Source: Selaginella tamariscina | Lineage: Eukaryota > Streptophyta > Lycopodiopsida > Selaginellales > Selaginellaceae | DNA length: 64,000 bases | Reading direction: 5' to 3' | Assembly: GCA_003024785.1 (NCBI GenBank) | Contig: PUQB01000215.1 | Location: 143,501 to 207,500 of the forward strand | Shown here: positions 1 to 64,000 of the stretch, in pieces | Position numbering within the stretch: the first letter of the stretch is position 1 | Layout: each line of letters opens with the position of its first letter | The notes under the pieces: model-generated | Databases searched by the model: none | What the model was told of the DNA's origin: nothing | The model's input: the letters and a program-made list of their open reading frames with translations, nothing else | Position numbers and translations under genes: made by a program

Positions 1-84
1 CCTAGATATAAGTGAACGAGAAAACATTGAATTTGTCAACTAAATATTAAGAAGAAATCTGTACCTATATCATGTAATCTCTCT

Positions 85-415
85 GGAACGCCCTAATCGC
101 TCGGAAATCTATGATCTTGAAGCGGATTCACCGCGATTAGACGAATGCGACTATGAAATCGAGGATCTTGAGCAAGATCGAGCAAGAACTAGCTGTCGCT
201 CAGTCCTAGATCGCTCAGAAATCTGTTTAATGATTTTGAAGCGTATTTGATAATGTGACTATGAAATCAATCAAGAACTAGCTAGATTCTGCGATTTTGA
301 GACAGAAATCGCTTCGGAAAGCCCTGGTTTGCTCAGAAATCTGTGAAACACGAGGATATTAAGCGTATACACGAATGCAACTACGAAATGAATGATATTG
401 AGCAAGAACTACAGA
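85..415. repeat. Degenerate ~120-bp tandem repeat, three copies
   Basis: Three diverged copies can be followed by eye, beginning near 91, 201 and 320. Each has the order CGCTC(A/G)GAAATCT, then TTGAAGCG or TTAAGCG, then GACTATGAAATC (or AACTACGAAATG), then AGCAAGAACTA. The spacing is about 110-120 bp. No open frame runs through it. The rest of 1-1082 is AT-rich spacer in which I see no gene. Confidence 0.7.
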
Positions 416-1082
416 TTTCAATGATCTTACCAGATGTACGAAGCTTGCACCGCACTTCCCGCGTTAGATAGTCCGCATTGCGCAGCGCCTGCTAAGAGAC
501 CCTGAAACCCTGGGAAGTCAAAAACAGAGCAGAGTAAGAATCGGACGGCCCGGATCTGCTCTGTACAATCTAGCCATTGGATTTTTAAAACGTAAACGTA
601 TGGAAGGTGGCGTATGGACCGTATAATTTGTACTCATGTCCAGTCAGATGATTTTTGGAATATAAATTTTTATCGTTTTCGAAAGGATTCTAGCCTATTA
701 ATCTAATTATAAATAAATGAATTTATTTCATTATATTTAAAAGATATTTCTTTTAGCAATATACATATAAACTTGGGAAGTAAAGACACGTGGCTATTCA
801 ATTACAACAAACTTTGTCAATATTGATGGGACGTGCACGACAAGTATACGACGGACTTGTTACATAAATACTCCCACTAAACTAGTATATATTCCTACCT
901 AATGAATCTTCTAAAACTAAACTTGATTATGCTATTTTAGTAGCATGCGTGTTAATTTAATAACAGTATACTTGAATCGATTTATTATTATTATTATGAC
1001 ATAGCCTTAATATATTTTCTACTATTTCACTTATTTACATATTGAAGTTTCACTTACGTGAATGTAAAAGTTGAACATTAAA

Positions 1083-1255
1083 CTAAACCAATGGAGATGG
1101 CGGGTACGAATCCCGTGGACCGTAAGTCTTTGGCTTCCAAAGCTTCCACATCCAATCATGGCTTGCCGTAACCAAAAACTCAGCAGTCGGTGACCATGCC
1201 ACGTCAAACACATGATCACTGTGCGAACTGCAATAAAAAAAGACACCTATACATA

Positions 1256-1305
<50 letters not shown>

Positions 1306-2021
1306 GTGAATACCTTAAGATATGCAGGCATTCAAACGTGGAAGTATCAAAGAGGCGTACGGTGGTGTCTCCTGAAGTTGTAGCAAGCAATCTTCCGTAC
1401 GGGGAGAATACAACCCTCTTAACCTCCCCAGAGTGCTCTTGTAACACAGCTAGAGGTGTACACATTCGCAAATCCCATATCCGGCATGTCTTATCATCAC
1501 TCCCAGTAGCCAAAAGCCATCCTAAATCAAACACACATACGTGTGTGTGAGTGAGTGAGAGAGAGATAGTACAGTATACATTTGTAGATGTATCAAGACA
1601 ATATAGAAATGTCACATAATATCTGCATACATATGTGTGAAATGTATTATGACTGACCTGAGTCGTCTATATCCACTCCTATGACATCCTCAACGTGGCC
1701 ACGGAGAGTTTGGACATCCTTGTTTAATCGAGGATCCCAAAGCTTAGCAGTATAATCGAATGAAGCTGTTGCAACTAAATGACCACATGGTTGGAAGCAT
1801 ACTCCATAAACTGTGTTTCGATGACCCTACTTGTACATGTATGTATATACAGCATATGAGTGAATACTTAAGAATATATAATCGCTCTGATTAACTAGAC
1901 ACCTTCAATGTTGTAATCGAAATTCCACTCTCTGCATCCCATATCATACAAGTGCATCGTCAGATGCAGTAGCCAGTAAGTTGGTTCCACGCTTGAACGA
2001 CAGTCCGTTAACCTGTTATGG

Positions 2022-2065
<44 letters not shown>

Positions 2066-2719
2066 AAGAGAGAGGCATATATGCACGCCCACATACATAC
2101 TATATGTGTATGGACATAACAAGATATACGCCTCAATAGACATGCATATATTCTGTTATGAGAGTTCTGATAGCATAAACGAAAATAATATAGAAATGAA
2201 TACCTCTCTCTCTAAACAGGCGTGTGTGTTTGCATAAACATGTACCTCGTCTTTGTGACCCTCGAGAATAATGACACATTCTCCAGTATCCGTGTTCCAG
2301 AGTCTACAAGTATGGTCCGAGCTAACCGTGCCCACAATATCCCGCTTCACAGGTGAAAACTCCACCCCATAAAGTCCCAGTAAGTGTCCCGACAACACCC
2401 CAACTTCCTGTATATAACTACTATTAATAGTTTTGCATACAATATATAACCATAAAACTATATCAAATTGTTAAACTATGCATATCACATATACTATTAT
2501 ATGCACACTACATACCTCTTCGAGGTGCACGTCGTATATCCGGCAGAAGTGATCCCAAGATGCTGTAGCTACCAAGTTACCAGACGGATTTACTGCGATA
2601 CCATGCACAGGAGCAGAATGTGTGGCAAATTTACCAGCAAGCTCCCAACCTGTTGCATTTAACCTTTCTTCAACCTTTGCCGGTGGCCTTCCAAGCCTAG
2701 ACAAACGGCTAGACATTAT

Positions 2720-2752
<33 letters not shown>

Positions 2753-2764
2753 TATAATATATAT

Positions 2765-2811
<47 letters not shown>

Positions 2812-3848
2812 AATTGTTAACAATAACCATCAGTCATGTATGATCTTACGATGCATTGTAATAAAGAAAGTGAAATATAGTACCTTGTCCTGGACGAGAT
2901 TTCGAGCTCCATATAAGGAGAATATTCACCATCGAGAGGGGGCTGTTCGTTGTGATTGGGCAACCGCAACTCATCCCAAGAGCCGTTCTTGAGGAATTTA
3001 TTCTCATCATACAGGCTTAAAAGCTGTTCTTGAAGTTTCTGCTTTGATTTCTCTAGTTCGGCCACCTAGTAAATAATAATTAGTAATTTATATGCTTCTG
3101 CAAAATATAAGCATACACATTCTGTGTTTATGTCTGTTTCATTACCTTGTGTATATAAGCATACACAAATACATGTGTGTATATACATACATTGTCTGCA
3201 TGTGTATAACTAATATATGCTACCTGAAACTTGAGCCTGGCACGCTCTACCATCGCCTGCTGCCATCTTTCAGCAACTTTCCCAAGTACAAACTTCACCT
3301 GCACTAATTAATTTATGATAATCAATTTGTTTCATACTTATAAGTAATGAGTGATATATGTGCGTCTCTGTATGCAAATGTAGCATCCCACGAACCAATA
3401 CATACCTGGTATTTTATATATGAGCTAGTTCTTTGTATGTATTACATATATGTATGCACAATCATAATGAGATTGTATTAAACTACAATACCTGTAGATA
3501 TTATATGTATATATTCCGGTTACTGACCTGGACATCGTCTTCTTCAGGGAAATGCAAATGCTTGTGAAGGGGATGCGATTCCTTGTTCCTATGCTGCTGT
3601 GAGCGAGAATCGATGCTTGAGGTATCCGACAGATTATCCGATGAGGGTATTTGGAGGCCAGCATCCTGATCGTATAGAGAGATTAGCGAGGAGATATCGC
3701 CAACATAAGCTCTGCAAACAGGACAGGCAGCCTCGTTGCGGAACCAGATTGTTGCACAGGATTGGCAGAAGACATGGCCGCACTGTGTGATTCTTGCCTG
3801 CTCGCCCGACGAGGCGCTCTCGAAGCAGATCTTGCAAGTCAGACCCAT
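1083..3848 (-). CDS. RING - coiled coil - WD40 repeat protein (putative E3 ubiquitin ligase), one frame break
   Basis: Nine exons with GT-AG borders and matching phases: 3848-3528, 3298-3224, 3065-2884, 2696-2516, 2407-2246, 2012-1903, 1826-1658, 1521-1314, 1227-1083; about 517 aa. Residues 1-45 form a C3HC4 RING (Cys5, Cys8, Cys23, His25, Cys28, Cys31, Cys42, Cys45). A short helical coiled coil follows (exons 2-3), then about seven WD40 blades (exons 4-9; TASWDHFCRIYD, SSDHTCRLWN, TASFDYTAKLWD, SDDKTCRIWD, SHDWMWKLWK). The start is the first ATG in frame with the RING. RING-coil-WD40 is the plan of COP1 and RFWD3-type ligases, but the RING and blade sequences are not COP1; I do not recognise the exact ortholog. 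A ligase role with the propeller binding substrate is inferred from the architecture. Exon 6 is one base short near 1948 (in-frame TGA at 1944-1946); restoring one base keeps all downstream phases. Confidence 0.8.
1228..1313 (-). repeat. 86-bp intron made largely of a (CT)n(CA)n microsatellite
   Basis: The last intron of the RING-WD40 gene is almost entirely a compound microsatellite. On the coding strand it reads GTATTCACAC, a long CT run, a CA run, then TTTTTTTATTGCAG. The CT run doubles as the polypyrimidine tract. The preceding intron (1522-1657) also holds a TG/GAGT/GA tract. Confidence 0.75.
2022..2812. repeat. (AT)n microsatellites in introns of the RING-WD40 gene
   Basis: Pure AT runs occur at about 2025-2063 and 2743-2812, each inside an intron and near splice sites. 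The second is preceded by a CATA tetranucleotide run (about 2720-2742). Confidence 0.85.
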
Positions 3849-4539
3849 GCATCAGCTACATTCCAAGAACATGTGGAAGAATGAAGAACCCTAAAAACAG
3901 AGGGTGTTAAAGAGATGCTACCTAAAATGATAATTCTTAATGATGTCTAAATATTAATTATATTCTTTAGAGAGATTTAATATTATTTAAAGAGAGAGTA
4001 TAAAAGCAACAAGAGCGAAAGAAAAAAATTAGTATAAAAGAAAGTGTCACACCAATAAATTCATTATGACTTTGAAGGGCTGGTGCAAAGTGGTGCAACA
4101 TCCATCTATGCTTAGGGTTTGCAAGGTCCCATGACAAGTGGTTTATTTTTTATCCTCGTTTACACTCCACCAACTCACACAGCGACTAAATAGAACCCCA
4201 ACGCCGAGTATGCTTTTATCTTCGTGGACAACCCAAACCACAATGATGAATTAAATTTCGAACTCGATCCTACTATGCAAGAAAGTAGCAACAACGAGCT
4301 GTACCGCATGTTTGTATTGGCGATTGCTTAGTAGCAATATATTATTTTACATGCGGTAGGGCAATCAGCCAATGTGAGACTTTGGATCCACACAAGTCGT
4401 ACGAGGAGGAAAGGAAAGAGTGGGTAAGAGGAGAGATCAAGCATAGATTTGGCTTTTTCCTGGGACTCAAACCCCATTTTGAGCCTTTTACCCATGTGAT
4501 CGTTATCAGATATTATTTTATACTTTGCCAGATAAATAT
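3849..4539. other. Spacer upstream of the RING-WD40 gene
   Basis: No open frame of note. It holds the 5' flank and presumably the promoter of the minus-strand RING-WD40 gene. I see no clear TATA box or element that I would name. 4310-4510 is less AT-rich than its surroundings and may be an old repeat remnant. Confidence 0.4.
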
Positions 4540-4925
4540 CTCATTAGATTAAAAAAAAAAAACTTCATATTTTTAACCAAATATTGAATCATACTTTAAG
4601 AAGAAAAAAACCCATCTTCTTCAGCAATCTTAATAATTCATATCGTACTTTTACGGATATTGACCCGAACTCCATTAAACCTTAAAGTCAAAAAAAAAAT
4701 CTTACTTTTTAATATTTGAGAGGAACGAAGATGCATAATTTATATGTTTTATAAGTACTCACATTTGTAACTATGATGCAAAATTAAGAAATTGAATTTT
4801 GAGTAACTATATTTAATTTTAAAATGAAATTAATATTAAAAATCAACACCAACTTTTAAATCCCATTGAACTCTTCAAGGTGGCACATGCACTGAAACTT
4901 CCTCTTAAATGTTTATGCATTGTGA
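4540..4925 (+). repeat. Diverged repeat, copy 1 (second copy at 16480-16910)
   Basis: This stretch aligns by eye with 16480-16910 in the same direction. Shared landmarks in order are AACTTCATAT, ATATTGAATCATAC, CCATCTTCTT, TCTTACTTTTT, AACTATGATGCAA/AACCATGATGCAA, ATCAACACC/ATCAATACC and GTACATGCACT/GCACATGCACT. It is non-coding. Confidence 0.65.
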
Positions 4926-5046
4926 ACATTCTTAACATAAATCACACTTGATCAAAAGCTTTAACTATTGATTTCCATAATGCAAACAATGTTATAGGTT
5001 TCAAGCTTAAAGAGTTGGTAAAGAAAATGCACAAGTGTGCATTGAA

Positions 5047-5128
5047 TGCATTCACTATGCAAGTCCTTTTATACAATAAATAAAAAATGCATTCACTATG
5101 CAAGTCCTTTTATACAATAAATAAAAAA
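5047..5128 (+). repeat. 41-bp perfect tandem duplication
   Basis: A 41-bp unit beginning TGCATTCACTATGCAAG and ending in AAATAAAAAA occurs twice head to tail (5047-5087 and 5088-5128). The copies look identical, so the duplication is recent. Confidence 0.9.
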
Positions 5129-5399
5129 TGTACACATATGTTTCCAACATTTATGTTTTTAATAGATCACACCAACCTCAAAACTACACTGATAAGAATG
5201 TAGTATTAAATTCCCCTATTATCATAAGCTATTATTTGTCTTTCCTTCTCATGATCCCACATGAGACAACTTCATAATTGAGTTTGCCAAGCTAATTAAC
5301 TTAAACACAGGGTGCGTGCTTATACTTAACTAAGGTTTGATGTTGTACTTGTTCAAATTAATAAACTTAAACTCAAACTATTTCATCTTATGTTATTTG

Positions 5400-5795
5400 T
5401 GTCAAGCCACGATTCAAGAGTAATGAAGCTTGACTCAAGAGTAGAACAGGAACTAGGAACAAGACAAAAACAAAAGGCAAGAAACAAGATAAGAACAAGA
5501 CAAAAATAATCATAAAATGATTGGTATTGATAGTAACTGATTGTACAACAATTGGGTTAAAGCTTTTATATTCAACAATTCCAAGAGTTAATCTAGGCAT
5601 GAGCTAAAAATATACTTCAAGAACTAATTTAGTCATGAGCTAAAAATAATGTCCCTTATCATGTAGATATATCCTGTAAGCATATCTTATAAGTATATTC
5701 TGTAGGCATATCCTGTAAGCATATCTTATATCTCGTATTATGTATCCTATATCATGTATCGGGTCGTGACAACACCTCCTCCCTAAGGACGAGGG
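5400..5795 (-). mobile_element. LTR and polypurine-tract fragment of the chromodomain gypsy family
   Basis: 5400-5771 matches the LTR of the full element at 6724-13318. It starts TGTCAAGCCACGA, ends GGGT(C/T)GTGACA and has the same run of TATCCTGTA-like repeats before its end. It is 372 bp against 672 bp and lacks the 25-bp minisatellite. The next ~24 bp (CACCTCCTCCCTAAGGACGAG) are the internal end with the polypurine tract seen at 7396-7415. The remainder is missing, so this is a truncated relic. Confidence 0.8.
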
Positions 5796-5799
5796 TTCG

Positions 5800-6723
5800 G
5801 GGCTTCTATTTAATTAGGTATCTGAGTCAGACTCTTGGGGTCATTTTGGAAGACTTAGTGTTACTCACATAAGGAATTGATGTCGGAAGGCCACTTGGTG
5901 GCCACGTGTTGCCATGTGTTAGCCCTCCGAGTTAAAACTCTAACACCCACACACCTACACACCCACACATGCACACAAAACACAATAACTTATTAAAGAT
6001 TACAATAAAACAATGAAAGAATATATTATTTAGGGTTAATATATTATATATTATTGATTTTAGGATTTAAGGTATATTCTTAGGGTTTCAAGGCGGCGGA
6101 AGATTTGAGATTGATGGCACCATTAGACCATAAATCTACTCTCACAAGAAAGCAAGAAGGCGTGGTGGTGCAAGAAGGTGCAGTGGTGCAAAGTTTGAAG
6201 GCAGCAATGCAGCAAGGTTAAATCTCTTTCTCTCACGCACACTCCTGCACACTCCTGTACACGCACACACCTATCTATTTCTTACACACACACAACTATA
6301 TGTGTATGTACATGTATATTTATTATATATAATTACTTTATCTCTCTCTCTCAGACACACTCTTAAATGTATATGTATATGTGTATTTGTATATATGTAA
6401 TTTCTTTCTCTTTCTCTTTCTCACATGCACACCTATATGTATACGTACATGTGCATTTGTATATATATAAGTTCTTTGTCTCTCTGTCACACACACACAA
6501 CTGTATGTATATACTGTATTTATAAGTTCTTTATTTTTCTTTATGTCACACACACACACATGCTTGAGGCAGGGAAGTGACAACGGAATTAATCCCGCCA
6601 CCCTTCCCTGCCTCCTAGAATGGTGGCCTAGGGCTAATACTTAGTGAGGACACAATTGTGCACCATAAGCAAACATGAGTATTCTACCAAGCAAACTCCA
6701 CAAGACTAAGTTTGGATAACCCT
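5800..6723. repeat. Non-coding repeat family: terminal block plus left half split by the gypsy insertion
   Basis: 5815-5930 (GACTTAGTGTTACTCACATAAGG ... GGCCACGTGTT) matches 17860-17935 and, more weakly, 37870-37945. 5950-6590 is a spacer with CA/CT microsatellites and no gene. 6600-6723 (GGCCTAGGGCTAATACTTAG ... TTTGGATAACCCT) joins seamlessly to 13319 onward once the gypsy element is removed. Confidence 0.65.
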
Positions 6724-7395
6724 TGTCAAGCCACGATCCAAGAACCAGGAAGCGAGTAGAATTCTGAGAACAGGAAGGCTTGACTCAGGAACAGGACCGA
6801 GAGCAGGACAGGAACTAGGAACAGGAATAGGATGGATCCAGGAGTAGGACAGGATCAGGATAGGATCCGGGAGCAAGACAGAAAAGCGCAGGACAGGATC
6901 CAGGAACAAGATAGGAACTAGACAGGATCCAAGAGCAAGACAAGAGCGAGGCAAAGAGCAAGACAAGAGTAGGAGGCAAAGAGCAAGACAAGAGCAGGAG
7001 GCAAAGAGCAAGACAAGAGCAGGAGGCAAAGAGCAAGACAAGAGCAGGAGGCAAAGAGCAAGACAAGAGCAGGAGGCAAAGAGCAAGACGAACAAGACAA
7101 GAACAAGAATGATCGTAGAAGACTGGTGTTGATAGTAACTGATTGTACAACAATTAGGTCGGAGCTTTTATGCTCACAACTCCAAGCTAATCTAGTCATG
7201 AGCTAAGAATTGACCCTTATCCTCTAGGCATATCCTATAGCATATCCTTAGGCATATCCTGTACATATCCTATAGGAATATCCTATAGGTATATCCTGTA
7301 GGAATATCCTGCAGGCATATCCTGTAACCCGTATCCTGTATCCTGCATCCTGTATCCTGTATCCGGAATCCTGTATCCTGTATCGGGTTGTGACA
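6724..7395 (-). repeat. 3' LTR of the chromodomain gypsy element
   Basis: 672 bp, window-left LTR of a minus-strand element. It contains a 25-bp minisatellite (6931-7090) and a block of TATCCTGTAGG-like repeats (7210-7385) next to its end. Confidence 0.88.
6931..7090 (-). repeat. 25-bp minisatellite inside the LTR, about six units
   Basis: Unit GAGCAAGACAAGAGCAGGAG plus GCAAA, repeated about six times. The later units are identical and the first two slightly diverged. The other LTR has about one unit near 12835-12860, so the array grew after, or was lost since, insertion. Frames across it give low-complexity SCLALCLLL-like peptides that are not genes. Confidence 0.9.
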
Positions 7396-7406
7396 GCACC
7401 TCCTCC

Positions 7407-10400
7407 CTAAGGACGAGTTCCACGAGTCTTAGGACCTGGTTTAGCAGGATAATGCCGATGGAAGGCAGCAACTTTGGAAGAAGCATGGAGTAAGTTGGAT
7501 GCAGGTTCCCAAGTGCGATCGGTAGGCAAATAACCTTTCCAATCCACCAAGTATTGAAGTTGGCGGCGATGAAGACGAGAATCAAGGATGGCTGCAACTT
7601 CGTACTCAGGTTCACCAGCAATGACCACAGGAGGGGGAGGAGAAGAAGCACGACCAGGAAGAGAAGAAGGATGATACGGCTCCAACAAGGAGGTGTGAAA
7701 CACAGGATGAAGTTTCACCGTAGATGGTAACTCGAGTCGGAAAGCTACAGGATTACCTCCGCCACGATCCTGTAAGGGCCCAATCGTTGAAAATCCAACT
7801 TAGAAGAAGGCCTGTTGGTGCGAATGTGTCGACGAAGAAGCCACACGAGATCACCAATCTTGTATGCAGGTGCCGGCTGATGATGGCATCAGCATGATGC
7901 TTGTACCGTTCCTGTGCCTGCTGAAGATGAACCGGAGATCATCCTGTACCTGACGAAGATGCTGGAGACGATCCTGTACTGCAGGAGCGGAAGAAGGAGA
8001 AGCAGGAGAGCAAAGTCAAAACGTGGATGGTGGCCTGTAAGAGCAAAGAAAGGTGTCTGGCCTGTAGATGCGTGAATGGAGTTGTTGTAGGCAAACTCCG
8101 CCATAGGAAGAAGGTCCAACCAATTATCCTGTTGGTAACTGATGAAGCAGCGAAGATATTGCTCCAAGGTCTGAATTGTGCGTTCTGACTGCCATCAGTT
8201 TGCGGGTGATATCCTGAAGAAAGATCCGCTTTAACCTGTAGACTCGGAGAAGTTCTCGCCAAAACTTGGACATGAATTGTGGACCTCGATCGGAAACAAT
8301 GCTCTCAGGAAGACCATGTGTCGGAAACCTTCGCGGATCACCAACTCAGCAGTTGTCTGGCCTGTAGTCTTGTTACATGGTAGGAAATGAGCCTGTTTGG
8401 TGAAACGGTCAACCACCACAAGAACTGCATCGAATCCGCGAGAAGGAGGAAGATCTGTGAGGAAATCCATAGAAATGGATCTCCAAGGAGCAGAAGGAAC
8501 AGGAAGAGGACGAAGAAGACCAGAAGGTGCATGACGAGGCATCTTCGACCTGTTGCAGGTGTCACAACTCCGTACAAACCTTTCCACAAAACCTCGCAAC
8601 CCAGGCCACCAATAGTTGCGAGTCACCAACTCAACTGTCTTGGCCACACCAAAATGTCCTGTAGCCGGGGTATCATGACAATCCTGTACCACACGAGTCC
8701 TGCAAACACCAACAGGAACGTACAGGAGACCTTCCCGGTACAGGAGTCCATCCTGTATGGTGAACAGGTTGTAGTCTGACGGGAACTGGAGGAAGAGGAC
8801 TTGCAATGTCAGGATGATGTGTGAGAACACATTCTTGCCAAGTCGTCTGTAGCCAACTGCGAACGGATGTCCTGTAGAAGTGTTGAATCTGTTGGAGCCT
8901 GATGAACCTGTAGTGCCGCAAGCCGGAATCGATCAGGACCCAACAACACTTGTCTTTGACAGTCATATGCAGGATCCTGGGACCGGTGCAAGGTAAGAGC
9001 GCCTAGACAATGCGTCCGCCTTGCCATTCCGAAAACCGGGCCTATAGACAATGATGAAATCAAAACGTGATAGGAACTCCGCCCACCTAGCCTGTCGTCG
9101 ACTGAGAACTCGAGCCGTTTGAAATACTCCAGGTTCTTGTGATCCGTAAGAACTTGTACAGGATGCGCAGCACCTTCCAGGAAATGCCGCCACTCCTCGA
9201 ACGAATCCACAATGGCCTTGAGTTCCTTGTCATGAATCTCGTAATTGATCTCCGCCGAAAGGAACTTACGAGAGTGAAAAGCTACAGGATGAAGCAACTT
9301 GTCTTCTCCAACTTGTGATAGGACGGATCCTACTGCAAAATCCGAGGTCTGCTTCAACGAAGAAAGGACGAGAAGGATCAGGATGTGCTAAAATCGGAGC
9401 TGTCGTGAAGGTGTCCTTGAGTGTTGTGAATGCATGTTCCGCCTTGTCGGACCAAGAGAAAACCTCTGTGCGCTTGGTGAGTTCCGTGAGTGGAAGTACA
9501 CGCTTGGAGAAGTCCTGTATGAACCTGTAGAAGTTTGCAAAGCCAAGGAAACATTGTACATCTCGTACAGACTTGGGCCTCTCCCACTCCACGATGGTCT
9601 TCACCTTGTGCATGTCCATGGAAACCAGCAGGAGAGACGATGTAGCCCAAGAACTCCACAGAATCCCTATCGAAAAAACACTTCTCCAACTTCGCATACA
9701 GGCCATGCTCGCGAAGCCGCTGTAGAACCAATCGTACATGCTTGTCATGTGCCGCCTGGTCCTTGGAGAAAATCAAAATGTCGTCGAGGTAGATCACCAC
9801 AAACTGGTCCAAGAAGTCACGAAAGATGTCGTTCACCATGTGTTGGAACACGGCTGGGGCATTGGTAAGGCCGAAAGGCATACCGTGTACTCGAAGTGTC
9901 CATACCTTGTACGAAAGCAGTCTTCCACTCATCGCCTGGACGAATCCGTACAAGGTTGTAGGCCCCTCGTAAGTCGATCTTCGTGAACACCTTTGCTCCT
10001 CGCAGCCGATCGAGAAGTTCCGGGATCAATGGCAACGGGTACCGATTCCGAATGGTAACTTGATTCAAACCCCTGTAGTCCACAACCAAACGTAAGCTCC
10101 CATCCTTCTTCTTGACAAAGAAGATAGGCGCTCCTGCAGGGGACTTTGAGTGACGAATGAAGCCGGATGCCAAGTTGTCCTCGATGTACTGGCGAAGAAC
10201 CTCCAACTCTGTGGGTGACAATGCGTAAATCGGTCCGAACGGTGGAGTCTTTCCTTCTGCAAGATCAATAGGACAGTCGTAGGACCTGTGAACAGGAAGA
10301 ACTGTAGCCTTGTGCTTGTCAAAAACGTCCTTAAAGTCGTGGTACTTGGATGGTAAGAAGAAGGAGGAGAAGGAGAAGGAGTAGGCGAAGGAGATTGAAA

Positions 10401-11360
10401 AACAGGAGAGTCAGACACAGGAAAGGTAGAAGAGGACGTAGGAGTTACTTAAAGGTGGAAAGGAGCAGGATCAGTGGTAAGTTCATGCATGGTAGTGGTA
10501 AGAACTCGGAGAGGAGAAGGAGGGAGCTGTGACTGAAAAAGAGGAAGGATCTTGGGGGTGGAACAGAAGCAGAGTAACAAAAGGAGGCAGGATTGGGAGA
10601 AACCTGTGTGGATGTTGACGAGTGTACAGGATTGGAAGAATCCTGTACAGAAGTCCGTGGTTGCACAGGAGTGAGGGAAGCCTGTGAGTGTGCTGACGAA
10701 CCAACAGGAGGTGGATCCTGTTGAGGAGGAACCTTCGACACTGATACAGGATTGGAAGAACCCTGTACAGGAATCCGCAAACTTACAGGAGTGGAGAGCC
10801 TGCGGATGTGCTGAGGAACTGACATGAGGTGAATCCTGTCGAGGAAGAGTCTTCAACACTGGTACAGGAACAGGCACGGTCAATCCTGTAGCTTGTACTG
10901 CCTCAGACACCAAGGATGTATCCTGCACGCAGGAAGGTACAGGATTGATCCTGGCTGCTGGAGAGGAAAACGTGAGCGTCCTAGACCTCCAGTCGATCTG
11001 CGGATTTGCAACAACGAACCATGGCATGCCAAAAATGATGGGAGTCGACCGAGTCTTGATCAAGTTGAAGGAAATCGAACAGTTGAATGCATGACTGCAA
11101 GAGAGAGGTGTGGTAGCGTGGGTAACTGCGCCAGAAGCAATCAAACGACCATCGGCCACCTCTACAGGAACTGCACGCTTCAACTTCACCACCGGAATGC
11201 CATGCTGAGCTGCAAAAGTGTCATCCATGAAACATGCATTTGCACCAGTGTCTAACAGGGCAAACTCCTTGAGCTCTCGGTTATTGAGGCGAATGTGTAC
11301 AGGAAACTTGAGTGATGGAATGGTATGAGCAGCACCAATGGAGCCTGCACCTACGTCCAA
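7407..11360 (-). pseudogene. pol: gypsy/chromovirus Pol (protease, RT, RNase H, integrase, chromodomain), frameshifted
   Basis: Reading leftwards: retropepsin motif LLDTGANACF (about 11250); RT with [19 protein letters not shown] and the catalytic YLDD (9780-9791); RNase H (DHKNLEYF, about 9130); integrase zinc finger ending CDTCNRSK (about 8550) followed by the core start SMDFLTDLPP; GPxF-like tail; and a C-terminal chromodomain (YLVDWKGYLPTDRTWEP, 7407-7718). The stop at 7407-7409 lies directly against the polypurine tract. The frame is broken at several points (near 9900, 9370, 8820, 8250, 7900), so no intact polyprotein can be made. Known function: reverse transcription and integration, with the chromodomain steering insertion to heterochromatin. 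Confidence 0.88.
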
Positions 11361-11371
11361 CTTCGCGGCTC

Positions 11372-12331
11372 CTAGACGAAGTGGACATTGAAGTTTTCCG
11401 ACTGAACTTCAGCTTCGGCTTCACGCGTCTTGAACTTTCTGGCTTTATTAGGACATTCCGCCACCTTGTGTCCTGCTGCACCACAATACAAGCATAGGTT
11501 CTCACCCCGACGACGTTGCTTCTCAGCAGTTGAAAGTGGGCCACGCTTGGATTTGTTAACCTCCATAGGAACTGCTCCAGAAGGTGTCGTAGGAACATGT
11601 GCTACGGCTACGGATTGGCTGGCAGGAACTGCTAACGGGAATTTTTCCTGACGGCGCTCGAACAAACGGTTGTTGCACGAACGGCCTGTTGCATGATCTC
11701 CGCTAACGTTTGAGTGTCCGGTAACGTAAGGAGAAGGTCCTTCACGTCATCCCTCCCAAACGGAATGTTCGATCAATGCAGTCTCGTCCCATGGAATGTT
11801 CGTGCAAATTGTTGGAATTCGGATGCATATAGAAACTGGTGGATCCTTTGTGTGAGCTTCCGTAACTTCGTGCATGCGGAATGGTACTTATCAGGATCTC
11901 CAAAGCAGGCTTCAAAGGCAGCCACGAAACCTTCAAATCTTCCATCAATGGATTCGTCACGTTCCAGCAAGGGAGCAACCCAAGCCCGGGGAGATCCACT
12001 TAGTAAGGATGCCAAAAGGCCAACCTTTTGTGCATCGTCGAGTAGCGGCGTGGTTGCATGCGGATCAAGAGGGATCTGATTCAGGAAACCTTGGAAATCG
12101 GCACGGTTGCCACTGAACTTTCTGGCATGCTGATCTTCGGCTCCGGAAAGTTCGATGAAGAAGAACCACCGATGCCTGAGAGGAGCCTGCGCAGCAAGCC
12201 TTGGAGGATGCATCAGCAGCTGCATGTGCGCATGGGTGGAGCCTTGCAGATCGGTGACCACTTGGCGCAAAGTGGCAGCTCATGAAGCAACCATTTGGTG
12301 CTCGCGTTGAAAGGTGCTCAAAATCAGCCAT
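11372..12331 (-). pseudogene. gag: gypsy/chromovirus Gag with CCHC zinc knuckle, frameshifted
   Basis: From a likely start at 12331 the Gag core can be read in pieces: FQGFLNQIPLDPHA, then VGLLASLLSGSPRAWV, then FEGFVAAFEACFGDPD, about 12130-11900. It is followed by a knuckle CLYCGAAGHKVAEC (about 11500). Frame changes near 12270 and 11770 separate the parts. Gag forms the particle and binds RNA. It lies directly upstream of protease in the same element. Confidence 0.8.
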
Positions 12332-12426
12332 GATCTTATGAAAGAAAGAAGGAGAAAACGAAGGAAAAGAATCAGGAAAAAAAAGTAGCTAGGAAACGAA
12401 GAGCTATGAAAGAGTTACTATCAAAC

Positions 12427-13318
12427 TGTCAAGCCACGATCCAGGAAACAAGGAGGCTTGACTCAGAGCAGGACAGGAGCAAGATAGGAACTTGAACTCA
12501 GGAGCAGAACAAGGACAGGAAGGAACCGGAACAGGATAGGAACTAGGAACTCAGAATAGACATAGAGGATAGGAACTGGAGCAGGATAGAAGGACAAGAG
12601 CAGGATAGGAACCGGAGTAGGATAGCAGGACAAGGAACTGGATAGGAACTGAGTAGGATAGCAAGACAAGGAACAGGAATGAAATGGAGCAGGATAGCAG
12701 GACAAGGAGCTGGATAGGAACCGGAGCAGACAGCAGGACAGGGAACAAGATAGGATCCGGGAGCAGGACAGGAAAGCGCAGGACAGGATCCAAGAATAAG
12801 ATAGGAACAAGACAGGATCCCGGAAGCGAGACAGGAGCAGGAGGCAAAGAGTAAGACAAATAGACAAGAACAAGGAACAAGAATAATCGTAGAATGACTG
12901 GTTTGATAATAATTGATTGTACAACAATTAGGTCGGAGCTTTTATGCTCACAACTCCAAGCTAATCTAGTCATGAGTCAATCTAGTCATGAGCTAAGATA
13001 GTCCCTTATCCTCTATGCATATCCTGTAGCATATCCTATAGGCATATCCTATAGGAATATCCTATAGGTATATCCTGTAGGAATATCCTGCAGGCATATC
13101 CTGTAACCCGTATCCTGTATCCGAAATCCTGCATCCTGTATCCTGTATCCGGAATCCTGTATCCTATATCGGGTTGTGACAATATCCTATAATATCTCCT
13201 GTAGTATATCCTGTAGGAATATCCTGCAGGCATATCCTGTAACCCGTATCCTGTATCCTATACATCCTACATCTGTATCCTGTATCCGGAATCCTGTATC
13301 CTGTATCGGGTTGTGACA
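12427..13318 (-). repeat. 5' LTR of the chromodomain gypsy element, with internal end duplication
   Basis: The first LTR end (GGGTTGTGACA) occurs at 13181. A further 137 bp repeat the terminal TATCCTGTAG block and end again in GGGTTGTGACA at 13318. The target duplication ACCCT follows 13318, so the outer end was the one used. The LTR is thus 892 bp against 672 bp for its partner. Confidence 0.82.
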
Positions 13319-14470
13319 ACCCTAAGTACACAAACCCCACAAGTGCCTCACGAAAGGGCTTTTACTAATGAACTTAGGTTATTCAACCCTTGAATTCCAA
13401 GGATAACAACACCCCATAGTCAAGTGTGTAATAGCAACACTAGTTCTGAGAACTAACCTCCTTGTGCCAATGCCCAATGCTTAGCACCACTTTGCTTACT
13501 AGAGTATTAACCCCCTCGACACTAACCCCATAAAACAATCCCAAAAGGTGCTTATGTGTTATTGTGTGCCATCTGGCCTAGTGTTACATCTTCATGTGGC
13601 ATTGTTTCCCAAATGCGGGCTATCATGCCATAGCCCTTAATTCAAAAGTTGTACTAAGTGCCACGAATGTGGCTCTTAATGCCAACTTTAGAACCCTCTA
13701 TTATCCCTCAAAACTCGGTAAGAACCATATCAACCAAGAACCACGACCACAGTTGGACAAGGACATGAACATGTCTTGCTTAGATGTGAGCTGCTCTTAA
13801 CTTGATGTAGACAAGGAGTCTAAAGACAAGCCTCAACCTTGACCCTTGAAATGTGTAGTCCGATAAGACCTCCAAAGCATGGATTCGTCAACGTTAAGGT
13901 AGGTTACTCCAAAGGTGGGACATACCCCTATTGCTGAAAGTTGAGGTGGCACAATAGAGGTTGTGCCTTGATGACACAAGCTAGAGCTTGCATCGGGAGA
14001 AGAAAAGGAACTCTGTCATGAGCTTAAGAACCCTCACTGCTACCTTATTTATGTGACGTAGCCCCCCCGTTCCTATATGTGTAAGTGGATGGCATGAAAT
14101 TTCAACCCCTTAGTTTAAATTAACGAGAGATGAGCTTATAACTTAACCTTACTCCTACCCTACCCTAAACTTACCCAAGAGGGTGGGAGTTTTAGGGTGT
14201 GGGTTAGGGCAGCAAGGGTTAGGGTCAACTCTAGGGGTGTTCCTAAGCCTACTTACACAAACAAACTCCATCTGTATTAACCAATTTACCTAACTGGGAT
14301 GTCAAAATCGAGGGTGAATTTTCTAAAAGGTAAGTTCTAACTTCGCTTGGAGTTTCCTATAAATATTTAATGACACCCGACCGGATACCTAAGTGCAATA
14401 AGCGAGGCTTATTTCCTACTACATCTAGGGTTCATCAACATAGTATAGTAGGTAACAACAGTCAACACTC
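13319..14470 (+). repeat. Non-coding repeat family, right half of the split copy
   Basis: Continues from 6723. Landmarks shared with 16985-17350, 35590-35900 and 36490-37300 are AAGTGCCTCACGAAAGGGC, CATGTGGCATTGTTTCCCAA-like, CAACCAAGAACCACGACCACAG, CCTTGAAATGTGTAGTCC, TTGTGCCTTGA(T/C)GACACAAG and CCTTATTTATGTGAC. No long open frame or retroviral motif is visible; it may be a non-autonomous large element. 14150-14250 includes TTTAGGG/CCCTAAA-like words in both directions. Confidence 0.7.
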
Positions 14471-16479
14471 CTCGCCTTTGAAAATGTCAATGTCCTCGTT
14501 AACGTCCAACTCCAAGACTAGAATAATGTTAAAAAAAAATTAACCAAAAACTAACATATCACTTTATATGGAGTCAGCCAAAAGTTTATATAATTTTCAT
14601 TACCTCCATTGCATTACATGAAGCAAGTACTTCAAAACCATCATTCATTGAGTTGTAAACTCAGATGCCGAAGGCACCACTACGACATTGAAGTCACTTG
14701 GAGGACCTTTTACACGTTTACAAAGTTCATCACCCAGCGCATATGACACAATGGTTAATTTCTTTACTTAACTAGAATTTATATTAGAGGCTTCTAGTTA
14801 GTGTTGTTGTCGGCCCTTAGTTAATCAAAATAAAGCTTCACTTTATTTCTAAATAATAAACGTTGCTGACGACCTTGTTGTTTTTAGTGCATAACAAACA
14901 CTTTGAGTTCATCTTAAATGCTTAACCCAACGTCTTCACATTTCTTGGATTTTCAATGGTTCCACATATTACGGTATTAATATAGCCTCACATTTCTGCA
15001 TCCCTTGATATTTCTCATTACCCCTTATATAAAGGGTCTACTACTATACTTATCCCTCATTAGTGTAATAGCTTACGCCATATTAGGTGTGAGACATTTA
15101 TCGGAATCAAGCTCTTTTTTGATACAAGAGTAAACCCTGTCCTTTGTAGATATGTTCAATCTGGCCAAAGGCATCCTAGAGGCACATGGCTGTACACATG
15201 TATACAACAAGGTCATCCAACCTGAAAGTAGCCCATTCACTTGGCGTGTCCATTAATATAAATTCACACTAGGAATCAAATTCATGTCAAATCTACGACC
15301 AAGTGTCATTGCACTAACATTCACTTTTCACAATCAATGTTGTACTCTTTAATAACAGTGACCAGTTCATGGAGCAAAAATAAGCTAACATACCTTTCTA
15401 TCAACTTAATGTGGAAACCAGGAATCCAACTTTATCTAGTGCTTAATCGGCGATCTTTAGATATCACAAGTCTCAACAGACCTATTCTTATTGTACTCAT
15501 TCTCCAAAGAGCACAACATACTAGGTGCCATTCAATAATTTCTAACTCCTTATCTCACTAAGTTCAAAATACTAAATTTTAAAACTTAATTTCCATAATA
15601 AGAGTCCTCTTCAACTCAAAATACTACACCCTTCGTAACATTATATTTACTTTCAACACTCAAACTGATTATGTAAATGTTTCTCAACATTAACCAAAGT
15701 ATAGCATTTCCACTAATTTAAACAATTAGTGTTTTTGTAAGCATTTTTAAAACTAATTCTTATTTTATAAATAGTTGCAATTTCAATATTGAATTCTCGA
15801 ATTGATAACCATCGTCTTAATGTTCAAATCCCAAGTATATTACTAGTGTATATAACCTTACATTATATCATTTTATTGAAATGTTACAGCTATAATATGA
15901 ACATGATCGTTTTATGAAATGAATTTCAATTTTGAGATGGAAATATAATACTACTTTAATATTCCGAGGAACCGTTTAAAGACTAAGAGGGATTATGAAT
16001 TAGTGTTTGGTTCATTTAACTGATTTAGTAAATATTATTTTTACATTAATGTTATCATGACACCAAAGTGCCACACTAATTTCATATTTTAATCATATCT
16101 CATAATTCAGTAGATCTCCCAAACATGAATAAGATATTTAGTCAATACGTCGAACTAAGATACACTATTCATTGTAGACACATACCAATCCACAAAGTAT
16201 CACATTGTTCCTCAAGCAATGTATTAAGATATGCCTCATTTCTCAATTAGCTTGAAAACATGTTTCAAGTTACTATACTAAGGTAATGTCTTATCAAAGT
16301 GTTGAACTCATGTTCACTTGAGTCTTTATATTTCATGATTATGACCACCTCATGTGATCATAACCAAGTCTCAATATTGAACACTTCAAATTCAATATTT
16401 AAGAGATATTATAACCATTCTTTGCCGAGTCATTTATAATCAATCTTAGAAAGATTGTCACAAATACTTCCAAATCTTA
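14471..16479. other. AT-rich spacer, no gene seen
   Basis: No open frame resembles a protein that I know. The sequence resembles decayed repeat material, but I could not match it to another part of the window. Confidence 0.5.
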
Positions 16480-16910
16480 AATTAAATATCTCAACATATG
16501 AAGTAATAGGAAACTTCATATTCTCAAACCGGATATTGAATCATACACTAAGAAACATGAATCATGATCATTAAGAAGGGAGACCATCTTCTTAAACTAA
16601 TTTAAAAACTCTTCTTTGCACTTACATAAATTAAATCGACCTTAAGGAACACCATAACCTTGATAAAAAAAAGTCTTACTTTTTCATATTCCAGAGGATT
16701 GAAGATACAACATATTCTAGAAGACTGAAGATACATACATTATATGCCCATATTTACAACCATGATGCAATGTCAAGAAATCGTCTTTTTCGAATAATTG
16801 TATTCGACTCTAAAATAAAATCGATATTGAAAATCAATACCGACTTCTGATTTTCAACAAATATCAATTGTCTTAAGGAGGTACATGCACTTAAACCTCC
16901 AAAATGTATA
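16480..16910 (+). repeat. Diverged repeat, copy 2 (partner of 4540-4925)
   Basis: Same ordered landmarks as 4540-4925, in the same orientation, with small insertions (for example an extra GGATTGAAGATACAACATAT stretch). It sits just left of another copy of the non-coding repeat family, so it may be part of the same large element. Confidence 0.65.
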
Positions 16911-16984
16911 TCCAACTAGCTTCTGACTCATTGACACCACCAAACATTACTTATCAAACTTAATAAGTTTCCTTACTTAATTGA

Positions 16985-17960
16985 TAAGTAGAAAACCCTG
17001 TCAACCAAGAACTCACGACCACAGTTGAACAAGAACACAAACGTCCCTACTTAGTTGTGAGCACTGCTCTTGGCTTGATGTGGATCAAGAGGCTGGAGAC
17101 AAGCCTCAACCTCTAACCCTTGAAACGTGTAGTCCAAAAAGACCTCCAATGCATGGATTTGTGGGTAAGCTACCCTAAAGTTAAATCGTACCCCTATTGT
17201 TAAAATTTGAGACGGCATAACAAAGGGTTGTGCCTTGACGACACAAGCTAGAGCTTACACCGGGACAAGAATAATGAACTCAATCATGAGTTTAGGAACC
17301 CTCACTCCTACATACTTTACCTTATTTATGTGACAAAGCCTTTCCCTCTCTTTTCCTATATGTATAAATGGGCTAGCACATAATTTAGTCATTTCGTAAC
17401 TAGGTGTGTTATTAACACACTTGACTTGGCTATGGGGTGTTCTCCTTGAGATCCAGGGGTTGAACAACCTAAGCTCATAAGTAAGAGCCCTTTCGTGAGG
17501 CACTTATGAGGTCATGTACTTAGGATTATCCAAATCCAGTCTTAGGGAGTTTGCTTAGTAAAACACTTATGTTCGCTTACAGTACACACTCGTGTCCTCA
17601 CTAAGTACTAGCCCTAGAACTAAGGTATAACTTGACCACTTAAACCCTATGGGTTAATCGTGGTTTAGGACACCCCTCAATGGGGTTGGGGCATGAGTCT
17701 GTCTAAGTCTTTTGGGACATGATCTTTAAGTCTACTTGGGTTATCCTTAAAGGATATTATTCTAATGGACTTAAGGTGACTCAAATGCCCAAGTAGGCAC
17801 GAGACTTAAGGGAAAATCTGGTGCTTTTTTTAAACATTTGAGTCAAGCTTTAGGGGTTGTCTTGAAAGACTTGGCATTCCTCACATAAGGAATTAATGCC
17901 GGAAGGCCATTTGGTGGCCACATGTAGCCCTCGAGTTATTCCTAATACATATATATCCTA
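16985..17960. repeat. Non-coding repeat family copy with an inverted segment
   Basis: 16990-17360 follows 13725-14080 in direct orientation. 17450-17640 is instead the reverse complement of the 6600-6723 + 13319-13400 junction sequence (GCCCTTTCGTGAGGCACTT, GTACTTAGGATTATCCAAA, GTGTCCTCACTAAGTA). 17860-17940 is again direct (CACATAAGGAATTAATGCCGG). The copy is therefore internally rearranged. The match across the gypsy junction also confirms the empty target site. Confidence 0.65.
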
Positions 17961-18052
17961 GGGGTTTCGAGAGAGGGATTCTAGGGTTAACATTTGGCAA
18001 GCTGCCTTTGTGGTACCAAGTAAAAAACTCTTATAATGTTTGCATATACATA

Positions 18053-18092
<40 letters not shown>

Positions 18093-18675
18093 TATATAAA
18101 GAGAGAGAATCTGTCTATGTAATATTCACAAATTGACCACATACACGTACTTCCTTGGAAATATTCAAATGAGGCTAACCATTACGAAGAAGTGGAGAAT
18201 TTTTACATTTGTGTGATATCAGTACATTCTTTAAGGCTGTACAGGCCGTGTAAAATCTAAAGAATCCCCATTTGATGCATGGAATGATGGGATTCATGAG
18301 GATTTTTGGACTGGAGACGATGACAATGGCAATAAATTGATCACACAACCTCCAAACGTGTCTTTTCATGTCCGAATGATTAACATATTATGCATAATGC
18401 ATATAATATAATAACAGTAATACTTATGCATGCATATAAGAATATATTTAATTAAATTTAAAAACTCTTTAGTTCAATCTTCACTGCCTTCAGAATCCAC
18501 TTTGTATTTGTTAGACAGTGAGATATGTAACAGAGAGAGATCAGACAGATCTAAATTAATTAAAATGCTGTACAAATTTAATCTTGTGTATGTATATATC
18601 TTAAACAGCATACTTGTATATAGTAAATATATATTACAACATTCTATATACGTGTGTGTGTGTGTGTGTGTGTGT

Positions 18676-18706
<31 letters not shown>

Positions 18707-18865
18707 AGGAGAGAGAGATGTATTGACTTACGTTCGTAATGGATATACACGTGGATATACAGAATAATTATGAAATTTTATTTGAATTTTTTGTTTTAAA
18801 AAGAAGAAAATAGCAAAGGAACATTTAAGTGTGCCCTACAAATAATAAACCCTAAACAGGAATAT
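17961..18865. other. Spacer with microsatellites upstream of the CR NTPase gene
   Basis: (AT)n at about 18058-18087; (TG)n followed by (AG)n at about 18651-18716. No gene seen. The ~140 bp before 18866 would hold the promoter of the plus-strand gene; I can name no element in it. Confidence 0.55.
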
Positions 18866-21467
18866 ATGGCAGACGATGTGGTGGTTCTCAGAGCTACAGG
18901 GGAGACTCTGCCGAATGGACCTCTTGACGCAGGTGGCAATGGCGTTGTCTGTTTGTTAGCGACGCCTGCTCAAGCTGAAAAAGGGGAGTCTCTGTTATCA
19001 TTCTTAAAGAATCCCGAGGAAGGCTATGTACTCAAAGAAATCAAAGGGAAATGGTATGCGTGGAAGCCGCTCACCCCAGATCTGCAGGTCGTGCCAAGAG
19101 TGGCTCATGATATACATGTGTTTCTTATCAAAGGTAATAGTTTTGTGCTCCAAGTTCTCTCTGTATCTTTCATTCTGTGGTTACAGCGTCTCTGGTTCTT
19201 GATTCTTGATAGGGTTTTATTGTTGTGCTTTGGATCTGGTCTTAGATTTTGTGTGCTGTACGTGGCTTTAGCCATGTGGCACTGAGTTTGAAACCCGTGT
19301 CTCATATTGCTATGGCTTTGTCTGTGTCGACTTCATGGCCTCTTGATTTTGTGACATTCTTAGAGACTGGTCGGTTTTTGACTGGCGACGGCTTTCTGTC
19401 TCCAGCATCTCCGGAGCAGATATTCGAAGCCTGGGTGGATAAGAGAAAGGACTTTTTCGAATGCGATTTTGAAATACCTCTATCCAAGAATTTTGGGGGT
19501 CGTTTAGCTTCGAAGGTCAACCTGCCTTGCATTGGAAGAGTCCATGTTTACTGCTTCATGGTTTGGAACCTGGCATCACCAAACATGAGGAATTGCAAAG
19601 CAGGATACGGGCAGCAGGATCTGGCAAGAACCTCTTTCCGGTGCTGGGTGTCAGCGGGTGTGGAAAAAACTCGTCTGGCATACGAACTACTGGGGCATAC
19701 TTTTGGCTTTTACTTGGTTGCTGACGTTGACAAGAATGGTGGCTCCAGCGATATAAGTAGAGTGCAAAATGGAACACAGTACGGAGTTTCGGCCGTGGAC
19801 AACACTGCAATGGCTGAGCTGGCTACGTTACAGGTTATTCTGGCGAGGCTAATGATATTTGAGCACAGTCGGAAAAGCGTCACCGGTTTCACTCCTTGCC
19901 GCTGGCTTATGATGCAGGCATATTTCAAAGAATTCGTTGGTTATGACCCATTCTTAGAGCTGTCTGTGGCACTCGAGGCATGCTCAAGGTACTCTATAAA
20001 GCAGTCAATTGACAAGCTGTGGCTAGATGAAGCTGTTTGGGTGCTCGACGAGGCCCAAGTTCTTGGTACAGGACGAAAGATATTTCAGTCGGCTAAGACA
20101 AAACACCGGAGGCATGCCTTCTCTCCCATCCTGGCAAGCCTTTTGTATCCTAGCGACCGGGCATGGATTCAGAAGCATATAGTGGTCATCCTGGCACAGA
20201 GCTGAGCTTCTTGAGATTGGAGGAATCCATTGTATCAAAGCTTGCCTGGTTTAGAACGGACATGACAAGAGACGAACTGTTTATTTGGGACTTGCACACT
20301 AGCTGGTCTGAAGAAACTATCCAGGAGTACGTATCGTCTTTATTGGAGGTGGATATTGCGGTGGTTGCAGAAATGTGCAGGTGGCTTGTTGGTCGCAGGG
20401 GCCCGTAGCGACATTCGTGCAGCTTATATTACTCTCTGGAGACTTGCCAGGGGCTGTACTGGCAGAGTTTGTGCGAGTGTGTACACGAGAACGTAGATGG
20501 GTCCTTCTATGGTAGCATAGGAAAGCTCTATGATGAGGACAGACAGGGGAGCTTCTGTCTGCGAGGAGGTCAGCCCGTAGATTTTGCTGAAGTTCTTAGA
20601 ACAGTGGCTACGTTTGTTCTAACCGTGGGGGATGGCGAGATTATTGGTAGTGAACGCAATGATCTTCTATTAGTTGAATATGGGCTCGGGAATGTGACCA
20701 GGTTGGAACGGAACATGCTAGTCTTCACCATTGATGAGCCGTTGGTGAAGGAAGCCATGACGTGCTTCGCGTGCAGAAAGGTCTTGTAGCCCATCGGCTG
20801 AAGAGTCACATGACGTTGACGGTGGATGTTCCAAGCATTGGTGGTCGCATTTGGGAGAAATTGGCTTGTTTGGACATGGAGAAATGGTTCAAAACACTTC
20901 CGAGGCTTGAAGATTGTCCATGTTTCCAACGAGGGGAGATACCGCGGGCATGGAGGACTAAACGTGTGGAACTTTTTGGAGTGCGGCCTGATCTCTTGGC
21001 AATAGAGTCAACTGTGGATATACAGGACTTCATAAATGGGACAGGGATGTGGAAGTTCTACTCGTTGACGATTGGTCTGGTCCTGACATAATGTTCTTCT
21101 TGAAGATTAATGGAAAGCTGGTCCCCGTCTTCTGCCAGTTTAAGCTGAGGAAAAGACTCTCTGCAGCCGAGGCTAACAGGGATGTGAGAACAACACAGGT
21201 CGGTAAAATGTACCTGCACAACAAGGACAAACGGACATGCTTTTGAACGTGTGCAGCGATGGTTACATCTCTATGGTGATCGTGTTTCCTGTAACATTCG
21301 ATCCTGAAAAGCAGAAAAACAAGAGCAATGTGGCAGCAGAGAAACGGAGGTTGATTGGGTACGTGCAGGAGGCGCACATGGAAGCTATGTTTGCAGGAAG
21401 TCACGAGCTTCTTTGTGCATTAAGGGGTGTTGAGATTCGCCCTGGTAAGCGACCCAGACTCGCATGA
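18866..21467 (+). pseudogene. Crinkler (CR)-type protein: header, P-loop NTPase, REase-like region; frame broken
   Basis: Exon 1 (18866-19133) encodes an N-terminal header-like domain of about 89 residues starting MADDVVVLRATGE. A 230-bp GT-AG intron follows, and exon 2 resumes at 19364 in matching phase. Exon 2 carries a Walker A (VLGVSGCGK, about 19650), a Walker B of the CR type (VWVLDEAQVL, about 20040), and a C-terminal part with PDIMFFLKING...VPVFCQFKLRK (about 21080-21150), which resembles the restriction-endonuclease fold of CR effectors. Known family: CR proteins join a header to an NTPase and an REase or kinase effector, are abundant in oomycetes and fungi, and are reported in some plants and algae. 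The reading frame changes several times (near 19530, 19665 in an A run, 20190, 20400, 20450, 20760, 21050, 21240). It is either a decayed gene or carries assembly errors. Function in this plant is unknown. Confidence 0.72.
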
Positions 21468-21594
21468 ATTCGTAGTCCGAGCAAGGTAAACAGGTCGGTT
21501 AAATATTTTCTATGGTTTATAAAGAGGACAAGCCAACATGTAACGCTAAAAATAATACATACTAATACTTTTTCTTTTTGTTTAAATTTTACAT

Positions 21595-21755
21595 TGTGAG
21601 AGCTTGGAATATAGAAATGTGTATCTACATTAGTTCAGAAACCCTAACTTATATACAAGAGCGAGTGGTCCAGATTGAATCCAATCCGACGGCTATCAAA
21701 ATCCACTACGCTAATAATAGTATGTGCACATGCAGCCGTACACGTGGATCTTACA
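21595..21755 (-). repeat. 3' LTR of the short-LTR gypsy element
   Basis: 161 bp, TGTGAGAG...CTTACA. It is near-identical to 26298-26458 and adjoins the polypurine tract of this minus-strand element. Confidence 0.92.
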
Positions 21756-21826
21756 TCATCCCTCCTCTCGGAAGGGTGTAAGTTGGTTAGGGTTCTCTTG
21801 TAGACGGGCCCGGATCTGGAGGAACA

Positions 21827-24805
21827 TCAGGAGGAGGCACTGGTGGATCTATAGGCGGCACAACTTGTTCCCGTTGCAAAATGCTTCAACCGTTGTACAT
21901 GTACAATCTCCGGAGGATCGGGTTGAATGTCGTGCCGAACCTCATAAACCTGTGGTCCTACTTGCCGTAACACTCGATACGGTCCTTTCCATTGAGGAAG
22001 GAGACTCTTAGCTAAACCACGTACCGTAAGCTTGGGAAAACGAACCAACACCAGTTCATCAACCTTGTACTCCGCAGGAGGACGATGATGCGAGTTGTAC
22101 CGTTGTTGTTGTCCTACTTGTACGCGGCCCAAGTGTTCTGCTGACTCCGCACGAACCAATGGAAGGATGCTTGTCAGATACCGATCCCATGACCTAGCAT
22201 CAGCAGCTCGCGGTAACCGAGACGGCAAACCCAACTCCGTTGGCAACACCGGGTCATGACCATACAAAAGCTTATATGGAGAAGTACCAATGGAACTTTG
22301 AACTCCAGTGACATAAGCATATCGGAGAGACGGCAGATAACCATCCCAATCTGAATGTTGAAAGTTCACATACTTTGCGATCATCCCCTTGAAGGTTCTA
22401 ACAAGCCGTTCCACTAAACCATCTGTCTGAGGATGATAAGCACTTGTGAAAGTGTGGCGTATCCCTAATCGAGATGTCAAAACATGAAATGCCTCAGCCA
22501 TAAATGCGGGACCATTATCCGAGAGAATTCGCTCCGGACAAGAATGCTGAAACACGACCCGATTCAGGAGAAACTGACCAACAGCAGAAGCAGTCGCACT
22601 AGCAAGAGCACCAACTTCTACCCAACGAGTTAGGTAATCAGAAGCAATAATAACGTACTCGTTACCAGCAGTTGACCGCGGAAAAGGTCCCATCAAATCA
22701 AATGCCACCAATTCAAACGGACGAGAAACTGCAATTGACTCCAACCGTCCTTCCGAAGCACATGGGGGAGTATTGCGAGCTTGGCACCACACACAACTAC
22801 GCACATACCGAATCACATCTCCTCGCAACTCCGGCCAATAGAAAGATCTGCGCAGCTTCTCCATCACCCGACGATGTCCCATGTGCCCGCCAAGAATAGG
22901 AGAGTCATGGTAAGCATGGAGGAAGCGTGGAATGAAGATTGAAGGTACCACCAACCGCAAAGGATCATCTGGATCAGTCCCCACAAAATAAAGAAGGTCA
23001 TCCTGAAGGCGATACTGTGAATGTAAATGCCTGAAAGGCAAGTCATCAGCAAGTGATGCAGGATTCTCAAACCCATCACGAAGCCTTCGAATCCACGGCT
23101 CAACCTTTTGAGCTTCCCGAACCTCATCCAAAGACGGCAAATCTAACTCTGCATTCTGCGGACACTGAACGTCAAGCACAGCAACTGCTGATGGTACGGA
23201 ATCTTCATCCAAAAAGTCCACTGAAGCTGGAACAACTGGTTCCTCTGGGGCAACAGAAGAGAGAGAAGGTGGAAGAGGAGCCCGAGAAAGAGCATCAGCA
23301 TCAGCCATGGAACTCCCTGGACGATGAACAACTTCAAAGTCGTAAATTTGAAGTTTCAAGGCCCACCGAGCAGTACGCCCAATCAAATTCTTTCGCTTCA
23401 ACAACGAAGTGACTGCTGCATGATCACCTTCCAACAACGTCCGCGAACCATGCAAGTAGGCATGGAGCTTCTCAAAACCCCAAACTGCTGCTAGACACTC
23501 CTTTTCAGTTGTGGAGTAATTCACCTCTGCTGGCTGCAATGTACGGCTGATGTATGCAATGGGATGTCGTTGGCCAGGAACACTTGTACTCTCCTGCATC
23601 AATACACCCCCGAGGCCGATGTCAGAAGCATCTACACGCAAGATGAAAGGACGAGTGTAATCCGGGTACGCCAAAACTGGAGGAGTCGTCAACAACTCTT
23701 TGAGATCTGCAAATGCCTGCTTGCAATCCTTAGACCAAACAAAAGAAGTCATTGACGATTTCAACAACGCGCGCAACGGTGCAGTACGATCTGAAAGATG
23801 ATCCAGAAAACGACCCAGATATTGTACCTTGCCAAGAAAGCGTTGCACATCATTCACACACTTCGGCGTAGGGAACTTCAAAACTGCAACTAGTTTGTCA
23901 GGATCGACTTGCAAACCTTCACGTGAAATGCGATAACCCAGATAAGTGGTGTCCTTTGATCCAAATACACACTTAGATGGCTTCAACTTCAAACCAACTT
24001 CCCGCAGTCGATCCAAAACCTTACGTACATCACCGACATGCTCCTCCCACGTTCCATCCTGAATGGATCAAAACATCATCGATGAAATCGCATCCGGCAT
24101 GTCGCAAAGAACCTCATCCATCATACGCTGGAAAGTTGCTGGAGCATTGCTCAAACCGAAAGGCATCACCAGGAACTCGTACAGGCCAAATGGTGTTCGA
24201 AAAGCAGTCTTGGGAATGTCCATGTCAGCCATCGGAACTTGCCAATATCCAGATGCGAGATCTAACTTGGTGAACCAACGGCTCCGCCCCAGTCGATCCA
24301 AAAGGTCTGCAGTATGAGGAAGTGGGTACACATCTGAGACGGTTACCTCATTTAACGGGCGATAATCAATGCAGAATCGAACGCTCCCATCAGGCTTCGT
24401 CACAAGGTGAGGTTCGCACGCCCAAGGACTTCGAGACTTCCGGATAACACCCTTCTCCAACATCTCTTTGACATTCGCTCGTAAGATCTTGAGCTCCTTT
24501 GGTGATCGACGCCGAACAGGTACCTTGATTGGCCTAGCTTCTCCAGTTGGAATAGGGTGGCGTGTCGCAATCTTGGCCCCAGATGACAAGTCGAAGTTGA
24601 AAAGATCAGCATACTCCTTCTTGAGTTGATCAACAACTACAGCACGACGATCATCTGATGGATCCAAAGAAGAAAAGGAAGAGCATGAAGGGAAAATGGT
24701 TGGAAATAGGGTGAGACAAAAGTGATGGAAGCAGAGGTGGAAGCAGATGGACGAAGTGGAATAGAAGTAAGAGGAATGGAAGAAAGACGAGGGAGAGTCA
24801 AACAA
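21827..24805 (-). pseudogene. pol: gypsy Pol: reverse transcriptase, RNase H, integrase
   Basis: 24805-24068 covers the RT fingers and palm (SVRFCIDYRPLNEV, FTKLDLASGYWQV, PFGLSNAPATFQRMMDE). The catalytic FIDDVLIH lies at about 24070-24095 but is crossed by frame changes. From 24016 a single 729-residue open frame runs through the RT end, RNase H (DASDIGLGGVLMQ, TTEKECLAAVWGFEKLHAYL), the integrase HHCC finger and the DDE core (VAFDLMGPFPRS, ILSDNGPAFMAEAF, YHPQTDGLVERL), and ends after a GPYRVLRQVG tail. The long intact frame fits a young insertion. The breaks near 24050 would inactivate RT unless they are assembly errors. Confidence 0.88.
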
Positions 24806-25089
24806 GGGGGAGACTTTTCAAAGTCACACTTGGCATGATTGCGAGTTAACCAATCCATACCAAGAATAAGGTGAAAAGCTTGACTCGGCACCACCCGCAA
24901 AGATTGAAGCTCGAGCTCACAATCATCCACACGAACAACAATGTCCACTTCATCCCGCGAACAAGCATGAGTATGTCCGTTGCCGTACAGAATGAAGACT
25001 GGTTCTACCGCACGACGCAAATGAAGGCTGCAACGTGTAGCAACAGATTGAGAAACAGAGGACAAACTTGAACCTGTATCCACCAACAC
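24637..25089 (-). pseudogene. gypsy aspartic protease domain
   Basis: Retropepsin motif MLVDTGSSLSSVS at the N end and LILGMDWLTRNHAKCDF downstream, typical of the gypsy protease and its flap-side Asp-Trp-Leu. It lies between the Gag knuckle and RT and overlaps the RT frame start. It is part of the same polyprotein. Confidence 0.82.
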
Positions 25090-25209
25090 TGAAAGGAAAA
25101 CAGGATGAGTGTGCGATTGAAACGAGCTTGAAAAGTGAAAACCGGATGATTTGGTGCCGAGTGAACCCCTTGATGATACTCCCGAAAGAAAGATGGAGGG
25201 GTCACTAAT

Positions 25210-26137
25210 TTATTCGCACGAGGACCCTCCTCTACTCGTGCGATTCGTCGTTTCCCGGAAGATCCACCGCATCACAACCTTCCACTGCAGCAGCACCAAC
25301 CGGACGTTGTTGCGCCATGGCCTCCATCCTGGAAATGGGGGACGCCAATCGGGAAACCGTTGACAGCGCCGATACGTGTGTCCAACCTCATCACATGCCC
25401 AACAACGAACTGCACGTCCACGTCCTCGTCCACGGGCCCCACCTTGTGCTGGTACACGAGCGGCAACAGCCTCAACCTCCATCGGAGCAGGTCCATCCCC
25501 AACATGGAGTGGAACAAGAGCACGTGAAGGCAAGTGGGAGAGGTGACGACTCATATCGTTGTGCCAGCCTCAAAGCATCGTCAAGAGTCACTGGAGCTAG
25601 TGCATGCACAAGCCCCACAAGGTCTTGACGAAGTGCTGGCCACAACATACCTAACTTGATGCGTTCCGACATGTTAGGTTCTGCACGCAGCAAAAGGCTT
25701 CGAAAGCGAACACCAAACTGCATCACCGACTCAGATGGCTCCTGACGAATACGATGCAACTGCTGAAAAGCATCATCACAGTCGTCCGCATGCCCAAATG
25801 CACGTTTGAAGATCTCTGGAAGAATATTCCAATCTCCACGAGTTGCAACGTCCAGACCATTGTACCACTGCAACGCCGTCCCTTGAAGACAAGTAGGAAA
25901 CTCGCGCAAACACTGAGCACCGTCCCACGAATGATATGTGGCAACCACAGTGAAGTGGTCAAACCAATGGTACACATCATCTCCAGGATTTCCGCGAAAG
26001 AAATCCGGTCGGACACGGGGGTTTGCAACATGTAGGAGGAGTACCCTGGCTGTGAATGCTGCCATCAACTGAGAATGATTGTTCAGTTGCACACGCATGG
26101 CATCCAACAACTGCATGAGTAACTGCTCCACAGACAA
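25210..26137 (-). pseudogene. gag: gypsy Gag with CCHC knuckle
   Basis: The Gag core reads from about 26137: DFFRGNPGDDVYHWFDHF, FPTCLQGTALQWYNGL, LRQDLVGLVHALAPVTL. It is followed, after a frame change near 25500, by an RG-rich stretch (GGARGRGRGRA) and a knuckle CWACDEVGHTYRRC (about 25400). No ATG is evident at the N end in this frame, so the true start is uncertain. Confidence 0.8.
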
Positions 26138-26297
26138 GGGATTTGCTGTTGTGGATTCATGGATGAAGAAGAGACAAAATCCACAAGAAAGGAATAGATC
26201 TAGACAATGGAAAAGCTAGACCTAAGAAGACAGAGAAAAAAGACACAAATCCGAGCACTCCGTAGGGACAATTAGAGGTGCCCCTCACCTCCACCAA

Positions 26298-26458
26298 TGT
26301 GAGAGCTCGGAATATAGAAATGTGTATATCCATTAGTTCAGAAACCCTAACTTATATACAAGAGCGAGTGGTCCAGATTGAATCCAATCCGACGGCTATC
26401 AAAATCCACTACGCTAATAATAGTATGTGCACATGCAGCCGTACACGTGGATCTTACA
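26298..26458 (-). repeat. 5' LTR of the short-LTR gypsy element
   Basis: 161 bp, three differences from 21595-21755. It is followed by ACATT, which matches the left flank for four bases. Confidence 0.92.
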
Positions 26459-29400
26459 ACATTAGTTTGAATGAAATATAAAATGTTTAGTGCAACTACT
26501 GATGCTTCAGTTGCCAAGCTAGCGAGCTCATTGAATAGAGAAACAAGGCCAGGAACAGTTCTGGCTTCCACAATGCAGAAGGTGTCTTGGGGTTACACAC
26601 TCCTCGGTGGACTGATGGTGTGGTGGTTCTGAAGCACATCCAGCCTGTGGCTGTGAGAGGAGCGCTCAGCTTGGTCGTATTCGTGGTCATGTTTGATAAG
26701 ACCTGTGCTGCTTTTGTTTTGCCGTTAATGTCCATGGAATTTAGTACTTAACCAGCAGTGTGTGTATCTCAGACTCTGCTAAGTTTTGCTTTAGATCCTG
26801 TGCATACATACATTCATTATGCAGCTTAATGTGTGTGGTGTGTGAGTGAGAGAGAGAAGAGAGAGAGGGTACATACACAGTTTATGTAATGCAAGGATAC
26901 GAGAAGAGAGTTAAGTCGTCAGTATATGTGTAACACACATATATACATGTTTGTGTGTGAGAGATAGAGAGAGAGAGGTATATACGCATGAGTGGTCAAG
27001 GCTTGGTAAAGCGTTCAAGAGCACCGAGAGAAGTTTGGAGTTTATCTTCTTTAATCTGAGACAGGAGAACATGAATAACCCCAGCATCAAGCAAGTCTTC
27101 ATAACCTCATTGTCAGGACACTACACAACACACTAGAAGCGTATATTCCCGTCTACATTGCTGCTCTCTATACGGCGTAAGTTGCACATTGCACATATAT
27201 ATTCAATGGTAAATATATATTATACACAAGTAAATGTTAAGAACGATTGGATGAAAAGCATATTACATGGAATATGATTCATAAGAGAGTATATTCCTCT
27301 TATATTCTTAAAGTAAACATATAAGTTGAATAACATAAACACACATGTTGTAATATTTAAGTTTTAAAACAAATAAAAATAAATAATTATATCACCAAAC
27401 AAGTTACTTTTTATTCTTTTGACTCACTGAAGTCATTTTCTTTAAACACTTCCGTCCTAAGGTTTATGTTTGCATTTTCAAACAACATTTTAGTCAGAGC
27501 ATCCATTATTTTAAAGTCTCAGTAATTACTCATGGCCTAACATATATTACTTTATTACATTGTTATCGTATTTTTCAAAAGTTCTTGCTAAAGCTTATAA
27601 GAATCAATCGTATTGCTTTCGCTTAATATAAACTATAAATAATGCTTTAGTTACCTCACTCTCATTAAACTTGCATCGCTTAAAGATATCTCTCACCCTT
27701 AAAAAACTAATGTACTTTTTCCTTAACTTTTATTATAGTTTCTTTTTCAATTTTAATTATTAAAATTATTATCATGTAAAAGGCACAAGGTGGTGAAGAA
27801 ACAATATGTAGCCACTTGATCAGGTTAACTTGTTATCATTCCTCTTCATAAAAAATTTTAAAACGAACTTTCAATTCACAAATTGCACACTCCATTGGCA
27901 TACGACTGCTAAATTGAATGAAATTCTAATAATACTTCATTTGATTTAAACCTTGTTAAAGAGACAACATCCAAGGTTTAACAATATAATAATATCTTAA
28001 CTAAATAATATGATTTAAGATATTTCTTCTTAATCTCAAACAAGTTGCTAACTTATTAAAAATATTGGAGTCATGCAAGCTACTACCCATCCAATATCGT
28101 AATCTCATATATATTTTTTTACTAAGAATAATCAACTGAAATTAATAGAATGAAAACCCTTTATATTATAATAATCTTCAGAATTAAGTTTTAGTGCAAT
28201 CATTTGTAAATAACTTCATCAATAGCTCCAGCAACACTAAAAATGCCTCTAATCTTTTAAACTCTTTAATTAGTTTCTCTAACCTTTGTGGTGAATGCCA
28301 AGCAATGTATTTATCTTAAAACTTTATTTTTATTATATTACAAAACTCTTAATTATCTTATGCACTATTGTCATTCCAATACAGTACTCATCCACAATAT
28401 CCTTAATGAGATTACCATTGCCTAACTTAGTAAGAGCAACACACACTCGTTTCTCAAGTGGAATGGCTTATTATAGATGAGTGTCATGTTATTGTAAGTA
28501 TGAGACAAGTTCTGTACATAGAAATGAGAATGTATTTCGTGATACACGCATCCTTGATTTGAACATAACATCATTATAAGAAACAATAAGTATTCTTTCA
28601 ACATACACATTGGGCTTATTATACATCCAAATGGATAGAGTTTCTGCTTTGCCATGCCATCACATTTAATGGCCAATTCAAAAGCCTTAAGAAGTAGCTC
28701 ACTTACAACATACTTATGATGTTAGTAGTTTCTTTTAACATACCTCAAATATAGATTATAATTACAATTACAACTCAAATGAGTTATTTACGGTCCATGT
28801 CTCTATGCCCAAAATCCATAATTAAATGCCACCAAGCCACACAAGACGACTAGTGGTAACTCTTACAAAGATATTTAATAACATTAAACCAAAGAGTGAG
28901 CACATAAAAGAAGTAGAAAAAAAAAATGAGCTTTAGAATGACACAACAACTGTTGCTTGAGAGATAAAACTCTTGCAAGTATTGGGAAGGCAAGGGTTTA
29001 AAGCCGATTAAAAAGAGTATAAAGTTCCTTGTAAATATGCTTAAAGCTTCTTTAGAAAATCAATAAAATGTTTTGTTACAAATTTCTGAGTCACAAACTC
29101 ATAAAGACACATTGAGAATAGAGTTTGATAAGGAGTAGTGAGAGCAAGTTCATGTTGATAAAGAAGAGAGGGATGTGCTACTAGAGGAGTTGAGAGTTAT
29201 GGCAAAAGCATGAAAATGATGAAAACTGTAATGGAGATGCGTGAAGGTAAAACTAGAGTCAACATTATATATCACATTCATTATTAATATAGTTTAGTTT
29301 TTGCATGTTTCATGTTTTTAATATACTCTTATATTTTTAAATATCATCTTAATTAGTTAAAAGTGTGAGTGAGAACGAGGAACATCATTAAGTATCATAT

Positions 29401-30959
29401 TAGATGTAGATGACGTTGATAAGTTATTTAAAGTATCATTTTAATTTATGCTTTATTTTATTTAGAGAGTAGTTTAAAAGTCATAGTAGACATGTAGAGA
29501 GAGCAAGACTTAAAAATAGAATATTGTTTGATCCTTTAAATATGTAGTTGTTTGAAGAAAATAGGTTCTTTATAGCTTGTAGATATAGGGATGTTAAATC
29601 TTAATGGGTGAAGCATGTAGTATTGTGTGATTTAATAGTTTTTTGATGGCTTATTATAATGAAGAGCGCTAGAGAGACATTTTAAAGAGGTTTCTTTGGT
29701 TGTGTTAGATGCTTGCTGAGGACTTGAAACATCAAGACACAAACTATAAATTTGTTGTGCCCATTGTTGTTCAAGTTGCTTGCACATTATACAAGTTGTT
29801 GAATAATACAAGCTTTTTAAATTTGTCAAAACGGTTTGCTATTGATTAGTCCATAACAATTCAATATTTTAAATAAACTTGTGAGACAAGCATATAAGTA
29901 TTTAATACAAGTTGAAGTGGTCAAGTCAGTTAGGAAAGATTGTGGAGATTATTATTAGATTTGAAGAGCTTTCTATGGTAGAGCATGATAATGACTATTA
30001 TAATAAAAAAGTAAGTATACAATTGTAAGGGGAATTTGCACACATGATATCCTGGCTTTGTGCATGATGGTAGAATATGGAGGCTATGTGGTTTTCAATA
30101 ATGTTGTTGCATTTCATCCCTTAACTTGTATGTCCACTCGTTCATATTAGGAAGGTTCTCTTTCTTAAACTTTACAAAAGTCATCTTAAAGTAAGCCCCA
30201 TTACCATTATGAATTTGATAATCATGTATTATACAATAATTTAAAAGTAAATTCTTCACAGTCTTATCTACATTCTTAATTATTACTTTGCAACAATCTT
30301 CTTCCATTAAATATCAACTTTCTCAAATTTGTCTCACGATGAAGAATATTATTATTGATGAAGTATCTCTTTCGTTTTGGTAGTGATTAAAGTGTCAATT
30401 TCATAAACCTTCCAATTTAGTGAACGCTCTCTACCTTAAAAGTAAAAGGAGCCTCTACTATTAGTTTTGTTTCAACTAGTGCAAAAGGGGGTGTAGAATA
30501 ATAATTGGTGTAAAATTAAATGTTATTAAAAATGAGTAACCAAAGGGAGTAGCTATTGAAGGTGTGGGAATAGTTGCAGATGGTGTTGTAAAAGGTGTGG
30601 GAATATGTGTGCTGGATTGCTATTTAATCTATTGCTAAAATATTATATGCATTTTCGAAACAACTTTACTTGGATGCACTAAAACCTCCTTGTGCCATGT
30701 TTAGACTATGTCCAAAAGTTTATAATTTGTAAAAAACCTTCAATAAGCTTTAAATGAATCTTGTTAAATTACTAGTGCCCCTTAAATTTTACATTGAATT
30801 TACTAAAATTGTTTAAATTAATTTAACTAATTTGGTGTCAACATAAACAAATTTTAGTAAATCTTAAATTTGGTGTGAGTGTGATCTAATTTAGTTAAAT
30901 CCATTTTAACTATTGGTTTGAGTGTGCTGTATTATAAATAATAGACCCAACGAAATTGT
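26459..30959. other. Long AT-rich spacer, no supported gene
   Basis: 26480-26750 is less AT-rich and has short plus-strand frames (one with a hydrophobic VSWGYTLLGGLMVWWF end) that I cannot identify. 26840-26985 has TG/AG microsatellites. 27140-30950 is strongly AT-rich without recognisable coding sequence. Small frames there (such as 30095-30307 minus) look random. Confidence 0.5.
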
Positions 30960-31364
30960 TTGTTGAAGAATGGATCAGGATGCCAAAGCTGTGAGCTTTT
31001 GTTGCTTTCTTCATATTATATACACAATGCATTTCTTAAACCAAGTGTTCCCTTCTGTCTCTCTCTCACATGCACGCACACACACATTCCTATCTATCCA
31101 AAATTCAAGCAGGCGGTGACAGGTTCACTTTTACATGAAGACGGGCAACCTTTATCTGTTGGTTGTTGATGGGATATATGGAGAATGGAGAGAAAACATG
31201 GCTATGGAACCGTTGAATGTTACGAACAATACCACTACTTTTGTTACTGCACTTCGGAGTTGGAATGGCCACTCCATCTGTATCGATTCCAAGCACATGC
31301 AAATTGTTTGGGTGAAGAGTTTATAAGTAACGAACAACTTTACACGTAACGGACTACATCTTCA

Positions 31365-33037
31365 CTACAGTGAGGATCCCGTATTTCTTGTGTATTTGTC
31401 TCGGGTATTTCCTCTGTATACACTTGCCAGCATCACATACGTGGCAGCACGCTTTGGATCGAGCTCACCGATTCTTTGGCAGCGATGGAAGCACGCTCTA
31501 CATCTCCATGCATGCGGCAAGCAGCAAGGAGCGACATCCAGGAGATTGCCTCGGGCAAGAAGGCATATTGTTGATTAGATCCTCGGCCTCGTCTAAACGC
31601 TTCAAACGACCCAGAAGATCCACCATGCACCGGTAATGCTCCACTATCGGAGCCACTTTGAAGTCATCAACCATAGAGAGGAAGTACCCGTGTGCGTCCT
31701 TAATAAGCCCCGCGTGACTACACCCTGCTAAAGCCCCAGAAACGTAACCTCGGTAGGCCTTAAACCCTCGAGGTTTAGCTCCCAAAACATCTCGAAAGCT
31801 TTGTTAATCTGCCCAGCCTGTGCGTGTGCATGCATTATCGAAGACCACGTAACGAGGTCCCGCTCCTGCATCTGATTGAATATACGTTCGGCTTCGGTGA
31901 CGTTACCATTCTGTGCGTATGCCTGCAGGATTGCATTCCAGGTTACCTGGTTCTTGTAAGGAACGCTATCAAATACACTCTTGGCCTTCGACACTGCACC
32001 TCGCTGTGCATACGCCGACAGGAGGATGTTCCTCGAGACAGTGTTTGGCGTCGGTATGGAGTTGAACGTGCTCTCGGCTGCCTCCAGGTCACCGTTCTCA
32101 ACAAACGCCGATAACATTGTGTTCCAGCAAACCACGTCCCTCTGCGGTATCGTTTCAAAGATCCTACTGGCTGCTTCCAGGTCCCTCGCTTCCGCGTATC
32201 CGGCAATCATAGCCGTACACGAGACAACGTCCCAGTACGGCATCTTTTCTAGAGCTTCCCTTGCCGAGGAAAGGGAAGTCGACTCGATATAAGCCTGAAC
32301 CATCGTGTTCCATGACGTCACCTCTCTCTGTGGCATGGATTCGAACCAGTACCGCGCGTCGTCCAGATGCCCATGATATGCATATGCAGTTAACATGCAT
32401 GTCCATGATATAACATGCCACTGAGGCGTCCTTTGAAAGACATCCTTTGCGGAAACAAGATCCCCACTTGTGGCGTACCCTGTTATAAGTGAATTCCACG
32501 TCATAAGGCATCGTATAGGCGTCTTATCAAAGACCACTTTGGCCTCCTCCGGATACCCGTTCTGGGCATATCCTGAGATCATGGCAGTCCACGAAATAAC
32601 ATCCCGATCCGGCATGCTCTCGAATAGCTTTCTGGCCTCGTAAAGACTCCCACTCTGTGCAGCTCCAGTGATAACCGTATTCCATGAGAGTATCCCTCGA
32701 GAAGGCATGAGAGTGAACGCTGTACGTGCTTCGGAGGTATACCCATTCTGGGCATATGCACCGATGAGGATGTTCCACGAGAAGACGTTCCGGTGGGGAT
32801 ATTCTCAAAGACGAGGCGGGCATCTTCGGGTCTTCCGCATTTGCCATACATGTCGATAAGGAGGTTACGGAGGTATGTCTCTTGGCTATGTGGGGACCGG
32901 AGTATTAGTTGGTGTGTTTGTCTGCCTCTTGTGAGGTCCTTTAGTTTGCTGCAAGTGTTGACCAGTGATGCAAGGTGTGTGATACCTTGTGTTATATGTT
33001 CTTCTTCTGGGTAACTGCGGCCAATCTGCCGTGCCAT
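31365..33037 (-). CDS. Pentatricopeptide repeat (PPR) protein, intronless, four homopolymer frame breaks
   Basis: From the ATG at 33037 the frame gives a short leader, then about a dozen tandem PPR units with the signatures LLIDMYGKCGRPEDARLVF, DRDVISWTAMISGYAQNG, QREVTSWNTMVQAYIE, QRDVVCWNTMLSAFVENG and ERDLVTWSSIMHAHAQAG. An E-like region follows (MVDLLGRLKRLDEAEDLI ... LDPKRAATYVMLASVYRG) and ends near 31365. The repeats are mostly the short 31-residue S type. Known role of the family: sequence-specific binding of organelle RNA for editing, splicing or stability; the target here is unknown. The frame breaks near 32805 (C run), 31755 (G run), 31575 (T run) and 31475 (A run), each explained by one missing base in a homopolymer. 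No DYW tail is seen. I cannot tell assembly error from pseudogene. Confidence 0.85.
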
Positions 33038-33156
33038 ATGTCATAACAACATCTCACTTACATATATAATATCTTATATATATATATATATATATAATAT
33101 AACAACAACTTCACTTCACGTATATGCACATCATAAGCTCGGTCATGTATATGCTT

Positions 33157-33209
<53 letters not shown>

Positions 33210-34740
33210 CTTACATTGTAACGTGCTTTACAGGTAAGGGTTAGGAAATTGTTGCAAGCGAATCCCGGACTCGTATATATTTATTTAGTGCATATGTTAC
33301 TATTATTATTTATATAATTCATAACTAATCATAAGCCAGTAGTTCACACAATAATGAATATAAATTTTTATAATTATAATGTAAACTTAGCAATATTAAC
33401 TGTCTAACCTATTTTGTTTATATGTATGAAACTTGTATTCCAAGTCTGTAAAACATAGAGAGATAGAAATGGATAGCAAGGCTTGTGTTTAATTCTATTT
33501 GAACAGTTTCAATCTTAATTGATGTAGTTGCAACCATAATAAGATCTAATTCACATAGTAAAATGTTCTTGTCACGTACTGATTGAATGCATTAGAAAAA
33601 CATTTCTTTAAATTTTTTAATTAAAAAACTGAATAATTCTGTCCATTAATTATTAAAAGAGAACATTCATTATTAAGCTCGTACAATACATTAAGTTTAT
33701 CAAAAATAGTCTTTGTCACATCTACTTCCATATGCTTTGTTGACAATTTATTAAAACCTTAGATGCACACTTATTGAACTATCCCAAACAACTTATAAAT
33801 TTTTGAACTATCCCAAACAACTTATAAATTTTTACTTCTTTTATGGAAATTAAAATTTTAATTTGTGTAGCATCTTGTGTATGAATCCAATTTTGAGTAT
33901 TAATTGTAATTCTTTGGCTCCTATATATTTGGAAATCGATTTAGAAGCTCTTATAAATCAATTTGATAAGGTTCACAAGAGAGATTAATAAAAAAAATTA
34001 AAAAAATAAAAAATAACCCACATATGAAACAACTTTAAAAAATGCATAAATTCCATATTGTAATTATAAATTATGTTTATAAAGAAAATAATCAGAAATG
34101 AAGATTACCCATGTGTTGAAGCATGCATACACACCTTCAATACACATCTAATTAAAACCCAAGATCATATCTTATCATTGAAAATGCACATGAAGAGATA
34201 ATGTCTTTGACATATGACCCCAATTAAATAAAACATAACATGCATGTGAAAAAAGATTAAAAGATGTTTATATAAGTGTTTATTGAGCAAGCTTCCTTGA
34301 GTATCCGAACACCTTATGACATAATATTATAATAACATGATAATATTACAAACACAAGGATTTCACAACCGCATCAACAAATCCCTCTTTACATTAATAA
34401 TGAGAATTAGTTTTTATATTCATCATCAAAAAGATAAAACACATCTAATAGACTAAGAATATAACTTTTATATCTTGTGTCATTTACTTTATATTTCGAA
34501 GGTTAATTATTATTATTTATTAAACTTAGTATCGAGTATCATAGTTTTTTATCATGAATGTTTTTTATTTTGACTACTAAAATGCCCTTGATGTAATAGA
34601 AAACAAGCACGTTTAATCCACTTGGGTGTCTACTAATAGTCCGGCCAGATGTCATTACATATTTTTTAAAAACTCTAAATGAAGCTTAAAATTTATCTTT
34701 TAGAAAACTTTTTCTTCATTTTTTAATCATTGATTCCAAT
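33038..34740. other. AT-rich spacer with microsatellites and a short duplication
   Basis: (AT)n near 33075-33095; (CT)n(CA)n at about 33158-33207. A ~29-bp unit (TTGAACTATCCCAAACAACT...) is tandemly duplicated at 33774-33831. I see no gene. Confidence 0.6.
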
Positions 34741-36058
34741 GAGTTTGGTGTGTGATATAGAGTCTGAAACACCCCTAAGATAAACCTAACCCTAGGCTTG
34801 CCCTAACCCATGGCCTAAACCCCTCAAGTAGGTGGGTCATTGGGATTGGAATTCTGTGCAAACTCACTTTATAATAATAAAAAATGGGGGCGGTAGGAGT
34901 GGGAGTGGGGGGGAGGGAGGGTTCATGCCAGTGGGGAAAGGGACTAAAGATCTTTAAGTCTCTAATCACACCTCATGCCAAGTGACCATCCATCATCAAC
35001 ACCATGTGTAAGCAACACTAAATTTTTTAAGATGATCACTAAAGTTAGACTTAGATGCCCAAATAGGCATGAGACTTAGGGTCTTGTCCTAAGTCCTTTA
35101 GAGTGATGATGCTTTAAACCCTAGAGGATAACTCAAGTAAACTTCAGGATTTTGCCACAAGAAACCTAAATAAGTTAGGAAACATGCTTTGCACATACCC
35201 ACATGACAAAGTTAAGGCATCATGACTTACCACTAGAGAAATCACCCTCATCCGAGAGTATAACTCCTTTAAGGCGATGAGGCACAACTAACCCCTAAGG
35301 GTTTGTGATGCCAAAATATACCCTAGACTTAGAGTTAGGACTTAAAGATAACACGAGTGTGCATTATAGGTGAACACAAGTGTTTTGCTAAATAAACCCC
35401 TTAAGTCTAGGTTTGAATATGTCATAGTTCTAACCTGGTGAGTTGACTACCTGGGTAAAGATTGTGGGATATGTGGGATATATGGGCAAAAAGACCCAAG
35501 CGGACCTGGGTCATCATGACCAGGGGCCCTCTCATAAACACCAATTGGCTCTTTGCCTAGTTGGCATAAGGGGAGAGGGAAAGGTTGTGACAGAATATGA
35601 CCATGCAAGTGCCTCATGAAAATGCTCTTGTTAATGAGCTTAGGTTGGTTAAGCCCTTCACATGTTCACACCCCAAGGAGAACACCTCCTAACCAAGTGT
35701 GCTAACTAACACACTTAATTACAAGACTTAACCTTTCTTAAGCAAATGCACAAGACTTAACACCCTAATATAAACACAAGCACGCATATTTACTAAGATA
35801 TTCAACCCCTTGGTGACACAATTCCAAAGGGTGTGCTTTGAGTGTTGTACCATGTGCTATTTAGCCTAGTGTCACATGTTTATGTGACACTGTTTTTTAA
35901 GTTAACACATTAGTCAGGCTTATGCTAGTAGGGAAGAAGGAACTAAACACTTCTTAGTCTATGACATGCTTTCTCCACACCTACTCTACTTAATATATAT
36001 GACACGAGTTCTCTTTATCAAGTTTCTAATGAAGAATTCCATGGTTAGCATATGTGAG
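34741..36058. repeat. Non-coding repeat family copy
   Basis: Shares ordered words with 13319-14000: AAGTGCCTCATGAAAATGC, CACTTAATTACAAGACTTAACC, CCTAGTGTCACATGTTTATG and TTCAACCCCTTGGTGACAC. 34870-34925 holds a G-rich run (GGGGGCGGTAGGAGTGGGAG). No open frame resembles a protein. Confidence 0.6.
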
Positions 36059-36389
36059 TAGGGCTGCCAATGGGGTGGGCTAGTCCATGGGTCGACTCAA
36101 CTTGACCCATCATGGTTTGGGCTTGGGCCGGAGTTTTCTAACCCATGGGTTAGGTTGGGCCAGCTGTTCTAACCCATTTAATAAGTGGGCTGGATCGAAG
36201 GTCACACTTGATTAATTAAATTTTTTTCAAAATGTATTAAAATTTGTATTATACAAGATACTATACAAGATCTAGCTCTCTCCCACGTGGCCATTGGTCC
36301 ATTACGTGGACATGTTCAATATCGATTCCGTTTTACTACATGTTACAAATTAATCCGTTAATCAATGACTTGATCTCTAAAGGTTTTAG

Positions 36390-37960
36390 TAACCAAGTCA
36401 TACCCTAGTTTAGGGCTAATACCTAGCGAAGACATGAATGTGCACCAAAGGCAAACACGAGTGTTTTATTAAGGTTAGGTTTGGACAACCCTAAGCACAT
36501 TTTACTACACGAATGCCTCACAAAAGGGCCCTACTAAGGAGTTTAGGTTGTCCAACCCATGAACACATTTACATACTTCTAAGGTGAACGTCCCTAGCCA
36601 AGTGTGCCAATTAACACACTTGGATAAGAAACCTAACCTCCCTTGGGTAATGCTCAAGGCTTACACCTTGATGCAAGCATAAGCCCACTTGCTTGTCAAG
36701 ATGTCCAACCCCTAAGTGTCAAACATGTGACACAACTCTTATACAAGGTTGTGCCTTGGGCGTTGTACTGTGCACTATGTAATTCAATGTCACATGTTAA
36801 TGCAACACTGTTTCCCAAGACATAGGGTGTCTCACCATAACCTCTCAACTTAAGAATTGCACCTGGTGCCATGAGCATGTCTCACAAATGCGAACCTTGG
36901 AACCCTTCCATGTGAGTCAATTTGTTAACCAAGATCTCAAGCCCATAATTGGAAAAGGACATGGAAGCCCACACTTAACTACGAGTGTAAGTCTTAGCTT
37001 GATGTGAAGGAGGAGGCTAGAAACAAGCATCAACCTCTAATCCTTGAAATGTGTACTCTAACAAGACCTCCCAAGTGCGGATTTGCTGACGATAAAAGTA
37101 AGCTACCCTTAGGATGTGACATTCCTTATGGACTGAAAAGTTAAGGTAGCATAATATGGGTTGTGCCTTGACAACATAAGATAAAACTTGTATTGGTAAA
37201 AAAATAATGAATTCAATTATGAACCTATGAACTCTCTGTACAACTATCTTACCTTATTTTTGTAACAAAGCCCCCCCAATTGTGTGAGTGGGCTAGTTTG
37301 AATATACATATTTCTCAAGACAGGCTATCGTTATAACCCCTTAGAGACAAGAGTTATACCTAATGCCACGTATGTGGCTCACATATAGGGCTGACAATGG
37401 GTTGGAGCTTGCCCCATGACCTGACCCATTGCTCTCTATGATGGCCCTAATCCCCCAGCCCAGTACAAGGGTCATAAACTCTAGTTTGTGACGAGTTGAG
37501 TCAGGTGAACCCATGGGCCAACCCATCTTTAATGCCACATTCTTTAGGTCACCACACATTTTTTAGTCCATATTATTGGTACAACTATAAATCTTCCCAT
37601 AATACCATTAGCAACCCAAGTGCCAATCACCCAATCCCCCAAGTACTTAAGTACCTTGTTGCCCTACAGGGGTTGTACTCCCAAATGAGAGTGATTCCTC
37701 AAGAAGTCGATGCCTTAATTTTGTCATAAGGTATGTACAAAAGGATGACTCTTTGGTGAGGTTAATGCATGAGCATGTCTAAGTATTCTTGACAGGATCT
37801 TGAAGTATGCTTGGTTAAATACTCTAAAGGGACTTTGGGTGGGACCCTAAGTCTCATGCCTTTAATCTAGACTTATTTTAAAAACTTAGTGTTGCTCACA
37901 TATGATATGTCAGATGACCACTTAACAATCACGTGTTACCACATGAAATTTTTAGTATAT
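36390..37960 (+). repeat. Non-coding repeat family, one or two adjoining copies
   Basis: 36420-37250 matches 6600-6723 + 13319-14080 in order (GGGCTAATACCTAGCGAAGAC, TTTGGACAACCCTAAGCAC, AATGCCTCACAAAAGGGCC, TCCTTGAAATGTGTACTC, TTGTGCCTTGACAACATAAG). 37320-37380 restarts at the TTATAACCCCTTAG/AATGCCACGTATGTGGCTC block, so a second partial copy adjoins. 37870-37945 is the terminal CTTAGTGTTGCTCACAT block. Confidence 0.65.
37381..37528. mobile_element. Short (~148 bp) MITE-like insertion with imperfect inverted ends
   Basis: Compared with 13657-13675, where CACGAATGTGGCTC runs straight into TTAATGCCA, this copy has CACGTATGTGGCTC, then 148 extra bases, then TTAATGCCA. The insert begins near TAGGGCTGACAATGGGTTGG and ends near GGGCCAACCCATC, partly complementary. 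A TAGGGCTGCCAATGGGG start also occurs at 36059. hAT-type non-autonomous elements in plants have such TAGGGCTG ends; the class is my inference. Confidence 0.5.
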
Positions 37961-39937
37961 CAACTTTAAATATTTAAATGCATTAAGTGGGATTGTCACA
38001 TTAGAAGGTCTAATGTTAAAGTTTTAACTCAAATGGACAACATGTTAGATAGAAATACCCTAAGGTTGCTTTAACTTATTTACCAACTAGTTGGGGTAGG
38101 GTTTAAGGGTTCTATTATTATATTGTTATTCTCATTAATTTATAATAAGACATGCAACTAATATTATATATGGATGTGATAGATATCGATATATATATAT
38201 AGCAATATATGTGTGTGTGTGTTGGTTACTTATGGTCAATAATTTAATTATGATTATTATCCATGACATTCGTACACATATACATTCATATACATATGAG
38301 TACATTAATATATGTATATAAACTCAAGATTTACATGTAAAAAGAAAAACAAGTTAAAAAGGCAGAATGCATAAAACGCACACATTTACAAAAAGGAGTT
38401 AAAAATGTGCAAAACGAATTAAAAAGGCAGGATATAACTCAATCAGAAAATAGTATTAAAAAAAACGAGAGACTTACAACTCTAAAGAGCAATAACATAA
38501 TACTATAACAAGTTTACATTTCATTTAAATGTTTGTTCTATTTAATTTTATTTATAATTTATGTAAGCTTATTATTTATTATTATTCATTTGATATAAGG
38601 TATTTCAATTCAGTTGTTTTCTTAATAATCAACATTAGTATCTCAATTATAAAGACCTTTATGATATATAGTTATTTTCACTTTATATGTGATATATCTA
38701 AAAACATAAATTTACTTATTAAGTTACTTATAAAAATAATTTAAGAAGTTTTAAAAATAATTCAACGAATGCAATAAAATCATGTATATTATTATTACTT
38801 AAACCTTATTATAATTTGAAATATGCAGTACCCAAAGTAAAGTCAATATTGTAGTGCATTAAGTATAAAATGTTTCAATTTGTATAAAATTAATCATAAA
38901 TTATTACAAACTAATTATAAAGTTTGAATGGTACATTTACTTTTTAGTCTTGCCATTTTACAATAGTCATTATGTTGTTCAATACCATCTAAATTACCCT
39001 ATGAAGTAATTATAAATGAACACGAGTTAAGATGCATAAATATTCTTGGCTTTGTCCATAAGGATGTTAAACGATTAATAATAATATATTTAATAGCTAA
39101 AAAAAATAATATTCTATTTATTATAGAAACATTACATGACATCCATAATAAATTCCTTATTGTAATAAATAATATGTTTATTTTAAAATTATTGGGTCAA
39201 CAAAATTTGTATATTTAAAAATACTTATTTATACATTTTGACTATTTACATACAAAGACTGATATTTTCTCCAAAGACTATACAAATTAGACATGTTTTA
39301 ATTATATGTTTATATAATTGTTTGATTAATATTTTAATGCAGGGACCTGGCTCTGAAACGTTGAGCACTGGAACTGTTTCTTTGCAGGTAATCATGAATA
39401 TTGGTAAATTTACTATTTAAGTATTTTTAGATATATTAGTTATATATAAATATATTATACGATATTTACTATTTAATATAACGTTATTTAATATTTTATT
39501 TGGAGTGTGAATATTAAACACGTTATATTAATTATATTTAACATCTTATACAAATATGCAATATAGATTGCACTAGTATAACGTAAGTATATATAATACA
39601 GATATATATAAATGTATATATATGGAAGCTTACTTATAAGCTCAAAAAAAATCACCGCCGCCTGACTGATTTTGATTTTGATTCTAATTCCCAAACGCAT
39701 TTAACTTGGCTCTAATGCTGTCAATTGATGCTCCATTTGTCAATTGTTCTTGTAGCTTCTTCCTACATCAAGAGCAAAGTCTTAGTAAGACCTTATATGC
39801 ACACACAGACACATTTAAAATACTAAATAGTAACCTCATAATATGTAATGCATACTAATAACATGTTAAGCTATATGTAATCAAATTATTATTATAATAT
39901 TATTAGTAAGTTATTAATTAGGAGAATAATAATATTA

Positions 39938-39988
<51 letters not shown>

Positions 39989-40831
39989 GTTTTATTCTAT
40001 TGAGTGTGTGTGTATTTGATTATTTACCTTCTATTGTTCATACAATGGTATAGTGATATCATAATACTCAATTAGCATATAACTAATATATGATTAGTAC
40101 TTATCAAATTATTATACGACTTAATAACTAACATTATATATGTGTGAATTGAAAACAAAACAATTAGTTATATATGTATGGGCTCTCACGCATATTATAT
40201 TTATATAATGTTATTTATATATGCCTACGCTGTAGACGAACAAATGAGATCCTCAGGTATGTGTACCTGTTAATGAGGTATCGATTTTAAGAGTGTTCAC
40301 CAATCTGCACCAGATACGTATAGATACATACACATATAAATGTATTTATTCACGAACGTGCACACCCACACAAACATGTAATGTAATGCGTGTAAAATAC
40401 CTTTGCAAAAGGTGGTTGCAACACTGTGTTTGTATATTATGTATGTGTGTATGATGTATACAAATGAGAAAAATGGAACAACTACCCATCATTTCGTTTG
40501 AGAGCGCCCCGGAGCATATATACGTGTGTGTACATGTGAATGATATATTTTATATATTCAAAAGATGGTGTGCGCTGCATACTATAGTTTCGATTGCTAT
40601 GCACAAGTAATTATACGGTACACACACATATATCTGTGTGTGTGTGTGTGACTGTATATTTTCTACGCATCTATATGTGTTTACGACTCAAGTAAAATTA
40701 AATAAGCGTTTGCAAAATGGCCGATGACATACATACTCGCAACTGTTCACAAGTGCATATTCAAACATGAGAATAAGAAATCGAATCGCGGAATGAATGA
40801 AATTAATTTGCGCTAACAGTGAACTAGGGCA
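37961..40831. other. AT-rich spacer with isolated exon-like islands
   Basis: Strongly AT-rich, with (AT)n near 39943-39985 and (TG)n near 38211-38221 and 40637-40650. Two GC-richer islands look exon-like (39343-39387 plus, 39684-39762 minus) but cannot be linked to a gene. Confidence 0.5.
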
Positions 40832-42509
40832 TTGGCAATGGAGTTGTTCTGGCTGAAGAACGAAGGGAACGGGGAGGTGGAAGCCTTCTTGTGTAAGGAT
40901 TCAAAGCTCCAGCTAGATTTGATTGCACGGCGTTGGAATCTTGACTCATGGACGCTGAGATTCGGCCGCATCGCTTTGGAGAGGCTCGGTAATGGAGAAT
41001 CGCGCTGGGAAACTGGAGTGATCAGAAGTGTCGCGAGTGATGCCGGTTTGGGCGATGGGCAGACTGAACAAACTGCTATTCCAGTCTCTGGTAAATCAAG
41101 GTGAGTAGCGAAGATAGGGTAGCAGGCATTCCATACTGGGGTTACTCTGATCTGCTCAAGATACCTCCTTCGAGTTGCGACAACAAGAAAGCACGGACTT
41201 TGCAGGAAGATGCGGATGAGCCCGCCGTTCTCAACTTCCGCCCATCAGAACATAAGCCGCAGATTCCTCTCCAGCTAGCCCATCGTGCATTCGGTACCTT
41301 CTGGGACATTTTCTATGGAGTCTCAAATGCCCCACAGCCTGGTAAAGAAGACTACGAGATGTTTATTAAACTCAGCGAAGAATGTTCCAAGTACATGGAA
41401 AGCGAAAACAGGGAATACAGAACTCACGTTTGGGAGAGCTGGTTGGATTATACTGGCTTGCGCTTGAAATCGCCTTTTTTACAGGGAAATCGTCAGGGAT
41501 ACCGAAGAAGACATTGGGTACGAGCTTAGAGTAGCCGATGGTCTCAAGGGAATTATCCTAGCTCTATTCTTATTGTAGAGGCAAAGCTTGGTACGTGCGC
41601 TGATCCATGCTTTCGGTTATCGCAGCATTATCGACTCTACTGGGCCAAGGTTGGAACGTCTGGTATGTTCACCAACACGTCTTTTCCGGCGATTGGGATC
41701 GAACACGTAGGTCCTTTCATCCGTGTGTCTGCACTAGCTAATCTCCGGCAGGTCTCTCTTCAGCCGCTCACTCCATTCATCAATCTGCTGATGCTACAGG
41801 GCCATGACTTGGCAGCAGCAGAAACTGGAGCTCGCCTGTGTTTGGCCACCAAGTCGGCCTTGTTCGAACTCAATGAGTATTATCAGGATGTTATACAAGG
41901 GAAAGAAGCGGCTTCATCTAGGAACTACTTTGAGAAAGGCATCCCGTATCCGCTTCACGGAGAAGCTATCTGTCCTGTAAGATGGGGAGAGAAGCTGGTG
42001 TATGCGATCCCTGAGAAGGAGATGGTGGTGAAGTATGTGCAGAGAGATTATGGTACAGCGGTTCATCTCGCATGGGCTGAAGCAGGTTACGCTCCAAACT
42101 GTTGGGTGTGCAGCCTTATCCTGGCGGCTGGACCGAAGTTCGCATGGAACACCTTGGAGGCGACTGGACAGTGCTGCAGGCACTCAATGAGGATGTTGCC
42201 GATTCACTTAGGGATGAGGTGGTGCAGGTTCTGAAGAGAGCTCATCGTGTTCCTGTTGGAAATTCGGTTGGAGTACATGGAGACATGAGAGATATCAATG
42301 TGATGGTTCACCTATCTCGTGATGGGGATCTTTTGGAAGTCAAATTCATTGACTTCGACTGGGCAAGGGAGGTAGGAGGGCGCTATCCTTCCTTCATGAA
42401 CCATGCTGGGGTTAACTGGCACCACGGTGTTGGTGACCGCAAGCCTATGTTACAGGAACATGATATTCAACTGCTATCTACAAAACAGGTCCAGCAAACC
42501 ATCCGCTAG
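40832..42509 (+). pseudogene. Crinkler (CR)-type protein: header, REase-like centre, kinase-like C-terminus; frame broken
   Basis: From ATG 40832 a ~90-residue N-terminal region (MAMELFWLKNEG...) resembles a CR header. The centre (about 41570-41900) reads ILIVEAKLG, then FRLSQHYRLYW, then GPFIRVSALAN, SLQPLTPFINLL and FELNEYYQDV. This matches the order of the nuclease-like module I know in fungal and oomycete CR-kinase proteins, with E-x-K as the metal-site pair. The C-terminus has a kinase catalytic loop HGDMRDINVMVH (about 42275) and IDFDWAREVGG (about 42350) as the DFG equivalent. It ends with TAG at 42507-42509. Frame changes lie near 41100, 41480, 41560 and 42100. The first resembles a splice donor (AAG|GTGAGT), but no suitable acceptor keeps the following conserved residues. 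It is a decayed or mis-assembled gene; function unknown. Confidence 0.68.
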
Positions 42510-43400
42510 ACCTGCAATTGTTTTTCCACACACCAAACCGTAGATATAAATGCAGCTGCTTAGAAGTGTAGATGTGAATATAGGAAGGCTCAGACATAAG
42601 CACCCGCTACCTACAAACACAGGGAGACATATATACACACACATGTACATTAATATTTGTGTGTTTGTGTGTCTATGTGTGAAAATTAAGTATTTCTATT
42701 TATTGTTTTGAAACTAAAAATAAACTACACTCATGACATAGTTGCATTTTCTCCAGTTTACGGGCTTTCTAAGATATCTTTGGTTCGACATCTTTCATCT
42801 CTTTGAGAATATGAATATCCCACGTTCTGGATACGTACTCCAGAGTAATAGTATGATTTTAAATATATTATTTTTATAAAATAATATTTTTTAATTAAAT
42901 ACCTCCATTTAGCCAAGATAAATTAAACCAATAAAAGAACGTCCTTCCTTCACAATAATGTACCCATTGACCTTGAATTGACCAGGAAAAAATAAGTACA
43001 GTGTTATCACTCTTTAGTATTTTATGCTTGTTCATTCGCATCAAATATTAAAGAAATAACATTATACTTCGTTTTTTATTATTATTAATGTTCGAAATTA
43101 AGCTCTAAATCTATAAGAATATGCTGTATACGTGTCCACTCAAGAATTTGCCACCAAAGTGACCACGTACACATGCGTGTGGTGTATGTGTACGTATATA
43201 CACAGTATATGTTTATTAGTATGGCTTTGGTGAATGATAACCTCTAAAACGTTAAACCGAATACTGTTATTATGTATGCATTGCATACAGAAAAAAAAAA
43301 CGTATTTAGGTTTTAATTACTTGAAAATCCACGAAGTACCGCGAAACCTGATTTAACCCACTCCATGATGTACAAGGTTCAGGAGTCTGGTAGAGCTTGC
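42510..43400. other. Spacer downstream of the CR kinase gene
   Basis: AT-rich with TG-rich microsatellite patches (42630-42690, 43170-43215). I see no gene. Confidence 0.5.
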
Positions 43401-43460
43401 CGACCTCTGTTCAGCATTTCAGTATGTTAAGTAGAGCTCAAATGAAAAGAAAAGACTTAC

Positions 43461-44014
43461 TCAGCGGTCGCAAGTTGGCAACAATGCCCGAGGATCGTCT
43501 ACAGGTGAATAACCACCCCAGAGAATGTCACCCAGCTCTGTACAGTCAGGAGCGTCATCTGCCTTTTTCGCTTCGGAGATGGAGGTGACACGTCGGGAAT
43601 TGCGCTCCTTAAGTGTCACTACAATCAAAGTTTCGCTCTCGTCCCACAATAAAACATACCACTGCATTTACTTGAGTTTACGTTTTCGAAAACAATAGGC
43701 AAATACATATCTTCCTCGCTAAAATGTTCCTGTCAGCCAAAAAGAAAAATATATTACCGCTGTTAGATGCAAAGATTTTACCTGATGGAAATGAACTAAA
43801 TCCGGATCCCCAGCACTGTTGACTCCTTGACACCACTACGTGCATCCCAGCGTAAACCGCATAGGAATGCAGTGTAGCGTATGGAAGACAGATCGTGCGA
43901 GACAAAGGCATCGACTTCCTTTAAACCATTACTAACATCGGACACTCCCGCAGTATAAATCATTTTTATGGCATTGTCAACAATACCTACCACCGTGTTT
44001 AACTTGGTAAGCAT
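43461..44014 (-). other. Possible fragmentary coding region, unidentified
   Basis: Two minus-strand stretches look more protein-like than their surroundings. 44014-43800 (MLTKLNTVVGIVDNAIKMIY...) is followed by a donor-like CAG|GTAAAATC near 43785. 43667-43461 (ESETLIVVTLKERNSRRV ... GDILWGGYSPVDDPRALL) ends at TGA, which also overlaps a donor-like GA|GTAAGT. I recognise no family. It could be exons of a decayed gene. Confidence 0.3.
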
Positions 44015-44073
44015 AAACGTTTTATGGATGCATCCCCCCCCCCTTCTCTCTCTCTCTCTTATATATATATATA

Positions 44074-44492
44074 ATCTTCAATCGAAATAAACTTGAGTCC
44101 CAGCACTTCCTACTCCAACTGCTCGTGCATAAAATGAAACTTAATTGGAATGTGATTTGTTCAAGCGCAAAACTTTGGGTTTTGAGAAATGTGAGCCACC
44201 TGATCTTCAATTGAGATAAATTTGAGTCACCTGCTCACGAAACCAAATAAAACTTAGAACAAAATGAAACTTAACATTGAATGTGTCTTATTCTAGCATG
44301 AAATTTTGGGTTCTGAGAGAGTGCAATAGCACTCTTATTGTGTGTAATCACCATAGCCTTGTTATAATTTTTAATAAATCACACCGCTATCCACTAAATG
44401 TGTTTTGTTCAAGCATGAAACAGTTGAAAATTCGGGTTTTGAGAGTCAATATAGGCCATTTCTTTAGTGTACAACAGATGTTTCATTTTACA
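44074..44492 (+). repeat. LTR-like region of an older retroelement with imperfect internal repeats
   Basis: Three to four diverged units share AAAATGAAACTTAA.., TTTGTTCAAGC, AAA..TTTGGGTTTTGAGA (around 44130-44195, 44260-44320 and 44400-44445). The region ends TTTTACA directly before a TGTATCAGAGCC sequence (44494-44505). That resembles the plant primer site TGGTATCAGAGC for initiator tRNA-Met with one G missing, so the region is probably the 5' LTR of the element into which the copia copy inserted. Confidence 0.55.
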
Positions 44493-44627
44493 TTGTATCA
44501 GAGCCTGCATGAGCGATCATGTGGCCATGGTAACATCGTCTCGAAGAGACGTGGTTGAAGTTTACGATGAAACGGGTGGGTCCATGTCTTTCTTATGGGC
44601 AGATCCTTCGGCAAGCTCTATCATAGT
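44493..44627 (+). pseudogene. 5' part of the older retroelement's gag, cut by the copia insertion
   Basis: An ATG at 44509 opens a frame (MSDHVAMVTSSRRDVVEV...) that runs to the copia target site at 44627. It continues after the copia element at 49287 with EKSFVENWKTLNNALGKESK, KTDFFKLVQAPDESALSYL and SRVRETL, to about 49557, with two in-frame stops. The layout (LTR, primer site, Gag-like start) identifies a retroelement; the lineage is uncertain. Confidence 0.55.
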
Positions 44628-44811
44628 TGTTTAGGAATCAAGTATCGAGCACTACGAGATACAATAGGATGCGATACGATCCCTGGGTGTCAGACCGTTG
44701 GGATTGCAGGAGATTCACCCTGCAGGGTTATATAAGCAGTTGAACAAGAGAACTGTACAGTTTTGCAAAAGAATTACAAACGGTTCTCTTCTCTTTCTTC
44801 GTTTTCTATCT
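44628..44811 (+). repeat. 5' LTR of the copia element
   Basis: 184 bp. A TATATAAG box lies at 44729-44736 and probably drives element transcription. Confidence 0.9.
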
Positions 44812-44823
44812 TGGTATCAGAGC
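44812..44823 (+). promoter_or_regulatory. Primer binding site (initiator tRNA-Met) of the copia element
   Basis: TGGTATCAGAGC immediately after the LTR, the standard plant copia primer site. Confidence 0.93.
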
Positions 44824-44877
44824 TTACTTTGGCTCACGCCGTTTTTGTTCTTTTTTCCTCTTGTTTCTCTTCTTCTA

Positions 44878-47800
44878 ATGACGAGCATCAGCAAGCTTGG
44901 CTTGGTCGCACTGCAAGGGATCTCCGTCCTGGAAGGAGCGGACGGATACGTTCCATGGGTCAAGAAGATGACCCGGCTCCTCACCATGGAAGGAGTTTGG
45001 TCCGTGGTTTCTCCTGGAAGAGCTGCTTCAGACAGTGGAGCGAGCTCAGGATCAGCCTTCCTTGCAGATAACGATGCTGACGCTAGAGAAGATCGTGCCT
45101 TGATGATCCTTTGGTTCAAACTGGGAGATGCACTGCTCTTACGGGTTGATGGCATGAGCGCCCGTGAGATCTGGGAATTCTTGCACTCACGCTTTGGAAA
45201 ACCATCTGCTGCTCGACTCAAAGCACTGGAGGCTCGTGTTCAGTCCATGCGCTACACCGGTGACTTCCCTGCTCTTGTCAAGAATCTGCAAAACTGTTTT
45301 GCCGAGCTCCAGGACACTGCTCAGAGCTACAATGAGAGTCGCAAGATCCTTGCGCTCTGTGATTCTTTTGATCCAGAGTACGAGACTATCACCACCATGG
45401 TCTTCAACACGGCTCACACTTTCACGCAAGCTGAAGAAATGATGGAGGCACATCTGATCAAGTTGGATCTCAAGAACCGTCGCGACGCAACTCTCGCAGC
45501 TGTTGCCGAAGCCAACTTTGCGGCAAGTTCCTCAGCTGGCTCCAAGAACTCAAACCGTGCTGGAGCAAGTTCATTCAAGAACTCAGGCCGAGATGCTTCC
45601 AAGAATTCTTCAGGAAGACACCAACCAAAACGTCGCCAGCAGCATTCCCGGTGCCATGCTTGTAGCCAGGAGGGCCACTTCAAGCGAGATTGCCCTCTCC
45701 TCAAGCACCTCAGCAAGTTCCTCATCTCGGATGGAATGACTGCAGATGCCCTGGAGGGGGATTCCCAGGGATCACAGTCGGATGGGGTAAATCCTGGTTC
45801 CACCTCTCATTCACCACTAACTCTTGATTCAGGATGTGAAGAACACCTGATTCGAGACCGAGGAGTGTTCCAAGGGCTTGAACCGGGAGGAGGGAGAGTG
45901 GTGAGAGTAGGAGATGGCAACTTACTGCAAGTAGCCGGAAAGGGCAATGTATCTATTCAAGTTGGGAATAGAAAGTCTTTGAAACTTCCAAGTGCCTGGC
46001 ACGTCCCACGACTTGTAAAAAATCTTGTCTCCGTTGCTAAGCTGACAGACAGTGGCTTTAACGTCCTCTTCACCCGAAGGCAGTGTGATCTCCTCAAAGG
46101 AGCCAAGAGTGTCCTGCAGATCCCTAGGAGTGGGAATTTGTACGAGATTCCTGAGAAACATGCTGACTGCATGGCGGCCGGCACATCAACTGCAATTTGG
46201 CATGAGCGTTTGGGCCACGCTCACCTTCCTCTTCTACAAAAGGTACAAAAGCTGCATCTACTAGACGGCTTCTCCTCGGAACCTCTCCAGAATCTTGACC
46301 TATGCCACGGATGTGTTCTTGGCAAACAGACTCGCTCTCAATATCCGGCTTCCACATCCTGCTCCTCTGATCTACTTCAGCTCGTTCACTCTGACATTTG
46401 TGGCCCCATGAGAGTCGAAAGTCACTCTGGCAAAAAGTACTTCATGACGTTTGTGGATGACTTTAGCCGACACTGCCAGGTGTACTTCTTGCGCTCCAAG
46501 GACCAAGCCCTAAATGCTTTTAGGGATTACCTGTGCACGGCTCAGAATCAAACTGGAAGAAGGCTTAAAGTTCTACGCAGTGACTCTGGAGGAGAGTATA
46601 CCTCGCTAGCTTTCAAGAGCTTCTGCTCGCAGGAGGGGATAATTCACCAACGCACATGCCCGGGTACATCACAACAAAACGGCATAGCAGAACGCAAGCA
46701 CCGGAGCATCATGAACACAGCCCGTTGCTTCTTGCACTCGTCAGGTCTTCCTCTGCACCTCTGGTCCACAGCTGTGAAAACGGCAGTTCAGGTCCAGAAT
46801 CTCCTCCCTCACTCTGCAAAACCTGACCGCATTCCAGAAGAAACATGGACAGGCAGAAGGCAAAAGGTGACTAGATTGCGACGCTTTGGGTGTCTCGCCT
46901 TCATACGACAAAGTCCTGACGTAGGAGGAAAATTAGCGCCTCGCAGTAAGCCAACGTTCTTGGTTGGCTATGAAGACCATATCAAGGGATACTGTCTTTA
47001 TGATCCATCTAATGGCAGAATACAGGTTAGTAATGATGTAGTCTTCGATGAACGGATAGTCTATCGTGATTGTCGCACCAGCTCGCCAATACCACCAACT
47101 GATGCTTCACGTGCATGGGAGCCGAATGCTTGGCTATGGGAGGATGACCCTACTGAGGAAGACAGGTCGGTTGCCGAGGAGGAAAGGAATGTCATTGAAA
47201 ATGAAGGTTTACCTGACACTTCACCCACTGCACCTGCCAATTCAACAACCGAGACTGAGTTTGCCGTAGACGACCAAGTTCAGGTTAATATCCCTAACTT
47301 GCAGGCCGAGCAGCTAGAACTGAATGCACAACCTACAACACGACGAGCTCCAGAGGCTGATCGCTTGGCGCGGGGACTTCCCTTTGATCTTCAACCTCTT
47401 GGACGTAACCATGCAGGTAAACCAACTCGGATTCCCAAACCCAAGGCATTATTGGTCACTCAACCAAAGGTGTCAACTCCGAACAACTTTCACGAGGCAC
47501 AGAGCTCACCTGAAGCTGCAGAGTGGATGAAGGCCATGCAGGACGAACTTGACTCTCATCGAGCCAACCAAACCTTCACACTTGTTCCGGAAGAACCACA
47601 CCAACAGGTCATCGGAGGACGCTGGGTCTTCAAGAAGGTACTGAACGCGGACAGCACAGTCAAGCGATTCAAGGCTCGCTTCGTTGCCAAAGGATTCTCC
47701 CAGGTGCCGGGACTGCACTTTGACGAGACCTTCTCACCCACTGTCAAATCCGCAAGCATTCGAGTGCTCATGGCTTTCGCTGCACAGTTCGGGCTTGCTG

Positions 47801-48996
47801 CACATCATCTCGACGTGAAGACAGCCTTCTTGAATGCACCTCTCAAGGAGAAGCTCTTCATGACACAACCCGAAGGCTTTGAGCAGACAGGAGCTAACGG
47901 GGAGAAGCTTATATGTCAGCTCCAACGAGCAGTATACGGTCTCAAGCAGCTTTCTACATGAGCATGGCTTTACCAAACTCGACTCTGATGGAAACCTCTA
48001 TCAAAAGGAGACCTCCGAGGGCTTCCTGGTCATTGCTGTATACGTCGACGACTGTTTGCTCGTTAGCAGCAGCCAGGCCCTTCTCCAGCGCTTCAAGGAG
48101 CTTATGAGTCAACGGTATCAGCTCTCAGACCTTGGACCAGTGGAGAAGATCGTTGGCATTCAAGTAGAACGAAATGAAACTGCTGGAACAGTGAAGCTCA
48201 GCCAACCTCAATACGTCAATGAACTGCTAGAGCATTTCAACATGCTCAACTGTCGGCCTGCTCCAACTCCGATGGTCACAGGCCGGAAGCTGGTACGTGA
48301 AGGCACGCATGTGTTTGAGAATCCAAGTTTGTATCGGTCCTTGGTAGGCGGGCTTCTCCACTTAGCGAACACCACCCGACCTGACATCTCGTTTGCTGTG
48401 GGAGTTCTCAGCCGCTTCAACTCAGGGCCTCTCCAAGATCATTGGCACGCTGCCAAAAGAGTCCTCAGGTATTTACAAGGAACTCGTCACTTCGGTTTGC
48501 TGTACTCCAAGAACACCAGAAGTTCCATGGTGCTTCAAGCTTTTACTGATGCCGACTGGGCTGGCGATCCAGACTCACGCGTTTCCACCACTGGCGTGTG
48601 TTGCTTGCTAAGCGGAGCACCTGTCTCGTGGCTGAGCCAGAAACAGACTTCTGTGGCACTTTCAAGTGCTGAAGCTGAGTATGTAGCCGCATCAACAGCT
48701 GCCAAAGAAATCATCTGGCTGAGACGTATGCTCACAGAACTTCGTCATCAGCAACACGATCCCACCATTCTGCGCTGTGACAACAAAAGCACAATTGCGA
48801 TGACGAGAAATCCAGTTCTTCACGCGCGGAGCAAACATATAGAGATCGCCATCACTTCATACGGGAGAAGGTGGCGGATGGGGAGATAGTGCTCGAATAC
48901 ATTCCCTCCTCTAGACAGTTGGCTGATATCTTCACCAAACCACTGTCGGAGAATGTTTTCTTCAAGTTGAGATCCTCGTTAGGAATTTCAGCTTGA
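44878..48996 (+). pseudogene. copia Gag-Pol polyprotein, open for 1,028 codons then broken in RT and near the end
   Basis: From ATG 44878 (MTSISKLGLVALQ) a frame runs unbroken to 47961. It has a UBN2-type Gag, a CCHC knuckle CHACSQEGHFKRDC (about 45653-45694), protease LDSGCEEHLI (about 45820), the integrase HHCC finger (LWHERLGHAH-type ... CHGCVLGKQTRS), the DDE core (LVHSDICGPM, LRSDSGGEYTS, NGIAERKHRSI) and RT (RWVFKKVLNADSTVKRFKAR, LDVKTAFLNAPL). After VYGLKQ (47945) the usual A-P-R-A-W-Y segment is missing: about 30 bp are lost with a frame change. The frame then resumes with the catalytic YVDD (about 48040) and RNase H (LSSAEAEYVAAS). A second frame change near 48850 precedes the normal end (SRQLADIFTKPL, stop 48994-48996). 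RT is therefore probably dead in this copy. Confidence 0.92.
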
Positions 48997-49004
48997 GGAG
49001 GGAG

Positions 49005-49281
49005 TGTTAGGAATCAAGTATCGAGCACTACGAGATACAATAGGATGCGATACGATCCCTGGGTGTCAGACCGTTGGGATTGCAGGAGATTCACCCTGCA
49101 GGGTTATATAAGCAGTTGAACAAGAGATGTAACTGTACAGTTTTGCAAAAGAATACAAACGGTTCTCTTCTTCTCTCGTTTTCACTCCTGCAGGGTTATA
49201 TAGCAGTTGAACAAGAGATGTAACTGTACAGTTTTGCAAAAGAATACAAACGGTTCTCTTCTCTTCTCTCGTTTTCTATCT
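49005..49281 (+). repeat. 3' LTR of the copia element with a ~92-bp internal duplication
   Basis: 277 bp against 184 bp in the 5' LTR. CCTGCAGGGTTATATA(A)GCAG through ACGGTTCTCTTCT occurs twice (about 49095-49175 and 49188-49265), duplicating the TATA-like and transcribed part. Confidence 0.88.
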
Positions 49282-49286
49282 ATAGT

Positions 49287-49560
49287 CACTTAGGACATGG
49301 AAAAATCCTTTGTAGAGAACTGGAAGACTCTCAATAACGCTCTTGGGAAGGAGAGCAAGGCTATTCTATGGTCCCAAAAGACTGACTTCTTCAAGCTGGT
49401 TCAGGCACCAGACGAGTCAGCCTTGTCTTATCTGAGTAGGGTGAGGGAAACCCTTTAGCAGGTGGACAATGTTCAGGGAACAATGACTCCTCAGTCAGAC
49501 ATTGAGGCTGTGCTTGAGAAGGTGATATGGCTCAAGACTTGCAGTATCGCACGAGGATAA
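49287..49560 (+). pseudogene. 3' part of the older retroelement's gag
   Basis: Continues the frame from 44509-44627 across the copia insertion: ENWKTLNNALGKESK, TDFFKLVQAPDESALSYL, then a stop, QSDIEAVLEKVIWLKTCS, then another stop. Gag-like content, decayed. Confidence 0.5.
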
Positions 49561-52500
49561 TTTGACTACCAGAAAATTTGGCTAAACATGATCAGCATCC
49601 ATATGGGATCTTAGGGCCGTGTCACGTGTGACCTCTTTAGCCAGTTTGGCCATATTGATATGTTTTTGGCGAGTGTCACATGTACCTTCAATGGTTCAAA
49701 CTGGTTGAACTGGCTAGATTTTCACACCTTCTGTAGCTGCTTATGTAGCATTACCAACAATAGTTCATTGCCATATGTGCAAATTTAAATTCACAATTTT
49801 TCTTATTCGGTTCAGATTATTTTGTTTGGTTGATGATGAATAAATATTACCATATGGCAAAAAATAACATTGTGATGCGACAAACATTACATGTGATCTC
49901 AACAACTTTAACTCATCTACTTTAAAGGGTTACATGTGACACCACCCTTATATGGACATTATATGGACAACAAGAGTGGGGAGTAAATATTCTACTCAAC
50001 AGTCAATAGCACGTCCCAGTGGTGACAAGTGAAAGAAAAAGCAGAAAACTAACGACAAGAAATAAATTTGGGGATCATCTTGGTCCCAAAAGCAAACAAC
50101 CTCTTCATGGTTCTAAACAATGGCGCATCCCACTACAGCATCCTACTTGTGTAATCGAGCTCCACATCCATGCCACAAGGCAAGATGCTAGAAGAGCTAT
50201 GGACATGCCGCAAGCTAGACGGGTCCAGCTTGAGGATTTGGCCTAGCATTTGCACATGTTCTGAAAGAGTTATGCTAGAAGATGGACGATGGTTGCTCTG
50301 CGCGTACAAGCTGCTAGATCTGGAGAACATGGAGCTTATTATACTTCGGGACATCGAAACTGACACTTATGGCAAGAAGCAGAAGAGATCGTTGATGCTA
50401 ATGGCGACAACAATCAGCACCAAAAGGAGCAGGGCCAAGATCTAACTTCCCTTGCCTGGAAATTTCAGCGCACAAGCTCCTCTACCTCTTAGCCTTCCTC
50501 TTTGGACCAGCACATAAATGATGACATGTGGGGTAAGAGCCAATTGACTCCTCAAGCTGTTGCCCCTCTTTAATATTAACTTTTTTATAATGTCAAATTT
50601 ATTATTTATTATGTTGTTTATATATAATATATATTACTTTACAATTAATAAATTAATTTTCCATGAAATGTTAAGAATCATAAAGTTAAAAAATTATTAA
50701 TAACTAAATAATGGATTAACTTTTTTTGTTTAGATCATTATTCATGAATAGTAAATAATAAAATATATATATTAATAATTTATATAATGAATTCATTGAG
50801 AAGGTATTCATAAAATTAAAAAATATAAAATTAAATTTATATATGTAATTTAATTTAAAATCGTTAAAATCATTATATAAATTACTTTAAATTTATTGAT
50901 TTAAACCATTATGGTTTATTTAGTAATTTAAATTTTACCCTAAGTTAATCCATAATTAGTCTAAATTATATAATAATATACATTTCTAAATTAATTATAA
51001 ATATTTAGTAAAGTATAAGAGATTGCAAATCTTTGCCTTAGAATATAGAAAATTAAAAATATTAATTATACACATATGTATATATATAAATTGGTATTAA
51101 ATATATATTATTAGTATTTAATATAAATGTATGTTAATATATCCATATGGTAAACCATAATATTTCATGTTTTAAAATGTTAAAATTAAATAATGGTTGA
51201 AGAATAATTAGATGTAAGTGTGAAGAACAACATTCACGGCCAAAATCATGGCTTGCATGAAGGAAACATGTTCACCACAGGGAATCATGAGAAGCCCTAA
51301 TCCACACCTTCCACACAAATGCATGCCATAGGCAGCAAACAAGCAGCTAGTGAGGGAGATCATGTCGCATGGAGTTCTAAACAAGCTACTAGTGTGTTCC
51401 ATGGGAGAAAGTCACTATTTCTTAATGGAGTAAGGGTTTTGTACTTCTCTCTACATGTGCTATAGTTTTCCCATCTTCATACTTAACACATCTTAAAAAG
51501 TTGGGTTATACTTAATACATCTTTAAAAAGTTGGGTTATCTTATTCCATCTGGTCATTAAGGACTCAGCAAGCCAGATGTGTGGTGAATTCATGTGGTTC
51601 TTGTAGTCCCTAAGACGTTGTTGCCAATGTCCACTCCGAGGTTTCCAAGTCAAAGGTCCAGTCGGGCTTCGGGATGTAGTGAGTGTGTGTTGGTGGTCTC
51701 TACCTAGACATCGCGAGGTACAAGAGTTCCTTTGAGGTGTGCATGCTCCCTCTAATGGGTGAAGAAGCGAGAGAGAGATAGTGAAAGAGGTATTATAGTC
51801 AATCTAAATAGGAAATATATATATTACAAAGGAAAAGTACAAGGCGGTTCTCTACTAGAGACCACTCAAGGACAAGACGCAAGAAGAAAATGAACGAGAA
51901 GGACCCCAACCCACTACTCACTTGCCTACTTATATAAAGGGTCGGGTGGTACTTGGTTGTAGGACTAGGTGTCATGCCGAGTGGACATCTTCCTTAGGAT
52001 TGGGTATTGGTCTACTGTCTTAATGCACCTTTCCCGTCCTTAGTACCTTGGTGGTTGATTCGGATGACTGGATCTATCTTATTGATAGTGCCACATGTCT
52101 CATGTCCCTATCTGTCAATAATGTCAGACATTCTCATTTGGTAGACCACCCAAGTCCTAGCCTCCGCTCAGTTATTACTCATATGCTCTACATGTTCGTC
52201 TTAGCGGGTGGCCACCCGACTGTCAACCACCATCTCTATGAGAATGTGGCCATTGGCAAGCATGTCAAAACCAGATCTTGAATGTGCCCCAGGAGATCTT
52301 GCATGGAATATGTATTATATGCGTATGTGTGAAGGGTTCTTGAGTGCCCTAGTTGTTAATTGTGTATTTCTTTTGATCTCTAAGGATACCAATGCAACAA
52401 TTCAGTGTGTTATCTATAGACACACGTGTGTGTGTGTTGTTTTTTTGTATCAAAGTAATTAGTCTGACAGTTGGAATATGGGAAAATATAGTTGTTAAAT

Positions 52501-52782
52501 ATTATATATATATATATATAGAACATATGGACGTTCATGTACAAACAATATCATTTAGTAGATTTTGGGCAATACAAAACACATGCACATAATACAGTTT
52601 ATATATATGTATTTAGTACATGTATATGTGAACTAAAATGATGTTTGATTAGATGAGAACTACACATGCTTAATTTTGTTAAGAAAACATAAAAAAGCCA
52701 ATACCTTGGTATTTAAAAGGTTTATAATGGGGACTACAAAGAGTATTTAATGATTCTTCTCTTGATAAGGTTTGTGTTTAAC

Positions 52783-52837
<55 letters not shown>

Positions 52838-53490
52838 AGATACATAAGCATTTCCTATGTATGATCTAGATATTGTCACGACATGGTGTGTATGTATATG
52901 TTTGTATTTATATATGCATATTTGCATACACATCTTTCATACATTATATGTGTATCTTATGTGTCACACAAATTTATATTCATAATATATGCTAACTAAA
53001 AGTAAGTACACTTCTATATATATACAATGTACACATAATATAATAAATATAAATGTATATATGTGTGTGTGTGTACATTTGTATAGCTTTAGAAGGCTGT
53101 AAATATACATATATACATTTGTAATAAGTATTGACCTATGCAGATTTGCTTTGCAAGCAGTAGTTTAGGACATTGCCTATATCAAAGTTGAAAGCATATA
53201 TAATGTGTGTGTGTGTACATACACAACTTTAGGAGGTTCTAAACATATGAAGTCACGTACAAGGCAAGGAGTTATTGCAGCATGTCTCTTACAAGGCACA
53301 CATAAGTCTAGCACATGTATACATGCTTCAATTCCTTCGCAATCAACGCAAACATTTTTAAATGTGGCTTTTTGTACATATATTAAAATTTGTTAAAACT
53401 TACTTGAGCAAACATACGGAATAAAACATAAAAACAATATAATAAAGCCATTATCTTAGCACCTCACCAAAGCATATACATTAGCACCCT
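49561..53490. other. Degraded repeat material then AT-rich spacer
   Basis: 50019-50445 has two overlapping plus-strand frames (LQHPTCVIELHIHATRQDAR; GSSLRIWPSICTCSE) that may be the older retroelement's remains, but I recognise no domain. 50560-51200 is very AT-rich. A ~29-bp unit (CTTAA(C/T)ACATCTT(T)AAAAAG...) is duplicated at about 51481-51540. 52060-52100 carries the word CTGGATCTATCTTATTGATA that recurs at 54078. (TA)n(TG)n at 52783-52822. No supported gene. Confidence 0.45.
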
Positions 53491-53910
53491 ATAACACACA
53501 AAAAAAAAACCAATCATCACAACACATAAATTAACATACTCAATGGCACCATAAATGTTAACTTCATTGTAAATCATATGTCATTAATGACTTTTCAAAA
53601 TGATTTTTCTCATTCACAATCACACTTCATTTTAGTAATTTTTTTTTGGAAAAAGCCCACTTGCCCAAGCCCCTTGTACAGGAAGTCTGTGGTGCCTCCT
53701 CTGTGTGTCCACATGTATTCCATGCAAGATAACACAAAAAAAAAACCAATCATCACAACACATAAATTAACATACTCAATGGCACCATAAATGTTAACTT
53801 CATTGTAAATCATATGTCATTAATGACTTTTCAAAATGATTTTTCTCATTCACAATCACACTTCATTTTAGTAATTTTTTTTGGAAAAAGCCACTTGCCA
53901 AGCCCCTTGT
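53491..53910 (+). repeat. Direct duplication of a ~185-bp block, 50-bp spacer
   Basis: 53491-53678 and 53729-53910 are nearly identical (ACCAATCATCACAACACATA ... AAGCCCCTTGT), separated by 50 bp. The spacer contains 26 bases (53685-53710) identical to part of the last Hsp110 exon (58933-58958). Confidence 0.85.
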
Positions 53911-54104
53911 GGGACACAACCTAAATTGTTATTGACCTTATATATGTAAGTAAAACTCCCTTTAAAATCAAATCACCTCAAAAGATCATAGCACCATGTG
54001 CAAAAAATTATGAGTGAATCCTCCTTATCTAGATGGAAGGTCTACCAAATGAGAATGATATCACTGTCAATTTTATACTGGATCTATCTTATTGATAGTG
54101 CCAC

Positions 54105-57100
54105 GTGTCATTATTGGGCCTGTTGGGCGCCTGGACATACTTGGTGGCATGCGATGTGTATCCTGATTGGCATCCACCACATCTAGGCTGGCGACCATAT
54201 GTTCCGGATGGTGTGCCTGTGGCGGCCATTATGTCTAATGATGAGCTTCCAGATGACGAAGCCTCTCTTGCAGATGGATCTGTTGCGAAAACCAATAATC
54301 GTACGGGCGACGGAGGGATCCCGTGCGATGGAGACTTCACCTCCATGCTTTTTTCCGCTATGCATATCAAGGTTTGCAAGTTCCACCAGATCATCCAGTT
54401 TTCACATTTTCTGCACGAGTGAATGATCTTTCAGTCACAGTGCTTGTGGATACAGGATCCAATATGTCTTCCATAACTACTTCTCTAGCGCATCGGTGCT
54501 TGTTACCCTTAAGACGTGCAGATAAGGTCTTGCACATTTTATATGGTAATGGGCAGTCTCGTGCAGTATCACAGTACACCACTTCGACTACGCTGGTTTT
54601 GGGTGATAATCATAAGTTTCTCTCTAGGGTCTCTTAGGGTTGTCCCTTCCCAGGTCTTTGACATTATTCTGGGATGTGATTGGTTGAAGCAGTCGAAAGG
54701 TATGTGTGATTTTTCACTCTCTCCTCCTGTATTACGTTGGAGTCTGTGTCTCTGCAGTCTGTTCCTTTACGTCCAGAGAAGCTTGTTGCTGTTTGTATCA
54801 CACATACAGCTCCTTTGATTCCAATCTTGGGGTGGTGTTCATCTCAACAGGTTCAAATGTCGGATCCGTCACCGGAGTATCAGCACAATGCATCGAACAA
54901 CTTAAGCAGCAGTATGCAAGTTTGTTCAAATTTGATCTGTCCCAAGGTGCACGTGTGAAGACTCGACACTGTATACCCACGGAATGCAAAGCCTTTCAAA
55001 GTCCCGGTTCGACGCAGGTCACCAAAAGAGTTATCAGCTATGCAAAGCTGTTACAGATATGATCGGTAAGCGAGTGTGTCGTCCATCACGGAGTCCATGG
55101 GCATGTGAACCTCATTTGGTTCCCAAGCCTATGGATCTCTACAATTTTGTGTGGATTACCGACCTCTCAACGATGTTACCATCAAAGATGTCTATCCACT
55201 TCCGAACTCTGCCATCTATTAGATCGTTTGGGTCAGAGTCGATGGTTTACTAAGTTGGATTTGGCATCAGGATATTGGCAGGTTCCTATGGCTGAGGAGA
55301 ATATTCCAAAAACGGCCTTTCCGGACACATTTCTTTACGATTTTTGGTCTTTACGAGTTTTTGGTCTTTACGAGTTTTTGGTCATGCCTTTTGGATTGAC
55401 TTCAGCTCCTGCCACCTTTCAACGCATGATGGATGAGCTTCTTTCCGATATGCCTGATATCACTGCCGATTTTATCGACGATGTGCTCATTCATGGGTCT
55501 GGTTCTTGGGAGGATCACATTCGTGATGTACGGCGCGTTCTTGATCGATTTCGAGAAGTTGGCCTGAAGTTGAAACTTGAAAAGTGTGTGTTTGGTTCGA
55601 CCGACACCACTTACTTGGGTTACCGTATATCTCGAGAGGGTTTACAGGTGGATCCAATGAAGTTGCGAGCTGTTCGAGAGTTCCCTCGTCCCGTACAGTA
55701 CAGGAAGTCCAGCGTTTCTTGGGCAAGGTGCAGTACTTGGGTCGATTCATCGATCATCTCACTGATCGAACTGCCCCTCTTCGGGAGTTAGTTCATCCAC
55801 AGGTATCTTTCAGGTGGACTCGCAGGTGTCAGCAGGCATTTGACCAGTTAAAAGAGTTCCTGACAACTCCACCATTGCTTCAATACCCAGATTTTACTCG
55901 TCCGTTCATTTTACGAGTAGATGCCTCAGATGTTGGTATTGGTGGTGTATTGATGCAAACTGATGCTGTGGATTCTTCAATTCGACACCCGGTGGCTTAC
56001 ATTAGTCGAGTACTCACGCCGGCTGAGCGGAATTATTCCACTACTGAAAAAGAATGCCTTGCTGCTGTTTGGGGTTTTGAACGACTTCATGCCTACTTAC
56101 ATGGGAGTGAAACACTTTTGGAGTGTGATCATGCTGCTGTCACTTCCTTATTAAAACGGAAGAATTTAGTGGGTCGCGTAGCCAGATGGGCATTACGTCT
56201 CCAGGTATATAACTTTAAGGTGGTGCACAGGCCTGGGCGAACAATGGTGGATGCGGATGCACTTTCTCGAGCACCCCTCTCCGATTCCACTTTGCCTGCT
56301 CATGCAGTAGCTGCAGCGTTCGGTTTGATACAAGCCCCTCAGGTATTCGATGCCGACTTACCATCCTTGGAACAGTGGCAGGATGCTCAAAAACATGAAC
56401 CATGGACGAGGCAATTACGCGATGCGTTTGCAAATCCGTCTTCCGAACCTCGGTTTCGACAATATCATGCTCAGTTTCGACTTCAGGATGGTTTATTGTA
56501 TTTTATTGGGACAAATCCAGAGGACAGATGGCGTTTGGCTGTACCCTCTACATATGTTCCACACCTTCTTCGAGCATATCATGATTCACCTATTGTTGGA
56601 GGTCATCTTGGTCACCAACGAGTGTTGGAGAAGCTGCCCGATCATTTTATTGGCCAGCATGCGTGGTGATGTGATCAGGTATATTCAAACTTGTCAACTC
56701 GTGGGGGTGTTGGAATCCATCAATGTCTCTCGCCCTTTTGAGTTAATTGCAGTGGATTTAATGGGACCTTTTCCACGTTCTTCTCAAGGTAACCAGTACA
56801 TCATTGTTATATCCGATTATTTAACTCGATGGGTGGAGGTTGGTGCTCTTCCGATGCAACTGCCATGTCAACAGCTTTGTTTCTGTTCGATAATGTGGTT
56901 TTGCAGCATTCTTGTCCAGAGCGGATGTTATCAGACAATGGCCCCGCTTTCATTGCAGAGGTATTCCGAGTGTTGTGTGAGAGGTTAGGGGTAAAACATT
57001 CATTTGCCTCTCCGTATCATCCACAAACTGATGGTTTGGTGGAGCGATTGAATCGGACCTTCAAGGGTATGATCTCGAAGTATGTGAACTTCAATCACAC

Positions 57101-57613
57101 GGACTGGGATTGGTATTTGCGATGTTTGAGATTTGCTTATGTAACAGGCATTCAGAGTTCGATTGGTATCTCTCCATTCAAGGCATTGTATGGATATGAT
57201 CCTAAGTTGCCTAGTGAATTGGGGTTATCATCGAATCTGCCACGTGCCGAGGATGCAAAGATGTGGGCTCGACATTTGGATGCTGTTTTGCCTCTTCTGC
57301 GTGCAGAGTCTGCTGAACATCTTGGTCGAGCTCAAATGCGGCAGCAATCTTCTTACAATGCACGACATCAAATTCCACCAGATTTTGCTGACGGTGACTT
57401 AGTCCTGGTACGTTTTCCCAAGCTGACTGCACCTGGGCTTGCAACTGGTTTATTACATAAGTGGCTTGGTCCCTACCGAGTACTCCGAAAGGTTGGTCCT
57501 CAGGTATATCAAGTACAGTTGGTGGGATCTCATGAGGTTGAGATAGTTCACGTGGTTCGAATGAAACGGTTTGTCGTTCGAGACTCGTTGAGTACATTTG
57601 GTCATACCTTAGA
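54105..57613 (+). pseudogene. pol: gypsy Pol remnant (protease to integrase), frameshifted
   Basis: A knuckle remnant (ACWAPGHTWWHAM, about 54110) is followed by protease (VLVDTGSNMSSIT, about 54445), RT (PFGLTSAPATFQRMMDELL, about 55385; catalytic FIDDVLIH, about 55475), RNase H (VDASDVGIGGVLMQ, about 55920; HRPGRTMVDADALSRAPL, about 56225) and the integrase core (ELIAVDLMGPFPRSS, about 56735; MLSDNGPAFIAEVF, about 56930). It ends with a GPYRVLRKVG tail. At least five frame changes lie near 54640, 55060, 55715, 56665 and 56870. A short duplication in RT (GTTTTTGGTCTTTACGA twice, about 55340-55375) also disturbs it, and the integrase zinc finger is partly lost near 56690. Confidence 0.85.
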
Positions 57614-57679
57614 TGGCCCAGCTCACACGATCCAGGATCATCAGATCCATCACCATCTACACAGTCGCAGAGGGGAGGA

Positions 57680-57886
57680 TAATATAAGATATTGTATATA
57701 TGTAACATACTGTATATACGCATGTGTATATACACACATGCATAGTGACACATGGGTGGTGATTTGGCTCCCATGTGTCAGTGCCACGTGTTGCATGTGT
57801 GCCATGTGGCAGAGGGTCTCCTGTATATAAGCAGGGTTTTTGTAGCTGAATACATCTGACATTATTTGAATATATCTGCTCTTTCA
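57680..57886 (+). repeat. Probable 3' LTR of the truncated gypsy element
   Basis: Follows a purine tract (CAGAGGGGAGGA, 57668-57679), contains a TATATAAG box (57824-57831) and ends near CTCTTTCA. No second copy in the window confirms its limits. Confidence 0.5.
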
Positions 57887-58892
57887 AAATGTATTAAATA
57901 ATTGCCTATGAAATATGAAGTATTACTAACAATGTAATTTAACCATAAGGTATGGGACATTAAACATACATCTAAAATTTTAATTATTTATAAATTAAAT
58001 TCAGTTATAAAAATAAAAGTTTATTTTTATCATTTTGTTGACAAGAACGTTTCAATTTCGTAAATTTTTTTAAATTAAAATTAATCTTAATTTATTAATT
58101 TTCATCTAAAAATCATAAGATAAGTGGTTAACTTTTTCACAAATATTAGAGGCTTCTCAAAGTTATCCCTTAATTTCATTATTATATACTTTAATAGAGC
58201 ACATTTAGAATATCCATCATTATATTATATATATATATATATATATATGACCGAATCGTAACATTCTAGTTAATAATAAAATGTTTTATAATAAACTTAA
58301 AAAAAAAATAAATGAAATAATTTTACTATAAAATTTTATAACCAAAAAAAAATAAAATTTAAATAATCGGAGAGAAGCATAAAACGAGATTGTGTAGTGA
58401 GAGTAAAAGTTTTTATACCATTTATAATTTGCTATTTAAGGAAAAATTCAGGTTTTCTTTCATTATGAATAATCTAATAAAAAGAACAAAAATGTAACTT
58501 CCATACATTTTGATAAGGTTAACGATCTTATAAGAAATTAACTAAATCTTGACATATACATAGGTGCATAGAGAGATAATGTGCATGCACACATGCATTG
58601 CATCATATGTAGTGTACATATAATGGTGCATAAAAGTATCATACGTATACACTCGGACAACAATCATAAATAGGCAATCAAGTAACAAACAAATTTATTA
58701 ATGATTATATAAATATTATATGTAGGTGTTTATATGTGAACAAAGTCCATTGGTTGCAATATCAGCAGCTGGCTACAAAACTATGTGAAAACAAAAGAAG
58801 GACAGCCTCCTTTTTGCCTGGCCTCAAATCCAATAACAGATAATAAAAAAAGAGCCTCTCTAATCATAATTATAATTACCAGTGTAATAAAT
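57887..58892. other. AT-rich spacer downstream of the Hsp110 gene
   Basis: Includes (AT)n at about 58225-58248. It lies 3' of the minus-strand Hsp110 gene and must hold its 3' UTR; I see no clear signal. Confidence 0.5.
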
Positions 58893-61800
58893 TTACCCCT
58901 CCTGCTCCGAGTTATCGGTGTCCATTGGTTCCGTCTGTGGTGCCTCCTCTGTGTGTCCCTGTGCCGCCTCCTCTGCCGCCTGCTTGCTCTCCTTGTTCGC
59001 CTCCGCCGGCGCCGCCTTTGTCTCGGCTGCTGCTGCCTTTGGAGGAGCAGGCTTTGGCTTCGTCATTATCGGCTTGCAAAACCTACACACACGCACACGC
59101 GTTACATACCATGTGCGTGTGTGTGTAGGTTAAACAAAGCATGGTAAACAGGTACACATACTTCTATATATAACCATATACGGCGTATGTAGTATATACG
59201 CAGTATAAGAGCTTACCGGTCCAAAACTTCGGCCTTCTTCTTAATATCGACCGACAACAATACCGGGTTTGCAGATTTCGGTAGAGAGTCTTGGTGCTGC
59301 TTCTTCTCTCTCAACCACTCTTCCGCCTTACTGCACTCTATTATCACCTGTATAAAGATTACCGTGTGTTAAGTAAAGCGGAAGCAAACGAACACATTTA
59401 CATATTATTACCTTCTCCTTTTCTGATGGCTCTATATGATCAAATTTGGGATCCTTTGAAAGCGCTGCCTCTCGGAAGCTGTTGATGCAGTAAAGCAACC
59501 CGTTAATCGACGGCCCACGCGCCTCCTCCTCTCTCTGGCGTTCATCAATCGGATCACCTAGCTGGAGAAACAAAAACATACCGGTTATCACCGTACCAGC
59601 CTACGACGTAATGCTCTTACCTTCTTCAACTCGTCAAGCTTCGCAACATAGACGCTCTTAATCTCGTCCTCTCCTTCCTCATACAGCCAGTCTTCCGTTT
59701 GCTGAAGCTTTGCCGATAACTCTTCCTTCTCGGCCTCCGTAACATAGTCTTGAAGTTTCTCATACAGCTACATACCACAAAAATAAATCAATTACAATAC
59801 TAAGTATTATCATAGTGTTGTATAATCTCTCAAAATGCATTAATACATACCTTATTGCGCATATCGTAAACATATGCCTCAACAGCATTCTTTCTGTCCT
59901 TAGTCTCTTCCATGACTCTATCCTGGAGGGCATATTCATATTCCTTCTCCACTGACTTCTGCAGCTCAGCTGGTGGCAAAGCACCCAAAATATGCTCTGA
60001 AACCGGTACCTCCGTCCGCTTGGTTTTCTTCTTCTTTGCAGCCTCCGTCTAAACACACAAACGTTTAATTCTGTTAACAAAGCATACATGTATTTACTGC
60101 AAATACACTATTCTCATTAGACGCCAAAATCACTCAGCGCTTCTTAGAGGTAATACCCACATAAGGCAAAACGCCTTTCGGGGATTCAAAAAAATAGCTC
60201 ATCATCGTGAAAACAAGCATAATACTTAATACCGAATCACATTATCCTCGCACAAATAATATTCACTCAGTGCTTCTTAGAGGTAAAACCACAGCAGGCA
60301 GAATACCTTTCAGGGTTTTGGAAATAGCTCATCATTGTGAAACGAGAGTGTATCTATATATTTGAACGAATATAACGGAATATTAAACAAGAAACATACT
60401 GGTATATGCAAAAATGATACACTAAACTGCACGTATGTTGTCAATCTAAATTGCATACCTTAACAGGCTGAGGTTGCTCAACAGCAGGCTTTTCGTCAGA
60501 TGGAGGAGCTCCATTATCTGTAGCTTCAGCGCTTTCCATTTTCACGTCTCTGTCTTCCATGGGAACGTCCGGCTTCTCTTCCACTTTATCCGTTTCCATT
60601 GCAATCGGCTCCTTCTGCACGGGCACCTCAACTTCCTCCTCCTCTATCATCTGTACAGTGGAAAACCCCATAAGATATTGTACATTTGTTATATAGACAC
60701 GCATAAATATGCATTTGTATATACAAGAAGCGATGTACTTACAGTAGCGGACTCCACAGAAACAATACCGTGAAGATTGAGGCGGATCTTGACCTTGATC
60801 TTAGCCTTCTCAGCTTTCGTAGGCGTGAATGGACCAATCTGTGACACGAAACATTTTTTAGCAAAGCACTGTAAACATATATCACGCATAATTGCATGCA
60901 TCAAACTTACGGTGAATGTGCCGATTTTCTGAGAAGCTCCAGGAGCTGAATCGTTGGGATCAGCATACAGAACGTCAATACTGAACGTTCCAGATCTGAA
61001 GAAGGTGAGCATCTTGGTGCTGGGAAACAGATTTCCTTTTACAAACACAACGCTGTTCGGATGGCTCTCATCTCCACCGTCCGCTTCCGGTGCAGGACCT
61101 TTCCACGAAAGTGCAATTGGGAACGGGAAGGTATCCTGAACCTGTTGGATATAGTCATTTACATATGTACAAGTTACCGTATAACAATGAAAATTACCTC
61201 GAATTCTCGAACTCTAAATGTGGGGCTAAGCATGGCACACTGTAAAGCACAACCACGAGCAATGCATTCGCTGGCATTAAGAGTCCGACGAGGTTCCTTG
61301 TTGAAAAATGAAGACAAGATACGAATAACCGCAGGAATTCTCGACGCAGAGCCCACCACTTCCACCGAATTTAATTTGTCCAAAGGAATCTTCGACTCCA
61401 CCAATGCCTTCTCCAAAGGCCCTGTGAACCTGAATCGCAAAAGAACAGACTTCATTTTTTCAAAATCGAAGCTTTTATAAGGTTATAAGTCAGTTTGATG
61501 TAAATTTATATGTTTATATGAACTTAGCGTATGTCTACGTACCTGTTAAGTAATGGAGTAGCCAGTTGCTCGAAATCGTCACGCTTAATCATACCCTTTA
61601 CGTCCTTTTCGTCCATAAGGCACTCGATGCTCAAAGGAGCAACCGCATTTGCGCTCAGAATCTACAGAAGATCAACATTAGTCTACAATCATCTAATAGC
61701 GAATTGAACAGAATACTAACCTTTTTAACCTTCTCACAACCTGTTCTAAGTCTCTGCGATGCACGTGCATTGCTCCTCACATCGATCTTGTACTCTTCCT

Positions 61801-62898
61801 TAAACCCATTTGCGAAGTAGTTAAACAAAACCTCATCAAAATCACGGCCACCCAAGTTGGCATCAAAGCTACTTCCCAGAATTCTGAGCTGCCCCTTCTT
61901 GAATGCCACAATGCAAACCTGTTTGATATTGCATCATTACTTTGATTCTGGAAAAGTATTTCCATATACGTACAAATAAGATATACAAGGTACAACTATG
62001 ATGAATACTCGTTACATTACCCAACTAGAACGACGACTGTGATATCTGACTACCAATATAATTAGTAGTTAGACTAAGTACTAAGTACCTGTGTGGTGGA
62101 ATGACCAATATCAACGAAAGCAACGTGAATCGGATCATTCTCGGGCAAATCCGTCTTGTAAATCCCGTAAGCAAGAGCAGTGGCAGTGGTCTCGTGCATG
62201 AGACGAAGAGGGTGAAGTCCAGCAATGGAAGCCGCGTCAAGGTACGCCCGGCGCTGCAAATCGGTGAAGAAGACCGGAATCCCAATAACGCAATCCACAA
62301 CATTTGTTCCGAGATTCTTCTCAGCGATCGTCTTGAGGTTAGACAACACCATGCCGAGAATCTGTGTCGGGGTGAAAGACTTCTGCTCTCCAAGATACTG
62401 CACGTTAATATAGCATCCGCCATCTGGCGCCTCTGTCACGCTAAAAGGCAAGAGCGGCAAATCGCGCTGCACGTCCGGATCCGAGAATCGCTTGCCGACC
62501 AATCTTTTGATCTGTAATTGTTATAAAGCGAAAATGTGTTTGATACGGAATTTACGTGTTTTATACGGTAAAGCGGGTTATAGCAAGATTATCATACAGC
62601 GGAAAGAGCGAATTTTGTAGGATTAGAGTAACATTATAGGTGTTTGAGACATATCTTCGGGTGTAATATAGCGATTAAGAACAGATTTTGAAGCGCTTAC
62701 CTGCGAGACGGTATTCTTAGGGTTCATAGTGGAGGAAGCGGCGGCGGCCGTGCCAAGAAATCGCTGCTTGTCGCTGAAGGAGACCATACCCGGCGTCTCG
62801 CGCTTGGATTCGTCATTGAGAACCACATCAATGCCGCGCTGCCGGGCGACCCCGACGATGCAGTTCTCGTTGCCAACATCTAGACCTACTACGCTCAT
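58893..62898 (-). CDS. Hsp110/SSE-type Hsp70-family chaperone, intact, 13 exons
   Basis: Exons 62898-62701, 62511-62089, 61918-61721, 61661-61543, 61429-61198, 61141-60911, 60838-60743, 60650-60459, 60048-59851, 59767-59621, 59561-59412, 59347-59217, 59082-58893. All borders are GT-AG and all phases fit; 834 aa, close to plant cytosolic Hsp110 (~830). Residues 1-390 are the ATPase domain: VVGLDVGNENC at the N end, VDCVIGIPVFFTDLQR, HETTATALAYGIYKTD, phosphate-2 motif VDIGHSTTQ, adenosine motif VEVVGSASRIPAVIR. A substrate-binding beta part follows, then the acidic insert typical of Hsp110 (exon 8, EEEEVEVPVQKEP) and a helical lid. The C-terminus is Ala/Glu-rich, ending SEQEG. There is no signal peptide or ER-retention tail, so it is cytosolic/nuclear. 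Known role: nucleotide exchange factor for Hsp70 and holdase in protein disaggregation. Heat-shock elements lie upstream at 63081-63115. Confidence 0.95.
60131..60345 (-). repeat. Duplicated ~83-bp block inside an Hsp110 intron
   Basis: 60131-60214 and 60264-60345 share CACTCAG(C/T)GCTTCTTAGAGG, a CCTTTC(G/A)GGG block and ATAGCTCATCAT(C/T)GTGAAA in the same order, about 85% alike by eye. Both lie in the intron between exons 8 and 9 (60049-60458). Confidence 0.75.
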
Positions 62899-63485
62899 GA
62901 TCTTTACCTCCTAAATCGATCCGAGAGTTGGAAGATCAGCTGCAGGATCTAGCTCGCGCAACTCCTGAACAATCCCTAATTTCTCATGCGCTGCTTTGGC
63001 CAAGTAAAAAAGCAGAGTGCCCAACCGTTCGATCTCCATAATCGCACGGTCTCGTCTTTTTGGACCCTATGCTGTGTATGGAACGTTTCCAGAAAGTGTG
63101 GTTTCTAGAATATTCTCTAACGCCTGAACAGTATATTCTCTCTCGTTTCAGTGTTTAATAATAAAATTTAATGAAAATGAAGAGTTTAAAGAATTTAAAA
63201 TGTGAAAGTTAACGCATTATACTTCATAATATACTTTTTGGATTGGACTTGAACCCGGTACATATGAAAAGACCATTTTTTATTATCTCCCGCCAAAATT
63301 TACGTGCCCTAATGGGTTCTTCTGTGCGTCTCATCAGGGGTTTTGGAACTTGCGTGTTTTCGATGGTGGTAAATAAATATTTATTATAAATGATTAAATT
63401 TGTGTTAAATTGAGCATTTTTATTCATTTTAATTCTTTTATTTTTTTTCCAGCAAAATTTGAATTGGTGAAGAAGTTTCTTCAAA
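62899..63485. promoter_or_regulatory. Divergent promoter region between the Hsp110 and CFAP96-like genes
   Basis: 587 bp separate the two start codons. The Hsp110-proximal half is GC-richer and carries the heat-shock elements. The other half (63150-63480) is AT-rich. Confidence 0.7.
63081..63115. promoter_or_regulatory. Heat-shock element cluster
   Basis: TTCTAGAATATTC (63103-63115) is a perfect three-unit HSE (TTCnnGAAnnTTC). Just beside it TTCCAGAA (63087-63094) is a two-unit HSE, with a further GAA at 63081-63083 one base off spacing. The cluster lies about 180-220 bp upstream of the Hsp110 ATG, a normal place for HSF control. Confidence 0.8.
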
Positions 63486-63948
63486 ATGAATAACAATCTT
63501 CTCACCGAGCGTGCCCTTAGAGATGTCTTTGAGACCACAAGCTATATCACATTTGGCACCGAGGACGCACCCTTTCCATATGGCGTTAGACCTCGTAAGT
63601 ACATATATGTATGTATGTGTATATATACGTATAATATATGTATAACATGCATATGAAGGTTTCTAAATATATGTATATTCAAAACAGTTAATATCATAGT
63701 GGTTGCTTTATGTGTTATGTGTGTACATACATACACATATGTATATATTAAAACATTTAATATCATAGCGGTTGCTTTATGTGTGTGTGAACTATTAGTT
63801 TTATATCCCATAGACACGCAAACACACATCTTTGGTTTATGCAGCTGTTAGGTCTGCAATCACTGGAAAGCAGTTTATGACCAATCCTGGAAAGAAGGGA
63901 AAAATACCTGATGTATATTTCCAAAAGGAACATCCATGGGTCTCCGAT
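63486..63948 (+). CDS. Partial gene resembling CFAP96/C4orf47 (UPF0602) ciliary protein
   Basis: Exon 1 is 63486-63594 (MNNNLLTERALRDVFETTSY...) and exon 2 is 63845-63948, with GT-AG borders and consistent phases; the gene runs off the right edge. The first 71 residues include SYITFGTEDAPFPYG, GKQFMTNPGKKGKIPDVYF and KEHPWVSD. The order of aromatic-ITxG, Pro-Phe, Gly-Lys, Pro-x-Lys-x-Gly and Tyr-Phe-Asp-like words recalls the C4orf47/CFAP96 family, linked to cilia and flagella. The match is from memory of the family pattern and not certain. It is divergent from Hsp110. Confidence 0.5.
63672..63786 (+). repeat. Duplicated ~40-bp block in intron 1 of the CFAP96-like gene
   Basis: TTAATATCATAGTGGTTGCT at about 63688-63707 recurs as TTAATATCATAGCGGTTGCT at about 63757-63776. 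Both are preceded by GTATATATT(C)AAAAC and followed by TTATGTGT. Confidence 0.8.
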
Positions 63949-64000
63949 GTAAGCTACCTTTTGTCATATGCATCTATGTATATGCACACACACACACACA

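What the first reader, a model, noticed from the sequence alone, without database searches (positions are those of the whole stretch)
18866..42509. Two Crinkler (CR)-type effector genes, NTPase-REase and REase-kinase, about 20 kb apart in a plant genome
18866-21467 shows a separate header exon, Walker A VLGVSGCGK, CR-type Walker B VLDEAQ and a nuclease-like PDIMFF...FCQFKL block. 40832-42509 shows a header-like start, an IVEAKLG nuclease-like block and a HGDMRDIN/IDFDW kinase core. These are the two classic effector classes of the CR superfamily, best known from oomycetes, chytrids and arbuscular mycorrhizal fungi. Having both in one 64-kb window suggests a local or genome-wide CR expansion, possibly as a plant defence or conflict system, or transfer from a fungal partner. 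The role is my inference.
Basis: partly seen in the sequence, partly recalled or inferred. Interest (0 to 1): 0.9.

Follow-up and report, generated by a model that had tools for sequence, protein, structure and literature searches.

The report
Shuffled Crinkler-like conflict genes in Selaginella
A spikemoss genome carries dozens of Crinkler-like genes in which the same front-end exon sits before different enzyme bodies and one enzyme body sits behind two different front ends, so this plant likely builds its own predicted nuclease and kinase weapons by mixing parts.

Summary
Locus A (18866-21467) is a header exon, a predicted 230-bp intron, and a P-loop NTPase plus nuclease-like body. Locus B (40832-42509) is a nuclease-like block plus an HGDxRxxN/DFDW kinase. 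Neither is one open frame here. A copy of A on contig C1377 is open; A's body differs from it by 2 substitutions and 8 frame-shifting indels, and an indel-rich non-coding flank points to assembly error as much as decay.
The genome (300.7 Mb) is a Selaginella: relatives of B's kinase class include S. moellendorffii proteins. It holds 26 header-1 matches (23 places) and 52 kinase matches. Header-1 precedes at least five body types by my reading. A's NTPase-nuclease body sits behind a different header-2 at four other loci, plus a remnant at a fifth. In A the two homology blocks meet inside the intron. Another locus encodes a header-2 relative, an EVK block and a protein kinase in one frame.
This is Crinkler-like modular architecture in a land plant, apparently shuffled through introns. 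Membership is not proved: no header profile matched, and the ubiquitin-like fold rests on a low-confidence model. A defence role is inferred. Crinklers in land plants were reported in 2016 (read second-hand).

The parts
18866..19133 (+). Locus A header-1 exon (ATG to predicted GT donor, phase 1), 89 codons plus one base
   Evidence: sequence; 26 matches in own genome; AA(A/G)GGT right after the HV/HL...KG end at 14 of 23 places
19134..19363 (+). predicted intron; header-family DNA homology ends no later than 19224, body-family homology starts at 19286
   Evidence: no RNA evidence
19364..21467 (+). Locus A body exon: P-loop NTPase (Walker A 19641-19667, DEAQ 20041-20058) and nuclease-like block (PDI...QFK about 21079-21147); reading frame interrupted in this assembly
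21592..26462 (-). Ty3/gypsy LTR element next to locus A (168-bp LTRs, 97% identical), absent from the C1377 copy of the locus
40841..41104 (+). Locus B N-terminal open piece, header-like by eye only
   Evidence: no support from profile comparison
41095..41660 (+). Locus B middle pieces with nuclease-like IVEAKLG block (41572-41592)
   Evidence: motif only
41660..42509 (+). Locus B kinase part: N-lobe piece, HGDMRDIN (about 42275-42300), IDFDW (42348-42362)

Best explanation
Locus A belongs, and locus B likely belongs, to a large set of Crinkler-like genes of a spikemoss (Selaginella) in which header exons and enzyme bodies occur in different combinations, likely made by recombination inside the first intron, and whose products are predicted to act inside the plant's own cells as ATP-switched nucleases (A) and nuclease-kinases (B). 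Shown: one header exon before several different bodies; one NTPase-nuclease body behind two different header exons; in A the two homology blocks meet within the predicted intron; open copies exist. Inferred: the header is a ubiquitin-like domain that localises or recruits the protein; the NTPase is the switch that holds the nuclease off until an invader or mobile element is sensed; the PD-(D/E)xK-type block then cuts nucleic acid, while in the other class the kinase modifies target proteins; exon mixing keeps producing new combinations.
For: Header-1: 26 matches, three of them second pieces, so 23 places. Bodies behind it: NTPase-nuclease (L061 = window, L062), PGAGKST NTPase (L063, L078), GNPGIGKS NTPase (L064, L068), GNPGVGKT NTPase (L065), GVAGVGKT NTPase (L076), and an EYK block plus HYDVRLANV kinase (seen in L072/L088; five other places cluster with it). 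Header-2 (20 matches, 17 places) precedes the body of A at L033, L034, L036 and L037 and, as a broken remnant, L035; header-1 and header-2 do not align. Junction: header-family DNA homology ends at 19023-19224; body-family homology starts at 19286/19287 in all matches over 1,800 bp, seven loci. GVSGCGKTR (GVSRCGKTR in L033), DEAQ, SGPD and PVFxQxKLR are shared by L087, L033 and L055, the last only 30% identical. L090, a header-2 relative (42% identity, E 5.5e-6), encodes header, EVK block and Pkinase (52.5 bits, cut-off 31.7) in one 657-codon frame. Header-1 model: strand order b-b-a-b-b-b; 39 of the 50 listed structural matches have titles naming ubiquitin-like, DIX, PB1, FERM or Ras-binding domains. 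Kinases L026/L027 dN/dS 0.24.
Confidence: 0.6

Rival explanations
1. Selfish or decaying repeat family: the genes spread with neighbouring retroelements and most copies, A and B included, are non-functional remnants.
For: Many copies are fragments or carry stops; LTR elements lie near both loci; dN/dS 0.91 between two open bodies.
Against: Open frames of 486-742 codons exist in several classes; dN/dS 0.24 for one kinase pair and 0.24-0.46 for four header pairs, though 0.62-1.75 for three others; indels in A resemble assembly noise, also frequent in the non-coding flank.
Confidence: 0.25
2. Recent transfer of a Crinkler set from a fungal or oomycete associate, or contamination of the assembly.
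For: The best studied Crinklers are from oomycetes, with a large set in an arbuscular mycorrhizal fungus (passages of PMC5289972 and PMC6131194); L090 also hits Pkinase_fungal just above cut-off (24.7 against 24.1 bits).
Against: Copies lie on dozens of contigs; a PPR gene and an HSP70 exon share the window; S. moellendorffii has the kinase class at 85% and 47% identity to L024, within one of several clades.
Confidence: 0.07
3. Plant immune or regulatory STAND-NTPases and kinases that merely converge on the CR layout.
For: Some bodies weakly resemble nSTAND3, NPHP3_N and NACHT, all below cut-off; a kinase matches APH above cut-off (L024, 26.3 against 23.2 bits).
Against: Interchangeable headers with NTPase-nuclease and nuclease-kinase bodies fit the published CR description and not any plant NLR known to me (recall).
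Confidence: 0.15

Closest known systems
Crinkler (CRN/CR) proteins of oomycetes and fungi
   Same: N-terminal header, ubiquitin-like in published CRNs, followed by variable C-terminal bodies, NTPase+REase most common in Phytophthora; header end is a recombination hotspot (HVLVxxP) (PMC5289972 section 5, PMC11064341 passages)
   Different: Here in a land plant, header and body are separate exons across a predicted intron; header-1 ends in HVFLIKG and has no profile match to a named family; secretion signal not examined
CR proteins of land plants and free-living eukaryotes (Zhang et al. 2016, known here only through PMC5289972)
   Same: Presence of CR proteins in non-parasitic eukaryotes including land plants, with a proposed role in inter-organismal conflict
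   Different: Two-way header/body swapping with a mapped junction is documented here for one genome; whether Zhang et al. listed Selaginella I could not read
CRN8-type REase-kinase
   Same: L090: header, EVK block, protein kinase in one frame; locus B: EAK block plus kinase
   Different: B's kinase is of the APH-like HGDxRxxN/DFDW kind; its own piece scores below the Pfam cut-offs

Membership tests
Crinkler (CR) superfamily | N-terminal ubiquitin-like header domain | tested here: inconclusive
Crinkler (CR) superfamily | Header recognised by a curated Crinkler profile | tested here: inconclusive
   No Pfam family for 14 header-1 copies at E <= 10 and no Crinkler family for two other headers. 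PF20147 is recalled; I did not confirm it is in the library, and every genome search with it did not complete
Crinkler (CR) superfamily | One header type joined to interchangeable C-terminal bodies | tested here: met
   Header-1 before at least five bodies; one body behind header-1 and header-2. Adjacency in DNA, splicing not shown
Crinkler (CR) superfamily | Recombination junction at the HVLVxxP end of the header | tested here: inconclusive
   Junction falls after HVFLIKG, inside the intron; HV and position shared, the proline motif is not; L090 has HLVHVPP
Crinkler (CR) superfamily | NTPase followed by REase | tested here: inconclusive
   Walker A, DEAQ, PD...QxK shared by three sequences; L055 AAA_22 E 4e-4 below cut-off; body model failed
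Crinkler (CR) superfamily | REase followed by protein kinase | tested here: inconclusive
   Kinase met in L090 (Pkinase 52.5 bits); nuclease part by motif only
Crinkler (CR) superfamily | Nuclease or kinase activity in cells | not testable with these tools
   needs bench work
APH-like kinases (PF01636) | Score above the curated cut-off | tested here: inconclusive
   L024 26.3 and P0001 25.6 bits pass the cut-off of 23.2; B's own piece 16.1, P0003, P0002, L018 and L011 do not

The most novel reading that the evidence does not exclude
A land plant runs a combinatorial arsenal: intron-borne shuffling of at least two header exons with at least five nuclease, NTPase and kinase bodies, a eukaryotic counterpart of bacterial polymorphic toxins used as the plant's own intracellular defence.
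Probability: 0.35. Interest if true: 0.85.

Novelty: new variant of a known kind. Interest (0 to 1): 0.62.

Why it matters
Crinklers are mostly studied as weapons pathogens use against plants. A vascular plant that carries a large, apparently still recombining set of its own would make the proposed origin of Crinklers in non-parasitic conflict directly testable, and gives open plant copies to assay. The intron junction offers a concrete mechanism for header/body swapping.

Tried and rejected
Homolog searches with one open piece each of A and B found nothing at E <= 1 (2,533 and 423 candidates), perhaps because the pieces are divergent or partly out of frame; the alignment of kinase frames then found S. 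moellendorffii. Viral and phage collections gave no relatives (for A; for B, five pattern matches, none confirmed). PDB sequence searches of pieces and of the body profile gave chance-level matches; the kinase profile listed protein kinases at E 0.026 or worse, L090 protein kinases at 8e-8. A header upstream of L055 looked right by eye and failed. N-termini of the kinase class against header-1: no match; against header-2: weak (31%, P 5e-4); against B: none. The body model was unusable, so no fold search was made with it. Identification as S. tamariscina rests on recall of genome size and contig number; a paper search did not confirm it. A certain pseudogene reading of A was rejected because indels outnumber substitutions in the body and in the right non-coding flank; in the upstream stretch substitutions outnumber indels, 157 to 72. 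Papers: Zhang et al. 2016 not held; passages only of PMC5289972 (plus its section 5), PMC11064341 and PMC6131194; all others seen only as search listings.

Full report
Observation. The motifs are present at the stated places. Locus A has an ATG exon at 18866-19133, a predicted phase-1 GT-AG intron at 19134-19363, and a body exon to 21467 with Walker A, DEAQ and a PD...QxK block. Locus B has an EAK block and a kinase with HGDMRDIN and IDFDW. In this assembly each is split over several frames.

Origin. The window lies in a 300.7-Mb assembly of 1391 contigs. Seven window frames scanned with Pfam show a PPR gene, an HSP70 exon, a WD40 frame, and gypsy and copia elements. A profile of eight kinase frames (A2) retrieved five proteins at E <= 0.1 among 7,995 scored candidates, including S. 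moellendorffii proteins at 85% and 47% identity to L024. The host is therefore a Selaginella; S. tamariscina is my recall from size and contig number. Contamination is very unlikely.

Family size. In the own genome, B's kinase piece has 52 matches, 41 of them at E < 1e-4. A's body piece has 40, about ten places at 50% identity or more, the window included. Header-1 has 26 matches, 23 places after merging second pieces. Header-2 has 20 matches at E <= 0.1, 17 places, some weak. The tool calls such counts lower bounds; some rows are second pieces of one locus.

Mosaic structure. The same header-1 exon is followed by different bodies: the NTPase-nuclease of A (L061, L062); a PGAGKST NTPase (L063, L078); a GNPGIGKS NTPase (L064, L068); a GNPGVGKT NTPase (L065); a GVAGVGKT NTPase (L076); and a body with an EYK block and a HYDVRLANV kinase (L070-L073, L077, L079 cluster together; the kinase was seen in L072/L088, where Pkinase scores 19.9 bits, below its cut-off of 31.7). 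A clustering of the 23 places by translated downstream DNA gave nine groups; one (L063, L065, L067, L074, L075) is linked at least partly by non-body sequence, and weak similarity joins some groups (L064 and L065 134 bits, L064 and L076 94), so some NTPase bodies may be distant relatives. An uninterrupted P-loop lies within the held 1.5 kb at 7 of 23 places; in the window's own copy it is cut by a frame change. L080 and L081 are header fragments beside a PPR gene, and L085 shows no body. L083, a diverged header, is followed by a kinase-like piece that no Pfam family matched.

Conversely, A's body occurs at L033, L034, L036 and L037 behind a different exon, header-2, with a broken remnant at L035. 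Header-1 and header-2 do not align (hhalign 0.3%; HMM at best 2.1 bits). Leaving out the window's own and the C1377 loci, DNA homology of header-1 copies to the window ends at 19023-19224, and homology of the body copies starts at 19286/19287 in all matches over 1,800 bp, which come from seven loci; some body copies have a weaker 75% block at 19216-19290. The join lies within the intron. Headers were not seen at every body locus: neither header has a match on C616, C516 or C531.

Open copies. The C1377 copy of A (L087) has an open 742-codon frame of which 703 codons are body; L033 and L055 have 710 and 728. Six kinase loci have stop-free frames of 486-516 codons. L090 encodes a header ending in HLVHVPP, an EVK block and a protein kinase in one 657-codon frame, Pkinase 52.5 bits; its header is a header-2 relative (42%, E 5.5e-6). 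Open copies therefore exist. For the window's copies decay and assembly error cannot be told apart, though indels outnumber substitutions in A's body (8 to 2) and right flank (41 to 18), as expected of assembly error; upstream it is 72 to 157.

Kinase tree. Of 29 fetched kinase loci besides the window's, 20 had HGDxRxxN in a stretch of at least 100 open codons and entered the tree with B and P0001-P0005 (26 rows). B groups with L002 (97/95). S. moellendorffii P0001 and P0003 sit in one of several clades, together with P0002 of unnamed source. P0004 and P0005, from unnamed short contigs, join B's clade at 80/77.

Selection. Of ten pairs: dN/dS 0.24 for kinases L026/L027; 0.24-0.46 for four header pairs but 0.62, 0.98 and 1.75 for three others; 0.91 for bodies L087/L033; kinases L024/L014 saturated. 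Constraint is thus shown for some parts only; recent copies are near neutral or fast-evolving.

Mechanism. By analogy with published Crinklers (passages of PMC11064341: Ubl may help entry into the nucleus, REase gives toxicity, NTPase regulates it), A is predicted to be an ATP-gated nuclease and B a nuclease-kinase, acting inside the plant's own cells. The trigger and target are unknown.

Novelty. Crinklers in land plants were reported before (PMC5289972, citing Zhang et al. 2016). In the open library one paper holds both Crinkler and Selaginella, a review seen only as a listing, and two hold Crinkler with exon shuffling, seen only as listings. The two-way exon swapping with a mapped junction is, as far as these two searches show, not in print; most subscription journals were not searched.

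Noticed in passing
window 21592-26462: Gypsy element inserted about 125 bp past locus A; the C1377 copy lacks it (empty site). Its LTRs differ by 5 of 168 bases, more than the 0.45% substitutions of the flank, which is hard to reconcile with an insertion after the copies split.
   Followed up: partly
window 16576-18865: Sequence upstream of locus A is only 88% identical to the C1377 copy, while header exon and body are about 99.2-99.5% identical: a sharp change near the start codon, perhaps recombination or gene conversion.
   Followed up: partly
G000 contig C1370, about 580-750 kb: Local cluster of nine kinase-class matches, two of them weak.
   Followed up: no
window 31728-33037, minus strand: PPR gene also appears split by a frame change, consistent with indel noise in this contig.
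   Followed up: no
window 44631-49183: Copia element with about 180-bp LTRs (95.6% identical), frame interrupted in the polymerase.
   Followed up: no
L080, L081: Header-1 fragments lie just upstream of PPR genes, with no Crinkler-like body seen.
   Followed up: no
P0004, P0005: Kinase-class relatives on short contigs of unnamed organisms; possibly algae, untested.
   Followed up: no
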